NCBI GenBank assembly: GCA_003402375.1
Contig: QFXJ01000045.1
Location: forward strand, 169,290-233,289
Length of the DNA stretch: 64,000 nucleotides
Source: Candidatus Nitrotoga sp. CP45
GTDB taxonomy: Bacteria > Pseudomonadota > Gammaproteobacteria > Burkholderiales > Gallionellaceae
Reading direction: 5' to 3'
The notes below the pieces were generated by a model, which had not been told where the DNA came from, made no database searches, and was given only the letters and a program-made list of their open reading frames with translations. A program made the translations under genes and the position numbers. How positions within the stretch are numbered: position 1 is the stretch's first letter; every line of letters starts with the position of its first letter. Below, one piece after another: positions 1 to 64,000 of this stretch.

Positions 1-167
1 GCATATTCACGCTGCCAAACGCGCTCCATTTTGAGGTTCAGGAAGAAGCTTCGGGCTACGTCCTACACAGCTTCCCAACCAAGGTAAAAAAAGCGCACAA
101 TTCATGTGCTACAAAACCGGATAATTCTAAAACCCCGCGACATTTTCTTTTTTTACCGGTCATTAAA

Positions 168-896
168 ATGAATATATTTTTACCATTCCTTAGTATTGTC
201 TTTTCAAGCGTTGCGATTGCCGCTCCTGTAATGGCTACCAAAGTCAATTCCGACAGTACCGTTACCTTAAATTCAGTTGGTAAGTCAAAGGTAGGTTCAA
301 CAAAAACAGTTCAGCAAAAGAAAAGCAAAAAAATTGTTAACCATGCTAAGAAAAAAGGGGGCAAGAAAGTTGGCATAACGCAACAACCCGTACTAACAAA
401 AAGGGACAACGCTGACGGGACCATTACCTATAAAACATCGGGGAAACCGAAAGCGGATTTATCAGAAACAATTTCACTAAAGGAAAGTAAAGAAATTGAT
501 AAACAAGCTAAGGAAATAGGTGTCAAGGTTATTGATATAAAGGAACAACCCGTCATGACAAAGAAGGTTAATTCTGACGGAAGCGTTACCTATAACTTAG
601 TAGATGATTCAAAGGCCGATTCCCCCGAAACTGTTCCACCTAAACAAGGCAAAGATATCGAAAAACAAGCAGAGGATACAGGGGTAAAAGTTATTGAAAT
701 AAAAGAGCAACCTGTTATGACTAAGAAATTAAACCCAGACGGAACCGTTACCTATAATCCAGTGGGAGAACCGAGCGCCGATACCCCAGAAACTATTCTG
801 AAAAAAGAAGGCAAGGAGGTTGATGACAGATTCAAGGAGCTGGGTGTGAAAGTTATTGACGTTACGCCGAAAAGAGACATAACGCCTCAACAGTAA
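168..896 (+). CDS. Secreted/periplasmic tandem-repeat protein (about four ~54-aa repeats)
   Basis: N-terminal signal peptide MNIFLPFLSIVFSSVAIA-APVMA; recurring units such as QPVMTKKxNxDGTVTYNxV...ETxxxKxGKxxxxxAxxxGVKVIxIKE. Confidence 0.7.
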   Translation: MNIFLPFLSIVFSSVAIAAPVMATKVNSDSTVTLNSVGKSKVGSTKTVQQKKSKKIVNHAKKKGGKKVGITQQPVLTKRDNADGTITYKTSGKPKADLSETISLKESKEIDKQAKEIGVKVIDIKEQPVMTKKVNSDGSVTYNLVDDSKADSPETVPPKQGKDIEKQAEDTGVKVIEIKEQPVMTKKLNPDGTVTYNPVGEPSADTPETILKKEGKEVDDRFKELGVKVIDVTPKRDITPQQ

Positions 897-945
897 TTTC
901 CCAGCCACTTGCAGGTTGCATGCCAGGGATATAATTTTTTAGTGC

Positions 946-1065
946 GTTTAGGGAAACACTGATTAATCCACAATCGTCGTTCCCGCGAAAGCGGGAACCC
1001 AGTTAAATCAATAAGCTGGATCCCCGCTTTCGCGGGGATGACGAATTAATCAGCGTTTCCTTAGG
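946..1065. repeat. MITE/REP-like palindromic element with ~20-bp terminal inverted repeats
   Basis: Left TTTAGGGAAACACTGATTAATC...GTTCCCGCGAAAGCGGGAACCCAG; right CTGGATCCCCGCTTTCGCGGGGATGACGAATTAATCAGCGTTTCCTTAGG, i.e. nested inverted repeats. Confidence 0.8.
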
Positions 1066-1071
1066 TCTCCG

Positions 1072-2400
1072 CTATTTCTTGGTAGACCAAAAACGACTTA
1101 TTAAAGGTTTAACGCTCGTCCCGTGTAAAAGAATGGAAAGCGTGATAACTACGAGCGTCATCTGAATCATTTGCTTAGCGATATTTTCTGGAAGACCATG
1201 CTGTATTGCATACATGAGATAGTAAATGGACCCGATGCCACGCACACCGAACCAACCTATCATCCAGCGTAGGCGCCACGTGGTAGAGGTATAGGCAAGG
1301 CTTATGAATACACTAACGGGGCGGGCTACGGTAAATAGAAATGCAGCTAGAGTGATTGTTTGCCAATTAAAAAATTGAACCGACAGCATTCCACCAATCA
1401 AAAAAACGAGCAGCAGCTCCGATAGCCGCTCTAAATGCTCCTCGAAGATTAAGGCTTCTGCGCTGATTTTAGGAGGGAGATCACTTTCCACGCTCACGCT
1501 AGCTATCTTAGGTTCTTGCGGTTGAACTTCTTGCACTTCCGCTTGATCCCGCTTCAGTTCCATCCGTTTAGTACGGGTTAGCATATTTTCGGTCTGACGT
1601 AATGCAACGCCCGCAAAGAATACGGTCAGGAATCCCCACGCATTAACAGAGACACTCAATCCATAAACTACGGCGATAAGTCCTAGTCCTACCAAATCAT
1701 CTAATACCTCATGCTTGGGGTCTTGCCCACGCAACATCCAGCCCAAATGAGCAAGCGCTGCTCCACCGAACACGCCTAAGCCAATTGCTGCCGAAGTTGC
1801 CCACAGCACATCCAGTAAAATCCATTTTGTACCAAAATCACCGAGTTCATGCAGACCTAGCAACCCCAATCCAAGCATTACAAAAGGGAACCCACTGCCA
1901 TCGTTCATGCCCGCTTCACTTGTTAAAGTAAAACGAAAATGATCATTGTCACCGGCGTGTCGGGACTGTACATCGGTTGCCAAAACCGGGTCGGTGGGCG
2001 CTAAAATCGCTCCAAGCAGTACGCCAGCACCTATGGGAAAATCAAGTACATAGTAAGCAAAAATAGCGACCATTCCCACCGTAATAGCCATGGATACCCA
2101 TGCAAGTAAAATAGGTGGTCGCCAACGCGATAACTTTACCGGCACGGGCATTTTTACCCCCGCCGAAAATAACGAAATCAGGACGGCGATTTCCGTCAAG
2201 AGTTCTAATTGTGCTGATTGTTTAAAGGGATCGAAATGGAATAGATTTAGAAATATAGGGCCGGCTGCAACGCCAACCATTAAATATATAATGGAGGAGG
2301 TAAAGGGCGAACGACCCAGGATGGTGGATGTCAGCCCCCTCGCTAATAAGATACCTCCGATTAGTAAAAACCAGTGTGTATTAGTCATTGCAGACCCCAT
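1072..2400 (-). CDS. Cation:proton antiporter (CPA1/NhaP-type)
   Basis: Multi-TM protein with GAILAPTDPVLATDVQ and SEAGMNDGSGFPFV motifs of CPA1 exchangers; likely ATG at 2388. Confidence 0.85.
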   Translation of the reverse strand: MGSAMTNTHWFLLIGGILLARGLTSTILGRSPFTSSIIYLMVGVAAGPIFLNLFHFDPFKQSAQLELLTEIAVLISLFSAGVKMPVPVKLSRWRPPILLAWVSMAITVGMVAIFAYYVLDFPIGAGVLLGAILAPTDPVLATDVQSRHAGDNDHFRFTLTSEAGMNDGSGFPFVMLGLGLLGLHELGDFGTKWILLDVLWATSAAIGLGVFGGAALAHLGWMLRGQDPKHEVLDDLVGLGLIAVVYGLSVSVNAWGFLTVFFAGVALRQTENMLTRTKRMELKRDQAEVQEVQPQEPKIASVSVESDLPPKISAEALIFEEHLERLSELLLVFLIGGMLSVQFFNWQTITLAAFLFTVARPVSVFISLAYTSTTWRLRWMIGWFGVRGIGSIYYLMYAIQHGLPENIAKQMIQMTLVVITLSILLHGTSVKPLISRFWSTKK

Positions 2401-2731
2401 TAAGATTTAATTTTGCCTCCACCTGATCGAATTTAAAGTGAGTGATTATGCTCACAGTGGGTAAGCTCTTAGTGGTTATTCTTGTATTTGCCCACCAGCA
2501 TCAATGGCTATCGGATGGAATCAGACGGGATATTCTTTATATGGAATCAGGTTTAACGACGTTACTAAATCATACAAGCGAGAATAATTCATCAAACACT
2601 GTATGGACTCAAAGGTCATGCTTAGAAAGATCGGATTTCGCTAGCAGCCGGTTATTTCCGACATGGGAATCCAGAGGTCGGCAGAAAATTTATGTATGAA
2701 CGCCTTGCGGTTATTGAATACACCAAAAACT

Positions 2732-3016
2732 CTAATTTCTCCTTTTATTAAGTAGTTTCCCCAAGGTAAAGCTCAGGACTATGGCAATGCTTAAACATTT
2801 GAGAGGGCTGCTTTGAATGCAACTCCTGCCTTTATCTAAAAGTTGATGATAGGTGTCTTCCAATTGTGCAGCTCGATAAGCAAGTGATTCAACAGTTCTG
2901 TGCGAGCCATCCGCCAAACTAGCAATTACATCCATTTCCTTATCGGCAACCTTATCAATTACCTCGTGCAACGTTGATTCAATATTTTTCTTGGGGTTTG
3001 GTGATGTGGCATCCAT
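2732..3016 (-). CDS. Small DUF883/ElaB-like membrane-anchored protein
   Basis: 94 aa, helical N-terminus, C-terminal TM followed by basic KRRN tail. Confidence 0.5.
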   Translation of the reverse strand: MDATSPNPKKNIESTLHEVIDKVADKEMDVIASLADGSHRTVESLAYRAAQLEDTYHQLLDKGRSCIQSSPLKCLSIAIVLSFTLGKLLNKRRN

Positions 3017-3209
3017 GATTGAATCCTTATTAAAAATTGGAAGAATAGAACCCTCTCCTAAATGCGCGTCCGTAGACTTATCGAGTACAAATAATCACCT
3101 GCAAGGATGAGCTGTAATCTTATTAGCAAGACACAGGGAGCAATCGTAGGTTAATTGAAAGAGAGAGCATGGTCTGTGCGGTGGTACACAATCTGGAAAA
3201 TTATCCAGT

Positions 3210-3798
3210 TTATTTTTTCAGGTCACTGGCTCGGTCGCGCGCTCCCGAGCAAGCGAAGAAGCAAACAGACGGCCCGCAAACCCGCGCTGATACATGACTT
3301 CCATCTTGAATGCCCGAGAGGGCAGCAGAGAACAGACGGTGGATGGTCGAATCCTTCCACACCAGCTTGCCGGTCGCCCCGATGGAACCTTGCCGTCCAG
3401 GGTGGTTTGGATGGTATCGAGATGTTCGGTGCGCTCGGTCAGCACCTTGCGACATTGGCCATAGGCGGTGATGACTTCGGCAGTAATCGCGTCCGTTCGG
3501 GCTTGGGCGATGGCAAAGTGCCGGAATACTTCCTGAATCCAGACTTGCCGGTGGTTTTGCTTTCCTAGCGGATTGGGTAGACGTCGGTGCTCCCGCGAAA
3601 CAGCCAACGAAATAGCGCCATTTTTTCGGCGGTGGAAAGACGAGAGGGTTCCGGCTCCAAGACTGGCGGCACTGGTTCAAGTGTGGTTGGCTCTGGCTGG
3701 CAAGTGCCAATAAAGATACCGTGACCGTCCAGCAACGCGATCAGGCGGGCGTTTTCTGCTTGCAATGCGGTCAACTGATCGCGTTCACTTATCGGCAC
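3210..3798 (-). pseudogene. Decayed TOTE-conflict-system-type helicase gene (internal deletion plus frameshifts)
   Basis: N-terminal motif ERDQLTALQAENARLIALLDGHGI...LSTAEKMALFRWLFRGSTDVY, then in other frames RTDAITAEVITAYGQCRKVLTERTEHLDTIQTTLDGKV and ATGKLV/GVEGFDHPP (helicase C-terminal motifs). Confidence 0.6.
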
Positions 3799-4330
3799 CG
3801 TACTCGGCAAGCAAGTCGTCCATATTGTCACCCACGCCATAGCCGAAGTTATGGCAGGTGCGGCGCACCGTATCCAGCCTGTCCGCAAATGGCTGGCGCT
3901 GAACGTCGGCCAAACTGGCGACGATTTTCAAGGCCTGCTCGAACATTTGCACCAGCGCATCGAAGTAGCCCTCATCCTGCAGGCCGACATCATTGCTGAA
4001 CCCCGCTGCCCGCTCGCAATAGAACACCATCAGCTCGGCCAGACCTTCCGCTTGGCCGATGGCTTTTTTGTAATCGGCGATAGGCTTTTTTGCCTTGGCG
4101 ACCGAGATGTCTTGATTCTTGAACACGTCGGGCCATAGCCAGCGCTCGATGGTTACCTTGTACGGTTTGAGCACGTCGTCGCCCAGATTGAGGCGCGCGT
4201 GCAGGAAGGTTTGGTTATCCTTGTTGGCTGCGTACAGATCTTGCAGCAGACCGAGCAGTCCGGCACGGTCGAAATCGGCCAGTTTGGTTTTGACGTCACT
4301 CCACGAGACTGAGTTTTTCTTGGTGACCAT
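3785..4330 (-). CDS. Hypothetical protein in type I R-M operon
   Basis: Intact 181-aa ORF, tightly spaced after rhuM-like gene. Confidence 0.6.
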   Translation of the reverse strand: MVTKKNSVSWSDVKTKLADFDRAGLLGLLQDLYAANKDNQTFLHARLNLGDDVLKPYKVTIERWLWPDVFKNQDISVAKAKKPIADYKKAIGQAEGLAELMVFYCERAAGFSNDVGLQDEGYFDALVQMFEQALKIVASLADVQRQPFADRLDTVRRTCHNFGYGVGDNMDDLLAEYGADK

Positions 4331-4333
4331 TCT

Positions 4334-5404
4334 TTATTTTCCCTCTTCATCGGATTTGTGTTCAGATTCGATCTGTTTGACCAAGCGGTCGAAATCACTC
4401 TCATACAAGCGATCCTGCACGATGCGGTACTTCTCAAATTCGCTTTCGGCGTGTGCCTTGGCAATTTCCGCCGTGACTTTGCCCGCGTCCTGCAACACTT
4501 TCCGGTCCGTGGCCTCGATAAAGCGGTTGAGGCGCGTTTCCCAATCCTGCATGGTCATGGGAATCTTGCGCTGCGCCATGTCCTCGGCCACATCCAGATA
4601 GGCGTTGACCAGGCGGGAAAGCTGCGCCATTTCCTGCTCGGTCAGGTAGTTCTTGGCCACCACCACATCGAATTTTTGAATCTTGCCCGCCGGGGCATCC
4701 TTCCACGTGCTCAGCCCCATGTTCGCCTTATCGGCGTCTGCACGGTGGTAGACGATCTCGGCCGCCGTCTGCCCGTGGATGGCCCAGTGCAGCTTGTTTT
4801 GCACGGTGGCGAAAAAGCGTTTGGTAGCCAGCGCTGTGATGTCGTAGTCAATCGACGTGGCGTAAATGTCAGTGATCTTCTGGTAGAACTTGCGCTCCGA
4901 AAGGCGAATCTCGCGGATGCGCTGCAACTGCTCTTCAAAATACTGCTCGGTGAGAACGGAGCCACCGGACTTGATGCGCTCGTCATCCATCACATAGGCT
5001 TTGATGGTGAACTGCTCGATGATGCCGGTTGCCCACTTGCGAAACTGTACGGCACGTTCGGAGTTGACCTTGTATCCCACGGCGATGATGGCCGCGAGGC
5101 TGTAGTGCTGAGTGTCGTACGTCTTGCCATCAGCGGCGGTTATTCGAAATTTTCGAATAACTGAATCTTCCTCCAATTCGCTGTCAGAAAACACTTTTTT
5201 CAGGTGGTAGTTGATGGTGTGGGTTTCTACGTCGTAGAGCACGCCCATCATCTTTTGCGTCAGCCAGATGCTCTCATCCGCATAAATGGTCTCCACACCG
5301 CCTTGCCCACTGGCCGCGACGAAGGTCAGGTATTCGGCCGCTGATGAACGGACGAGAGATACCTCGTTTTTCTTGGGCGCTTGCGGTTGTTTGTTCTTGC
5401 TCAT
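4334..5404 (-). CDS. RhuM family protein
   Basis: YADESIWLTQKMMGVLYDVETHTINYHLKKVF...YSLAAIIAVGYKVNSERAVQFRKWAT is characteristic of RhuM; ATG near 5404 (MSKNKQP); the longer ORF reads into a repeat. Confidence 0.85.
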   Translation of the reverse strand: MSKNKQPQAPKKNEVSLVRSSAAEYLTFVAASGQGGVETIYADESIWLTQKMMGVLYDVETHTINYHLKKVFSDSELEEDSVIRKFRITAADGKTYDTQHYSLAAIIAVGYKVNSERAVQFRKWATGIIEQFTIKAYVMDDERIKSGGSVLTEQYFEEQLQRIREIRLSERKFYQKITDIYATSIDYDITALATKRFFATVQNKLHWAIHGQTAAEIVYHRADADKANMGLSTWKDAPAGKIQKFDVVVAKNYLTEQEMAQLSRLVNAYLDVAEDMAQRKIPMTMQDWETRLNRFIEATDRKVLQDAGKVTAEIAKAHAESEFEKYRIVQDRLYESDFDRLVKQIESEHKSDEEGK

Positions 5405-5420
5405 ACCTATCTCCTTTGTT

Positions 5421-5518
5421 CCTCCCCCTTCAAGGGGGAGGTTAGGTGGGGGATGGGGTGTTAAGTTGATCACAAATTTCACCCATCCCCACCCCAGCCC
5501 TCCCCTTGAAGGGGAGGT
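5421..5518. repeat. Dispersed C/G-rich palindromic repeat, empty inverted pair between rhuM and hsdS
   Basis: CCTCCCCCTTCAAGGGGGAGGTTAGGTGGGGGATGGGGTG ... CACCCATCCCCACCCCAGCCCTCCCCTTGAAGGGGAGG. Confidence 0.85.
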
Positions 5519-5522
5519 AGCA

Positions 5523-6749
5523 TTACGCCACCGTGACTTGGCCGTTCATCAGTAGGGGCAGGAGCCAGTCGCGTAATCTGGAAAGCTCTTGATTTTCAAA
5601 AATAGATTGCTTAATTTTTTTAAACCAGGGCGTTACGACATCTTGATATCTTTGTGCGACAGAGCGTTCAGGAAGAACAATTCTTGATTCTTTTAAAAAC
5701 TTGAAATGCCGTGCATATCCATAACTAGATAAGTCGATATCTGATACCACTTGATACATGAGGTAGCCGGGCATTCTTTGGCTTTCGGAAAGCAAAATCT
5801 GCGTGCCATCTGCTCCCCGCGCATAGTTGAAGTTCACCAACTTGACTGCTCTAGTGTGATCGCCAAACACAACATGGGGTTGCTTGGGAACGATTAGGGA
5901 TGATTGTTCGTTTGTAAAACCACAGATATAACTCTGGCCTTGATCGATCACTGGGATCAAGCCGGTCTCAAGGATGTTTTTGTTCAGTATCTTTGTTGTA
6001 GTGGGCACCTTACCCAAGACATCTCCGATAAGCGAATCCTCCCACCCCGCCGGAATCTCCCGTTTCAGGGTGGGGTTGTAAACCATCTTGCCGCCGGAGG
6101 ATTTGTAGGGTTTGCCGTTGGCGTCGGGGAAGTCTAACTGCACGAACCAGTAGTCGTACAGCGTCTTGGCCATCGCCTCCAACTCGGCGTTGATGCGGTT
6201 GTTGCAGTCGATTTTGGCGTCTAGGGCGGAGAGGACGGCGGCGATTTTTTTCTGCTCAGAAATGTCCACAGGCAATACAACGGGAAGCGAACGTATTATT
6301 CCTAGATTAATTAATGGAACAGTGCTCCCTGTGTTTCTATTTGTAATTGCATTAAAAATCCATGGGCTGGCTAGCCACGCGTATAAAAAATTGGGGTCTG
6401 CTTTTTCTGTGTCCGCACGAAACCGGAGTTGCTTGTTTGATATGACATATCTTTTGTAAGCGCCACCCTTGGGAATCATTCCAACTTGGCCGATAGTTCC
6501 AGCGGCGGTGAATATTAGGTCGCCTTCAATTGCGTAAGCATTCAACTCATCTGCCTTTTCCTCTGTCAAAAAAACGAAACCGTCGTCAATAAATTTCCGG
6601 TAGTCGATGGTTAAGTTATTGCCCCGGATAACGGGAATGCCTTCGTTTCTGAAATACTGTTTTCCTATGTTGCTTCCGAATGGCCCCGAAATTACTGATC
6701 GACCTGCTGCCGCCAAATCTCCAAGCCTTACTTTTTTCCTATTACTCAT
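5523..6749 (-). CDS. hsdS: Type I restriction enzyme specificity subunit
   Basis: Two TRD-like halves, GNNLTIDY, SEQKKIAAVLSALDAKIDCNNRINAELEAMAKTLYDYWFVQLDFPD central repeat; overlaps hsdM by 8 bp. Confidence 0.93.
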   Translation of the reverse strand: MSNRKKVRLGDLAAAGRSVISGPFGSNIGKQYFRNEGIPVIRGNNLTIDYRKFIDDGFVFLTEEKADELNAYAIEGDLIFTAAGTIGQVGMIPKGGAYKRYVISNKQLRFRADTEKADPNFLYAWLASPWIFNAITNRNTGSTVPLINLGIIRSLPVVLPVDISEQKKIAAVLSALDAKIDCNNRINAELEAMAKTLYDYWFVQLDFPDANGKPYKSSGGKMVYNPTLKREIPAGWEDSLIGDVLGKVPTTTKILNKNILETGLIPVIDQGQSYICGFTNEQSSLIVPKQPHVVFGDHTRAVKLVNFNYARGADGTQILLSESQRMPGYLMYQVVSDIDLSSYGYARHFKFLKESRIVLPERSVAQRYQDVVTPWFKKIKQSIFENQELSRLRDWLLPLLMNGQVTVA

Positions 6750-8376
6750 ACCGCAATCCCGTCAACTGCTTCCTGATCTCCTGCTCCAACCCCGCCGATT
6801 CCTTGAAAAGCTTGTCCAGGTTGTCGGTAAAGCCCTGCAACTTTGCGGCGAACTGCGCCGGCGTCAGATCGCTGTACTCGATCTTCACGTCGAAATACTG
6901 CCCGGCACTCAAGCTGTAATTCTTGTCGGTGATCTCGTCGTAGCTCACAACCACCGAGAAATCCTCCACCGCCTGCTTGGCGTTGAAGGTAGCGATGATG
7001 CGGTTTTCCTCAGCATCGGAAAGCAGGGTTTTCTGATTCTTGCCATCCTTGACCTTGGTGCCAAGGTTGGAGGCATCAACCAGTACCACACCTTCCTTGT
7101 TGGCGTCGTCGATGAATAGGATGGAAACATTGGTGCCGGTAGTTGCGAAGATGTTGCTGGGCATGGAGACCACGCCGGCGAGCATCTTCTTGTCCACCAG
7201 ATGTTCACGAATCTTCCTGTCGATACCCGACTGGGCGGTGACGAATCCGGTGGGCACCACGACCGCCGCCTTGCCGCCAGGTTTCAGCGAATAGATGATG
7301 TGCTGGAGAAAGAGCTGGTAGATGGACATCTTATCGACGGCCTGCTTGGGAATGTTCGGCACGCCCGCGAAGAAGCGTTCCTGATGCTCCTTGGCGTCCA
7401 GCTCGTTGCGGTCATCACTGAAATCCATCTTGAAGGGCGGATTGCTGACGATGTAGTCGAACTTCTTCAGCACCTTGCCCTCCCGGTGATAGGGGTGGAG
7501 CAGGGTGTTGCCCTGGATGATGTGGGGGATGGAGTGCACTAGGTTGTTGAGGATGAGGTTCAGGCGCAGCAGGCTGGAGGACTTCTGCGAGATGTCCTGC
7601 GAATAGATGCTGCAGCGTTGCTCGCCGATGGCGTGGGCGATGTTCATCAGCAGGGAGCCGGAACCGGCTGATGGGTCGTAGCAACTGACATCCTTGACCT
7701 TGCCGCGCACCGCCTCCGGCACCAGGATGGCTGCCATGATTTTGGCGACGGCGTGCGGGGTGTAATACTCGGCGTATTTGCCGCCGCTGTCTTTGTTGTA
7801 ATCTTTGATCAGGTATTCAAACAGCGCAGCGTAGAAGTCATATTTCTGCGTGAAGATGCGCTCGAAGCTGAAGTCGCCCAATTTGTTGATGAGGGCGCGG
7901 CAGAAGGCGTCGCGCTTGGAGGGATCGGAGATGAATTCGCTGACCCGGTCGAATAGGGTGATCTTGGTGCCGCCATCGGTTTTCACCGCGAAAATTTCAT
8001 TGTTGCTGATAGCGATGTCGCGCAGGGTATCATCAAACAGTTTGGCGAATTCCGGCGCGGTCTGACGGTTCCACAGGTGGGCAATGAAGTGCTCGGGTTT
8101 CAGGCGAGCGGTGTCCGGCCCCATCTGCATTTGCAGCATGTCCAGCTCGTTGGTACTCAGGCTGGCGATGGCTTGTTCCCACTTGTCTGCCTGCGCGAGG
8201 TCGGGCCGGATTTTCTTGGCCTCGAAGGCGAATTTGTCATTGAGAAATTTATAGAGAAAGACCTGGGTGATGATCTTGAATTCGTTGCCGTCGTTGCCCA
8301 AGCCATAGGCGGCGCAGATGGCTTTTATGCTGTCGATCAGCTCACGCGTGCGTTGTTCAAATTCCTGCGTTATCAA
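6742..8376 (-). CDS. hsdM: Type I restriction-modification methyltransferase subunit
   Basis: DPSAGSGSLLMNI SAM motif and NPPF catalytic motif (YIVSNPPFKMDF). Confidence 0.95.
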   Translation of the reverse strand: MITQEFEQRTRELIDSIKAICAAYGLGNDGNEFKIITQVFLYKFLNDKFAFEAKKIRPDLAQADKWEQAIASLSTNELDMLQMQMGPDTARLKPEHFIAHLWNRQTAPEFAKLFDDTLRDIAISNNEIFAVKTDGGTKITLFDRVSEFISDPSKRDAFCRALINKLGDFSFERIFTQKYDFYAALFEYLIKDYNKDSGGKYAEYYTPHAVAKIMAAILVPEAVRGKVKDVSCYDPSAGSGSLLMNIAHAIGEQRCSIYSQDISQKSSSLLRLNLILNNLVHSIPHIIQGNTLLHPYHREGKVLKKFDYIVSNPPFKMDFSDDRNELDAKEHQERFFAGVPNIPKQAVDKMSIYQLFLQHIIYSLKPGGKAAVVVPTGFVTAQSGIDRKIREHLVDKKMLAGVVSMPSNIFATTGTNVSILFIDDANKEGVVLVDASNLGTKVKDGKNQKTLLSDAEENRIIATFNAKQAVEDFSVVVSYDEITDKNYSLSAGQYFDVKIEYSDLTPAQFAAKLQGFTDNLDKLFKESAGLEQEIRKQLTGLRYE

Positions 8377-8813
8377 AGGGGTGCTCCTGTGTTATTAAGG
8401 CTTCCATCTGCTCTATCTCCCTCCCCTTCAAGGGGAGGGTGGGGATGGGGTAAAGTAGTCTTGTTCTGTAAAGCTGTCCAGATAGCCTCGACCACTGCGT
8501 CAGTTTCTTGTAAAACTTGGTTGTTCCAAAATCGCAATACCTCAAATCCAGCTTTCTGCAAACGCCTGTCGCGTTCTCGATCTCGCTCGTTTTCCAAGTG
8601 CTGGCCACCGTCAACCTCGACAATCAAGCACCTTTCCAGACAGACAAAGTCCAATACGAAATCCATGTACGGATGCTGGCGGCGAAATTTACAGCCAGCC
8701 AATTGCCGATTGCGTAGCCGTTGCCATAACCGAATTTCCGCATCGGTCATGCTGTTTCGCAGTGTTCGTTGAAGCTTTTTGACGATAATCGTGCGGTTTG
8801 TTTGAGCCTTCAT
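8373..8813 (-). CDS. DUF559 (Vsr/PD-(D/E)XK-like) endonuclease-domain protein
   Basis: LRNSMTDAEIRLWQRLRNRQLAGCKFRRQHPYMDFVLDFVCLERCLIVEVDGGQH; stop overlaps hsdM start; ORF track start at 8879, likely ATG 8813. Confidence 0.85.
   Translation of the reverse strand: MKAQTNRTIIVKKLQRTLRNSMTDAEIRLWQRLRNRQLAGCKFRRQHPYMDFVLDFVCLERCLIVEVDGGQHLENERDRERDRRLQKAGFEVLRFWNNQVLQETDAVVEAIWTALQNKTTLPHPHPPLEGEGDRADGSLNNTGAPL
8419..8452. repeat. Left arm of C/G-rich palindromic repeat
   Basis: CCCTCCCCTTCAAGGGGAGGGTGGGGATGGGGTA; lies within the 3' coding part of the DUF559 gene. Confidence 0.85.
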
Positions 8814-8817
8814 CTCT

Positions 8818-8857
8818 ACCCCATCCCCACCCCAGCCCTCCCCTTGAAGAGGAGGGA
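8818..8857. repeat. Right (inverted) arm of C/G-rich palindromic repeat
   Basis: ACCCCATCCCCACCCCAGCCCTCCCCTTGAAGAGGAGGGA, inverse of 8419-8452. Confidence 0.85.
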
Positions 8858-8902
8858 GTTTTGTTTCACCCGCTGACATTTACATAGCTTCACTATTTTT
8901 TG

Positions 8903-11900
8903 TTATGCCGACTTACTTCGAGAACCCGTAGCAAATTCATTCATGTATTCGGCCACGACCAAGTGGTTGATGGTGCGGGAAGCATCGGGTGTCAGTTTGA
9001 TGTTTTGTTGAGTCTGAAACTCGCCGATCACGATGGGTTGCATCATTCGTTCGAAATAGCTTTCGTTATCCAGCAATTGGGTGTTTTGCAGCACCTGTTC
9101 ATCAGCCTGCTGTTTGACGCCCAAGAGCGCGTCAAACAGATTTCGATCGGTTTGCGTTAGCGCGCCGCGCTCTTGCAGGCGCTTGTGGATGCGGGTGTAT
9201 TTGGCATCGCCCCGGTATTTGGCGCGGAGCTGGTTGTTTTGGCGGTTCAGCTCTTTCACTTTGTCGTGAATGGCGCCCAGTGCGCCGATGTTGGCGTTCA
9301 TATCGTCCTGCGTGACTTCGTTGAGCTTCTTTTGCTTGAACAGCCTCTCCAGCTCTTCCCTGAGGGTGATGAATTTCGGGTCTTGCTGATCGAAGTTGTC
9401 AGCGAGCGCTTCGCGGGTCTGGCGCAAGGTGTTCTTGAGCTTGTCGGCCAGTACCAGCTCTTCTTCCTTGATCTTGGTGAACATGAAGAGCACGTCTTCC
9501 AGCGCGACGTTGAGCAGGCTGCTGGTATCGGTGGCCGATTCGATGCTTTCCTTGAGGTTGAGCAGATCAAGGTGGTTGCAGGTTTCGCGGTAGAGCTGGT
9601 TGAGCTTATGGAAGTCGAGCTGTTGCAACAAGCCGTAGTCGCCCTGCAGGCGGATCAGGTTATAGAGGCTGCGGGCATCGGTCAGCGCTTTCTTGAGCGC
9701 CAGTAGGGTGGCACGGTCCTGAATCTGGCTAATCTGCCGTGAAAACTCCTCGGCGTTTTCGATATTGAAGCGGAACAGGATGTCCTTGATTGTTTCGATT
9801 TCCTGCGCAATCTCTTCGGCGGATTTAAACAGGTTGGAGTAATGCTCCTGCTCGTCGCCCAGCTCCTCATTTAACTCTTTCAAGTAACGCTGGTTCGTTT
9901 CTTCAAACTCTTTACTGATATCGGCGAAATCAACCACGTAACCGTAGCGGAAATCCTTGTACGGGCGGTTGACCCGTGTCAGTGCCTGGAGCAGGTTCTG
10001 TTTACGGATCACCCGGCCCATGTAGAGCTTCTTCAGCCGTTTTGCATCAAAGCCGGTGAGCAGCATGTTGTAGACAAACAGCAAGTCGATTTTGCCTGAC
10101 TTGAAGTCTTCCACCCAATTCTTGCGCTCATCTTTGTTGCCCACGTCGTGCAGGATCAGCGCGGCGCTTCGGGCGCGATTTTCAAGCAGAGTGCGGGCGG
10201 CGTAGCTTTCCAGTTGCGTGGCGGCGATCAGTTCTTGCGCGGAATCCTGCACGGCATAAGCCGGTGTGGGCTGGGCTGCATAGACGGTATTGAAAATCTC
10301 AAACATCTGGCGGGCTTGATCGGCGCTGTCGCAGATGACCATGCCGCCGATGCTGGCATCGCCCAGCGCGCTTCGGCTCTTCTCGAAATCGCGCACGATG
10401 TAGTCCAGCATGGGCTCGACAAACTTGGGGTGCGCGTAGATGAGTTTGCGGTCGATGTCTCCTTGCTGAAGCTCCACGGCCGCGAGCGCTTCTTGCAGCG
10501 AGAGCTTGTAGTTGGTGGCGATCTCTTCGCGGATCAGGCGCAGGGTGTAGCCGTCGGCGATGGAGGCGTTGTAGTAGTACTTGTGGATGTAATCGCCAAA
10601 CAGGGCGCGGGAATTGTAGTCGTCTCCCAGCAGCGGCGTGCCGGTGAGGCCGATCTTGATGGCATTGCGGTCTGACTGGCTGAGATTGGCGAGAAAGCTG
10701 CCCTGCGGGTTGTAGCTGCGATGCACCTCGTCGAGAAAATAGACGCGCTGGATGCTGACATCGTAGTCTTCGGCGTGCACCACATCCGGGTCGTCCTGAA
10801 ATTTCTGGATATTGACCACGGTAATTTCAGGTTTGCCGGTATTGTTGTGAAGCACTTGCGTGGTCTTGATGTCGCGAGCAAAGGCATCGCGGCTATCAAT
10901 GGTATGCACGATCAACCCGCGCCCGGAAAATTCACGTTGCGCCTGGGTGAGTAGGTCGATCCGGTCGACGATGAAATAGAACTTGGGGATGATGCCCCTG
11001 CGCTGGAAATAGTCGGTGAGAAAACGGGTGTTGTAATAGGCTAGCGCGGTTTTGCCGCTGCCCTGAGTGTGCCAGATGATCCCCATGCGTACACCGGCAT
11101 CCAGCTTCCGTTCAATCGCCTTGGTAGCGAAGATCTGCGGGTAACGCATGACGTGCTTATGCAGGCCGTCGGCCTCGTTCACATAGACAAGCGCAAAGCG
11201 CAACAGAAAGGCCAGACGGTCACGGCTGAGCAACGATGTGCAGATGCGATTGGTCGGAGTGTCGGGCGCTTTATTGCTGAGGAATTCCGGGCTGTGCTTG
11301 ATGACGTTGAGGTTGTTATCACGCAGCACCTCGTTTTCAAGCACATCATCCTCGCCGGTCAGCAGGTCTGCCAGATTCAGCTCCTCTTCTTCGCGGAAGT
11401 AGTTGAAGATCGGCGCGTCATACGAGGGGCTGGCGTAGAACGCTCCCTCGATAGGGTGTGGCGAGCCGTCTTCGTACTCCATGTTATTGGAGAAAACCAT
11501 CAGCTGGGTAATGTTGATGAAGCGACGGAAACGGGGATTGCGGCAGCGCGTGATAATGCGGTTGCGCTCGGCAAGCACGCCTTCACGGTTGTTGGGTTTC
11601 TTGACCTCGATGAATACCAGCGGCATGCCGTTGATGAGCACGGTGATGTCCGGCCGGAATTCGTCGTCGCCATTCTTGCAGGTTAACTCGGTGACGACAT
11701 GGAAGCTGTTGTTGCTGAAGTTCTCGAAGTCGATCAGCCGGATACCTGAGCGCTCCGTAAGCTTTTCGTAGAAGGCTTTGCCGAGGTCTTCGTTATCCAG
11801 CAGGAGTTTAACGTCTGCCAACAGCCGGTCAATGTCGTCATGCTCAATGCCGGGATTGATCCGGGCGATGGCGGCACGAAACAAGTCTGGAAAGATATTG

Positions 11901-12007
11901 GTCTCTTCGTCCCATACGGCATTCTTGAGCGAGAGGTAGCGGTAGCCAAGCCGCACCAGATGCTGTATGCAGGGGATTTTTACGCGTGAATCTTCGCTGA
12001 AAATCAT
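8903..12007 (-). CDS. hsdR: Type I restriction endonuclease subunit R
   Basis: HsdR N-terminal nuclease motif (FIEVKKPNN), helicase motifs GSGKTALA, FLDEVHRS, GLTGTPL; best start ATG 12007 (MIFSEDSRVKIPCIQHLV). Confidence 0.93.
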   Translation of the reverse strand: MIFSEDSRVKIPCIQHLVRLGYRYLSLKNAVWDEETNIFPDLFRAAIARINPGIEHDDIDRLLADVKLLLDNEDLGKAFYEKLTERSGIRLIDFENFSNNSFHVVTELTCKNGDDEFRPDITVLINGMPLVFIEVKKPNNREGVLAERNRIITRCRNPRFRRFINITQLMVFSNNMEYEDGSPHPIEGAFYASPSYDAPIFNYFREEEELNLADLLTGEDDVLENEVLRDNNLNVIKHSPEFLSNKAPDTPTNRICTSLLSRDRLAFLLRFALVYVNEADGLHKHVMRYPQIFATKAIERKLDAGVRMGIIWHTQGSGKTALAYYNTRFLTDYFQRRGIIPKFYFIVDRIDLLTQAQREFSGRGLIVHTIDSRDAFARDIKTTQVLHNNTGKPEITVVNIQKFQDDPDVVHAEDYDVSIQRVYFLDEVHRSYNPQGSFLANLSQSDRNAIKIGLTGTPLLGDDYNSRALFGDYIHKYYYNASIADGYTLRLIREEIATNYKLSLQEALAAVELQQGDIDRKLIYAHPKFVEPMLDYIVRDFEKSRSALGDASIGGMVICDSADQARQMFEIFNTVYAAQPTPAYAVQDSAQELIAATQLESYAARTLLENRARSAALILHDVGNKDERKNWVEDFKSGKIDLLFVYNMLLTGFDAKRLKKLYMGRVIRKQNLLQALTRVNRPYKDFRYGYVVDFADISKEFEETNQRYLKELNEELGDEQEHYSNLFKSAEEIAQEIETIKDILFRFNIENAEEFSRQISQIQDRATLLALKKALTDARSLYNLIRLQGDYGLLQQLDFHKLNQLYRETCNHLDLLNLKESIESATDTSSLLNVALEDVLFMFTKIKEEELVLADKLKNTLRQTREALADNFDQQDPKFITLREELERLFKQKKLNEVTQDDMNANIGALGAIHDKVKELNRQNNQLRAKYRGDAKYTRIHKRLQERGALTQTDRNLFDALLGVKQQADEQVLQNTQLLDNESYFERMMQPIVIGEFQTQQNIKLTPDASRTINHLVVAEYMNEFATGSRSKSA

Positions 12008-12183
12008 CAGATAAAATCTCCCTGTACTTGTTTTGTATTTGTCAGGCTGGCCCACTTCGCCCCGCGCCCCTTACCCGTAGGGGCAATCAGCCCCTTGCGC
12101 TCGCGCCAGCGGTAGACGGTGCTTTTTACCACGCTCAGGTGCTGGGCAACTTCGCTTGCGGTGACCCACGGTTCAGTATTCAT
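12007..12183 (-). CDS. 58-aa excisionase/MerR-like HTH DNA-binding protein (absent from ORF track)
   Basis: Manual translation: MNTEPWVTASEVAQHLSVVKSTVYRWRERKGLIAPTGKGRGAKWASLTNTKQVQGDFI; stop TGA overlaps hsdR ATG (TGATG). Confidence 0.8.
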   Translation of the reverse strand: MNTEPWVTASEVAQHLSVVKSTVYRWRERKGLIAPTGKGRGAKWASLTNTKQVQGDFI

Positions 12184-12490
12184 GGAATTGGCGCTCGGAT
12201 TAAAGCCTTAAAGTCGTTCTAAATCGTCATCAGTCTAACAGGCAGACCGCTTGGCGACCACAAGTGAAGAGCGGCTGCACAAGCCAGTGCATAGCAATCC
12301 AAAAAGCATCGTTTTGCGCAACAACGGTGAAAAATGGGGGATATTTGAACTATTCACTTACGCCCCCGTCCTAAAGGGCATTAGGTAAACATAAAACTAT
12401 CGCCTTATTTGCAGCCTTAAATATTACTGTTTCAGGTCTATCGGATCGCAAATTGAATAATTATGTATGTAAATTAAAAAAGGTATAGAA

Positions 12491-12946
12491 ATGAAGCAAA
12501 TAACAATACGCCTACCGTTGGTGTTTTTCTCAATATTTCTGGTGGGAATATCGGCCAGCCAGTCAGCATTCGGGCATGGTGGTCCGTGGTATGGTGGCGG
12601 TTGGGGTGGAGGTGGCCGAGTGGGCATCTATCTTGGCGCACCGATTGGTTTTAACTTTGGGTTTTCTCCGTATTCATACTACAGGGCGCCGTACTACGGG
12701 TCGCCGTACAATTATTTGCCTGCGCCCGTATATTATCCTTCTGTGCAGCAACCTCCGCAGGTAATTTACACTGAACGAAGAGTTGGTTCACCCCTAAGCT
12801 CACAGGAATCACCCACAAATTCTATTCAAAATTTTCAGAACTCGTGGTGGTACTACTGCACGGCTTCCAATGCGTATTATCCCTATACTAAGAAATGCCC
12901 CGGAGGTTGGTTACGCGTCGCTCCGCAGCCTGTACTCGACAAATGA
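12491..12946 (+). CDS. Secreted Gly/Tyr/Pro-rich hypothetical protein
   Basis: Signal peptide, GGPWYGGGWGGGG low-complexity, C-terminal WWYYCTASNAYYPYTKKCPGGW motif. Confidence 0.7.
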   Translation: MKQITIRLPLVFFSIFLVGISASQSAFGHGGPWYGGGWGGGGRVGIYLGAPIGFNFGFSPYSYYRAPYYGSPYNYLPAPVYYPSVQQPPQVIYTERRVGSPLSSQESPTNSIQNFQNSWWYYCTASNAYYPYTKKCPGGWLRVAPQPVLDK

Positions 12947-12975
12947 CTGACTACATATAATAAGGAACCTGCGCC

Positions 12976-13563
12976 ATGCCCCAGAAATTAAAACTCTTTT
13001 CAATGCTAGTGGTGGTTTTCGGCATTAGCGCTTGTACATCGATCCCGGCGGGTCCGGGAATGCTTGTTTTACCTGGCACGGGAAAAAGCTTTAACCAATT
13101 TAGATTTGACGAAGACGATTGTAGACAATACGCCAGCGCTCAGGTTGGAGGACGCACGGCGAATCAGGCAGCCACTGATAGTGGTGTGAAAAGTGCTGTG
13201 GTTGGCACCGTAGTCGGTGTTACAGCAGGTGCTTTGTTAGGCGGGAACAGTGGTGCTGGGATTGGCGCTGGATCTGGATTGCTCATTGGTTCGGCGATTG
13301 GAGCGGGAACGGGTGACAGCTCAGGATACAACCTCCAGCAGCGTTATGACTTTGCTTATGTCCAATGCATGTATGCTAAAGGCCATCGGGTCCCAGTATC
13401 AGGTAACTTGGAAGATTCGCGGCAGCCCGTCATTAAAAACACCGCCGCTGTACGGGCACCAAGCGCGACCCCATCATTGCCTCCTGCTAGTTCTTCCGTG
13501 CCTCCGCCCCCCCCTCGCGGAAACCCGCCCCCGCCACCTTCGGGCGTTTCCACTGCCCCTTAA
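12976..13563 (+). CDS. Glycine-zipper lipoprotein
   Basis: Lipobox-like GISACTS, glycine-zipper GTVVGVTAGALLGGNSGAGIGAGSGLLIGSAIGAG, Pro-rich tail. Confidence 0.75.
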   Translation: MPQKLKLFSMLVVVFGISACTSIPAGPGMLVLPGTGKSFNQFRFDEDDCRQYASAQVGGRTANQAATDSGVKSAVVGTVVGVTAGALLGGNSGAGIGAGSGLLIGSAIGAGTGDSSGYNLQQRYDFAYVQCMYAKGHRVPVSGNLEDSRQPVIKNTAAVRAPSATPSLPPASSSVPPPPPRGNPPPPPSGVSTAP

Positions 13564-13664
13564 GGGAGGCTAATCTGAGTTATGGGGTTACCCCTAAGAG
13601 TTACCCCTGTCTAAAGCTGGATGCTATAGGACAGTGTTACCCCGATTTGGACGATAAAGGCAAG

Positions 13665-13690
13665 AAAAAACCCGCACTTAGGCGGGTTTA
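13665..13690 (-). terminator. Rho-independent terminator of ssrA
   Basis: Minus strand AAACCCGCCTAAGTGCGGGTTTTTTC. Confidence 0.85.
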
Positions 13691-13722
13691 AGGATGTTAC
13701 TGAACTTCTTGAAACACTTAAT

Positions 13723-14091
13723 TGGTGGAGGCGGCGGGAATTGAACCCGCGTCCGCAAGCACTCTACAGGCAGTTCTACATACTTAGTCAAGTTATTTAA
13801 TTTTATCCGGTAGACGCCAACCGACAGGCTGCTACCGAACGAGTTACCTAAATTTAATGCCATACAAAGTAACCCTGCATGACACGATTCCGTGTAAATG
13901 ACCTCACTCATCGCGGCCTTGCGGCCTTGAGCCCCTCCACGGACAGCAGGGTGTGAGGTCTAACCGCTTACGCGGCTAAAGCGTACGTTTCGTCGTTTGC
14001 GACTATTGGTTTTCCAGCTGATTTACGAGGTTGCGGGTCCTCGGTATGCCCTACACTGCTTTGCAACCCACGTCGAAGCCAAGTCGCCCCC
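13723..14091 (-). ncRNA. ssrA: tmRNA; tag peptide ANDETYALAA
   Basis: 5' GGGGGCGACTTGGCTTCGACGTGG..., tag ORF GCAAACGACGAAACGTACGCTTTAGCCGCGTAA (13968-14000), 3' GGACGCGGGTTCAATTCCCGCCGCCTCCACCA. Confidence 0.97.
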
Positions 14092-14559
14092 GGTTTCGAT
14101 ATGTTTTAGATACAAATTCCTGCTACAAAACTTAGCAGATTGTAGCAGTTATGAGTGGCGAAGGCAGAAGAAGTTCCGTATCTTCTCAATTAACTGTAAT
14201 AGCCGTTTAGGGGGTAAAGGGTTCTGGTACAAACCGCATCGGTGCTACCGTTCACGGAATCAGGCTACAGGAAATCACCAGGTACATTTGATTCATCCAT
14301 ATACGGGCAACGAAAACAGACTTGCCCCAATACTGTTTGGTTAAAGACATTCCGTTCGCCTAGACCCTTCGACTTTGCTCAAGACTGAAGGCATTGTCGA
14401 AGGGCTCTGGGTGAGCAGCTGGTGGTTCGACATGCTCACCACGAACGGTTAAGCGGGAAGTATTTATCCCCGTCCAGGTTATCCGTCACCCGTTGCTTTC
14501 ATGCAGTGATACCATGTAAATCAATTCGCTGCTTGACTCGTTGGACTACTGTTTTAACA

Positions 14560-16509
14560 ATGATAGATAAAAAACTCGCATTCCTGTTTTCGCCTAATGG
14601 TGCGCTGGCCGAGCACATCCCTGATTTTCGCGCGCGTCCACAGCAGGTGGAAATGGCGCAAGCCATCGCTCAGGCAATTACCGCGAATGGACAGCTTATC
14701 GCAGAGGCAGGTACAGGAACAGGCAAGACTTTTGCTTATCTCGTCCCTGCCTTGCTTGCAGGTGGTAAGGTGATTATTTCCACCGGCACAAAAAATTTGC
14801 AAGACCAACTGTTTCAGCGCGATTTGCCCACGGTACGTGATGCGCTCAAAGTGCCGGTTTCAATAGCATTGCTCAAGGGGCGTTCCAATTACGTCTGCCA
14901 TTATCACCTCGAACGCACGCAGTCTGATGGCCGCTTTACTACACGCGAGGATGCGCGCCATCTAGCCAAAATTGTGAAGTACGCGAAAATTACCCAGTCC
15001 GGCGACAAGAGTGGTGTGAGCGATGTGCCAGAGAATGCACTTATCTGGATGCAGGTAACTTCAACGCGCGATAACTGCCTGGGGCAGGAATGCCCGCATC
15101 ATAAAGATTGCTTTGTACTTAAGGCGCGCAAGGAGGCGATGCGGGCCGATGTGGTGGTGGTGAACCATCATTTGTTTTTCGCCGATTTGATGCTGCGCGA
15201 CGAAGGTGTGGCGGAACTGTTGCCAGCCTGCAATACGGTTATTTTCGACGAAGCACATCAATTGCCCGAGACCGCCAGCTTGTTTTTTGGCGAAAGTATT
15301 TCAACTTCACAAATCATCGAATTGGCGCGAGATACGCGTTTGGAGGCGGCAATTTCGGCTAAAGACTTTGCCGCGCTTCCCGCTGCCACGGACTCGTTGG
15401 ATAAAGCCGCGCGTGATTTGCGCTTGGTGTTTAAACAAAGGGAAGGGCGCATGACTGCCATCGCTATTGAAGACTTATCCAGCTGGATAGATGCCATGGC
15501 CGTGCTGATCGAAAAGCTCAAACAGGTTAACAATCTGTTGGAGAAGCAGGCAGAGCGCAGCGAGGGGCTTGAGAATTGCTGGCAACGGGGGCAGGTGATG
15601 GCGCAAAAAATTTCACAATGGCAGGACAAAGAGCAGGTGGATAGGGTGCGCTGGCTGGAAATATTTCACCAATCCGTGCAGCTCAACACGACGCCGTTGT
15701 CCATCGCGGAAATATTTTCCAAGCAAATTAATGGCCATCCGCGTGCATGGATTTTCACTTCAGCCACGATCACAGTGAAGCAGGATTTTTCGCACTATCA
15801 ATCCGAAATGGGGTTGCTTGAGGCTCAAACCGCTTGCTGGGATAGCCCTTTTAACTACCCTGAGCAGGCATTGTTATATGTGCCCCAAAATATGCTCGAC
15901 CCGAATAATCCTGGTTATACCGAAGCGGTGGTGTTGGCGGCTCTGCCATTGATCGAGGCCAGCAAGGGGCGTGCATTTTTGCTGTTCACTAGTCTGCGCG
16001 CCATGCAACGCGCACATGAGATTTTAACGGCTGAATTCGAGCGTAAGAAACTTAGTTATCCGTTGATGTTACAGGGCGAAGGTTCGCGTAATGAGCTATT
16101 GAGCCGCTTCCGTGAACACGGCAACGCCATACTGTTGGGCAGCCAATCGTTTTGGGAAGGGGTAGATGTGCGCGGCGAAGCGCTTTCACTAGTGGTAATA
16201 GACAAACTGCCGTTCGCTCCGCCGGATGACCCGGTATTGGCGGCGCGCCTTGCACAGATTACCAGCCAGGGACGTAACGCCTTTATGGAATATCAGTTGC
16301 CCCGCACAGTCATTAATCTTAAGCAAGGTGCAGGACGCTTGATCCGAGATGAGACCGATCGCGGTGTGCTAATGATTTGTGATCCGCGTTTGATAGCAAA
16401 ATCCTACGGCAAGCGCATATGGCAGAGCTTACCGCCATTCAAGCGCACACGGGATTTAAGCGAGGCGGTGGATTTTTTTCGTAGTGCATGGAAGTCATGC
16501 GTGGTGTAA
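14560..16509 (+). CDS. ATP-dependent DNA helicase, DinG/YoaA family
   Basis: AEAGTGTGKTFAYL Walker A, Cys cluster CLGQECPHHKDC, DEAH box (IFDEAHQLPE), LGSQSFWEGVDV. Confidence 0.92.
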   Translation: MIDKKLAFLFSPNGALAEHIPDFRARPQQVEMAQAIAQAITANGQLIAEAGTGTGKTFAYLVPALLAGGKVIISTGTKNLQDQLFQRDLPTVRDALKVPVSIALLKGRSNYVCHYHLERTQSDGRFTTREDARHLAKIVKYAKITQSGDKSGVSDVPENALIWMQVTSTRDNCLGQECPHHKDCFVLKARKEAMRADVVVVNHHLFFADLMLRDEGVAELLPACNTVIFDEAHQLPETASLFFGESISTSQIIELARDTRLEAAISAKDFAALPAATDSLDKAARDLRLVFKQREGRMTAIAIEDLSSWIDAMAVLIEKLKQVNNLLEKQAERSEGLENCWQRGQVMAQKISQWQDKEQVDRVRWLEIFHQSVQLNTTPLSIAEIFSKQINGHPRAWIFTSATITVKQDFSHYQSEMGLLEAQTACWDSPFNYPEQALLYVPQNMLDPNNPGYTEAVVLAALPLIEASKGRAFLLFTSLRAMQRAHEILTAEFERKKLSYPLMLQGEGSRNELLSRFREHGNAILLGSQSFWEGVDVRGEALSLVVIDKLPFAPPDDPVLAARLAQITSQGRNAFMEYQLPRTVINLKQGAGRLIRDETDRGVLMICDPRLIAKSYGKRIWQSLPPFKRTRDLSEAVDFFRSAWKSCVV

Positions 16510-16574
16510 TTATTACATACCGGGATAGGGTCACCCGGGATGTGTCTGTTTCCAGTGAAAAATCAGGAGAGAAC

Positions 16575-16859
16575 TTATCGGTTGAGACGCATCTTGTCCG
16601 GTAATGTAATGTTAAGCTCCAGTACGTCATATTCGCCATGCTTCTCTAATTGAACATTGATAGATTCGCGGTCTATATGAATGTATTTCGCAATCACAAC
16701 CATAAGTTCTTCTTGGAGTGCAGGCAAATAATCTGGAGTGGGCGCACCCCTTCCGGCACGTTCGTGGGCCAGAATAATCTGTAGACGTTCTTTAGCGACG
16801 ATGGCGGTTTTTTTTTCGTTACCACGCAGGTAGCTGATTAAGCCAGCGATCATGGACAT
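16575..16859 (-). CDS. minE: Cell division topological specificity factor MinE
   Basis: [15 protein letters not shown]...[17 protein letters not shown]; adjacent to minD. Confidence 0.93.
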
Positions 16860-16860
16860 C

Positions 16861-17694
16861 TCAGCGGCCCCCCAGCAGTCGTTTGAAAAAACTCTTTTTC
16901 TCTACGGTAACAAAACGCATCGGTAGTCCTTCGTCACCCATAAAGCGCCCCACCACGTCCCGATAGGCTTCAGCCACGTCGCTCTTATCTAAATGGATAG
17001 CTGGAGTGCCTGCATTAGAGGCTTGGAGTACTGATTCCGATTCCGGAATTACGCCGATCAAGGGGATGCGCAAGATTTCCTGGATGTCAGTAACCGACAA
17101 CATTTCGCCAGCTTCTACCCGCTTGGGATCGTAGCGAGTAATCAGTAAATGTTCTTTCACTGGATCGAGGCCATCCACAGCGCGTTTGGATTTGGCTGCG
17201 AGAATCCCGAGAATGCGGTCCGAATCCCGCACTGATGACACCTCCGGATTAGTTACTACCAAAGCCTCATCGGCAAAATACATTGCGGTGAATGCGCCTG
17301 ATTCGATGCCTGCCGGGGAGTCACATACGATACAGTCAAAACTTTCTTTTAGTTCGTTCAGTATGCGTTCAACGCCTTCCAGGTTGAGCGCATCTTTGTC
17401 TCGGGTTTGGGATGCGGGAAGAATGTACAGGTTGTCACAGTTCTTATCTTTGATGAGTGCCTGTTTAAGGGTCACCTCGCCGTTGATGACGTTGATGATG
17501 TCATACACCACACGCCGCTCGCAGCCCATGATGAGGTCCAGGTTGCGTAAACCCACATCGAAGTCGATGACAACCGTTTTGTTTCCCCGTAGGGCGAGAC
17601 CGCTGGAGAAGCTGGCGCTGGTTGTGGTCTTACCTACACCACCTTTCCCTGAAGTAACTACAATAACTTTAGACACGTTTATATTCCTGAACAA
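16861..17694 (-). CDS. minD: Septum site-determining ATPase MinD
   Basis: [12 protein letters not shown] deviant Walker [18 protein letters not shown]-terminal amphipathic FFKRLLG. Confidence 0.97.
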
Positions 17695-17740
17695 GATTTA
17701 GATACATTTTACCCGTAAATGGGGATGCTAAAAAATTCCT

Positions 17741-18577
17741 TTAGCTAAGCAAGGGCTGGATAATCAAATCAGAGCCATTCAGATGCACCTGAACGGGTTT
17801 GCCGCGTAAATTTTCGGGAATGCCGTTCTCGAATACCTTAAAGCAGCCAGCAACGGAAATCAATTCTGCTTCCAGGCTATGTACGAAAATACGCGCATTC
17901 TCGTTACCTTGAGCCCCCGCGATTGCACGGCCGCGCAGCGGGGCGTAAATGTGGATATCTCCGTCAGCAATCAGTTCAGCGCCTGCATTAACAACGCCCA
18001 GTACAACCAAATTACTACCTTCGGCATAGATTCTCTGGCCAGTGCGGACCGGTTTGTTGATTATCATGGTTGGACGGAAAGTTGGCGGTACTTGGGAAAC
18101 GGGATTTTGGCGTTGGGTATCTGAGTCAAGGACGTTGCTGTTATTGGTTTCTATCGTCAATCCAAATTCGGGCAGTTCGGGTGCATTATTTTTTTCTGCA
18201 TTAGGAGTAATGCTTGGGGCTGTGGTGGGAATCGGTGCCGTCTTTACTGTGGGTTTAACAATGGTGTCAGGGAAGAGTCCCAAGCCTGATTGTACGGCGG
18301 CTTCGCGCTGCTCAGTGGATCCCCCTATAACACCAGTGGCATGCATGCCATGATCCAGCATGAATGACATAAGGTCAGCAAAGTCTGGGGAAATGTTGCT
18401 GTTCGCGATAGCAGAGAGATCGAGAGCAACAGGTGTATTGGAGAAAAAATTATGCGTTTTATTAACACGCGTATCCAATTGATTTTTTAGTTGAGCCATG
18501 TCGGTTGTATTGACATAGAGCACAAATAAAGAGAGATTGGCAATTTTGAGTTTGAATGCTGGTTCTGCGTGTGCCAT
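17741..18577 (-). CDS. minC: Septum site-determining protein MinC
   Basis: C-terminal RIYAEGSNLVVLGVVNAGAELIADGDIHIYAPLRGRAIAGAQG. Confidence 0.95.
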   Translation of the reverse strand: MAHAEPAFKLKIANLSLFVLYVNTTDMAQLKNQLDTRVNKTHNFFSNTPVALDLSAIANSNISPDFADLMSFMLDHGMHATGVIGGSTEQREAAVQSGLGLFPDTIVKPTVKTAPIPTTAPSITPNAEKNNAPELPEFGLTIETNNSNVLDSDTQRQNPVSQVPPTFRPTMIINKPVRTGQRIYAEGSNLVVLGVVNAGAELIADGDIHIYAPLRGRAIAGAQGNENARIFVHSLEAELISVAGCFKVFENGIPENLRGKPVQVHLNGSDLIIQPLLS

Positions 18578-18683
18578 ATTTTTGAGTCTTTTAGAGTCTG
18601 TTGCTAAGCTTGGTAGGACTCCGCCCCCTAAGTCTTAAGAAGGTCGCGCAGTTTAACGATGCCTTCCGTGGTTTTCAAGCTTG

Positions 18684-21600
18684 TCACCGTTTATTTAAAG
18701 AATCTAGTCGATCCTTGATAATTTTCCCGACTGTCTGATGATTATATCGAGCCGCCATATCGGCTGCCGCGCGATCTGAAATACGTTGGCGATAGTCTGG
18801 ATCTTCGAACAACCGAATCATGTACTCCGCCGCATGACCCACGTCTGGATCAGCCCACATCCAACCGGGCTCGTAATAAATGAATTGGCCCGGTTTTACG
18901 GGTATCAGGGTGTAATTGACGAGACAGCTGTTTTCGCTATCCATGAATTCGAGATTACCCGAGTAGCCGGTGCCTATAACCGGCTTGCCCAAGGCCATGC
19001 ATTCTGCCATTCCCAAGCCGAATCCTTCGGAACGATGCAGCGAAACATAGGCATCGCAAACACTTTGCAGTCCATACATTTCTTCACGGGAAAGAAGGCA
19101 ATCAAGAATGGTAATGCGGGGATCCTGCTCAGCAAGTTCTTGAAGTAAGGTAAATTTTTCTAAGTGCCTCTCTCCATGGTGGCATTTAATAACCAGACCT
19201 ACACGGTCTTCAGAAATCGGAAAAGCATGCCTGAAAGCCTCAATCGTAGCCCAAGGATTTTTTCTGTCTGCGAAAGAATAAAAATCGAAATTGAATAGAA
19301 ACAGAAAACGATTATCCGGGAGCGCAAATTCAGTACGCGAATGCGGTCGTGAAATTTTTACATCTATTGCGTGAGGAATTCGGACAACGGGTTTATCTGT
19401 GACACGTTTGACGAGCTGTTCCACGAAATTGCTTGCAACCCAAATTTCATCGACTAACTCGAGTGCAGGTTGCCATTTTCTCGGAAACTTATCAATTTCC
19501 CAATGCCAGTAGCTGATTACTCGACGCCCCCGGAGATCTCCCCGCTCGAAATATCGTCGCCATACGGATTCGAGCTGATCGGGGTTCATGTAAAAAAGTG
19601 TTGTCCGTTGATCATTATCGCTGGTAAGAAAGCGATCCATACTTCGGTTGCTTTGCCTGCCCTCCATTATCACGCCGGCATCCTGAATGTTGACTTTTAT
19701 ATCTTTGGCATAACAGGTTGCCGCCATGGTGCGCACACTCTCAGCAAGACCAGCTTCCCCCCTGAAATAGCCAACAAGATTCAAACCCTCTCCAACACCG
19801 ATATTAGATTTGAGGAGTGAGTCATCCTCCTGTCGTGTAAGCTCATCATCTAGGTCAGTCAGGGTTTTTTGAGGCAAACTTATCTGGCCTGCGGCAAGTA
19901 CTTTAGCCAGGTACGCTGATCCAACGGTGGCCTTGGCCGGGGCAAACTCATTTTCTGGCAAAGAAGTAATAGCTTTGTCGTGGTAATCAGCGAACAATCT
20001 GCCGTACTCTTCGCGATTCCGCTCGAGCGACTTCTGAATAGTATTATTTTCGTGCAGCCGATAACGATACAAATTAGACGATACCAAGCGCGGCTCGGCG
20101 TACCATAAAGCACGCAGACAGAAATCCCAGTCGTGATTCGATTGATAATCACGAAATCCACCCAGTTTTTTATATAACGATTTGGAAAAGAAAAGATTCC
20201 CAGTCGAAATAGTTGGATTTAACGCTCCTAGCAAGGCACTACCGATCGTATCTGATGAGGAGAGACTGTCCTCTATTCGGGAAAGAATGTAAGCTCGATT
20301 ATTTTTTTGGGGAGTAATGACCTGATTGTGTGGATCCATGCAGATACATTTTGAAAATCCCCATTCAAATTCACTTCGCGCGATTTTCTCAACCATTTCA
20401 GCGATTCGTCCGGGTTCGAAAAGATCATCTGAATTAAGCGGATTAATGAATTCTCCCTGAGCAAGCGCTATGGCCTCGTTTAAAGTCGCATGGGCACCCA
20501 AGTTGGTGCCACGAGCAACAAATCGGTGAGGCAAGTGGCAACTCCTCAGCTTTTCTCTAATAATGTCAGGCGACCCATCGCTTGAGGCGTCATCAATTAT
20601 GATTAATTCAAGATTACGGTAGGTTTGCGCATATACCGATTCTAAAGAATGTTCGATGTACGAAGCATGATTGTAGGAAGGAATAACAACACTTACCAAG
20701 GGTTCATAACCCGACCTATAAGGCCTTGTAGTAAGCCAGCGATCGTACTGCTGCCGCAGCTCGGCACCTTTTGCGGTGTCACGGCCCAGCATTCTACCGC
20801 CCAGTGCCAAGCCGTAATTAAAGAGAATGCCTGGAAGTTGCCACTGGGTTGCCATGCCTGCGCGTCTTATCAGTGCTGAGGCCTCCCGAACTCTGTGTCG
20901 GCAGTAAAGAACGACCCCGAGCATATGCAGCGCATCGGGATCGCCGCCCCTCAACTCGAGCGCCTCCAGATATAGACGTTCTGCACTCTCAAGCTCGTTA
21001 ACGCGTTGTGCAGCTAACGCAGACTCCATGATTGAATGGAACGAGCGGGAAGCATTCGGTTTCGAGAGAGTATCAATCTCCCCACAGCAGTGTTTGTAGC
21101 GCTTTCCGCTACCGCAGGTACAAGCTTGCAGGCGCCTCGGCGGAGGAACCGATGTTTGGCAAGATTCGCCCTCCCTCCTCCTTTTAAGCGCTTCTTGAAG
21201 ATCAAAAAATGCTAATGGTTGATGTTCATTAGTCGTTACGAGCACATTCATGTCTTCGTTCACGTCGATACCTTTGGGACCTCCTTCCTGAAGGTTGTTT
21301 CGGCCCAGCTTAAAAACCCCATCGTTCATTACTCTGAACGAATTGACTGGGTCAAATCTACCTGACCAGCAGTTACCACTCTTTTCGTAGATATGCACAA
21401 AGGGGGCGCCAGCATCTGCGACCAGAATGAATCGGTCTTCCGCTATAAATCGCACACCATGCGGGAAAGTAGTTCCATGCAATATGCCTGATGGTTCGCT
21501 ATCAGGCGTCAGTTGTGGAGTGTTTTCATACAGAAAAACACAGTGTTTTCCATGGTTGCTTACTGCAATCCAGCGACCATCATTACTAAACGACACCCCG

Positions 21601-22139
21601 TCCGGAATGTCCAGGCCCTTGGCCAACAGAATTTCGTTATGTTTGACTGTTAAAGATTCAGTCACATCCAAGATATGACGAGAAACGTAATGAGCATAAT
21701 TATTACAAATCAGAACATCATACAACCCATTTTTTAAACAAATTGCAGATACAGATCCGGGCGAATAGAGCCACAGGTTGCTCGGGATTACGCCTAGATC
21801 TGGTAGTTCAACTATCTTTTTCACCGCGCCACGCGGAGGCAGCCTCAGTACTGATGCTCCACCTTTGCGATTCGCTACTATCAAAGTTTTGTCATCCAAG
21901 AAAGCGAGCCCATGCGGATTTTTCAAACTAAGGGAAGATATTTCCACGAAATCGCTAATGACCACGTTTTTATGAATATCAGTAAAGTCAAAATCCACTT
22001 CCAGTATGAGAATCTTGTTGCAATTAAATCCGGCGATGGCAAGACGTCGACCATCTGGAGAAAATTTCACATCTTCAGTACGTCCCAATCCGGCCACCGC
22101 TCTGCAAACATCATCGGATAATACAGGCTTTATATTCAT
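18684..22139 (-). CDS. Multidomain protein: beta-propeller + SEC-C + TPR + GT2 + GT4-like glycosyltransferase
   Basis: Propeller repeats (KFSPDGRRLAIAGF, SFSNDGRWIAVSNHGKH), CTCGSGKRYKHCCG SEC-C motif, SVVIPSYNHASYIEHSLESVYAQTYRNLELIIIDDASSDGS GT2, C-terminal SLHRSEGFGLGMAECMALGKPVIGTGYSGNLEFM. Confidence 0.85.
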   Translation of the reverse strand: MNIKPVLSDDVCRAVAGLGRTEDVKFSPDGRRLAIAGFNCNKILILEVDFDFTDIHKNVVISDFVEISSLSLKNPHGLAFLDDKTLIVANRKGGASVLRLPPRGAVKKIVELPDLGVIPSNLWLYSPGSVSAICLKNGLYDVLICNNYAHYVSRHILDVTESLTVKHNEILLAKGLDIPDGVSFSNDGRWIAVSNHGKHCVFLYENTPQLTPDSEPSGILHGTTFPHGVRFIAEDRFILVADAGAPFVHIYEKSGNCWSGRFDPVNSFRVMNDGVFKLGRNNLQEGGPKGIDVNEDMNVLVTTNEHQPLAFFDLQEALKRRREGESCQTSVPPPRRLQACTCGSGKRYKHCCGEIDTLSKPNASRSFHSIMESALAAQRVNELESAERLYLEALELRGGDPDALHMLGVVLYCRHRVREASALIRRAGMATQWQLPGILFNYGLALGGRMLGRDTAKGAELRQQYDRWLTTRPYRSGYEPLVSVVIPSYNHASYIEHSLESVYAQTYRNLELIIIDDASSDGSPDIIREKLRSCHLPHRFVARGTNLGAHATLNEAIALAQGEFINPLNSDDLFEPGRIAEMVEKIARSEFEWGFSKCICMDPHNQVITPQKNNRAYILSRIEDSLSSSDTIGSALLGALNPTISTGNLFFSKSLYKKLGGFRDYQSNHDWDFCLRALWYAEPRLVSSNLYRYRLHENNTIQKSLERNREEYGRLFADYHDKAITSLPENEFAPAKATVGSAYLAKVLAAGQISLPQKTLTDLDDELTRQEDDSLLKSNIGVGEGLNLVGYFRGEAGLAESVRTMAATCYAKDIKVNIQDAGVIMEGRQSNRSMDRFLTSDNDQRTTLFYMNPDQLESVWRRYFERGDLRGRRVISYWHWEIDKFPRKWQPALELVDEIWVASNFVEQLVKRVTDKPVVRIPHAIDVKISRPHSRTEFALPDNRFLFLFNFDFYSFADRKNPWATIEAFRHAFPISEDRVGLVIKCHHGERHLEKFTLLQELAEQDPRITILDCLLSREEMYGLQSVCDAYVSLHRSEGFGLGMAECMALGKPVIGTGYSGNLEFMDSENSCLVNYTLIPVKPGQFIYYEPGWMWADPDVGHAAEYMIRLFEDPDYRQRISDRAAADMAARYNHQTVGKIIKDRLDSLNKR

Positions 22140-22393
22140 TGACTTATAATGGTAGAATGTGGCGGTCAAGTAATTTCTGGCACAACAGTAGGTATTTTTG
22201 GTGCTCTGTTTTACTCAAATACTTAGGGCGACAGATTACCCAATATTAAGTGTAAGCGATTACAGTTACGGAATCACACGATGTATGAAGTGATATCGGT
22301 TTTAGCTTCCGTGTGATTGGCATATTCGCGCTGCCGGATGTTCCATTTTGAGGCTCAAGAAAAAACTGAATAAGCTTATTTTTTGGAGAAAAT

Positions 22394-23203
22394 ATGAATA
22401 AATTTCTATTGTTCACGGGCTTGATGTTTGCAACTTTTGCGTCTTACGCTGCCGTGCAAGGTAAAGAAGTAACCTATAGCGCCAACGGTACCCTACTCAA
22501 GGGTTATATCGCCTACGACGATTCTATACAGGGCAAGCGCCCAGGTATTATGGTGGTGCATGAATGGTGGGGACACAACGAATATGCGCGCAAACGCGCC
22601 CGTATGTTGGCGGAGCGAGGTTTCACCGCGCTGGCAATTGATATGTATGGCGACGGCAAACAGGCGCATCATCCGGATGATGCGGGCAAATTCGCCAGCG
22701 AGGTGGCAAAAAATACTGAGCTAGCCAAGGCGCGATTCGATAGCGCATATAGCTTGATTAGCAAGGAAAAAACGGTGGATTCCAACCGCATTGCAGCCAT
22801 CGGCTATTGTTTTGGCGGTTCGGTAGTGTTGCACATGGCGCGCATTGGTAAGCCTCTTAAGGCAGTGATGAGTTTCCACGGTAGCCTGGGAACAGAGTAT
22901 CCGGCAGTGGCAGGCAAGGTCAAGGCGCGGATCGCGTCCTTTACTGGCGAAGACGATCCGATGATCCCCGCTACCCAGGTCGCCGCTTTCAGACAGGAGA
23001 TGGAGAAGGCCGGCGTGACCTATAAAGCGGTGACCTATCCCGGTGCTAAGCACAGCTTCACCAATCCGGACGCAGATAAATATGGCCAAGAGTTCAAACT
23101 GCCGCTGGCCTATAACGCTATAGCAGATAAGGCTTCGTGGGATGAGGGTATGGCATTTCTGGCCGATGCATTCCATGTTGGAGATATGACTAAGCGGAAC
23201 TGA
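22394..23203 (+). CDS. Dienelactone hydrolase family protein
   Basis: GIMVVHEWWGHNEYARKRA, IGYCFGGSVVLHMA nucleophile elbow, GAKHSFTNPDA. Confidence 0.9.
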   Translation: MNKFLLFTGLMFATFASYAAVQGKEVTYSANGTLLKGYIAYDDSIQGKRPGIMVVHEWWGHNEYARKRARMLAERGFTALAIDMYGDGKQAHHPDDAGKFASEVAKNTELAKARFDSAYSLISKEKTVDSNRIAAIGYCFGGSVVLHMARIGKPLKAVMSFHGSLGTEYPAVAGKVKARIASFTGEDDPMIPATQVAAFRQEMEKAGVTYKAVTYPGAKHSFTNPDADKYGQEFKLPLAYNAIADKASWDEGMAFLADAFHVGDMTKRN

Positions 23204-23300
23204 AAGAACCAACAGCCACGTCGAAAAATTCAAAATGTATGGTTATGCTGACGTGGTCGAGACGTTTTAAGATCATTGGTAACATTAAAAGGAGATCATC

Positions 23301-23852
23301 ATGAACCAATATCAAATTGCCGTTATCGTTGGCAGCCTTCGTAAGGATTCATTCAACCGCAAGCTAGCTAACGCCATTGTAAAATTGGCGCCATCAGAGT
23401 TCTCATTCAAAGAATTGCAAATCGGCGACTTGCCGCTTTATAACCAAGACGATGATGCGAACCAAGCACAGCCTGTCAAGCGGCTGAAAGGGGAAATTAC
23501 AGCGTCGCAGGGCGTTCTGTTTGTAACGCCCGAATACAACCGCTCTATCTCTGGAGTGCTCAAGAATGCAATCGACCACGCCTCGCGTCCCTATGGCCAA
23601 AGCGCTTGGGCGGGCAAGCCCGCTGGTGTGCTGGGCGCTTCTCCCGGAGCCAACGGCACGGCCATGGCACAACAACATTTGCGCAATATTCTCGCGACTT
23701 TGGATATGCCAACGCTAGGGCAGCCCGAAGCATTTACCCATGTAAAGGATGGATTGTTTGACGAAGCCGGCGACATCGGTACAGCCAGCAAGAAATTCTT
23801 CCAGAACTGGATGGATCATTATGTCGCGTGGGTGAAAAAGCACGCTGTCTGA
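23301..23852 (+). CDS. NAD(P)H-dependent FMN reductase (ChrR/SsuE-like)
   Basis: VIVGSLRKDSFNRKLA, TPEYNRSISGVLKNAIDHASRP. Confidence 0.9.
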   Translation: MNQYQIAVIVGSLRKDSFNRKLANAIVKLAPSEFSFKELQIGDLPLYNQDDDANQAQPVKRLKGEITASQGVLFVTPEYNRSISGVLKNAIDHASRPYGQSAWAGKPAGVLGASPGANGTAMAQQHLRNILATLDMPTLGQPEAFTHVKDGLFDEAGDIGTASKKFFQNWMDHYVAWVKKHAV

Positions 23853-24228
23853 CGCAGTTATTGATTCGGCTAGATTATTGATTCGGCCAGATTATGTTTG
23901 AAGTTCGTTCGCCTTGAGTATGATATTCGCCCGCAGGCCGAAAGGTGTTGGCAAGAAACAGACAGCCCAAGCCCCGCTCGTCCTGAGCCTGTCGAAGGAC
24001 GTTTCGGTGCTGTTCGGTCCAATTTTGGATAGCGTTTCGCAGCGCTACAAAATCGTAACATATTCATTTTATGATCATTAAAAAGCTGTTCCTTGAGAGC
24101 TTGTTGAAAGGTGAATGGGCTTCGACAAGCCCAGCCCGAACGGAGTTAATACTTCACCGTGCCGGATCAATAAAAAGACAGACGCATATCGCTAAAATCT
24201 CTCCATCTGCAATATCGTACAAGCCGCT

Positions 24229-24783
24229 ATGTGCGCAAAATCTACGCCAAATTATCTTGCTGGCTACCCTATAGCACTGGTAGAGCAAGTGCAGCGGCTT
24301 ATCGAACAAGGCCTGCTGACCGACACACTGCTGCAGAAGTATCCGCATGCGCACGCTGTGCGCTCCGACAAGGCGCTCTATGACTATGTGCTGGAAATTA
24401 AAGGCAGGTATCTGCGCAATGCCGGGCAGCTGAGCAAGGTCGCGTTCGACGGCAAACTTCATGTCATTCAGCACGCACTGGGCACGCACACCAGCATCTC
24501 GCGGGTACAGGGCACAAAACTCAGAGCCAAGCGTGAGATCCGCATAGCGGAATTGTTCAAGGAGATGCCGCTTGAATTTTTGCGTATGATCGTTGTTCAC
24601 GAACTTGCGCACATCAAGGAACACGAGCACAGCAAAGCCTTCTATCAACTGTGCCGGCATATGGAGCCAGATTATCACCAGCTGGAATTTGACCTGCGGG
24701 CTTACCTCATCTATCTCGAAGCGACTGGCCAGCCTCTTTGGTCGGCCGCCAATATCGACGCAGTCTCGCTCTTGAATGAGTGA
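24229..24783 (+). CDS. YgjP-like / M48-type metallopeptidase
   Basis: VVHELAHIKEHEHSKAFYQLCRHMEPDY (HExxH...). Confidence 0.85.
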   Translation: MCAKSTPNYLAGYPIALVEQVQRLIEQGLLTDTLLQKYPHAHAVRSDKALYDYVLEIKGRYLRNAGQLSKVAFDGKLHVIQHALGTHTSISRVQGTKLRAKREIRIAELFKEMPLEFLRMIVVHELAHIKEHEHSKAFYQLCRHMEPDYHQLEFDLRAYLIYLEATGQPLWSAANIDAVSLLNE

Positions 24784-24937
24784 TAAGGCCGCTGCGTTGA
24801 CCCACTGCACGCCAACTGCACGGCATAAAGCCTTGCAAAAATTTGTGTCCAAGAAAGAGCAATTCTGACACGACACAAAATGACGCATGCTGAATGATAA
24901 TGGCATTTATTCTTCTCCCTTCCAACTCATAAATAAC

Positions 24938-26437
24938 ATGCGCGCATTCTCGAAGTCGAAGCTCATGGCCCTCCGCCAGTGTCCCAAACGTTTGTGGCTG
25001 GAAGTTCATCGTCCGGACTTGCGCGAAGATTCAGCCGCGACACAGACAAGTTTTCATATAGGTTTTCAGGTTGGCGATATTGCCCAGCGTATTTATGATC
25101 CAGAGGGGCGTGGCGTCGTGATCGACTTGCAAAATGAAGGGTTCAACCGTGCATTCGAGCGTAGCGCGGAATCACTTCATTCAGCACAACCTATCTTTGA
25201 GGCAGGCTTCTCTGCCGCTGGTACATTGGCCTTCGCCGATGTAATGCTGCCGGAGCAAAAGGATGGCAAGCAGATCTGGCGCATGGTCGAAGTAAAATCC
25301 TCTACCAGCGTGAAGGATTACCACCGCGATGACGTGGCAGTGCAGGCGTTTGTGGCTCAGTCAGCGGCCGTCCCGCTGGATGCCATTGCCCTGGCGCACA
25401 TTGATAGCTCATGGGTTTATCCAGGAAATGAACATTACCAAGGGCTGCTAAAAGAAAACGATCTCACCGCCGAGGCGTTCTCTCGGACCGATGAAGTCAA
25501 AGGCTGGATTGCCCAAGCGCAAAGCATCGTCGCCGAGCCTTCCGAGCCTGCCATCGGAACTGGCGACCATTGCGGCACGCCATTTGAATGCGGTTTTTAC
25601 AACTATTGCAGTCGCGACGAGCCAAAGCCGGAATACCCGGTCTGTTGGCTGCCCCGCATTTCTTCAGCAAAGGCAAAAGAGCTCACCATAAAAGGTGTCT
25701 ACGATCTAAAGGATGTACCAGACGACCTGCTCAACGACAAACAACAGCGGGTCAAAGATTACACCCTCGCCAATGAGGTGTTTTTCGACGCTGCTGGTGC
25801 CGCAGCAGATTTGGCTGCACATGTTCTTCCCGCCTATTTTCTCGACTTCGAAACCATCCAGTTCGCCGTACCCATCTGGAAAGGTACCCGCCCCTACCAG
25901 CAGATTACCTTCCAGTTCAGCCTGCACACGCTTGCCGTATCCGGCCAGCTGGAACAGACGGCCTTCCTTGACCTTTCAGGCAATAATCCTTCCAAACCCT
26001 TCGCACATGCGCTGATTGCTGCATGTGGTGAGCAAGGTCCTGTGTACGTCTACAACGCTGGATTTGAGAAAGCGCGCATTCGCGAACTGGCCGAGCGTTA
26101 CCCGCACTTGAGTGAACCGCTGCTAGCCATCAATGCACGTGTGGTCGATCTGCTGCCCATCGCCCGCGAGCGTTACTACCATCCAAGCCAACAAGGCAGC
26201 TGGAGCATCAAAAAGGTGTTGCCCGCCGTAGTCCCCGAACTGCGCTACGAAGCCCTCGACGGCGTGCAAGATGGCGGCATGGCAATGGACGCCTTTCTCG
26301 AAGGCATCCATCCGAACACCAGCGCCGAGCGCAAAGCCCAAATCGAACAGCAACTTCTTGAATACTGCAAGCTCGATACCTACGCCATGGTACGTCTATG
26401 GCAAGTATTTGCCGGCCGCTCTGACCTGAGGCTATAA
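24938..26437 (+). CDS. DUF2779 protein: Cas4/RecB-like nuclease fused to DnaQ-like exonuclease
   Basis: LRQCPKRLWLEVHRPD + EVKSS + CGTPFECGFYNYC (Fe-S/RecB-like); YFLDFETIQFA, YNAGFEKARIRELAERYP, YCKLDTYAMVRLW (DEDD-like motifs). Confidence 0.8.
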   Translation: MRAFSKSKLMALRQCPKRLWLEVHRPDLREDSAATQTSFHIGFQVGDIAQRIYDPEGRGVVIDLQNEGFNRAFERSAESLHSAQPIFEAGFSAAGTLAFADVMLPEQKDGKQIWRMVEVKSSTSVKDYHRDDVAVQAFVAQSAAVPLDAIALAHIDSSWVYPGNEHYQGLLKENDLTAEAFSRTDEVKGWIAQAQSIVAEPSEPAIGTGDHCGTPFECGFYNYCSRDEPKPEYPVCWLPRISSAKAKELTIKGVYDLKDVPDDLLNDKQQRVKDYTLANEVFFDAAGAAADLAAHVLPAYFLDFETIQFAVPIWKGTRPYQQITFQFSLHTLAVSGQLEQTAFLDLSGNNPSKPFAHALIAACGEQGPVYVYNAGFEKARIRELAERYPHLSEPLLAINARVVDLLPIARERYYHPSQQGSWSIKKVLPAVVPELRYEALDGVQDGGMAMDAFLEGIHPNTSAERKAQIEQQLLEYCKLDTYAMVRLWQVFAGRSDLRL

Positions 26438-26440
26438 GCC

Positions 26441-27403
26441 ATGCCCAAACGCCCTGTTTCGTTGGAAACGCTCCAGCTGTCTCATGAGCTATTACGGCGC
26501 ATACCCAAAGGCCGCACCATCACCGCCCCTGAACTGCGCCAACAACTAGCGGACGCTGGCTTTGAGCGAGATATGCGCACCATCCAGCGCCAACTGGAAA
26601 CGCTTTCCGAGTTTTACGACATCGACCGCGATGACAGCGCCAAGCCCTACCAATATAGCTGGAAACCCTGCGCCAAGGGGCTGTCGCTACCATGCCTCAG
26701 CGCACAGGAGTCATTGCTGCTCATGTTGGCTGAGCAGCACTTGAGCAGCTTGCTGCCCGCCAAATTGATGAAATCCATGGACGGCTTCTTCACCCAGGCA
26801 CGCAGCCAACTGGGGGACAAAAGTACGACCCAGCGTGAACGCGAGTGGCTGGAAAAAATACGCGTGATCAGCACCAGCCAGCCGCTGCTGCCACCCAAGA
26901 TTGACCCAACCGTGTTCGATCAAGTCAGTAATGCACTTTATGGCAACCAGTGGCTGGAGGTGGATTACAAAAACGCCGCCGGCAAACGGACGGCAACTCG
27001 AGTGATGCCACTGGGCCTCGCCCAGCAAGGACCACGCATGTATCTTGTGTGCCGTTTTGATGGCTACGACAACGAAAGAAGTCTCGCGCTGCATCGCATC
27101 CTCACCGCACGCGCCTCGACCCTGACCTTTGAACGTCCCAAGGATTTCGACCTCAAGCAATACGACGATGATGGACGCTTTGGGTACGGCGATGGGCAGC
27201 GCGTACGGTTAAGCTTCCGCATTGAAAAGGAAGCGGGTTTACATTTGCTGGAATCGCCATTATCTGCCGATCAGCAGGTGGTGGAACTAGAGGATGCCTA
27301 CGAAATTACTGCGACGGTGGTAGATTCTGCAATGCTGGAGTGGTGGTTGAGGGGATTTGGGAGGGCAGTAAGCGGGGTCGTCAAAGCTCTGTTGCCATTG
27401 TGA
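26441..27403 (+). CDS. WYL-domain transcriptional regulator
   Basis: N-terminal wHTH (TAPELRQQLADAGFERDMRTIQRQLETLSEFYDI) and WYL-type C-terminal domain; 3-bp gap from upstream gene. Confidence 0.85.
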   Translation: MPKRPVSLETLQLSHELLRRIPKGRTITAPELRQQLADAGFERDMRTIQRQLETLSEFYDIDRDDSAKPYQYSWKPCAKGLSLPCLSAQESLLLMLAEQHLSSLLPAKLMKSMDGFFTQARSQLGDKSTTQREREWLEKIRVISTSQPLLPPKIDPTVFDQVSNALYGNQWLEVDYKNAAGKRTATRVMPLGLAQQGPRMYLVCRFDGYDNERSLALHRILTARASTLTFERPKDFDLKQYDDDGRFGYGDGQRVRLSFRIEKEAGLHLLESPLSADQQVVELEDAYEITATVVDSAMLEWWLRGFGRAVSGVVKALLPL

Positions 27404-27445
27404 CAGATCTGCTATCTCAGCGAGATTAAGAACTAACTAAAGGAA

Positions 27446-29854
27446 ATGGCAATGCCAGAATTTTTTGAAAAAGATAAAGGTAAAGGTATCCGTGTTATTC
27501 AGCTGATCCGTTGGCTTGACTGGGCATCGGGAAAAGAGTCGGAACACGAGCACTGTGCGATTGTACTGCCCATGATCCAACGTGGCTCAGTCTGGAAACC
27601 TCATCAGGTCATTGACTTGTGGGACACAATATTTCGCGGCATGCCAATTGGGGGGATGATGGCAAGCTACATCAGCGACTCAAAGGTTCAGTTTTTTCGT
27701 CTGCGAGAAAGGGATTTGGTAACCCTACCGGAATGTGGCGGACTATCCTTGATTGACGGTCAGCAGCGCACACTTACTATGCTTTTGGCTTGGCCTGGAG
27801 CAGGTGAGCACATGAACCGCCGCATATGGGTGGACATGGGTGAACCCGATAAGTCTGACCATCTATTGCGCCTACATGTCACAACAGAAAGCCACCCTTT
27901 TGGCTACCAGCGCGGCGGCAATAGTGGTGAGTCCATTGCTCGGCTATCACTGTCAGAACGTCGTAGCGCCGCAGCGACATATGCAGACCGAACAGAAGCT
28001 TTTCAAGCGGCCAATAAAGAACACTCTGACATGCCTGGATTTGTACATGACGCGGACATCGCGCCTTGGCATAGTACGTTTGCTTTGGACTTGCGAAAAT
28101 TAATCGAGATGTATCCTCTCCATGATAGCCAAGCAATTTCAACTTATGTACATCAGGAAATGACAAATGTCCAACAACGGCTTAAGGAGCGAATTAAGAA
28201 GATTTCAGAGGAGAAATCCTACGACGAACCCTTGAGTAAAGGGATAGCCCATCACCTCAGACGTCGGTTGGACGCGATCGAAAATATCCAACAATGCGAT
28301 TTAGAGCGGCGAATTAATACGTTGATTCAAGGGTTAGAACGGTTGTTCTCCCAATATTTTCCCGTCATTGAAGTGACAACCGAAATGATGGGTACCGAGG
28401 CGGATGATGATACCAAAGATCCTCCGTTGGCCGTTTTATTCAAGCGCATTGGGACGGGTGGCACGAATTTGAGCACTGCCGACTATGTGTTCTCGGTCAT
28501 TAAGCACCGTAACCCAAATTGCCATAACATGGTTGAGAAACAATTATCGAACGTAAAGATTGCCTCAATTTTTACGCCAACAACCCTAGTTATGACTGCA
28601 GTACGGATGACAGCTGCTCAACTTGGCTTGGTCGATCATGTGAAGCTAGAGAAATCTCAATTTACACGCCTTCTACGTGGAGACAAAAATACCAAGAGTG
28701 ACGAGTCATCCGGGAACAAATTTTTGGAGGAGTTCAACCAGCAGATTGCCGAAGGAGGTTCTTTCGTCACAGATCTAGCCACGTTACTTACAACTATTTC
28801 CTACCAGAAATCACAGTTTGAAGATACACAAGACGTTGGGCTGCCAAAGCATGCGCTATGTCTCGTACATATACATGCTCTCGAAATAATACTGTATTGG
28901 GTGCAAAAACAGACTAGCAATAGAGAAGTTGCCATCCAAGAAAATCGACATCGGTTGGTACGATTCATCTTGTATTGGAACTTGGCTGTGCTGGACCCAG
29001 CAAAAGCCAGCAGTGTGTGCTTCGAGTTGTTGAAGACGGGTACAGCTGGCATTGATGGGCAATTCCCCGAAATTGAGTTAATTAGCGAGCTGGCAAAGAA
29101 AGAGAGAGAGCTGGCACTACTCATCCGGAAACCCTCATATCTTCAACAAATTCGGCACCTCACCCATTCACCTTCAGATATAGGAGGGTTACGTGATTCG
29201 AAGCGCTTTGTTGTAGCAACAGACCAAGTCAACGAAGCAGAACGCGGCCAATTGCAGCAGGCAGCAAGGCTATACGAACGATGGTGGAACTTGCACGGTG
29301 GATATAGCCATATACTGTTGCTGTGGTTGCAACGGGATTATGTTTTCCAAGCTTTTGAAGAAAAATCTGCCCAACCTGGATTAGGTGATGACACACCGTA
29401 TGACTTTGACCACATTTGTCCACAAAGCCACTGGAGTTGTTGGACGGGGAAAAAAGAAAATAGGCTGATTGATTTTCACGCTGAAACAGGCGATGGAGCA
29501 GACAAACTAGGGCACAACCGTTTAGGAAATAGCATAGGAAACGTGCGCGTGTGGAACAGCAGCCAAAATCGTGGTGACGGCGATGCAGCCCCTTATGTCA
29601 AATTGAAGTTAGGATCAGTAGAAGCAAAATCGATATTGCGCGATAGTGTAGTTTCCATTGGGGCAGTCGATGGTTTCACCGACGAGACCGAAGCGTGGAA
29701 AGATTGCTCATTCGTCAATGGAAATATGCCGAAGGATCCGAAAGATTGGACGAAGGAACGTGCTCTTGCATTTCAAAAGGCAATAGAAAATCGGACATTC
29801 AATTTGTACAAACGCTTTTATGCTGACTTAAGGTTCGCCGAATGGGAATCGTAG
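27446..29854 (+). CDS. GmrSD-like DUF262 + DUF1524/HNH-type protein
   Basis: MIQRGSVWKPHQVIDLWDTIFRGMPIGGMM, SLIDGQQRTLTML; C-terminal YDFDHICPQSHW...NRLGNSIGNVRVWNSSQNR. Confidence 0.85.
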   Translation: MAMPEFFEKDKGKGIRVIQLIRWLDWASGKESEHEHCAIVLPMIQRGSVWKPHQVIDLWDTIFRGMPIGGMMASYISDSKVQFFRLRERDLVTLPECGGLSLIDGQQRTLTMLLAWPGAGEHMNRRIWVDMGEPDKSDHLLRLHVTTESHPFGYQRGGNSGESIARLSLSERRSAAATYADRTEAFQAANKEHSDMPGFVHDADIAPWHSTFALDLRKLIEMYPLHDSQAISTYVHQEMTNVQQRLKERIKKISEEKSYDEPLSKGIAHHLRRRLDAIENIQQCDLERRINTLIQGLERLFSQYFPVIEVTTEMMGTEADDDTKDPPLAVLFKRIGTGGTNLSTADYVFSVIKHRNPNCHNMVEKQLSNVKIASIFTPTTLVMTAVRMTAAQLGLVDHVKLEKSQFTRLLRGDKNTKSDESSGNKFLEEFNQQIAEGGSFVTDLATLLTTISYQKSQFEDTQDVGLPKHALCLVHIHALEIILYWVQKQTSNREVAIQENRHRLVRFILYWNLAVLDPAKASSVCFELLKTGTAGIDGQFPEIELISELAKKERELALLIRKPSYLQQIRHLTHSPSDIGGLRDSKRFVVATDQVNEAERGQLQQAARLYERWWNLHGGYSHILLLWLQRDYVFQAFEEKSAQPGLGDDTPYDFDHICPQSHWSCWTGKKENRLIDFHAETGDGADKLGHNRLGNSIGNVRVWNSSQNRGDGDAAPYVKLKLGSVEAKSILRDSVVSIGAVDGFTDETEAWKDCSFVNGNMPKDPKDWTKERALAFQKAIENRTFNLYKRFYADLRFAEWES

Positions 29855-29923
29855 CGACAGAGATCAGACTGGACCTACCAAAAGGATTCTGCTTCAAAAG
29901 TCCGCATAAATACCATCTTTCCA

Positions 29924-30970
29924 TTGGGTGTTTGTTTTGAACCGGGAATATTGTTTTTTTACGAAGCAGAAGCTGATATTCAAGACCAGGATGCATCCTT
30001 CGTGTGGTCAATACGATGGATTTATTCAGCCATATTGACCTGTACCGGAAATGAGAAAATTCCATTGCAACCCCCACAAGAAAAATTAGTCGTCGCCATC
30101 TCTTCTCGCGCCCTGTTCAACCTCGATGAGAGCCATGCCGTTTTTAACAATGAAGGCATAGAGGCCTATAGCCTCTATCAAGTGGAGCGCGAAGAAATCC
30201 CGCTCGGGCCCGGCGTGGCGTTCAATCTGGTGAAAAAATTGCTGGCGTTGAACGAGCGTGATCTAGCCAACCCGCGCGTTGAGGTTATTTTATTGTCGCG
30301 TAATAGTGCAGACACCGGACTGCGCATCTTCAACTCGATCCAGCGCCATGGCCTGAATATCAGCCGGGCGGCATTTACGCGAGGCGAGAGTACACATCCC
30401 TATATTTCGGCGTTCGGCGCGCAATTGTTTCTTTCAGCCGATCCAAGTGACGTCCGCAAGGCACTGAAAGCGGGATTCGCTGCTGCGACGATTTTGCCCT
30501 CTTCGGCAGCGCCGTTGGCTGAAGTTAATCCCACACAGTTGCGCATTGCCTTCGACGGCGACGCAGTGTTGTTCTCGGATGAGTCCGAGCGCATCTACAG
30601 ACGGGATGGGCTGGATGCTTTTGAAAGCAACGAAATGCTTGCCGCCAAGCAGCCGCTACCCGGTGGTCCGTTCAAAAACTTCCTTGCCATGCTGCACCAG
30701 ATTCAACTCGATTCACCGGGAGATACTTCTCCTATCCGTACCGCGCTCATGACTGCGCGAGGCGCACCCGCCCACGAGCGCGTCATCCGCACGCTACGCG
30801 CTTGGAACATCCGCATTGATGAAGCGCTATTCCTTGGTGGAAAGGATAAAGGCGAATTCCTGAAGGCTTTCGGGGCGGACATTTTCTTTGATGACCAGCA
30901 AAAACACTGCGAATCCGCTCGTCAGCACGTTGCTACGGGGCATGTGCCACATGGGGTGGCGAATGAGTAA
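29924..30970 (+). CDS. 5'-nucleotidase (NT5C1-like)
   Basis: VVAISSRALFNLDESHAVFNNEGIEAY, VILLSRNSADTGLRIFNSIQRHGLNISRAAFTRGE, LRIAFDGDAVLFSDESERI; true start uncertain. Confidence 0.75.
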   Translation: MGVCFEPGILFFYEAEADIQDQDASFVWSIRWIYSAILTCTGNEKIPLQPPQEKLVVAISSRALFNLDESHAVFNNEGIEAYSLYQVEREEIPLGPGVAFNLVKKLLALNERDLANPRVEVILLSRNSADTGLRIFNSIQRHGLNISRAAFTRGESTHPYISAFGAQLFLSADPSDVRKALKAGFAAATILPSSAAPLAEVNPTQLRIAFDGDAVLFSDESERIYRRDGLDAFESNEMLAAKQPLPGGPFKNFLAMLHQIQLDSPGDTSPIRTALMTARGAPAHERVIRTLRAWNIRIDEALFLGGKDKGEFLKAFGADIFFDDQQKHCESARQHVATGHVPHGVANE

Positions 30971-31100
30971 ATTTGCCTTTTATATTGGCGGCTCTGATGC
31001 AGTAACGAAAAGATAATCGAACATGGTGGTCGGCGATATGCGACACATTACGTCGTTCCTGCATGGAAACTATGGGCGTTACCACCAAACGAGAAATATT

Positions 31101-31532
31101 ATGCCGCAATTGATTGAACACATCGACGCCATCGCCCGTCAAAAACAGCGCGATGTACTCTACATCAAATTTTCCGACCCGAAAAACCCGAATGGGGAAA
31201 TCACAAAACAGAATTCCAATTGGGACTGGGAGTCATCGGTAGGTCGGCAGTCGGTCATAGAGTGGTTAAACAGCAACCAAATCAGCTGGCAGCCCTGCGG
31301 TAATGTTGCCGACACCAATTCGATGAGGTCTTACGCTGGGCAAATTTATATCGACGTACCCTTTGAGGAGACGAACCCAGTCTATCAGCAAGTCCTCGGC
31401 TACTTGGAAAATCCCGATGGGAGCACCCGTCGGCCGGGTGTCTGGTTCTTTGCCTTGACACTCCATGCCGCCATGAAAAATGCTCATCATGATGAACCGG
31501 GTTTCTGGGACCGTTGGGCCGAGAATTTTTAA
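31101..31532 (+). CDS. Hypothetical protein (full-length copy of a duplicated family)
   Basis: 143 aa MPQLIEHIDAIARQKQRDVLYIKF...MKNAHHDEPGFWDRWAENF; truncated paralogue at 40629. Confidence 0.65.
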   Translation: MPQLIEHIDAIARQKQRDVLYIKFSDPKNPNGEITKQNSNWDWESSVGRQSVIEWLNSNQISWQPCGNVADTNSMRSYAGQIYIDVPFEETNPVYQQVLGYLENPDGSTRRPGVWFFALTLHAAMKNAHHDEPGFWDRWAENF

Positions 31533-31713
31533 AGCAAGGCACGGATTAACGGATCGGGATAGCCATGGAGTTCATAGGCGTATATTTCTCACCGAAGCAG
31601 ATTTCCAACCCGGTGACATTTTCTCCAAGCCCACACAAGTCGGCGCTCGTGGTTGCCGATTGGATTGAGAAAAACCTACCTATCCGTATCCTTGATCCCA
31701 GTCGGGTAGTTCG

Positions 31714-31956
31714 GTGCTGGGACGCGCGAGAATGTCCTAGGCCGGCCCCGCTAGAATACGCGCCGTGCTCTATATGGCTGCCGTCGTGGGAACACGCTAC
31801 AACCCACACGTCAAAGCTGTTTATGAACGCCTGCTTGCCCGAGGCAAGTCCAAGATGTCCTCCCTCGGTGCCGCAATGCGCAAGCTGGTGCATTTGTGCT
31901 TTGGCGTACTCAAAACTCAACAGCCGTATCAACACGATTATCTGAAAAATGCTTGA
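31714..31956 (+). pseudogene. IS110-family transposase C-terminal remnant
   Basis: VLGRARMS*AGPARIRAVLYMAAVVGTRYNPHVKAVYERLLARGKSKMSSLGAAMRKLVHLCFGVLKTQQPYQHDY with in-frame TAG. Confidence 0.88.
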
Positions 31957-32020
31957 CTTTAAAGACGGAATCTACCGGGCTCGTCCACTTATATCCAGAG
32001 ACCCAATATTTGATTACAGC

Positions 32021-32968
32021 TTAAAATAATTTACGTACTTGATTCAATACCCACTGAGTCTCGGGATCGCTTTCATATAAAGGGTGCCATATTAGATTTA
32101 ACCGAAAACCTGGGAACCCTTTAGGCGGCTCAAGGAGGCAGAGGGGAAAATGGTTCATTAGTTTTGTCGCGATGCGGAATGGAACACTCAGTAGGTAGTC
32201 GCTTCCGCTGACAATTTGTGCAGCTACCCAATAATTTCGCGTCGTTACTGCGATGGATCTTTGTAACCCCTGCTCGGCAAGCCAGGTTTCCACAATATTC
32301 GTACGCAAACCTAAGGGCGATGGATAAACATGACGTAATTCCTCGAATTGTTTGAGGTTTAAATGCTGACGGCCTGCCAACGGGTGGTTCTGGCTGACCA
32401 GACAAACTAGCCGATCACTAATCCAATTTTCAGAGCGCAATCGCTTGGAAATCTTGCTGTAGGTCTCCACGCCAATGATGAAATTGAGCTGACCGGTTTC
32501 CAGTAAAGGCTCGGGGTCCTCCGCTGTTAGCATGTGTACAACAAGCTCAACATTTGGCGCTGACTGGCGTAGGCACGCAGCTAACGCCGGTAGAACGACA
32601 TTCTCACTGTAGTCATTCATACCAATAATGAATCGCGCCCGCGAGGTGTCTGGCTCGAAGGGCTGTGCGGGCTGTATGGTACGAACTACTTGTTTCAGGA
32701 TGGAGCGCACCGGCGCTTCCAAAGCAAGGGCGCGCGGCGTCGGTTGCATCCCCTTGACCCCGCGCACCAGGATGGGGTCATCAAGCATCTCGCGTAATCG
32801 CTTCAGTGCATTACTCATGGCTGACTGACTTAGAAAGACACGCTCAGCAGCCCGAGATACATTTTTCTCTTGCATTAGCACATCAAAAACCAGCAATAAA
32901 TTGAGATCAATCTGACGCAGTGTCGAGTTATTATTTATTTCGTGAATACCTGAATCATTATTATTCAT
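32021..32968 (-). CDS. LysR-family transcriptional regulator
   Basis: LRQIDLNLLLVFDVLMQEKNVSRAAERVFLSQSAMSNALKRLREML. Confidence 0.93.
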   Translation of the reverse strand: MNNNDSGIHEINNNSTLRQIDLNLLLVFDVLMQEKNVSRAAERVFLSQSAMSNALKRLREMLDDPILVRGVKGMQPTPRALALEAPVRSILKQVVRTIQPAQPFEPDTSRARFIIGMNDYSENVVLPALAACLRQSAPNVELVVHMLTAEDPEPLLETGQLNFIIGVETYSKISKRLRSENWISDRLVCLVSQNHPLAGRQHLNLKQFEELRHVYPSPLGLRTNIVETWLAEQGLQRSIAVTTRNYWVAAQIVSGSDYLLSVPFRIATKLMNHFPLCLLEPPKGFPGFRLNLIWHPLYESDPETQWVLNQVRKLF

Positions 32969-33020
32969 TTTACAAATTATAGCAGGGCAATTAAGCTTTC
33001 TCCGTCGAATATTCGATGAT

Positions 33021-33575
33021 ATGAAAAGGAAAAGTAAAATGAAAACAACTCTTGGATTTAGCGTTAAAAAAGGTGTCCGAACTTTAGCAGCCATCACTTT
33101 GTTCAGTGTATTTGGATTCGGTCATTCTGCCCATGCAGAAGATAAACCGACCACTCCAGCTGCAACGCCTCAGCTGACTCTGGAATTGGCCCAGAAAATT
33201 GCGATGTCGACTTTACAACAATGTCGTCAGGATGGCTATGCTGTCAGTGTCGCCGTGGTCGATCGTAGCGGGGTACTTGTTACCCAGATGCGCAACCCAG
33301 CGGCGGGTCCCCATACTATTGGCAGTAGCTTAGGCAAGGCGTTTACATCCGCCAGCATGGGACAACCAACAGCGCGCTTGGCTAACGCTATCGCAGAAAA
33401 CCCCGCACTTAACGGTATGCGTGACATGGACTCCAGAATGGTGATTCTTGCCGGAGGTTTGCCCATTGTCATTGATGGTCAACGCGTCGGCGGCATTGGC
33501 GTAGGTGGCGCACCAGGAGGAAATCTGGATGAAGCCTGCGCGGCGCACGGTCTGCAACAGATCGGCGCCAAATAA
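33021..33575 (+). CDS. GlcG/HbpS family heme-binding-like protein (DUF336)
   Basis: Signal peptide; TLELAQKIAMSTLQQCRQDGYAVSVAVVDRSGVLV...GGLPIVIDGQRVGGIGVGGAPGG. Confidence 0.88.
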   Translation: MKRKSKMKTTLGFSVKKGVRTLAAITLFSVFGFGHSAHAEDKPTTPAATPQLTLELAQKIAMSTLQQCRQDGYAVSVAVVDRSGVLVTQMRNPAAGPHTIGSSLGKAFTSASMGQPTARLANAIAENPALNGMRDMDSRMVILAGGLPIVIDGQRVGGIGVGGAPGGNLDEACAAHGLQQIGAK

Positions 33576-34672
33576 TGCGCGAGCGACAACCAAAGCATAT
33601 GGAATTTGCCCGCCAGGGCTGGTTCCAGAACTTATTGCTCGTCATCGCCTTGAGTTGGACTGGTAGTGTTCATGCCAGCGGCGAGTCCACAACGTCGAAT
33701 TCTGACGTGTTACTTGTCAGCCAATTCAAGGCTCATCACTTAGCTTATGTGGATCCTCAAAAAGGTGTCATCGCGCGGGTAAAAGTAGGGCGTGCCCCAT
33801 ACGGTGTTGCCATTAGCCAGGATGGGCATGCCTATGTTGCTACCGCTGAAGGCGTTGCGGTTGTTGACATCCGTTCGCGTCTGCGTACCGCACTGATAAC
33901 GTACCGAAGTTCATTGACCGGCGTGCAATGGGGTGAATATCGGCAAGGTGGCATGGGCATCGCCGTTTCTTCAGACGGGAAAACGGTGGCCGTGGGCGTC
34001 AATCGCGGCAATCGCGCCGGGCAGTTGGAGATCATCTCGACGCAATCGCAAACCGTCACGGCCAGTGTGCCGATAGGTATTCGACCCTTCCAGGTGTTAT
34101 TCAGCAACGAGGGCGACGAGATTTATAGCATTGACCACGACTCGTATTCAGTGACCGCTTATAATCTGAACGACCGTTCATTGCGGGTCTTTGACGTGGC
34201 ACCGCTCGGCTATGGGGGGTTTGCTAAACCACACTATGCCGCTATTAACGCAAAGGGACATCTCTTGTTGCCGATACAAGGCCGCACTCTACTTCAGTTG
34301 AACCCGAAGACGGGAGAGCAAACAAAAATTCCTCTATCTGCTCAAACCCATCAGCACGGTGTTGCATTGAGCAACGATGCTTCTACGCTATTTGTTGTGG
34401 GTACAGGTCCCGCTGGTGAGGTTAGCGGTGCAGCCGTACTTAGTCGTATTAATCTGCGCGATGGACGGGAAACACATATTCCGCTACAGGTAGACCATGA
34501 ACAAATTGTGCTAAGCGACGATGGCAAGATAGCCTATCTAACTGGCGGAAACAGTTTTACGGAAGGCTGGGATGGTATTAGCGTCATAAATCTTACGAGC
34601 AATAAAATTCGATCCATCCAAGTTGACAAGCAGCCCCTGGGGATCGCGTTATGGAAAAAATACGGCATGTAA
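33575..34672 (+). CDS. YncE-like beta-propeller secreted protein
   Basis: Signal peptide and repeated VKVGRAPYGVAISQDGHAYVAT-type blades; stop/start overlap with upstream gene. Confidence 0.8.
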   Translation: MRERQPKHMEFARQGWFQNLLLVIALSWTGSVHASGESTTSNSDVLLVSQFKAHHLAYVDPQKGVIARVKVGRAPYGVAISQDGHAYVATAEGVAVVDIRSRLRTALITYRSSLTGVQWGEYRQGGMGIAVSSDGKTVAVGVNRGNRAGQLEIISTQSQTVTASVPIGIRPFQVLFSNEGDEIYSIDHDSYSVTAYNLNDRSLRVFDVAPLGYGGFAKPHYAAINAKGHLLLPIQGRTLLQLNPKTGEQTKIPLSAQTHQHGVALSNDASTLFVVGTGPAGEVSGAAVLSRINLRDGRETHIPLQVDHEQIVLSDDGKIAYLTGGNSFTEGWDGISVINLTSNKIRSIQVDKQPLGIALWKKYGM

Positions 34673-34821
34673 ACGTACTGCGGTTGCCTTGAAGTACATG
34701 CTGTAATAATGCACTTTCGGCGGTCTTGATTTGCCCATAAAACACCTCCATTCCGTTAGGGGGAGGTGTTAACTATTTTGGGGGAAGAATAATGTCCGGT
34801 TGATAGAAGAATTAGGCCAGC

Positions 34822-35229
34822 TCACTTAATTTCTATTCCTGCCACACGAGCAAAAGCAGCGTAATCTAATGCTGTATTTTGGTCATGCACAATTCGCCAT
34901 TGACCTTCTTGCAACTGAAACACATAAGTAAGCCAAGTGGTGAAGGGAGCATCATCTGCTTTAGACCGATATTGGTATTTGATGAGAGCCATAGCCATGT
35001 CCTCACCCACCACTTTATGGACAACTGTCCCTTCCCAAATCCAGCTCGGGTCTTTGAACCATTGCTTGTGAAGTTCAATTGTTTCAGATGGGGTGGTGAA
35101 AGCGTGCCCATTTTGAACAATAGTATATAGAGTGTCATTTTTTGTGAGATGTGTCTTAAACGCCTCTATATCTCTGCTGGAAATGGCCGCGAAATGTTTT
35201 TGTAGCGCTGTATCAAAATCTGGCTTCAT
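34822..35229 (-). CDS. SnoaL/NTF2-like (DUF4440-type) protein
   Basis: LQKHFAAISSRDIEAFKTHLTKNDTLYTIVQNGHAF...EGQWRIVHDQNT. Confidence 0.75.
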   Translation of the reverse strand: MKPDFDTALQKHFAAISSRDIEAFKTHLTKNDTLYTIVQNGHAFTTPSETIELHKQWFKDPSWIWEGTVVHKVVGEDMAMALIKYQYRSKADDAPFTTWLTYVFQLQEGQWRIVHDQNTALDYAAFARVAGIEIK

Positions 35230-35250
35230 ACGATATTCCTCAGTCAATTA

Positions 35251-35311
35251 GGGTGGGCACGTCTTTGCCTCGTAGAGGTTCTCGCACCCGGAGGGTGTGC
35301 CCACGCGGGCA
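35251..35311. repeat. REP-like palindrome
   Basis: GGGTGGGCACGTCTTTGCCTCGTAGAGGTTCTCGCACCCGGAGGGTGTGCCCACGCGGGCAG; inverse copy at 39796-39850. Confidence 0.85.
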
Positions 35312-35386
35312 GCGTTAATCATACCCCAGCACCGCACTTTCCACCGCAACAGCCCAATCATGCGTATATACCCTAGCACGCACATA
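35312..35386 (-). pseudogene. RAYT transposase 3'-end fragment
   Basis: Minus-strand YVRARVYTHDWAVAVESAVLGYD* vs intact RAYT C-terminus [23 protein letters not shown]. Confidence 0.88.
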
Positions 35387-35535
35387 AATTAAGTGCCGAC
35401 TATCCGCTGCGCTGATCACCCATCAAGACCGGGTCTCGCGGCGGCTGGCAAAAAGAAGACCATATTCGTACCAGTCGCCAAACCACGCGTGAGTAAAATG
35501 TTAGGCTTCATTTCATGCAGCCTAAACTACCGAGC

Positions 35536-35564
35536 TTGACAAAATATATGACCGGTCGTATTCT
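35536..35564 (+). promoter_or_regulatory. Sigma70-type promoter with palindromic TetR operator in spacer
   Basis: TTGACA (35536-35541), 17-bp spacer containing ATGACCGGTCGTAT, TATTCT (35559-35564). Confidence 0.7.
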
Positions 35565-35575
35565 TAGCATCAATT

Positions 35576-36163
35576 ATGATTAACAAATTATCTAAACGCA
35601 CACAACTGCTCGACCAAGGCGTCTATCTATTGATGAACCAGGGCTACCATGCAACAGGTATTAATGAAATTGTAAACGCCGTACATGTACCTAAAGGTTC
35701 TTTTTATAGCTACTTTGATAGTAAAGAGAATTTTGCTGCTGAAGCCATTAGCCATTATATCGAACCGTTTATCGAGCTATTAACGAGACACCTACAACAC
35801 TCACAAGTTGACCCACTCAGTGCTTTAAAAAATTACTATGCAGAGCTTATTGTTGAAGTGGAAAATAATGGATACAAAGGGGGATGTTTATTAGGCAACC
35901 TGATGGGTGAAATTGGTGATACCAGTGAGCTGTGTAATCAAGCGCTAAAGTGTGCTGTTGAACGCTACAAATTGTTGCAATATAAGGCATTACTGCAAGC
36001 ACAAAAAGAAGGTACAGTACGCACTGATAAGAGTGCCGAAATTATGGCTAACTTATTGGTAAATAACTGGCAAGGCGCGTTGTTACGGATGAAAATTGAA
36101 CAGTCCGTGCAGCCTTTGCAAGAGTTTTGCGATACGTTACTGAATGATTATTTTGTTGCCTAG
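35576..36163 (+). CDS. TetR-family transcriptional regulator
   Basis: LLDQGVYLLMNQGYHATGINEIVNAVHVPKGSFYSYFDSKENFAAEAI. Confidence 0.93.
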   Translation: MINKLSKRTQLLDQGVYLLMNQGYHATGINEIVNAVHVPKGSFYSYFDSKENFAAEAISHYIEPFIELLTRHLQHSQVDPLSALKNYYAELIVEVENNGYKGGCLLGNLMGEIGDTSELCNQALKCAVERYKLLQYKALLQAQKEGTVRTDKSAEIMANLLVNNWQGALLRMKIEQSVQPLQEFCDTLLNDYFVA

Positions 36164-36510
36164 TTGACTGTAAATTAGAAACAAGGCCGGACGACACAAC
36201 TGCCGGTTGTTTGGGTCTTTTTTATGACTAACTACAAGACCGACCGACATATATTAACCATGGATTTTGATATGGGGAAGAAAAACTTTAATGTATTTTA
36301 TTAACAAGCGAAACCGCAAATACACGAAATAGATGCATTAAATATTAAATCTCTAATGGTAGCATTCCAGCCTGGAAAGCTGCTGAATTATCAGTGAAAA
36401 TTTCACCAACCAGACATAAGTATTAATTATTTAAAATAACCGTTTAACAAAAAATTTTAAAGCGATATGGCCATGATGGTCCATATCTTTTTTTTAACAA
36501 CCAGTAAAAG

Positions 36511-36524
36511 ATGACTGGTCATAT
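36511..36524. promoter_or_regulatory. Second putative TetR operator
   Basis: ATGACTGGTCATAT, near match to ATGACCGGTCGTAT at 35548-35561. Confidence 0.6.
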
Positions 36525-36542
36525 AACAACATAGGAGACAAT

Positions 36543-36827
36543 TTGCCTAAATATATTATTGAACGAGAAATCCCAAACGCAGGCCAATTAGCCGCAGCAG
36601 AGTTGCAACAAATATCACAAAAATCCTGCTGTATTCTGAATGAAATGGGGCCGCAAATTCAGTGGGTGGAAAGTTATGTAACAGACGACAAAATCTATTG
36701 CATTTATATTGCACCCGATAAACAAAGTATTAAAACACATGCAGAACGTGGTGAATTTCCGGCAAATTCTATTGCTGAAGTAATAACCATGATTAATCCA
36801 ACAACAGCTGAACATGGCAGGGGTTAA
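36543..36827 (+). CDS. DUF4242 domain protein
   Basis: MPKYIIEREIPNAGQLAAAELQQISQKSC...QIQWVESYVTDDKIYCIYIAP; TTG start. Confidence 0.85.
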   Translation: MPKYIIEREIPNAGQLAAAELQQISQKSCCILNEMGPQIQWVESYVTDDKIYCIYIAPDKQSIKTHAERGEFPANSIAEVITMINPTTAEHGRG

Positions 36828-36832
36828 ACATC

Positions 36833-37012
36833 ATGAAAATACAATGGGATAAACAAAGATGCTCTCACTCTGGCAACTGTGTTAAATCATTGCCCGAGGT
36901 ATTTAAAATTTTAGACGGGCAATTTGTTATCGAGCCTGATAAAGCGGCTTACGATGAAGTCATTAAAGTTGTAAATCAATGTCCTTCAGGCGCACTTAAA
37001 TGTATCGATTGA
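36833..37012 (+). CDS. 59-aa mono-cluster Fe-S (YjdI/Fer4_19-like) protein, absent from ORF track
   Basis: Manual translation MKIQWDKQRCSHSGNCVKSLPEVFKILDGQFVIEPDKAAYDEVIKVVNQCPSGALKCID. Confidence 0.85.
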   Translation: MKIQWDKQRCSHSGNCVKSLPEVFKILDGQFVIEPDKAAYDEVIKVVNQCPSGALKCID

Positions 37013-37112
37013 CTAATTAAAATGAGTCTTCTTGTACTTAGCTCTGTATCTTTATGATTAATATGCTTCTGAGAGTTGATTGTTTAATTAATAACCTATT
37101 AAAGGAGTCATT

Positions 37113-38312
37113 ATGGCTAGCAAAACAAAACGTATTATCGTTGTTGGTGGAGGGATTGGCGGCACGATGACCGCTAACAACTTAGTTGCTAAGCTTTATC
37201 CTGAAATTCTAAATGGTGAAATTGAGATTATGATGCTCTCAAACTCCCCCAACCATGTTTACAAGCCAGCCAATATGTATGTGGCTTTTAATGCTTATCA
37301 TCCTCATGAATTAGTCCGCAAACAACGTTCATTATTACGCCCTGAAATTATTTTTCATGTTGATGGTGTTGAAAGCTTTGAATTTAAGCAAAATCGCGTC
37401 CTCTGTGAAAGTGGTAAGCGATACGATTATGAGTATCTCGTTATTTCAACAGGCTGTGTTCCCGCGCCAGAACGCATTGAAGGCTTGAAGGAAGCAGGTG
37501 ATCATTTTTATCAGACTAAAGCGGCGCAACAACTTGCTCAAAAATTACGCACCATCGAAGAGGGTCGTATATTTATAACAGTCAATTTCCCCAAAACCCC
37601 TAACGTGCCTCATCAATGTGGCATTGCTCCTATCGAAACCACGTTAATGCTTGATGAATATTTACGTAAACGAAATGTGCGAGACCGTGTAGAGATTATT
37701 TATAGCTATCCTACGGTCTCTCAATTATTGCGTAATTGTTTATTTCTACAGAAACCAACCTGTGACGTGTTGCCTACCATTTTTGATAGTAAAGGCATTA
37801 AATATCAACGCGGTTTTACTTTAGATAAGGTTGATCCCGGAGCAAAGATAGCTTATTCGGAGGAAGGCAAATCCCAAGAGTTTGATATTTTAATGGCCAC
37901 TCCACCTATCCGCGCGGTAGATGCCGTAATTAATTCAGGAAAATCAGAAGCACAAAATAATGAAGGCTGGTTACCTACTGACTTTGAAACCTTGAAAATG
38001 TACGGTTCCGATAATGTCTATGTGATGGGCGATACCGTTGATTTGCCAGTTAGTAAAGCCGGCGGCACTTGCCATAACCAGTCACCTGTCGTCGTGGAAA
38101 ATATCGCTTCGGAAATTCGTCGCGGTTATACCTCTGCCATTTATGATGGAAAAGTTCAAGCAATCGCTCAAATGGGATTGGAAGCCGGCATGCCACTCTG
38201 GTACGACTATAAGAGTGATGTACAGGTCGCACCACCTACCAAGCTCGGGGGGTTAATGCGTAAAACGTTTAATCGCGGTATTTATTGGGCCGTTGCGCGT
38301 GGGATAGTTTGA
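37113..38312 (+). CDS. Sulfide:quinone-oxidoreductase-like FAD-dependent oxidoreductase
   Basis: IIVVGGGIGGTMTANNL FAD motif; Cys at STGCVP, PHQCGIAPIE, GGTCHNQ. Confidence 0.85.
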   Translation: MASKTKRIIVVGGGIGGTMTANNLVAKLYPEILNGEIEIMMLSNSPNHVYKPANMYVAFNAYHPHELVRKQRSLLRPEIIFHVDGVESFEFKQNRVLCESGKRYDYEYLVISTGCVPAPERIEGLKEAGDHFYQTKAAQQLAQKLRTIEEGRIFITVNFPKTPNVPHQCGIAPIETTLMLDEYLRKRNVRDRVEIIYSYPTVSQLLRNCLFLQKPTCDVLPTIFDSKGIKYQRGFTLDKVDPGAKIAYSEEGKSQEFDILMATPPIRAVDAVINSGKSEAQNNEGWLPTDFETLKMYGSDNVYVMGDTVDLPVSKAGGTCHNQSPVVVENIASEIRRGYTSAIYDGKVQAIAQMGLEAGMPLWYDYKSDVQVAPPTKLGGLMRKTFNRGIYWAVARGIV

Positions 38313-38328
38313 TTAAAGGGGAATTCTT

Positions 38329-38742
38329 ATGTCTAAAGAAATGCAGTTAAATATAGTTGAAGAAAAACTTATGTCGGATACGGCACTTTATGACCCAGCA
38401 ACTATCGAGGGCATTAAGAACTTAATCGAAAAAACAGCCCCATTAGTACAAGCCGGTCGGTTCAACAACATCATCGATTTATTGTCAATCATATCGGACA
38501 ATATCCAATTCCTTGATGAAGCGGCACTGGAAAAAACTACTAAAGTAGGCGAGGAAATTTTAGCGCTGGGCTGGACAGCCGGTAATGCTGTCCGTATGGC
38601 GAATGCTCAAACGGAGGCATTAGAAAAGCCACCCGGTTTGTTTCAATTGATCAGCTCCCTAAACGACCCCGATGTTCGTCGTTCATTACATTTTTTCATT
38701 GGTACGATGCGCATTATTGGCCGACAGATGAAAAATGACTAA
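38329..38742 (+). CDS. DUF1641 domain protein
   Basis: Helical 137-aa protein directly downstream of SQR-like gene; NDPDVRRSLHFFIGTMRIIGRQ tail. Confidence 0.75.
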   Translation: MSKEMQLNIVEEKLMSDTALYDPATIEGIKNLIEKTAPLVQAGRFNNIIDLLSIISDNIQFLDEAALEKTTKVGEEILALGWTAGNAVRMANAQTEALEKPPGLFQLISSLNDPDVRRSLHFFIGTMRIIGRQMKND

Positions 38743-38771
38743 TTAGTCAAGTAGAGTGGGCACGTTTTTGC

Positions 38772-38812
38772 CTCACGGGCGCTGCGCGGTTTTATCGGGC
38801 AGCGCCCGTGAG
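38772..38812. repeat. Strong GC hairpin (REP variant/terminator-like)
   Basis: CTCACGGGCGCTGC...GCAGCGCCCGTGAG, preceded by GTGGGCACGTTTTTGCCT shared with REP copies. Confidence 0.75.
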
Positions 38813-38820
38813 ATGATGGG

Positions 38821-39141
38821 TTAGGCCGGTGTTGCAAGCTTGAGGCCAACAATACCGGCGACGATTAGGCCAAGACTTAACAGCCGCATAGGATTGGCTG
38901 ACTCACCGAGCAAAACAATGCCCAGGATTGCGGTACCGACGGCACCTACACCTACCCATACAGCATATGCGGTGCCTATTGGCAGCGACTTCATGGCGAT
39001 ACCGAGCAGTCCGAAGCTAATGATCATTGAAAGTACGGTGCAGACCGTTGGCCAAATGCGGGTAAAGCCATCTGTGTATTTAAGCCCAACCGCCCAGCCG
39101 ATCTCAAACAAACCTGCCACAACAAGAATAAACCAATTCAT
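38821..39141 (-). CDS. sugE: SMR-family guanidinium exporter SugE/Gdx
   Basis: [31 protein letters not shown]...[30 protein letters not shown]. Confidence 0.92.
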
Positions 39142-39155
39142 AAATACCTCTCTGA

Positions 39156-39208
39156 TAGGTGGGGCCGTCCCCAGTTGATGTATAGAGGTGAGGTCGTCCC
39201 CACTTCTG
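39156..39208 (-). promoter_or_regulatory. Guanidine-II (mini-ykkC) riboswitch
   Basis: Minus strand: GTGGGG-ACGA-CCTCAC, linker, TGGGG-ACGG-CCCCA immediately upstream of sugE; two short hairpins with ACGR loops. Confidence 0.92.
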
Positions 39209-39245
39209 AGATGCCTAACGTAAAATAGTGCCCACGCGGGCAGCA

Positions 39246-39788
39246 TTAATCATACCCCAGCACCGTATTTTCCATCGCAACAGCCCAGTCATGCGCATGC
39301 ACCCCATCACGCACATAGCGGTGAAATGTCGAATGAGGCCAATCAACCGCACGTTGACCATGCCCGTGTTTAACCGGGTTGAAATGAATGTAATCGAGAT
39401 GGCGGGCAAAATCATTTTCATCACGAATTGGGTGTTCCCAGAATCGCCGTTGCCAGATAGTCGATTCGCGATGTTTGAGTTTGGATGCAGTCACCCAGTC
39501 GGCACGACGATAATCTTCTCTGCAGGCCAAAGACACCGCTCGCTTGATTATCATCCAACGGGCGGAAAAATCGGCATCACCGTCAGGTAATGTCCACACG
39601 AAATGCAAATGGTCAGGCAACAACCCCCATACATCTATGACGAAAGGACGCGCCATGCGCACCGTTTGGATTGAGGCGCGCAATGCGTTACGAATCGCTT
39701 CGTCACATAGAATCGACTGCCGCCGGTAAGCGACCACCGTAAAGAAATATCTTGAGCCTGCAGCCATTGCGCGGCGATAACGTGACAT
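39246..39788 (-). mobile_element. REP-associated tyrosine transposase (RAYT)
   Basis: FVIDVWGLLPDHLHFVWTLPDGDADFSARWMIIKRAVS (HLH within DHLH) and WQRRFWEHPIRDENDFARHLDYIHFNPVKHG. Confidence 0.95.
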
Positions 39789-39795
39789 AGAATCC

Positions 39796-39850
39796 GCGTG
39801 GGCACACCCTCCGGGTGCGAGAACCTATACGAGGCAAAGACGTGCCCAAC
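39796..39850. repeat. REP-like palindrome upstream of RAYT
   Basis: CGTGGGCACACCCTCCGGGTGCGAGAACCTATACGAGGCAAAGACGTGCCC. Confidence 0.85.
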
Positions 39851-39942
39851 CTTGACTTTGATCCCGTACCTTTCTTTACACATCATGCCGCTACACTTAA
39901 TATGCGCACACTACATACGCATATGAGAAAAGGATCGCTACC

Positions 39943-40188
39943 ATGCTCCAGCTTTATGATGAAACAGCTTCAAAAAAGGCAACAAATTTAAGCATTAACA
40001 GTGACTTGCTGTCAAAGGCAAGAGAATTAAAAATTAATCTATCTGCCACTCTAGAGCGAGCACTGGCAGATGAGCTTAGAACTACTGTGCGAGACAAATG
40101 GCTTAAGAGTAATAAAAAAGCTATAGATTCATTGAATGAATTAGCTGAAAGAAATGGTTTATTTTCTGATTCATACCGGAATTTCTAA
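39943..40188 (+). CDS. ccdA: CcdA-like antitoxin
   Basis: ASKKATNLSINSDLLSKARELKINLSATLERALADEL; 1-bp overlap with ccdB. Confidence 0.88.
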   Translation: MLQLYDETASKKATNLSINSDLLSKARELKINLSATLERALADELRTTVRDKWLKSNKKAIDSLNELAERNGLFSDSYRNF

Positions 40189-40505
40189 TGAGCCAATTTA
40201 CTCTTTACCGCAATGTTGATAGTACCTCTAATGAGACATACCCATACTTCGTTGACATTCAAAACACTTTACTCAATGACTTAAACTCACGGGTTGTTAT
40301 ACCATTGTCACCGCACACGGCATTACAAAAAACTGACGTTAAGAATCTATGTCCAATTATTGATATTGATGGTACAAGCTTTGTACTACTTACTCATCAA
40401 ATAACATCTGTTCCAAAATCAATTTTAAAGTCCGAAGTGAGAACACTGGAACATATCCGATATGAAATACTCGGTGCGATGGACATGCTTATTTCAGGTA
40501 TCTAG
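40188..40505 (+). CDS. ccdB: CcdB-like toxin
   Basis: MSQFTLYRNVDSTSNETYPYFVDIQNTLLNDLNSRVVIPL...LTHQITSVPKSILKSEV. Confidence 0.92.
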   Translation: MSQFTLYRNVDSTSNETYPYFVDIQNTLLNDLNSRVVIPLSPHTALQKTDVKNLCPIIDIDGTSFVLLTHQITSVPKSILKSEVRTLEHIRYEILGAMDMLISGI

Positions 40506-40556
40506 CGCCGCGCGAGACCTGCCCCAGCTGTCCTGACCTGAATCCTGATTCCGTTG

Positions 40557-40782
40557 TCGGGCGATATGCGACACATTACGTCGTTTCCATATGGAAACTA
40601 TGGGTGTTGCCACCAAACAAGAAATATTATGCCGCAATTGATAGAACACATTGACGCCATCGCTCGTCAAAAGCAGCGTGCTGTACTCTACATAAAATTT
40701 TCCGACCCAGAGAACCCGGATTGGGAAATCAAAAAATCAAATTCCACTTGGAACTGGGAGTCATCGGTAGGTCGGCAGTTTG
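40557..40782 (+). pseudogene. Truncated copy of the 31101 hypothetical gene and its 5' region
   Basis: Nucleotide similarity from GCGATATGCGACACATTACGTCGTT through GAGTCATCGGTAGGTCGGCAG; homology then stops. Confidence 0.85.
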
Positions 40783-40830
40783 CATGGTCGAGTATGTGGC
40801 GAGATGAAAACTATATTGCAATATTCAGGG

Positions 40831-41549
40831 TTAAAATCGCTCATATGGCATCAAATAACGCCACAGCCCGGGCTGTAATTTGGCCATCGATATTCGCCCG
40901 ATTCGGATCCGTTTCATGGCCAGCAGCTGTAGCCCGACACTTTTGCACATATGTGCGATCTGCCCGGGTTGCGCCCCTTTGAGGGCAAAACGCAGCCGTG
41001 TTTCGTTTTGCCAGCTGACCTTGATTTGAGGCAGTGCCCTACCATTAAAACTGAGCCCGTGCTTGAGGTGCTTGAGCCCATCGGGGGGAGTTTACCCGCG
41101 ATCTCCACAATATATTCCTGCTCAATCGTGGCTGCATCATCGATCAGCTTGCGCGCCACTCGAAAATCTTGGGTAAATATTAACAGGCCGCTTGCATTCT
41201 TCTCTAACGCTATACCTTGCTTCAGTCGAGCAAAGTGTTGCTTGGTGATGTGAATGCCTGATGGATCGTCAGTCGCCCGCGTATCGGCGCAAATAAGTTG
41301 CTGCGCAGCGTTGGCATCTATGTCTGCGACAGGCGGTTGGTGAAACAAAATGGTCACTGGCGTAACCGGTACGAGACTAGCTTCTGGGTCGAACTCGATT
41401 TTTTCTTGTTGCGACACCATGAATTGCGGTTTGTCCACCACTTGTCCATCGACCATCACCCAACCACCTGCAATATAAAGTTCGGCCTCCTTGCGTGAGC
41501 AGGAGGTTAATTCTACGAGGCGTTTCGAGAGACGAACGGGGGGTGTCAT
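40831..41549 (-). pseudogene. RluF-like rRNA pseudouridine synthase with frameshift in C6 homopolymer
   Basis: S4-like N-terminus intact; correct C-terminus DGLKHLKHGLSFNGRALPQIKVSWQNETRLRFALKGAQPGQIAHMCKSVGLQLLAMKRIRIGRISMAKLQPGLWRYLMPYERF* only in another frame after G6 at 41083-41088. Confidence 0.8.
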
Positions 41550-41614
41550 GGCAAGTGCATACTAAAAAAGGAACACTATTGTAAATGCTCAAGTCCCGCT
41601 ATCACATGTAAAAT

Positions 41615-41857
41615 ATGAATATGGACGCAAATAAAAAAACAGTAAAAACTCCCAGTTTGGACGGTATCACCTTGGAAACTATCATTACGCAACTATCCGA
41701 AAACATGGGCTGGGAGGCTATGGGTATCGCTGTGCCAGTGCGATGTTTTACTCATGATCCCAGTATCAAATCCAGCTTGAAATTTTTACGAAGAATGCCG
41801 TGGGCTCGTAAAAAAGTGGAGCAGTTATATTTACAACACATCCAAGCCATTGTTTAA
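41615..41857 (+). CDS. VF530/DUF2132 family DNA-binding protein
   Basis: LDGITLETIITQLSENMGWEAMGIAVPVRCFTHDPSIKSSLKFLRRMPWAR. Confidence 0.88.
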   Translation: MNMDANKKTVKTPSLDGITLETIITQLSENMGWEAMGIAVPVRCFTHDPSIKSSLKFLRRMPWARKKVEQLYLQHIQAIV

Positions 41858-41987
41858 ATATTATTCTGCACGCTTAACGGGCAGTTTTCGACACGAAGTG
41901 GGGCTGGGCTGTTTGTAAATAGATGATCAAGATCTGATTGATCCACCCAGAATATGCTTGAACTTATCCTAGTCAAATCAATAATCA

Positions 41988-42821
41988 TCATTGCGGCTCT
42001 TGTACGCTGACAATGCGAATCTTGCGCTCGGAAGGGGGATAGTCCACCCCGGCAGCGCGAATTTTATCGATTATCGCCCGGTTGATCTCCGCTCCCACCG
42101 AGCCGTAATCAGGTGCCTTAACCCAAGGTTTGACAGCGATACCGATGGATGCGTCGGTAAGGTTCCTTACCCCAATGAATGCCGCAGGCTGTCCCAACAC
42201 ACGTGAATTAGACTTAACTACTTCGGCGATTGCCGTGAGTGCTCGCTCAAGATCATCGGCTTGGGCGATGGCTACACGCAAGTCAAGTTGCCGGATATGA
42301 CCATAGTTGTGCAGAATCTCCCCGACAATTTTGCGGTTGGGCACTACAACCACTGAGTGATCTGCCTGGCTAAGTTTGGTGGAAAAAAGGTCAATTTCCT
42401 CGACTTGGCCTTCGACGCCGACTATAGCGATATACTCTCCCACCCTAAACGGTTGGGTGAAGATAATCGTGAATCCCGCCGCGAGATTGCTCAACACCCC
42501 TTGCATTGCAAGAGCAACACCAGCTCCAGCCACACCCAATCCAGCGATGAGGGGTAGTAATTCGACACCGAGATTTTGCAGCGCCATGATTAAGGATAGA
42601 CCCACCACCATCAGGCGCACGGCGCGCACCAGAAGTAATAGCACCGGCGGCTCGAGTTGGAGTTTACTAAGCCAGCGATGGAAGACTGAGCCGACCCAGC
42701 GCCCTGTATAAAAGCCAACTATTAAGATAAGGATCGCAACAACGACCTTAGGGCCAAACTTGATGCCCAAGTCAATGAGCGTGTTTTGCGCTTGTTCTAT
42801 AATAGAAAATTGATTTGGCAT
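41988..42821 (-). CDS. MscS-family mechanosensitive channel
   Basis: LIAGLGVAGAGVALAMQGVLSNLAAGFTIIFTQPFRVGEYI. Confidence 0.93.
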   Translation of the reverse strand: MPNQFSIIEQAQNTLIDLGIKFGPKVVVAILILIVGFYTGRWVGSVFHRWLSKLQLEPPVLLLLVRAVRLMVVGLSLIMALQNLGVELLPLIAGLGVAGAGVALAMQGVLSNLAAGFTIIFTQPFRVGEYIAIVGVEGQVEEIDLFSTKLSQADHSVVVVPNRKIVGEILHNYGHIRQLDLRVAIAQADDLERALTAIAEVVKSNSRVLGQPAAFIGVRNLTDASIGIAVKPWVKAPDYGSVGAEINRAIIDKIRAAGVDYPPSERKIRIVSVQEPQ

Positions 42822-42958
42822 GGCACGATTTCCGCTGATTTGATTACATAGGCTAAAAATAGCCTGTGAATTATTAGATTTTTCTTAGGGGTGCCCCCTC
42901 AGATAATTTTGGATTTATGGGAGGCTTCTTTTTTAAGTGCTTGTGTTTGTAATATTCG

Positions 42959-43231
42959 TCACTGTGGTATTTGATTGATCACCTTTTGTAGTTGCGGGAG
43001 ATCACCTGAATTTTTTATTGTTGGATTTTTTCCTTCTATCTTCTCTTGGGCCCAGTCCGCCGCTTCTCCCGCACCCCATGACACTAGGGAGGCAAATACA
43101 AACACCAGTATGTCCCGTTTTTTACCATTGCTAAAATCTTGCTCATCCAAAAAACGGCGAACATACCAAGCAACAATGAAAAACACGATGGTGGAAATTA
43201 TCAGGTTCCACATGGAGGGCAGCGAGAACAT
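42959..43231 (-). CDS. Small membrane protein, hypothetical
   Basis: 90-aa ORF with two hydrophobic segments, adjacent to YqhA-like gene. Confidence 0.5.
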   Translation of the reverse strand: MFSLPSMWNLIISTIVFFIVAWYVRRFLDEQDFSNGKKRDILVFVFASLVSWGAGEAADWAQEKIEGKNPTIKNSGDLPQLQKVINQIPQ

Positions 43232-43240
43232 AACTTATTT

Positions 43241-43798
43241 TCAGGTTATGGAATGGCCACTATTTTTTCCGTGGTCTTCCGCTTTGTGGGTCAAGAACAG
43301 CGATGCACCAATCAGGGCGATAGCGCCACCAAGATAAAGCAGGTCAAGTGGGGACGATATTTTCATGTTCAGCGCTTCCTCGAACAGGGTGACGATCAAA
43401 ATCATTAGAATCACCTTGGCCAATCGCGCTTTAAGATCGTCCAGACTTGCGATAACCAGGATTTTGCTAGAGGTTTTGCTGCCATGAGCTTCATCAATGT
43501 CGCTAACAAATAATTCATACATACCGAGTGAGAAAATCAGCATGAAGGTTGCAAGCAGGTAGCCGTCGACTACTTCCACCACATGGGAGATGGTCTGGTC
43601 ATGAAGGAGTTTGCGTGCCTCTTCGGTCAGCGCAGAATCAGCATAATGCAACATGTGACTGATAAGGTACACCACGTCCACCGTGGCCATATAAAAAATC
43701 GCAGTGGCGGCGGCCATGCTTGCCACAACCGCTACCACCACCACAAAACGTCCGTTCCAGAGTGCAGCTTCAAGCCATTTTTCGATAGTTTTTAACAT
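43241..43798 (-). CDS. YqhA/UPF0114 family membrane protein
   Basis: YLLATFMLIFSLGMYELFVSDI...ILVIASLDDLKARLAKVILMILIVTLFEEAL. Confidence 0.88.
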   Translation of the reverse strand: MLKTIEKWLEAALWNGRFVVVVAVVASMAAATAIFYMATVDVVYLISHMLHYADSALTEEARKLLHDQTISHVVEVVDGYLLATFMLIFSLGMYELFVSDIDEAHGSKTSSKILVIASLDDLKARLAKVILMILIVTLFEEALNMKISSPLDLLYLGGAIALIGASLFLTHKAEDHGKNSGHSIT

Positions 43799-43929
43799 GT
43801 AGATACGATGTCTGATAGATGAACCGAATAGTGCAGGTCAGTGGGAACTATGAGTCCAGCCTTGGTATATTCAAGGATGGGATTACTAGGTATTGCTGGA
43901 TTTTCAAGCCATGGGGGTAAACCTACTAT

Positions 43930-44724
43930 TTAGCTTTTCCAAAATTTCCACCACGGGTTTGGATTGATTGCCGGCTTGGTACCATCTTTCGCAAGATTTT
44001 TGTCTAACACACGTTGTGAATCGTCGCGTAAATCTTTCAGTCCCATCGCATCGTAGGCTTGCACCATGATTTGCAGAGCCTCGCGTGTGGCCGGAGCCTG
44101 TGGGAATTCAATGAGTACGCCATTAGCACGATTGACAGCGGCGATATTGGCGCCGCGGCGTAAATAATAACGTGCGACTTGCGTTTCATGCCGCGCCAGC
44201 GCATTCACCAAGTATTGCATGCGTAATTTTGAATCAGCCGCATATTTGCTGTTAGGGAAGCGTGTGACCAGATCTTTGAATGCATCAAAAGCTTCGCGCG
44301 GTGCTTTGGGATTACGCTCGGACACGTCTGGTTGAAACCCTTCGCCAAACAGACCGAGATCTTCGTCGAAATTAACCAAGCCTTTCAAGTAGTAGGCGTA
44401 ATCTACGTGCTGGCTGTTTGGGTACTGCTTGATAAAACGCTCTACCGTTGAAAGTGCTGATTCGGGTTCGTTTTGTTTGTAGTAGGCATATGCAGTTTCA
44501 ATCAGTGCCTGTTGTGCGTAACGGCCGTAAGGGTATCGGGATTGCAAGGTTTCGAATAATTTTATGGCGCCAGAGTAATTGGCACCGTTCATCTGTTCCA
44601 TGGCCTGAGCGTAAACGCCCTCGGCGGAATCTGCCAGCGCGGAAGTGGGTTTTTCGTTCTTCGGAGTGAAAATACTGCACGCAGTTAGCATAAGCAGGAC
44701 AATTAAAGTTAAACTGTGGCGCAT
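43930..44724 (-). CDS. bamD: Outer membrane protein assembly factor BamD
   Basis: Lipoprotein LTACS, TPR-rich: LFETLQSRYPYGRYAQQALIETAYAYYKQNEPESAL. Confidence 0.93.
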   Translation of the reverse strand: MRHSLTLIVLLMLTACSIFTPKNEKPTSALADSAEGVYAQAMEQMNGANYSGAIKLFETLQSRYPYGRYAQQALIETAYAYYKQNEPESALSTVERFIKQYPNSQHVDYAYYLKGLVNFDEDLGLFGEGFQPDVSERNPKAPREAFDAFKDLVTRFPNSKYAADSKLRMQYLVNALARHETQVARYYLRRGANIAAVNRANGVLIEFPQAPATREALQIMVQAYDAMGLKDLRDDSQRVLDKNLAKDGTKPAINPNPWWKFWKS

Positions 44725-44791
44725 GGCAGAATCCAAAAAAATAGTATCCAATTATACCGCAAACCTTGCTGCAACTAGCCCACTTACATTG

Positions 44792-45739
44792 ATGACTGCA
44801 CCACTTTTGTTTAAGGTTCCCCACGAATGCGCGGGGATGCGCCTTGATCAGGTATTAGCCAAGCTGCTCCCAGAATATTCTCGCAGCCGTCTGCAAGACT
44901 GGATCACGCAGCAGCAGGTTCAACTCGATGGGGCGGCCACCACTTCCAAACAAAAGGTATGGGGCGGCGAAGCGATAGAAGTCATACTGCAATCAAATCC
45001 TGCCGAACAACCTTATCAGGCCGAAGATATCGAGCTAAACATCTTATTTGAAGATGACAGCATACTCATCATCAACAAGCTGGCAGGACTGGTGGTGCAT
45101 CCCGGTAGCGGAAATTGGAATGGTACTCTGCTCAACGCCTTGCTCCATCATGCACCTCAACTTTCAGAAGTACCGCGTGCCGGCATTGTACATAGGCTGG
45201 ACAAGGATACCAGCGGACTGCTGGTCGTTGCAAAAACACTTACCGCGCAGACAGCGCTGGTGCGCCAGTTGCAGGCACGCAGCGTGCAGCGCGAATACTA
45301 TGCGCTGGTATATGGCGAAGTGGTACGTGCCGGTACGGTAAATGTACCTATAGGCCGCCATCCTACGTTGCGTACGAAGATGGCAGTAGTTGAGGACGGC
45401 AAACCCGCAATCACGCATTACACCATAGCGGAGCGCTTCCCCGGCTGTACCTTGCTTCGCTGCAAATTGGAAACCGGGCGGACCCATCAGATTCGCGTTC
45501 ACCTTGCCTATATTCGTCATCCGCTGGTTGGTGACTCTGTATATATCAAGGGGGCGCAGAAATGCGCGCCACAATTACGCCCCCTTTTGGCCGTTTTCCC
45601 ACGCCAGGCATTGCACGCAACACAACTCGGACTAGAGCATCCGACAACGGGTGAATGGTATGAATGGCAAGCCCCGATGCCATACGATATAACGCAGCTA
45701 CTAAAAAACATCAGGAGCACATCGAATGAATCTGCTTGA
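44792..45739 (+). CDS. rluD: 23S rRNA pseudouridine synthase RluD
   Basis: AGIVHRLDKDTSGLLVVAKT, GRTHQIRVHLAYIRHPLVGD; alternative upstream start 44723. Confidence 0.92.
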   Translation: MTAPLLFKVPHECAGMRLDQVLAKLLPEYSRSRLQDWITQQQVQLDGAATTSKQKVWGGEAIEVILQSNPAEQPYQAEDIELNILFEDDSILIINKLAGLVVHPGSGNWNGTLLNALLHHAPQLSEVPRAGIVHRLDKDTSGLLVVAKTLTAQTALVRQLQARSVQREYYALVYGEVVRAGTVNVPIGRHPTLRTKMAVVEDGKPAITHYTIAERFPGCTLLRCKLETGRTHQIRVHLAYIRHPLVGDSVYIKGAQKCAPQLRPLLAVFPRQALHATQLGLEHPTTGEWYEWQAPMPYDITQLLKNIRSTSNESA

Positions 45740-46463
45740 ACATTGCATTATCCCTGATTGGCCTGCCCCAAAAAATGTCAGGACGCTACAAACCACGCGT
45801 AATGGCGGAATCAGCGCTGCTCCTTACAACAGTTTTAATCTAAGCAGTAATGTAGGTGATGTACCTTTAGCCGTGGCGCGCAATCGCATGCTGTTGGAAC
45901 CAATGCTGCCAAGCGAGCCCGTGTGGCTTAAACAAGTGCATGGTGTAGCAGTAGTTGATGCGGCACAGGCTGAGTGTTGGCCCGAAGCCGACGCCTGTGT
46001 ATCTGCACACGTTGGCGCGGTATGTGTAGTCATGACAGCGGATTGTCTGCCAGTACTGCTGTGCAATGATAAGGGTAGTGTAATCAGTGCAGTGCATGCA
46101 GGATGGCGCGGATTGTGTGATGGGGTCATTGAACATACCGTGCGTGCTATGGGTGTGCCTTCCGATACGCTCATGGCTTGGCTGGGGCCTGCAATCGGTG
46201 TGCAAGCTTTCGAAGTGGGTGATGAAGTTCGTGCAGAATTTGTTGCTAAGGATTCGCGGGCTACTGCTGCTTTTGTACCGAGTACATCCGGAAAATGGCT
46301 CGCTGACATCTATCAACTTGCAGGCCTACGCCTGAACGCATTGGGTATTACGCGTGTATACGGCGGCGGCCTGTGTACCTATACAGATAGCACAAATTTC
46401 TTTTCTTATAGGCGCGATGGTGTGACGGGAAGGATGGGAACATTTATATGGCTGGACAAATGA
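45726..46463 (+). CDS. pgeF: PgeF/YfiH (laccase-domain) family protein
   Basis: VVMTADCLPVLLCNDKGSVISAVHAGWRGLCDGVIEHTV. Confidence 0.92.
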   Translation: MNLLEHCIIPDWPAPKNVRTLQTTRNGGISAAPYNSFNLSSNVGDVPLAVARNRMLLEPMLPSEPVWLKQVHGVAVVDAAQAECWPEADACVSAHVGAVCVVMTADCLPVLLCNDKGSVISAVHAGWRGLCDGVIEHTVRAMGVPSDTLMAWLGPAIGVQAFEVGDEVRAEFVAKDSRATAAFVPSTSGKWLADIYQLAGLRLNALGITRVYGGGLCTYTDSTNFFSYRRDGVTGRMGTFIWLDK

Positions 46464-46584
46464 TTCTCGTGCTCTTATAGGTTCGGTTCACGAATAGAGG
46501 TGCCATTAAAACAATCATTGCAACTTTTGTCCTGCTTCGATACTCTTACGTATGTTGTTAAATAGACCTTCTGGAGAAAATACC

Positions 46585-47268
46585 ATGCAATACCAAACCA
46601 TTTCGCAGCCAGGTACATTAGGGCTGGTACAAAATAAAGTCCTGCGTAACACCTACATGATGCTGGCTCTTACCATGCTTCCTACGATCATGGGCGCATT
46701 TATCGGCTTATCCACTAATTTCTCGTTTATGGCACAGAATCCAATCATGGCTCCGCTGCTGATGTTCGCCGTGATGATGGGTATGCTGTTCGCTGTCTCT
46801 GCGCTGCGCAATAGCGTGTGGGGCATCGCCATGCTGCTGGGCTTCACTTTTGTCGCGGGTGTTTTCCTTGGCCCAATTTTGCAACATGCACTCCATCTGC
46901 GCAATGGCGCCCAACTTGTGGGCATGGCTGCTGGCGGAACCGGACTGATTTTCTTTAGCTTGGCGACCATTGCTACTGTTACCAAAAAAGATTTCAGCTT
47001 TATGGGGAAGTTTCTGTTTATTGGTCTAGTTTTGCTGGTAATCGCTTCGCTGGCCAATATCTTTTTTGCTATTCCAGCCTTGTCGCTCACTATCTCAGCT
47101 ATCGCCGTATTGCTTTTCTCGGCTTACATTCTTTACGATATCAGCCAAATCATACATGGCGGCGAGACGAACTATGTAATGGCAACCATGTCGCTGTATT
47201 TGAATATATACAATATTTTCGTCAATCTACTAAGCTTGCTGATGGCATTTAGTGGTGAACGCGACTAA
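46585..47268 (+). CDS. Bax inhibitor-1/YccA family protein
   Basis: Seven-TM pattern with ILYDISQIIHGGETNYVMATMSLYLNIYNIFVNLL. Confidence 0.92.
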   Translation: MQYQTISQPGTLGLVQNKVLRNTYMMLALTMLPTIMGAFIGLSTNFSFMAQNPIMAPLLMFAVMMGMLFAVSALRNSVWGIAMLLGFTFVAGVFLGPILQHALHLRNGAQLVGMAAGGTGLIFFSLATIATVTKKDFSFMGKFLFIGLVLLVIASLANIFFAIPALSLTISAIAVLLFSAYILYDISQIIHGGETNYVMATMSLYLNIYNIFVNLLSLLMAFSGERD

Positions 47269-47288
47269 AGCCGGATTAATTAAGTTTA

Positions 47289-47316
47289 AGAAGGCGGCGC
47301 AAGCCGCCTTCTTTTT
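47289..47316 (+). terminator. Rho-independent terminator
   Basis: AAGAAGGCGGCGCAAGCCGCCTTCTTTTT. Confidence 0.9.
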
Positions 47317-47465
47317 GTGCGGCCGGTAGGGCGCACTTACTTGAAGATGAACGTCTCCTACTCGCTCTGGAAGGAGAGAGTTAGCTGAATGGCATTTGGA
47401 GCTTGGGTTGTATTTTGGTTTTAGGTTAGAATTCACCCTGTTCTGTAATTTGGATAGAGAAACTC

Positions 47466-48698
47466 GTGGCATTGATTGTTCAGAAATATGGTGGTACTTC
47501 GGTAGGCAGCCCAGAGCGCATTAAAAATGTGGTGCGCCGCGTGGCGAAATATAAAGCGCTCGGGCATCAAATTGTCGTCGTGGTTTCTGCCATGAGCGGT
47601 GAGACCAATCGACTGATCGGGCTTGCGAAAGAAATGCAAGCTCAGCCTGATCCGCGTGAGTTGGATATGGTAGTTTCTACCGGCGAACAGGTGACAGTCG
47701 GGCTAGTATCGATGGGGCTGATGCAAGAGGGACTGAAGGCCAAAAGTTATACAGGCGCACAAGTTAAAATCACCACCGACAGTGCGTTTACCAAAGCACG
47801 TATCCTTAGTATAGATGAGCAAAATATTCGCACCGATTTAGCTAACGGATATGTGGTTGTAGTGGCTGGGTTTCAAGGCATAGACAAAGAGGGAAACATT
47901 ACCACCTTGGGACGCGGCGGTTCTGATACTACTGGGGTAGCTATTGCTGCAGCGCTTCACGCTGACGAATGCCAGATTTATACCGATGTTGATGGCGTAT
48001 ACACTACCGACCCTCGCGTGGTGCCGGAAGCCCGCCGCCTTAAGACTATTACCTTCGAGGAGATGCTAGAAATGGCCAGCCTCGGCTCCAAGGTATTGCA
48101 AATCCGCGCAGTTGAATTTGCCGGAAAATACAAGGTTAAGTTGCGCGTGCTATCCAGCTTCGAGGAAGAGGGCGATGGTACGCTGATTACTTTTGAGGAA
48201 GACGAAAAGATGGAGCAGGCGATTATTTCAGGTATAGCCTTCAACCGTGACGAAGCCAAGATCACCGTGCGTGGTGTACCGGATAAACCGGGCATCGCTT
48301 ACCAGATACTGGGGCCGGTAAGTGAAGCCAATGTTGACGTGGACATGATAATTCAGAACGTCGGTGTGGATGGTTCCACCGATTTTTCCTTTACCGTGCA
48401 TCGTAATGAATTTGATAAGGCGATGGATATTCTGAAAAACCAGGTGCAAAGCCACATTGGCGCACGAAATGTGGTGGGCGACAACAAGACTGCCAAAGTT
48501 TCGGTAGTTGGAGTCGGAATGCGTTCGCACGTCGGCATTGCCAGCAAAATGTTTCGTACTTTAGCGGAGGAGGGGATTAACATTCAGATGATTTCCACTT
48601 CGGAAATTAAAATCTCTGTTGTTATTGATGAGAAATACCTGGAGCTGGCTGTGCGTGTGCTTCATAAGGCATTTGATTTGGACCTGGAGCCAGCATAG
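47466..48698 (+). CDS. lysC: Aspartate kinase
   Basis: VQKYGGTSVGSPERIKNV, TLGRGGSDTTGVAIAAAL, C-terminal ACT repeats. Confidence 0.96.
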   Translation: MALIVQKYGGTSVGSPERIKNVVRRVAKYKALGHQIVVVVSAMSGETNRLIGLAKEMQAQPDPRELDMVVSTGEQVTVGLVSMGLMQEGLKAKSYTGAQVKITTDSAFTKARILSIDEQNIRTDLANGYVVVVAGFQGIDKEGNITTLGRGGSDTTGVAIAAALHADECQIYTDVDGVYTTDPRVVPEARRLKTITFEEMLEMASLGSKVLQIRAVEFAGKYKVKLRVLSSFEEEGDGTLITFEEDEKMEQAIISGIAFNRDEAKITVRGVPDKPGIAYQILGPVSEANVDVDMIIQNVGVDGSTDFSFTVHRNEFDKAMDILKNQVQSHIGARNVVGDNKTAKVSVVGVGMRSHVGIASKMFRTLAEEGINIQMISTSEIKISVVIDEKYLELAVRVLHKAFDLDLEPA

Positions 48699-48717
48699 CA
48701 TCAGTAGTTTTATGCTA

Positions 48718-49071
48718 TTAGTAGCGAGTATATGATCGGAATAAACGAATTATTACGGGCACAATCAACATTTTTACTTTGCTTGTTAATATACCGGCAC
48801 CAAAGGCAAGATTCTTCTTCAAGATATTTCTCAAAGATCCACGAGATACTGCCAGAGCGGCAATTAATGCGATGCCTATTAAATAGGGATGATGTGTTAA
48901 GAGTTTAAAAGTATGGCTTCGTGGAAATTCTCCTGAATTACCGGACCCGACGGTTAAATCCTCAGCAACAGAAAGTCGTTGGATAAAATTATTTTGATAG
49001 TTACGCCGATTTTCTTCCATCCGATCCAAAAGAATTTTCTTTTGTTCTTCAAGAGACGATGACATTGTCAT
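48718..49071 (-). CDS. YqjK-like/hypothetical membrane protein
   Basis: Third gene of YqjD/YqjE-like cluster; overlaps 49068 ORF by 4 bp. Confidence 0.55.
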   Translation of the reverse strand: MTMSSSLEEQKKILLDRMEENRRNYQNNFIQRLSVAEDLTVGSGNSGEFPRSHTFKLLTHHPYLIGIALIAALAVSRGSLRNILKKNLAFGAGILTSKVKMLIVPVIIRLFRSYTRY

Positions 49072-49436
49072 ATTACATCCTTTAATAGCTTTGCATCTTT
49101 CTCTAATTCGGTACGTAACGTTTCAAATGGGCAGTCTGGGCGTGTTCTATTTTGATTTGCCAGGAAAACTCCACAGGCTGATAAGGTATATAAAGCTACA
49201 ACACCCCATGCAGATGCCACACGGTACGGAGTTTCCCAGTAGCTAATGATAATGGCTACACCTAAAAAAGTCAGGCTTAATAATGCCAAAAAAAACAAAA
49301 TAACATAACTAATTATCTGGGCGCTCAAATAGTGCCATTGGATCTTTATTAAGATCGGCACCAGTTCCATATAATCGCCCATACGGTCACGCGCAATTAA
49401 GCCAAGCTGTTTCGCTTTTTTGATTTTTTCAAACAT
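49068..49436 (-). CDS. YqjE/phage-holin-III-like membrane protein
   Basis: Two TM segments, ~122 aa, between DUF883-like and YqjK-like genes. Confidence 0.65.
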   Translation of the reverse strand: MFEKIKKAKQLGLIARDRMGDYMELVPILIKIQWHYLSAQIISYVILFFLALLSLTFLGVAIIISYWETPYRVASAWGVVALYTLSACGVFLANQNRTRPDCPFETLRTELEKDAKLLKDVI

Positions 49437-49485
49437 GACGTTTATCTCAACTTAAGAATTATTAAGTGCCCTGCGGTGAATCAAA

Positions 49486-49905
49486 TTAACGCCGTGAAAC
49501 TAATAGGCCAAGTAAAAAACCAATTGCAGCCGCATATCCTACCGCTTGCAAAGGATGTTCTTTTACATACCCTCTGGAGCAATCGACCCCTTCATTGAAA
49601 TGTTTCCGTGCATCGGCTGCGACAATTTTCGCAACTTCCTTTGCAGATGCCATTTTTGTCATCAATTTTTCCTTGGCCGCTTCTAAATCAACATCAGATA
49701 AGTTAGGCATACGAGAAATTAAATCGTCTAAATCGGCACGCAGATTAGACATTTCGCTACTGGCGAGTGCTCCTGCTTGTTTTCCAGCGGATTTTGTAGC
49801 GTCCAAAACATTTCCTAGTGCTGCACCAGTCCGTTGAGCCATGTTTTCTGTGGCTGCAATTACATCTTCCGCCTGATTTGAAATGGTACTTGGCATAATG
49901 ATCAA
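49486..49905 (-). CDS. DUF883/YqjD family protein
   Basis: Helical N-terminus, C-terminal VKEHPLQAVGYAAAIGFLLGLLVSRR. Confidence 0.88.
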   Translation of the reverse strand: MIIMPSTISNQAEDVIAATENMAQRTGAALGNVLDATKSAGKQAGALASSEMSNLRADLDDLISRMPNLSDVDLEAAKEKLMTKMASAKEVAKIVAADARKHFNEGVDCSRGYVKEHPLQAVGYAAAIGFLLGLLVSRR

Positions 49906-50571
49906 CTCCTTCTCTAATTAGTAGTGAAATTTACAGTAGTTATATCTAATATCAGTGTATTAAATTTATTAATTTTGATCCGTTCGCTGGCGCACATATA
50001 TTTAATGTTAACCGGAAGTTCATGATACAGCCAAATGCATTGATTCTGGAACAGTCGGCAAGATGGTTATTATTATCTGTAAATTTATTTTTAATGTGAT
50101 ATTTGTTTATGTTAAACAACAAATTATGATGTAAAAATAGAATTCGATGTTTCCGTTGCATAGTCGAATCCATAGATGAAAATGATTTCAAACCGGATTG
50201 ATATGTAGGAATTTTGGGGGCAGGCAGTGTGTTTGTATGAAGTGGACGGGGTGGTAATGTCTGGCGTGGCAAAGTGGCTGTACATTTTAGGGAGCGTTAA
50301 AGAACTGGATTGATGCGGCAAGTCGTGATTGATTCAGAACCCCAGCCGTTCACAATCATTTTCGTTGGAAATTCGTTCTCCCTTCGGATCGGTTTTAAAT
50401 TGAGTTAAGTAAAGCCTTGCATCATATTCGACATGAGAATACAATTACGAACTATTATCACTTGTAATATTAGATAGATTAAAATTTTTATCGAATTTCC
50501 CCGCCGTTAGTAGTGCATTACGTACCAGGCATTTTTTGATTTGATATTAATTAAATTTGGAGAAATACACC

Positions 50572-53037
50572 GTGCATACCCGTAACCTCAAATGCATTGC
50601 TACCGTGGCGCGAAAACATGCTGGCATCCAAGCTTCATGCAACCATCGCCAAACTAAGCTCGCTATTGCAATGAATAGCGCGTTAATCTGTTTTGGAGTA
50701 GCGACTATCACTTTGTCGGGTGTCGCGGTTGCGCAGTCAAACATTGTTGCCAGCACTACCGAACATGCATACAACATTTCTGCGGGCTCATTGAAAGCTG
50801 GACTGGATCTTTTTGTAAAACAGACAGGTGTTAAGCTCTCTTCTGATCCTACCGAACTCAGCGGAAAAACAACACAAGGACTCCAGGGAAATTACACCAC
50901 CCAAGCGGCGCTTAATCAATTGTTGGTTGAAAGTGGTTTGCAAGCGGTGCCGCAGGGTAACGGGTATGTCGTAAAGAAAGCACAAGCATCTAAATCAAAT
51001 CCTGAGCTAACCGACAATGAAACCACGCTACCAGTAATATTGGTTTCTGCAAAAAACAGTGCTGGTTACACAATAGCTAAAACCACTACTGCAACCAAGA
51101 CAAATACTCTTCTGCGCGATGTGCCGCAATCTGTGTCCGTTGTGACGCAGGATATAATTAAAGACCAAGCTATTCAGAGTATGGCTGAAACAGTGCGTTA
51201 TGTCCCGGGTATGGGTATCTCGCAAGGGGAAGGGAATCGTGATGCCTTGGTTTTTCGCGGTAATCGTTCCACAGCGGATTTCTTTGTTGATGGCATACGC
51301 GATGACGTCCAGTACTACCGTGATCTTTACAATATAGAGAGAGTTGAAGTGCTGAAAGGCCCTAATGGGATGATTTTTGGCCGAGGCGGCTCCGGGGGGG
51401 TTATAAACAGGGTTGTTAAAGAAGCTGGCTGGAGCCCCATACGTGAAATTACGGCACAGGTGGGTTCATTTGATACAAAACGTGTGGCTCTTGATGTCGG
51501 CCAAGGTGTTAATGAAGTTGCCGCTGTCCGCCTCAATGCAATGTATGAAAATTCGGGCAGTTATCGTGATGGCGTAGATTTGAAGCGGTATGGAGTTAAT
51601 CCTACCGTTACGATTATGCCAACTGACAATACTAAAGTTGTGTTAAATGCGGAGTATTTTAAAGACGAGCGCGTAGCAGACCGGGGTATCCCTTCCTTCA
51701 AGGGACGTCCTTTCAACACTAACGCGTCAACATTTTTTGGTGATCCTAATCGCAGCCCGGCGGAATCAGAACTTAAAGCAGTCAACGCACTGATTGAGCA
51801 CAAGTTTGATAATGAAGTAACGATTCGCAACCGCACACGTTTCGCAACCCAAGATAAATTTTATCAAAACGTGTACCCAAACGCGGTCAATGCTGCGGGA
51901 ACCGAGGTGGCGATTAATGCTTATAACGATACAACCCAGCGGGATAATTTCTTTAACCAAACGGATCTTTTGTTTTCCCTGAATACAGGGGCGGTGAAGC
52001 ATGATCTGGTCGTTGGTCTTGAAATAGGCCACCAAGATACAAGTAATTTACGTAAAACCGGATTCTTCAACAATACAACTACATCGGTTAACGTACCTAC
52101 CAATAACCCGATTACGGCTGTTCCAATTACATTCAGGACACAGGCTTCAGATGCAGATATACACAGTGTCACAAAACAGACATCGCTGTATGTGCAAGAC
52201 CAGATCAAATTATTGCCTGAATTACAAGCAATTCTCGGATTGCGCTACGATAGATATGAAGTGGATTTCCGTAAGAATAACGCCACTCCTCCTCTTGATA
52301 TAAATACCAATGATAATTTCCTCTCACCGAGAGTTGGGCTGGTTTACAAGCCAATCGAGACAGTCTCAATTTATACAAGTTATAGTTTGGCATATGTGCC
52401 TAGAGCCGGTGAACAACTCACTTCACTAACGGTGACCAACAAAGCGCTCGAACCGGAAAAATTCAAAAATGTGGAAGTTGGAGCTAAGTGGGATATTTAT
52501 CCTAACCTGGCTTTGACCACTGCTGTGTTTCAGTTAGACCGTACCAATGTGATTCTTCCCGATCCGAATAATGCAGCCATTTCTGTTTTAGGCGGTGGCC
52601 AGCGCAACAAAGGCTTGGAGTTAGGTCTGGCAGGCCGAGTTACTTCGGCTTGGAGCGTCATGGGTGGATATACCTATCAAGATGGTGAAATCACCAACTC
52701 GCAATCGGCTACCGCTAAAAAAGGAGCCGTTTTGGCGGAGCTTCCAAAAAATACATTCTCACTGTGGAATCGATATGATTTTGCCCCCGGATGGGGTGTT
52801 GGGCTTGGTGTGATCAATCGTGGCGCTATGTACACCTCGACTGATAATACTGTTCGCTTGCCGGGCTTTACTCGGGTAGATGCGGCTGTTTATGCCAAAA
52901 TTGATAAGAATATGCGGGCTCAGTTGAATATCGAAAACCTGTTCGATAAGAATTATTATGCCTCTGCCCATAATAACAACAACATCACACCAGGTTCACC
53001 CATTGCCGCAAGGGTGTCACTCATAGCTAATTTCTAA
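50572..53037 (+). CDS. TonB-dependent siderophore receptor with STN signalling domain
   Basis: STN domain after signal peptide; plug LLRDVPQSVSVVTQDIIKDQ, GRGGSGGVINRV; C-terminal IENLFDKNYYASAHNNNNITPGSPIAARVSLIANF. Confidence 0.93.
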   Translation: MHTRNLKCIATVARKHAGIQASCNHRQTKLAIAMNSALICFGVATITLSGVAVAQSNIVASTTEHAYNISAGSLKAGLDLFVKQTGVKLSSDPTELSGKTTQGLQGNYTTQAALNQLLVESGLQAVPQGNGYVVKKAQASKSNPELTDNETTLPVILVSAKNSAGYTIAKTTTATKTNTLLRDVPQSVSVVTQDIIKDQAIQSMAETVRYVPGMGISQGEGNRDALVFRGNRSTADFFVDGIRDDVQYYRDLYNIERVEVLKGPNGMIFGRGGSGGVINRVVKEAGWSPIREITAQVGSFDTKRVALDVGQGVNEVAAVRLNAMYENSGSYRDGVDLKRYGVNPTVTIMPTDNTKVVLNAEYFKDERVADRGIPSFKGRPFNTNASTFFGDPNRSPAESELKAVNALIEHKFDNEVTIRNRTRFATQDKFYQNVYPNAVNAAGTEVAINAYNDTTQRDNFFNQTDLLFSLNTGAVKHDLVVGLEIGHQDTSNLRKTGFFNNTTTSVNVPTNNPITAVPITFRTQASDADIHSVTKQTSLYVQDQIKLLPELQAILGLRYDRYEVDFRKNNATPPLDINTNDNFLSPRVGLVYKPIETVSIYTSYSLAYVPRAGEQLTSLTVTNKALEPEKFKNVEVGAKWDIYPNLALTTAVFQLDRTNVILPDPNNAAISVLGGGQRNKGLELGLAGRVTSAWSVMGGYTYQDGEITNSQSATAKKGAVLAELPKNTFSLWNRYDFAPGWGVGLGVINRGAMYTSTDNTVRLPGFTRVDAAVYAKIDKNMRAQLNIENLFDKNYYASAHNNNNITPGSPIAARVSLIANF

Positions 53038-53067
53038 ATTCTGCTAGGTATCAAAAAATATGCCTTA

Positions 53068-53095
53068 GCCCCGCCAAATTGGCGGGGTTTTTTTA
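53068..53095 (+). terminator. Rho-independent terminator
   Basis: GCCCCGCCAAATTGGCGGGGTTTTTTTA. Confidence 0.92.
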
Positions 53096-53697
53096 TATGT
53101 CCGAAAAGATTGTTGCGTTTTCTTGAATTTCTTCTCAAGTTAGTTTGCGTGAGTTTAGGATTGAATGTACCCGCGCCCACAACAGTCCGTAGTCCTAGCG
53201 GGCATTAATGATATGCCCTTTCCCCATTCCCGTGGAGTGTCCGCGCGGTTTTGCCCGAATATCCAGGAAATAGTTATTAACCAGTATGTTTTTTTCCTGA
53301 AAGTTGCCTGGAAAGTTGCCTGGATACCTGTGCCTTTCAGCTGATGCCTGCATTGAGCGTATCCTTTCGTCTTATTGTTCAATGTATCATATGGCATGGT
53401 ATGGTCAATTAAATTAAATAGTTAGCTGTAGTAAGTCACATCAAAGCGTTAAATCATAGAAAATTCTCATAGTCACACAGGCAACCAAGAGTATCACTAG
53501 CCAGCGGCAAGCATGCATCCAGAGTACGACTTATCGTTGATCATCGAAGCATGACTGTGTTGTGGTGCGGACGTGGCAAAAGCAAGCCAGTCACTATCAT
53601 CAAATAAGGCGGCATCCAATAGCAGATGCCAACGATGAAACCAATAACCTCAGATACCACATAGTTAATGTGGCAAAAACTGACCCAAGCAGCATAT

Positions 53698-53746
53698 TTC
53701 ACCCAATTAGTGCGACATACATTTGAAGATGCATAAAATTGGTGCA
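53698..53746. promoter_or_regulatory. Two NtrC-like binding sites upstream of glnK
   Basis: TTCACC-CAATT-AGTGCG (53698-53714) and TGCATA-AAATT-GGTGCA (53730-53746) vs TGCACY-N5-RGTGCA; centres 32 bp apart. Confidence 0.6.
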
Positions 53747-53809
53747 TCAATACCCTATTTTATTTTTATGGTATTCATCAACATATTGTTATTTTTAAAT
53801 AAATTATAG

Positions 53810-53825
53810 TGGCACGGAAGATGCT
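53810..53825 (+). promoter_or_regulatory. Sigma54 promoter
   Basis: TGGCACGGAAGATGCT matches TGGCACG-N4-TTGCW with correct GG/GC spacing. Confidence 0.8.
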
Positions 53826-53878
53826 TTTGAATGATTGGACATTCTTTAGTTTCGCTCGCAATTTTAGAAAGAAACGTC

Positions 53879-54036
53879 ATGTACAAGACTCAATTATTTA
53901 TTGTTGCTCTCGTAGCTGAATGTTAGCCCAAATATCCGCTACGACAGGGCAGAAGGAATCGGCCTGACATACAGGCTTTTTGACAATAGATAAGGATCAA
54001 TTGCTAATTTCGGTTGATGCGACGCTCCCATTCTGA
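53879..54036 (+). pseudogene. Possible remnant of a secreted porin gene between sigma54 promoter and glnK
   Basis: MYKTQLFIVALVAEC* (truncated signal-peptide-like) at 53879-53926; TIDKDQLLISVDATLPF* (barrel-type C-terminus ending in F) ending 54036. Confidence 0.35.
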
Positions 54037-54180
54037 ATTCAGCAATTTTTGGATAGGCCGAAAATGTTTTCCCAAGCACAGTACCCATAATGAAATGATG
54101 GTTTGCATTTTTGAAGAAGCGATACTGATCCATCATAGAGTAGGTTCTAAATAATGTTGCTTACGCCCTATAACACATAA

Positions 54181-54531
<351 letters not shown>

Positions 54532-54541
54532 GGAGAACGCC

Positions 54542-56044
54542 ATGAAAAAACTTTTTGCACTTTTCGCGTTGTTGGGCATGTTGTATGGTTTAGCAGCTCC
54601 GGCATTTGCGGAGGAGTCCACCGTTCCTGCGACAGCATCGACAACCACCACAGTCCAGACTCCTGCGGCAACTGACGCAGTCAAGCCTGCCGAAGTGGCA
54701 GCCACACATGTTGCCGTTCCTACCCCAAATAAGGGTGACACGGCGTGGATGCTGACGGCCACCCTGCTGGTCATCATGATGTCTATCCCCGGTCTTGCAC
54801 TGTTCTACGGCGGTCTGGTGCGCAGCAAGAATATGTTGTCCATCCTGATGCAGGTGTTCGCCATCTTTGCGCTGATCATCGTGCTGTGGGCAATTTATGG
54901 TTACTCGCTGGCATTCACACAGGGCAATGCATTTATCGGCGGATTTGACAGGTTGTTCCTGAAAGGCATCTTTGATCCGGCCACTGGCAGTGTTGCCAAT
55001 GTGGCAACTTTCAGCAAAGGTGTGGTGATTCCTGAATTCGCCTTTGTGGTCTTTCAGGCTACCTTCGCCGCCATCGCCGTTGCATTGATCGTGGGTGCTT
55101 TCGCCGAACGGATGAAATTCTCTGCTGTGTTGTTGTTCTCTGCATTGTGGTTTACCTTCGCATATTTGCCGATTGCGCACATGGTGTGGTTCTGGATGGG
55201 GCCGGATGCCTACACTACTCAGGCTGCGGCTGATACTGCAACGGCAGCGTCAGGATGGTTGTTCCAGAAGGGCGCATTGGATTTCGCAGGCGGCACTGTG
55301 GTGCATATCAACGCGGCTGTTGCGGGTTTGGTCGGTGCCTTCATGGTTGGCAAGCGCATCGGCTACGGCAAGGAACCAATGGCACCGCACAACATGGTTA
55401 TGACCATGATAGGCGGTTCCCTGCTGTGGGTTGGTTGGTTCGGCTTCAATGCTGGCTCGGCTCTTGAAGCATCAGGTACGGCCACGCTGGCCTTTGTCAA
55501 CACACTGGTTGCTACTGCCGCTGCCGCACTCACATGGACGTTGGCGGAACAGTTATTGAAAGGCAAACCATCCGTGCTGGGTGCAGTTTCCGGAGCGGTC
55601 GCTGGCTTGGTTGCCATCACTCCCGCTTGCGGCTGGGTGGGTGTAGGTGGTGGTCTGGTTATCGGCGCGCTGGCTGGCGTGGCTTGTTTCTGGGGTGTAA
55701 CCGGTTTGAAGAAACTGCTGGGGGCAGATGACGCGCTGGATGTGTTCGGCATCCACGGCATCGGTGGCATTTTGGGTGCATTGCTTACCGGCGTGTTCAA
55801 CACCTGGAGTATGGGTGGCGCTGGTATCGTTGATTACGTCAATAACATCATCGTCGATACCACTGTTAGCGGACAATTGTGGATACAAGCACAAGCCGTG
55901 CTTACCACGATAATCTGGTCCGGTGTGGTTGCCTTTATTTGTTACAAAATTGTAGATATGACCATCGGTTTGCGTGTCAAGCAAGAAGAAGAGCGCGAGG
56001 GGTTGGATACTGCAAGTCACGGCGAACGCGCCTATAACTTCTAG
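54542..56044 (+). CDS. amtB: Ammonium transporter
   Basis: DTAWMLTATLLVIMMSIPGLALFYGGLVRSKNMLS; DVFGIHGIGGILGALLTGVF. Confidence 0.97.
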   Translation: MKKLFALFALLGMLYGLAAPAFAEESTVPATASTTTTVQTPAATDAVKPAEVAATHVAVPTPNKGDTAWMLTATLLVIMMSIPGLALFYGGLVRSKNMLSILMQVFAIFALIIVLWAIYGYSLAFTQGNAFIGGFDRLFLKGIFDPATGSVANVATFSKGVVIPEFAFVVFQATFAAIAVALIVGAFAERMKFSAVLLFSALWFTFAYLPIAHMVWFWMGPDAYTTQAAADTATAASGWLFQKGALDFAGGTVVHINAAVAGLVGAFMVGKRIGYGKEPMAPHNMVMTMIGGSLLWVGWFGFNAGSALEASGTATLAFVNTLVATAAAALTWTLAEQLLKGKPSVLGAVSGAVAGLVAITPACGWVGVGGGLVIGALAGVACFWGVTGLKKLLGADDALDVFGIHGIGGILGALLTGVFNTWSMGGAGIVDYVNNIIVDTTVSGQLWIQAQAVLTTIIWSGVVAFICYKIVDMTIGLRVKQEEEREGLDTASHGERAYNF

Positions 56045-56162
56045 TCTGTTTCATCTTAAGCATGTCTTGAGAGCCTATCTTCGCAAATGTTGGGGAAACT
56101 GGTTATAGACCCTTTGCGATCTGCTGCACTCTTTAGATCACGGCTATCAGCATAACGCTTCC

Positions 56163-56193
56163 CTCTTGTCCGGTGCTGGCCATCGGACAAGAG
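56163..56193. other. Stable stem-loop downstream of amtB
   Basis: CTCTTGTCCG-GTGCTGGCCAT-CGGACAAGAG, 10-bp perfect stem. Confidence 0.75.
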
Positions 56194-56377
56194 CATTGGG
56201 CTTTCCGTTATTTTAAGCAATGTTTACGTAGAAACGATCCTTCGGCCAAAGCTAACGCTAACGCCACGCAGGTAATAGACTGTAGGCGTGAATGAAGGCC
56301 ATATTCCGGCTGTTGGCGATGCGCGCAGATGAATTATTCTGGATTTTTTAATTCTTCCTGTCGTTATTTTTTCCAAG

Positions 56378-56426
56378 CGCACCAATTACAGGCACTTTCC
56401 GATAGCAATGGCACTGACATCGTGCA
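56378..56426. promoter_or_regulatory. NtrC-like sites upstream of cobA-nirBD
   Basis: GGCACT-GACAT-CGTGCA (56410-56426); weaker CGCACC-AATTA-CAGGCA (56378-56394), centres 32 bp apart. Confidence 0.5.
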
Positions 56427-56485
56427 GGCCAAGCTTAATCCATAGTATTAATTTAATAACTTATTGATTTAACCATAAAAAAATA

Positions 56486-56501
56486 TGGCATCAATATTGC
56501 T
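56486..56501 (+). promoter_or_regulatory. Sigma54 promoter for cobA-nirBD operon
   Basis: TGGCATCAATATTGCT. Confidence 0.75.
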
Positions 56502-56605
56502 TATAGTAAATCATCATAACCAATGAGCTGTTTTAATTGTGAGTTTGTGTGTCGCTGGATTCTTTGTTTATATGCCAACGGATTAGTCGAGAAAATGGAG
56601 TAAAC

Positions 56606-57358
56606 ATGAAAAATGCACGGGTATATTTGATAGGGGCAGGGCCAGGCAGTTTGGAGCTGCTGACTTTGGGTGCAGTGCGGGCCATTGGACTAGCGGATGC
56701 CATTCTGATTGATGATTTAGTGAACCCTGATGTTCTGGAATTTGCCCGAGGCAACGCGCAGATTGTTCATGTGGGGAAACGCGGAGGGTGTAACTCTACG
56801 CCACAAACATTCATCCACAAGCAGATGATTTCATTGGCGCGTGCAGGCAAGGTGGTAGCGCGCATCAAGGGCGGTGATCCGTTTATGTTCGGGCGCGGGG
56901 GTGAGGAGCTACAAGCTTTGCGGCAAGCCGGTATTTCGGTATCTGTGATTAGTGGCATTACTTCCGGCATGGCAGTTACGGCTTCTTTGAACATTCCGCT
57001 AACGCATAGAAACTGCACGCATGGCGTAACCTTTGTCACGGGTCATACGCAAGGAGCAGAGGAACCGAATTGGCAAGCATTGGCGGCGACGGGCACCACT
57101 CTGGTTATATATATGGGCATGTCCAATTTAGGGCTCATCGTGCAGCAATTGATAGCGAATGGGTTATCGGTAGATATGCCCGCAGCCGCAATCCAAAACG
57201 GTACGCTGCCTAATCAGCGGCAAGTATTGGCCACGCTGGGGAAACTTGAATCCTTGGTAGTTGCCGAAAAAATGGCTAGCCCGGCGATCGTGGTTATTGG
57301 CGAAGTAGTGCGATTTGCCGAAATGGGGGAGCAAATTTCGCAGCAATTGGCCGCATAA
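56606..57358 (+). CDS. cobA: Uroporphyrinogen-III C-methyltransferase (siroheme synthesis)
   Basis: VYLIGAGPGSLELLTLGAVRAIGLADAILIDDLV; VARIKGGDPFMFGRGGEE. Confidence 0.93.
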   Translation: MKNARVYLIGAGPGSLELLTLGAVRAIGLADAILIDDLVNPDVLEFARGNAQIVHVGKRGGCNSTPQTFIHKQMISLARAGKVVARIKGGDPFMFGRGGEELQALRQAGISVSVISGITSGMAVTASLNIPLTHRNCTHGVTFVTGHTQGAEEPNWQALAATGTTLVIYMGMSNLGLIVQQLIANGLSVDMPAAAIQNGTLPNQRQVLATLGKLESLVVAEKMASPAIVVIGEVVRFAEMGEQISQQLAA

Positions 57359-57382
57359 AAATTTGTAAATAGGAGTGATGTC

Positions 57383-59806
57383 ATGAAAAAAATGAAGCTG
57401 GTTATGGTAGGTAATGGAATGGCGGGTGTACGGACTTTGGAAGAGTTATTGAAACTGACGCCCGATTTGTATGACATTACCGTATTTGGTGCCGAGCCTT
57501 ATCCTAATTACAACCGCATCATGTTGTCCCCGGTATTGGCGGGCGAACAAGGCATCCAGGATATTATCCTGAACGATATTGACTGGTATAAGCAAAACAA
57601 TATCACCTTGCATCTGAACAAAAAGGTTGCGCATATCGCCCGAAAAAATAAGGTAGTGGTGGCTGAGGATGGTACCGAAGCCGAATACGATAGATTGTTG
57701 CTGGCGACGGGTTCCAGTTCCTTCATTTTGCCGGTTCCTGGCAAGGAATTGGCGGGTGTGGTTGGCTACCGGGATATTCAAGATACCAAAGCGATGATAG
57801 CCGCAGCGGAAAAATATAAGCATGCGGTGGTTATCGGCGGCGGCCTGCTCGGGCTGGAAGCCGCCAATGGTTTGGCGCTTAGAGGTATGGATGTCACCGT
57901 GGTGCATCTCATGTCATGGCTGATGGAACGTCAACTGGATGACAATTCAGCCCAAATGCTGCAATCCGCTTTGGAAGCCAAAGGTTTGAAATTTATGTTG
58001 GAGCAGCAAACGCAAGAGCTGGTCAGCGATGATCATGGCCGCGTAAAGTCGATTCGTTTCAAGGATGGCAGTGAGATTCCTGCTGACCTGGTGGTGATGG
58101 CGGTTGGCATTCGCCCGAATGTTGCGCTGGCAGAAGCAGCCGGGATTTACTGTAATCGCGGTATTGTGGTGAGCGATACCATGCAAACCTATGACCCTAG
58201 TATCTATGCAGTGGGTGAGTGCGTTTCACATCGCGGTATCGCTTATGGTTTGGTCGCCCCGCTATTCGACATGGCCAAGGTCTGTGCCAATCATCTGGCG
58301 CGCATGGGAATCGCATACTACCAAGGCTCGGTTACCTCGACCAAGCTCAAAGTTACCGGAGTAGATTTGTTTTCGGCCGGGAATTTTACTGGTAGCAATG
58401 AAACGAATGAGATCGTCATGCACGATGTCAGTGGCGGGCGATACAAAAAATTGGTACTGAACAACAATACGCTGATCGGCGCAGTGATGTATGGCGATAC
58501 CAAGGATAGCTCGTGGTATTTCCAGATGATACGTGATGGCAAAAATGTCTCCGAAATCCGTGACCAATTAATATTTGGCCAATCCCATCTCGGCAATGCT
58601 GGCTCTCAAGGGCAAAACCTTGCGGCCACCATGACAAACGCGATGGAAGTCTGTGGCTGCAATGGAGTATGCAAAGGGACTATCGTCAAGGCAATCAAGG
58701 AAAAAGGCCTATTCACGTTGGAGGATGTACGCAAGCACACCAAGGCTTCAGCTTCCTGTGGTTCATGTACCGGTCTGGTCGAACAAATTCTCGCTTCCAC
58801 CGTTGGAGGCGCTTATGCGCCACCCGCTACGACTGTGAAGCCTTTATGTGACTGCACTGCTCACAGTCATGAAGAAGTGCGCAAAGCAATTCGCGAGGAA
58901 AAGTTGATTTCGATCTCGCAAACCATGGCGTTCCTTAACTGGAACACCACAAATGGATGTGCCAAGTGTAGGCCGGCATTAAATTTTTACCTGCTATGCG
59001 CTTGGCCGCATGAAGCAAAGGACGATCCACAATCACGCTACATTAATGAGCGCGCCAACGCCAATATACAAAAGGACGGTACATTCTCGGTAGTGCCGCG
59101 TATGTACGGCGGTATAACCACTCCGCAGCAGCTGCGTCGCATCGCTGATGTAGCAGAAAAATACAACATTCCGACGGTTAAGGTGACAGGCGGACAACGT
59201 ATAGATTTGCTCGGCGTAAAAAAAACAGATTTGCCGAAGGTGTGGGCAGATCTGGACATGCCATCAGGCTACGCCTATGCAAAAGCTTTGCGCACGGTCA
59301 AAACTTGTGTGGGCAGCGAGTGGTGCCGATTCGGTGTGCAAGATTCGACGCAGATGGGTATCGACATCGAACGCGCGTTTGACCATATGTGGATGCCGCA
59401 CAAATTCAAGGTTGCCGTGTCTGGCTGCCCGCGTAACTGTGCGGAATCAGGCATTAAAGATGTGGGCATAATCGGCGTGGAATCAGGTTGGGAAATCTAT
59501 GTGGCGGGTAACGGCGGTATCAAGACTGTGGTCGCGCAATTTCTGGTGAAGGTAAAGACTCATGATGAAGTGATGGAGTACACCGGCGCATTCGCCCAGC
59601 TTTATCGCGAAGAAGCGCATTACCTAGACCGCACAGTACATTACGTCGAACGGGTTGGTCTGGACCATGTCAAGAAACACGTGGTAGAGAATGCAGCCAA
59701 TCGTAAAGCGCTATATGCAAGATTGCTTTATGCGTTACAGGGTGCAACAAACCCATGGGCCAAAGAAAACATCAATGCGCGTGAATTCGAATCGCTGGCA
59801 ATTTAA
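57383..59806 (+). CDS. nirB: Assimilatory-type nitrite reductase large subunit
   Basis: FAD/NAD domains; BFD-type CGCNGVCKGTIV...CGSCTGLVE; siroheme motif CVGSEWCRFG...SGCPRNCAES. Confidence 0.96.
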   Translation: MKKMKLVMVGNGMAGVRTLEELLKLTPDLYDITVFGAEPYPNYNRIMLSPVLAGEQGIQDIILNDIDWYKQNNITLHLNKKVAHIARKNKVVVAEDGTEAEYDRLLLATGSSSFILPVPGKELAGVVGYRDIQDTKAMIAAAEKYKHAVVIGGGLLGLEAANGLALRGMDVTVVHLMSWLMERQLDDNSAQMLQSALEAKGLKFMLEQQTQELVSDDHGRVKSIRFKDGSEIPADLVVMAVGIRPNVALAEAAGIYCNRGIVVSDTMQTYDPSIYAVGECVSHRGIAYGLVAPLFDMAKVCANHLARMGIAYYQGSVTSTKLKVTGVDLFSAGNFTGSNETNEIVMHDVSGGRYKKLVLNNNTLIGAVMYGDTKDSSWYFQMIRDGKNVSEIRDQLIFGQSHLGNAGSQGQNLAATMTNAMEVCGCNGVCKGTIVKAIKEKGLFTLEDVRKHTKASASCGSCTGLVEQILASTVGGAYAPPATTVKPLCDCTAHSHEEVRKAIREEKLISISQTMAFLNWNTTNGCAKCRPALNFYLLCAWPHEAKDDPQSRYINERANANIQKDGTFSVVPRMYGGITTPQQLRRIADVAEKYNIPTVKVTGGQRIDLLGVKKTDLPKVWADLDMPSGYAYAKALRTVKTCVGSEWCRFGVQDSTQMGIDIERAFDHMWMPHKFKVAVSGCPRNCAESGIKDVGIIGVESGWEIYVAGNGGIKTVVAQFLVKVKTHDEVMEYTGAFAQLYREEAHYLDRTVHYVERVGLDHVKKHVVENAANRKALYARLLYALQGATNPWAKENINAREFESLAI

Positions 59807-59819
59807 AAAGGGGCAAATC

Positions 59820-60131
59820 ATGAACACTTGGCATGAAGTCACAACCTTAGAAGAAATACCACCTCTGGGCGCGCGCGTGGTTACGACAAAACAGGGGGAC
59901 ATCGCACTGTTCCGTACTGCGGAGGGAGAGGTATTTGCGCTGCTCGACCGGTGTCCGCATAAAGGTGGCCATCTGTCACAAGGCATCGTATTCGGGAAAA
60001 AAGTTGCCTGCCCGTTGCATAGCTGGAATATCTGCCTGGATGACGGCAAAGCAGTGGCGCCAGACGTAGGGTGCACGCGCTCTTATCCAGTCAAGGTAGA
60101 AAATAATGTGGTGTATTTATCGCTTGCATAA
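59820..60131 (+). CDS. nirD: Nitrite reductase small subunit
   Basis: Rieske-like CPHKGGHLSQGIVFGKKVACPLHSW. Confidence 0.95.
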   Translation: MNTWHEVTTLEEIPPLGARVVTTKQGDIALFRTAEGEVFALLDRCPHKGGHLSQGIVFGKKVACPLHSWNICLDDGKAVAPDVGCTRSYPVKVENNVVYLSLA

Positions 60132-60172
60132 AGTTACAGAATTATCCGAAGGTTAATTTCATAACGTTAAAG

Positions 60173-60988
60173 GTGATGAAAATGGATTACGTGCAACCTA
60201 TCAAGTTAATAGCGCAACTTGTTGTTGTCGGCGAAAAAAAAGCGTCTCTCAGTGTTAGGGATATGCTGCTTCGGGGTTTTCTTTCCGGGGTGCTGCTGGG
60301 TTTTGCGACTGCACTTGCGTTCAGGGTCTCAGATGGATTTACGGGAGGTGCGGCTGCACTGGTGATGGGGGTTATTTTTCCTGTCGGCTTTGTGATGATC
60401 GTACTACTCGGTTTGGAATTGGTTACAGGCAGCTTTGCGTTGCTACCGATGAGTGTCGCTGATGGAAAAATAAGTGGCAGGGAAATGTTGCGGAATTGGG
60501 GCTGGGTTTTCCTCGGGAATTTGCTGGGCAGCCTGTTTTTTGGTGGGTTGCTGGCCTTGGCATTGACTGGAACTTCGCCTGCCCCGGGTGGCCGATTGGC
60601 AGAAAAAATTATTGCGGTCGCTCAGGCTAAAACGCTTGCTTACCAGCACGCAGGTTCAATTGGCTGGCTCGCTGCCTTGATCAATGGCATTCTCTGTAAT
60701 TGGATGGTGACTTTGGGCGTAGTGTTAGGTTTGATCTCTACCTCAACGATTGGAAAAATCATTGCTCCCTGGTTGCCAATCATGACATTTTTTGCACTTG
60801 GGTTTGAACACTGTGTCGTCAATATGTTCGTCATACCTACCGCAATTCTATTGGGTGCTGATATCAGTGTTTATCAATGGTGGTTCTGGAATCAAGTTCC
60901 GGTCACCCTGGGAAATTTAATTGGAGGTTCGATTTGTACCGGCATGCTCTTGTATGCTACATATGGCAGAACAAACAAACATGCTTAA
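60173..60988 (+). CDS. Formate/nitrite transporter family protein
   Basis: FNT fold: ELVTGSFALLPM, GILCNWMVTLGV, FFALGFEHCVVNMFVIP. Confidence 0.92.
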   Translation: MMKMDYVQPIKLIAQLVVVGEKKASLSVRDMLLRGFLSGVLLGFATALAFRVSDGFTGGAAALVMGVIFPVGFVMIVLLGLELVTGSFALLPMSVADGKISGREMLRNWGWVFLGNLLGSLFFGGLLALALTGTSPAPGGRLAEKIIAVAQAKTLAYQHAGSIGWLAALINGILCNWMVTLGVVLGLISTSTIGKIIAPWLPIMTFFALGFEHCVVNMFVIPTAILLGADISVYQWWFWNQVPVTLGNLIGGSICTGMLLYATYGRTNKHA

Positions 60989-61219
60989 TTGTAAGGATGG
61001 TTACGGTGCATCAATGTGACGGTTGCCGGAAGGGTAGCTGTCACAATAGAATAAAATCTGGTTTTGCTTTACTGTAAATTTGCGGTGAATTTTTTGCAAT
61101 GATTGCAATTGTTTAAAAAACCCCCTGATGAAACCATTCTGTATATTTGTCGCCCAACGTTTTTAGGCGGGCGATGGATTTTTTAATAAACCATGGAGTA
61201 ATTATTTCAAAGAGTGAAA

Positions 61220-62266
61220 ATGCTTGTAGCCGACACCTTTCTACCTACCTTTGAATACCTTGCTACTGCAGTTATTTTGCTGGATGAGCAATCGCATATC
61301 ACTTATCTTAATTCGGCTGCGGAAAACCTGTTTGCCTTAAGTAGCAAAAGTCTGATCGGTTATCCGATACAGCATATTTTCACCCACACTGAGCAACTGA
61401 CTGCTGCAATGCAGCATGCAGTAACCAACAATGCCAGCTATATCGAACATGACTTGATGCTTGGCATACCGCCGCATGGCAAGCTGCATTTGCGTTGCGC
61501 CGCTACGCCACTGCAATTAAACAACTATTTGCTACTTGAATTTCATACGATTGATCGCTCGCTAAAATTAGCGCGTGAAGAACAGATGTTAGACCAGACT
61601 CAAGCTAACCGCCTTCTGCTACGCAACTTGGCACATGAAATCAAGAACCCGTTGGGTGGCATACGGGGTGCTGCACAATTGCTGGAACATGAACTAGAGA
61701 AGCCCGGTTTACGTGAATACACTCAGGTCGTTATTCAGGAAACTGACCGTTTGGTTTCGCTAATGGAAAAACTGCTTACCCCGCAACATAAACCCAATTT
61801 ATGTTCTTCCCTTAACATTCATGAAGTACTTGAAAGGGTGCGTAGCGTGGTTCTAGCTGAATTCCCAGAAAAATTGTCTATCCGGCGTGATTACGACATC
61901 AGCCTGCCAGTACTCACGGGCGACAAGGAGCAACTTATTCAGGCAATCCTCAATCTTGTACGTAATGCTGCACAGTCCATGCAGGGACAAGGCAATATTG
62001 TGCTACGCACACGCATCTCGCGCCAAATAACTTTGATGAAAAAACGCCATCGCTTGGCTGTAATCGTTCAGGTCATTGACGATGGCCCGGGCATCCCCGT
62101 ACATTTACAAGATAAAATATTTTATCCACTGGTCACAGGCCGTGACAATGGTCATGGCCTGGGACTGACCCTGGCGCAAGATTTTGTCAGCCAACATGAA
62201 GGCAGCATAGAGTTTGACAGTGAACCGGGACGTACCTGCTTCTCTGTAATGTTGCCACTAAAATAA
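61220..62266 (+). CDS. ntrB: Nitrogen regulation sensor kinase NtrB
   Basis: PAS domain; LLRNLAHEIKNPLGGIRGAAQLLEHEL H-box; GHGLGLTLAQDFVSQHEG. Confidence 0.95.
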   Translation: MLVADTFLPTFEYLATAVILLDEQSHITYLNSAAENLFALSSKSLIGYPIQHIFTHTEQLTAAMQHAVTNNASYIEHDLMLGIPPHGKLHLRCAATPLQLNNYLLLEFHTIDRSLKLAREEQMLDQTQANRLLLRNLAHEIKNPLGGIRGAAQLLEHELEKPGLREYTQVVIQETDRLVSLMEKLLTPQHKPNLCSSLNIHEVLERVRSVVLAEFPEKLSIRRDYDISLPVLTGDKEQLIQAILNLVRNAAQSMQGQGNIVLRTRISRQITLMKKRHRLAVIVQVIDDGPGIPVHLQDKIFYPLVTGRDNGHGLGLTLAQDFVSQHEGSIEFDSEPGRTCFSVMLPLK

Positions 62267-62288
62267 AGTGAACAAAATGGGAGCCAAT

Positions 62289-63686
62289 ATGAAACCTGTT
62301 TGGGTCATTGACGATGACCGTTCCATACGCTGGGTTCTGGAAAAAGCTTTGACACGTTCAGATATTAACTTTACAAGTTTTGCTTCGGCCGATGAAGCTT
62401 TAACCGCGCTGCGGCATAGTACGCCGCAAGTGGTCATTAGTGATATCCGTATGCCCGGCAGCTCTGGGCTGGATTTTTTGCAAAAAATACGGGAAAGGAT
62501 TCCGAGTTTGCCAGTCATTATCATGACTGCTTATTCTGATCTGGAAAGTGCGGTGTCGGCATTTCAAGGTGGCGCTTTTGAGTATCTGCCCAAACCGTTT
62601 GACGTCGACCAGGCTGTCGCACTAATCCGCCGCGCATTAGAACAAAGCCTGCGTACTGATGCACCTACAGAAGAGCAATCAGCCGCACCTGCACCAGATA
62701 TCCTGGGACAAGCGCCAGCGATGCAAGAAGTATTCCGCGCTATTGGACGGCTCGCACACTCCCATGCAACTGTGATTATCAACGGCGAATCTGGCACCGG
62801 CAAGGAGCTGGTAGCGCAAGCTCTGCACCGCCACAGCCCGCGCGCCAACGAACCCTTCATCGCCATTAACACTGCGGCTATTCCAAAAGATTTACTCGAA
62901 TCGGAGTTGTTTGGCCATGAGCGTGGTGCGTTTACCGGCGCGGCTAGCACCCGCCGTGGCCGTTTTGAGCAAGCCGAAGGGGGCACACTGTTTCTTGACG
63001 AAATCGGCGACATGCCGGCGGAGCTGCAAACACGTTTATTGCGTGTGCTGTCGGACAAAAATTATTATCGCGTTGGAGGGCATCAGCCGATTAAAACCAA
63101 TGTACGTATTATCGCCGCCACGCACCAGAATCTGGATGAGCGGGTAAAAGAAGGCTTGTTTCGTGAAGATTTATTTCACCGTCTCAACGTCATCCGTCTG
63201 CGTTTGCCTCCACTACGTGAACGGCGTGAGGATATTCCCTTGTTGGCGAAATATTTTTTGCATAAAAAAGCAGGTGAACTTGCTGTTGAACAAAAGACCT
63301 TCAGCGAGGACACACTGAATTATCTTGCAACACAGAATTTTCCCGGCAATGTGCGGCAATTGGAAAACCTTTGTCATTGGCTCACTGTAATGACGCCATC
63401 ACAACAGATAGAAATTGCCGATCTGCCACTTGAATGGCGAGAAGCGTCCGCTGTCACTGACGCTCCATCCAACGATTGGCTTTGTGAATTGGGTCTTCAA
63501 GTTACGCTTGCATTGCAACGTGGCGATCAAAATATACTAGACAGTTTAAACCAGCAGTTCGAACGCACACTTATCACCCAGGCGCTTAAACACACTGACG
63601 GTAGGCGCATAGAAGCCGCGGCACTTCTGGGTATGGGGCGCAATACGATGACACGCAAGATTCAGGAATTGGGATTGGATCAATAA
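62289..63686 (+). CDS. ntrC: Sigma54-dependent response regulator NtrC
   Basis: Receiver DDDRSIRWVLEKAL; GESGTGKELVAQALH; GAFTGA; C-terminal Fis HTH. Confidence 0.97.
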   Translation: MKPVWVIDDDRSIRWVLEKALTRSDINFTSFASADEALTALRHSTPQVVISDIRMPGSSGLDFLQKIRERIPSLPVIIMTAYSDLESAVSAFQGGAFEYLPKPFDVDQAVALIRRALEQSLRTDAPTEEQSAAPAPDILGQAPAMQEVFRAIGRLAHSHATVIINGESGTGKELVAQALHRHSPRANEPFIAINTAAIPKDLLESELFGHERGAFTGAASTRRGRFEQAEGGTLFLDEIGDMPAELQTRLLRVLSDKNYYRVGGHQPIKTNVRIIAATHQNLDERVKEGLFREDLFHRLNVIRLRLPPLRERREDIPLLAKYFLHKKAGELAVEQKTFSEDTLNYLATQNFPGNVRQLENLCHWLTVMTPSQQIEIADLPLEWREASAVTDAPSNDWLCELGLQVTLALQRGDQNILDSLNQQFERTLITQALKHTDGRRIEAAALLGMGRNTMTRKIQELGLDQ

Positions 63687-63925
63687 ATAGCGGCGATATT
63701 ATTTTATTTTTCATCACTTGGTAAAAACCACCAGCTTTAGCTGGTGTATTTAGAGTTTTAAACACTGTGTGAGCTTTATTACACGCTCTGTGGATATGGT
63801 TTTAGCGTAGTCCGCCACGGTTCGCCCACATTTAGTGGGCAGCGGACGTAGTCTCAACCCACCTACTTTATAGACCCGGCACGATTTATAAATGAACTTA
63901 TCTTGGTTTTCGATGTTCATAGGGT

Positions 63926-64000
63926 ATGGAAAAAGAAGATGCCCGCAAGCAGTCGCGAGAAGTACTGCATGAACGCCGCAAGCAAGTCATTCGTATGCAC
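63926..64000 (+). mobile_element. Start of IS630-like transposase ORF (runs off window)
   Basis: MEKEDARKQSREVLHERRKQVIRMH, typical N-terminus of IS630-type helix-turn-helix transposases. Confidence 0.6.

What the first reader, a model, noticed from the sequence alone, without database searches (positions are those of the whole stretch)
24938..29854. Three-gene nuclease-regulator-nuclease cluster (DUF2779 double nuclease, WYL regulator, GmrSD-like): candidate under-described defence module
Seen: three co-directional ORFs. The gap between the first and second is 3 bp and between the second and third about 42 bp. ORF1 carries RecB/Cas4-like features (CPKRLWL, EVKSS, CGTPFECGFYNYC) plus a DnaQ-like DEDD pattern (FLDFET, NAGFEKARIREL, YCKLDTYAMV). 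ORF2 has an HTH-WYL layout. ORF3 has a DUF262 QRGSVWKP/IDGQQR core and a C-terminal DHICP...N HNH-type motif as in GmrSD. Established: WYL regulators and DUF262/DUF1524 proteins are recurrent in anti-phage islands. Inference: the three form one WYL-controlled defence unit.
Basis: partly seen in the sequence, partly recalled or inferred. Interest (0 to 1): 0.8.

Follow-up and report, generated by a model that had tools for sequence, protein, structure and literature searches.

The report
WYL-controlled swappable nuclease defence cassette
In a bacterium of the nitrite-oxidising genus Candidatus Nitrotoga (assigned by close match), a mobile gene set pairs an almost unstudied double nuclease with its own regulator and an interchangeable DNA-cutting enzyme, and a regulator-linked DNA switch found in many bacteria suggests that the set is turned on during attack by foreign DNA.

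Summary
The three ORFs, gaps and motifs are as described. ORF1 is a Cas4-like Fe-S PD-(D/E)XK nuclease fused to an ExoI-like exonuclease. ORF2 is a wHTH-WYL-WCX regulator. ORF3 is a one-chain GmrSD/BrxU-like protein.

ORF1-ORF2 is a conserved pair: adjacent in 29 of 73 testable loci, trees congruent (Mantel r 0.70, 0/5000). The third gene is swappable cargo (GmrSD-like, PDC-S26, PDC-M27-type, glycosylase, Nmad2), yet the ORF3 subfamily was only ever found behind this pair (five genomes).

At one Nitrotoga site two species carry the pair with different GmrSD-like genes, one a frameshifted pair plus a PD-(D/E)XK gene, one a decayed remnant; at least six are empty.

New: an operator, TGCGACA-N5-TGTCGCA, precedes 24 of 29 operons (0.86 expected) and occurs in 40/50 WYL-encoding loci against 2/30 without. 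A -10-like hexamer lies a fixed 8 bp away and no -35 is seen, as for the ssDNA-triggered activator DriD, unlike repressor BrxR.

Best reading: a WYL-switched, cargo-swapping defence cassette. Ligand and anti-phage activity are untested.

The parts
24792..40813 (.). Variable island between a conserved YgjP/WLM-type gene and an RNA-modification (S4-domain) gene; absent in at least six other Nitrotoga species
   Evidence: Direct junction 24791|40813 (with only about 30-130 bp between) in L150, L151, L152, L153, L154, L156
24869..24887 (+). Predicted WYL operator CACGACACAAAATGACGCA, 69 bp before the ORF1 ATG
   Evidence: PWM score 21.6, above the best of 20 shuffles of the window (20.4); same position in L149, L046, L158; same place in 24 of 29 operons
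24896..24901 (+). Predicted -10 element GATAAT, 8 bp after the operator; no -35 hexamer
   Evidence: Fixed spacing across 34 sites; no sigma-70 promoter match before ORF1
24938..26437 (+). ORF1 (499 aa): N-terminal Cas4/MGME1-like PD-(D/E)XK domain with four conserved Cys, C-terminal DUF2779 ExoI-like exonuclease domain (about residues 298-491)
26441..27403 (+). ORF2 (320 aa): wHTH-WYL-WCX transcription regulator
27446..29854 (+). ORF3 (802 aa): one-chain GmrSD-like protein, DUF262 N-domain (QRGSVWKP, IDGQQR) and His-Me-type C-terminal nuclease motif (DHICP..N..N..NR)
   Evidence: PDB profile hit to DUF262 protein 7p9k E 1e-15
29924..30970 (+). 5'-nucleotidase family gene (PF06189), island cargo; true start probably near 30077; terminator-like hairpin at 30958-30977
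   Evidence: also near the module in L045, L172, L018
31039..31057 (+). Second predicted WYL operator, 62 bp before the likely ATG (31101) of a small island gene
   Evidence: PWM 23.8
31101..31532 (+). Small protein of no Pfam family, predicted regulon member (listed ORF begins at 31023)
   Evidence: also in L149, L046
40567..40585 (+). Third operator copy, in a broken duplicate of the small gene (40554-40982)
   Evidence: PWM 23.8; near-identical duplicated segment

Best explanation
This is a mobile, cargo-swapping defence cassette. A constant front end is made of a DUF2779 double nuclease (Cas4-like end-processing nuclease plus 3'-5' exonuclease) and a WYL regulator. The regulator binds TGCGACA-N5-TGTCGCA operators in front of its own operon and of other island genes. 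From the promoter geometry (operator where the -35 should be, a -10 at fixed distance, no -35) I infer that it is an activator of the DriD/PafBC kind, triggered by a nucleic-acid ligand that arises when foreign DNA enters or replicates. Activation would raise the nuclease and the effector behind it; here that effector is a GmrSD-like Type IV-type endonuclease, expected to cut foreign (probably modified) DNA while ORF1 degrades the ends. Shown computationally: the pair, its co-inheritance, the operator and its link to WYL genes, the swap of cargo at one site, intact catalytic motifs. Inferred: activation rather than repression, the ligand, the targets, and protection against phage or plasmids.
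For: Pair adjacent in 29/73 loci; EXO and WYL trees share clades, Mantel r 0.70, 0/5000 permutations. ORF1 fold: Cas4 8d3l, MGME1 and ExoI in Foldseek, invariant active-site residues. Cargo behind the pair: GmrSD-like (window, L149, L060, L045, L172, two DUF262 genes in L037), PDC-M27ABC (L016), M27/Zac-like (L043), PDC-S26 (L046), OGG-like glycosylase (L042), Nmad2 (L035). Same-site swap in Nitrotoga. WYL-GmrSD gap 5 bp in L149. Operator in 24/29 operons, 0.86 expected, including 12/13 AAA-type operons not used to find the motif; 40/50 WYL+ loci versus 2/30 WYL- loci, Fisher p 5e-11. -10-like hexamer (at least 4/6) at one offset in 21/34 sites and at the next in 8/34, 0-4 elsewhere; no -35. 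DriD: site ATACGAC-N7-GTCGTAT, overlapping the -35, fixed distance to -10, poor -35 (PMC12340889).
Against: No infection or expression data. The window's operator is 3 mismatches from the consensus, and at that stringency the genome as a whole shows no excess (162 versus 139 control matches). One of the two arginines shown to matter for ssDNA binding in PafB (R211) aligns with an invariant Ala (A216) in ORF2, so the ligand may not be ssDNA. Many DUF2779 loci have no WYL neighbour, and this island lacks the AAA+ partner common in relatives. GmrSD_C is sub-threshold in ORF3.
Confidence: 0.6

Rival explanations
1. The same cassette, but ORF2 is a BrxR/CapW-type repressor that keeps the operon silent and is released during infection.
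For: Characterised WYL regulators of BREX and CBASS are repressors (PMC9122601; PMC11804915); an operator over the -35 region could also block RNA polymerase.
Against: The BrxR operator lies downstream of the -10, here it lies 8 bp upstream of it and replaces the -35; with no -35 there would be little basal promoter to repress. ORF2 profile matches in the PDB are DriD and PafBC, both activators; no BrxR chain passes E 0.1.
Confidence: 0.25
2. ORF1-ORF2 is a DNA-damage repair module (end resection plus a DriD-like damage regulator); ORF3 and the other cargo are passengers of a defence island with no functional tie.
For: Cas4, MGME1, AddB and ExoI relatives are DNA-end processors; DriD and PafBC are damage regulators; many DUF2779 genes stand alone.
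Against: Patchy, mobile distribution: 15/274 genomes of the class, 4/19 Nitrotoga species, plasmids, decayed copies. The ORF3 subfamily was found only behind the pair, with a 5-bp gap in L149. The same operator fronts defence-type operons with this WYL but without DUF2779 (L114).
Confidence: 0.15
3. ORF3 is a free-standing Type IV restriction enzyme with its own promoter; ORF1-ORF2 merely lie upstream.
For: 42-bp gap; ORF3-like proteins act alone in other systems (BrxU, PMC12409352 by title).
Against: No operator, promoter or terminator match on the plus strand in 27404-27445; WYL-GmrSD gap of 5 bp in L149, short gaps in L060 and L172.
Confidence: 0.1

Closest known systems
GmrSD / BrxU Type IV restriction enzymes (DUF262 + DUF1524)
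   Same: ORF3 has the DUF262 core (GmrSD_N E 2e-17) and a His-Me-type C-terminal motif in one chain, as BrxU does (PDB 7p9k, E 1e-15)
   Different: Low identity, GmrSD_C below the Pfam cut-off, found only behind a DUF2779-WYL pair in the genomes sampled
DriD / PafBC WYL activators
   Same: wHTH-WYL-WCX architecture, best PDB profile matches, CGAC-N7-GTCG operator core, site over the -35 at fixed distance from -10
   Different: Encoded in mobile defence islands with their target operon; invariant Ala where PafB has the ssDNA-binding R211; ligand unknown
BrxR / CapW WYL regulators of defence systems
   Same: WYL regulator travelling with many different defence systems (PMC9122601)
   Different: BrxR is a repressor with its operator downstream of the -10; no sequence match to BrxR chains at E 0.1
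Cas4 and MGME1 / AddB PD-(D/E)XK nucleases; E. coli ExoI
   Same: The fold and residues of each ORF1 half
   Different: Both fused in one protein; no cas1/cas2 beside it; no AddA-like helicase
PADLOC candidates PDC-M27, PDC-S26, HEC-05
   Same: Occur directly behind the pair as cargo, or resemble ORF3
   Different: The PADLOC v2.0.0 scan gave ORF1 only weak Cas4 matches, no DUF2779 component

Membership tests
DUF2779 (PF11074, RNase H-like family F.17) | Domain match above the curated cut-off | tested here: met
   143 bits versus 23
DUF2779 (PF11074, RNase H-like family F.17) | Fused PD-(D/E)XK (DUF83-like) domain, as noted in PMC3985635 | tested here: met
   Invariant D101/E118/K120/Q136 and four Cys; Foldseek Cas4
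CRISPR Cas4 | Cas1/Cas2 or a CRISPR array nearby | tested here: not met
   No cas1/cas2-like ORF recognised in 14-42 kb by reading the ORF list; arrays were not searched for
GmrSD / Type IV restriction | DUF262 domain with QR and DGQQR motifs | tested here: met
   E 2e-17, invariant motifs
GmrSD / Type IV restriction | C-terminal DUF1524 nuclease | tested here: inconclusive
   Pfam 17.7 bits versus cut-off 23; motif residues invariant in four homologues
GmrSD / Type IV restriction | NTP-stimulated cleavage of modified DNA | not testable with these tools
   Needs biochemistry
DriD-type WYL activators | wHTH-WYL-WCX homodimer architecture | tested here: inconclusive
   Order of domains and profile hits met; dimer not tested
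DriD-type WYL activators | Operator over the -35 at fixed distance from -10, poor -35 | tested here: met
   the DriD rule is from PMC12340889
DriD-type WYL activators | ssDNA-binding arginines in the WYL domain | tested here: not met
   R213 and R219 conserved, but the PafB R211 position is Ala216 in all 25 sequences
BrxR repressors | Operator downstream of the -10 | tested here: not met
   Operator lies upstream of the predicted -10 (BrxR layout)
Known PADLOC defence systems | All core genes of one system present | tested here: not met
   Only weak partial matches: Cas4, WYL, HEC-05, PDC-M55C

The most novel reading that the evidence does not exclude
ORF1 and ORF2 form a sensing loop: the double nuclease acts on invading or damaged DNA and its single-stranded products, or a related nucleic-acid ligand, switch on the WYL activator, which then raises the operon and other operator-bearing island genes. 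This would be a cargo-independent infection-activated front end that different effectors plug into.
Probability: 0.2. Interest if true: 0.85.

Novelty: new variant of a known kind. Interest (0 to 1): 0.62.

Why it matters
How defence islands are switched on is largely unknown, and the described defence-associated WYL regulators are mostly repressors. This case offers a conserved regulator-operator pair with activator-type promoter geometry in front of many different defence-type genes, so the trigger question becomes testable with one binding site and one protein. It also gives a functional setting to DUF2779, a family with six papers in the library searched and no assigned role beyond predicted exonuclease, and shows cargo exchange behind a constant front end at a single chromosomal site.

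Tried and rejected
ORF3 structure from a single sequence: pLDDT 34, discarded. ORF1 against PDB by sequence: no hit, solved by fold comparison instead. ORF1 in phage records: none. An AAA+ partner elsewhere in the genome: only generic AAA proteins at 31-35% identity. Genome-wide operator search at 3 mismatches: no excess over the control, so the loose pattern is not specific by itself; a PWM hit on C44 lies 3' of a TamA-like gene and was not pursued. Idea that the three genes are one obligate unit: rejected by cargo swaps. Idea that the regulator is BrxR-like: disfavoured by promoter layout. Plasmid search with ORF3: no match at 1e-20. The upstream ATG at 24887 as start of ORF1: rejected by alignment, and it would overlap the predicted promoter.
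Full report
What is there. ORF1 (24938-26437), ORF2 (26441-27403) and ORF3 (27446-29854) are intact, co-directional and 3 and 42 bp apart. The window lies in a 2.8-Mb genome; its congener G279 is the same contig as the record of Candidatus Nitrotoga sp. SPKER (207,724 bases; identical match layout), so the host is taken as Nitrotoga.

ORF1. Pfam gives DUF2779 (E 6e-42). A 14-sequence alignment and a 68-sequence alignment show an N-terminal half with invariant C15, D101, E118, K120, C212, C218, C224 and Q136 (invariant in the first, at least 90% in the second), which is the Cas4/AddB layout of a PD-(D/E)XK nuclease with four cysteines for an Fe-S cluster. The C-terminal half has E305, E377, Y476 and D480 invariant and D303 at least 90%. 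The AlphaFold model is confident (pLDDT 94.9, pTM 0.87) and Foldseek against the PDB finds Cas4 (8d3l, probability 1.00), MGME1 (1.00), E. coli ExoI (0.99) and AddB. The RNase H-like survey PMC3985635 had predicted 3'-5' exonuclease activity for DUF2779 and noted the DUF83 fusion. The library searched holds six papers that mention the family and none that describes a function in defence.

ORF1 with ORF2. Of 80 loci fetched from species genomes plus four others, 73 have at least 1 kb behind ORF1; in 29 of these a WYL gene follows on the same strand, usually within 30 bp. Over 27 pairs the protein distances correlate (Mantel r 0.70, none of 5000 permutations reached it) and the two trees share the main clades. 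In 12 of 26 such loci with room, a tandem AAA+ ATPase of about 700 aa precedes ORF1 on the same strand. The window's relatives mostly lack it, and this genome has only generic AAA proteins.

Cargo. What stands behind the pair varies: GmrSD-like proteins (window, L149, L060, L045, L172; two DUF262 genes in L037), PDC-M27ABC (L016; same clusters in L041), an M27/Zac-like set (L043), PDC-S26 (L046), an OGG-like glycosylase (L042), Nmad2 (L035). The ORF3 subfamily itself was found only there: samples of the class (274 genomes) and phylum (399 genomes, query L060) gave no other genome; the order (398 genomes) gave two besides the window, and in both the pair lies directly upstream (one of them is the L060 genome). 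Its QRG-VWKP, DGQQR and DH..P..N..N..NR motifs are invariant in four members, and its profile matches a solved DUF262 protein (7p9k).

One site, several states. In Nitrotoga the pair occurs in 4 of 19 species, always after the YgjP-like gene. The window has ORF3; G280 (L149) has a pair 93% identical but a GmrSD-like gene only about 30% identical to ORF3, starting 5 bp after the WYL gene; G279 has a PDC-S26 nuclease with ORF1 and ORF2 both frameshifted; G278 (L158) keeps an ORF1 with stops, deleted into the 5'-nucleotidase. In L150, L151, L152, L153, L154 and L156 the flanks join directly: empty sites. So the whole interval 24792-40813 is an island.

Operator. A dyad found in the upstream regions of the ATPase-less loci was extended to TGCGACA-N5-TGTCGCA. 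Within 160 bp before the first gene of the operon (ORF1, or the ATPase where present) 24 of 29 operons have it at 3 mismatches or fewer, against 0.86 expected from random windows of the same loci; among ATPase-type operons, which had no part in finding the motif, 12 of 13. WYL genes of the same type without DUF2779 also have it before their operon (L114-L117). Across the 80 loci, 40 of 50 with a WYL homologue have a site at 2 mismatches or fewer, against 2 of 30 without (Fisher p 5e-11). Related loci are not fully independent, so the p-value is optimistic, but the contrast is large. In the window the three best PWM hits of 64 kb are 24869 (before ORF1), 31039 and 40567 (before two copies of a small gene), all above the best of 20 shuffles. 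No hit above 14 occurs at this site in eight Nitrotoga regions without the pair.

Activator or repressor. Eight bp after the operator lies a -10-like hexamer: at least 4 of 6 TATAAT matches at that offset in 21 of 34 sites and at the next in 8, against 0-4 elsewhere and on the other side; no TTGACA (5 of 6) at spacers 15-19. The operator thus takes the -35 position. This is the layout reported for DriD, an ssDNA-triggered WYL activator with the site ATACGAC-N7-GTCGTAT, fixed distance to -10 and poor -35 (PMC12340889), and it shares the CGAC-N7-GTCG core. BrxR sites lie downstream of the -10 and repress (PMC9122601). DriD and PafBC are also the best PDB matches of ORF2. Activation is therefore the better inference. 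The ligand stays open: of the PafB arginine pair R211/R214 needed for ssDNA binding (PMC11804915), ORF2 keeps R219 but has an invariant Ala216.

Mechanism, with status. Shown computationally: conserved pair, operator, promoter geometry, intact catalytic motifs, cargo exchange, mobility. Inferred: a nucleic-acid ligand made during invasion activates ORF2; ORF2 raises ORF1, itself and the effector; ORF3 cuts foreign, probably modified, DNA and ORF1 degrades ends. Untested: any protection.

Verdict. It is a new variant of a known kind (WYL-regulated modular defence), with a testable regulatory switch as the new element.

Noticed in passing
window 31032-31698 and 40560-40779: A segment of the island is duplicated (the small operator-bearing gene and a broken copy), flanking a further 9 kb of cargo (LysR regulator, heme-type protein, sulfide:quinone reductase-like gene) that the other pair-bearing Nitrotoga lack here.
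   Followed up: partly
window 29924-30970; L045, L172, L018: A PF06189 5'-nucleotidase recurs near the module in several lineages and is lost with it in Nitrotoga; it could be a nucleotide-depleting partner or an ordinary passenger.
   Followed up: partly
L016:5571-6680, L048:3249-4337, L172:10734-11672 (plus strand as stored), L035:5658-6752: Tubulin/FtsZ-like GTPase genes (PF00091 in L016 and L048) lie beside the AAA+ ATPase or the pair; function unclear.
   Followed up: no
L042:9049-9900, L172:3695-4597, cluster c7 in L034, L036, L095: A deacetylase-like gene (by eye) recurs beside the pair.
   Followed up: no
L114-L117: The same WYL type, with the same operator, heads other operons without DUF2779 (PDC-M27-like clusters in Pantoea; a radical-SAM/phosphatase set in Citrobacter and Raoultella; a TerB-like set in Vibrio).
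   Followed up: partly
window 39246-39788 (-): ORF that looks like a REP-associated tyrosine transposase, inside the island.
   Followed up: no
L046:10001-12457 and L158:3213-4245: Decayed copies of the pair in two Nitrotoga species, suggesting that the cassette is dispensable or costly.
   Followed up: yes
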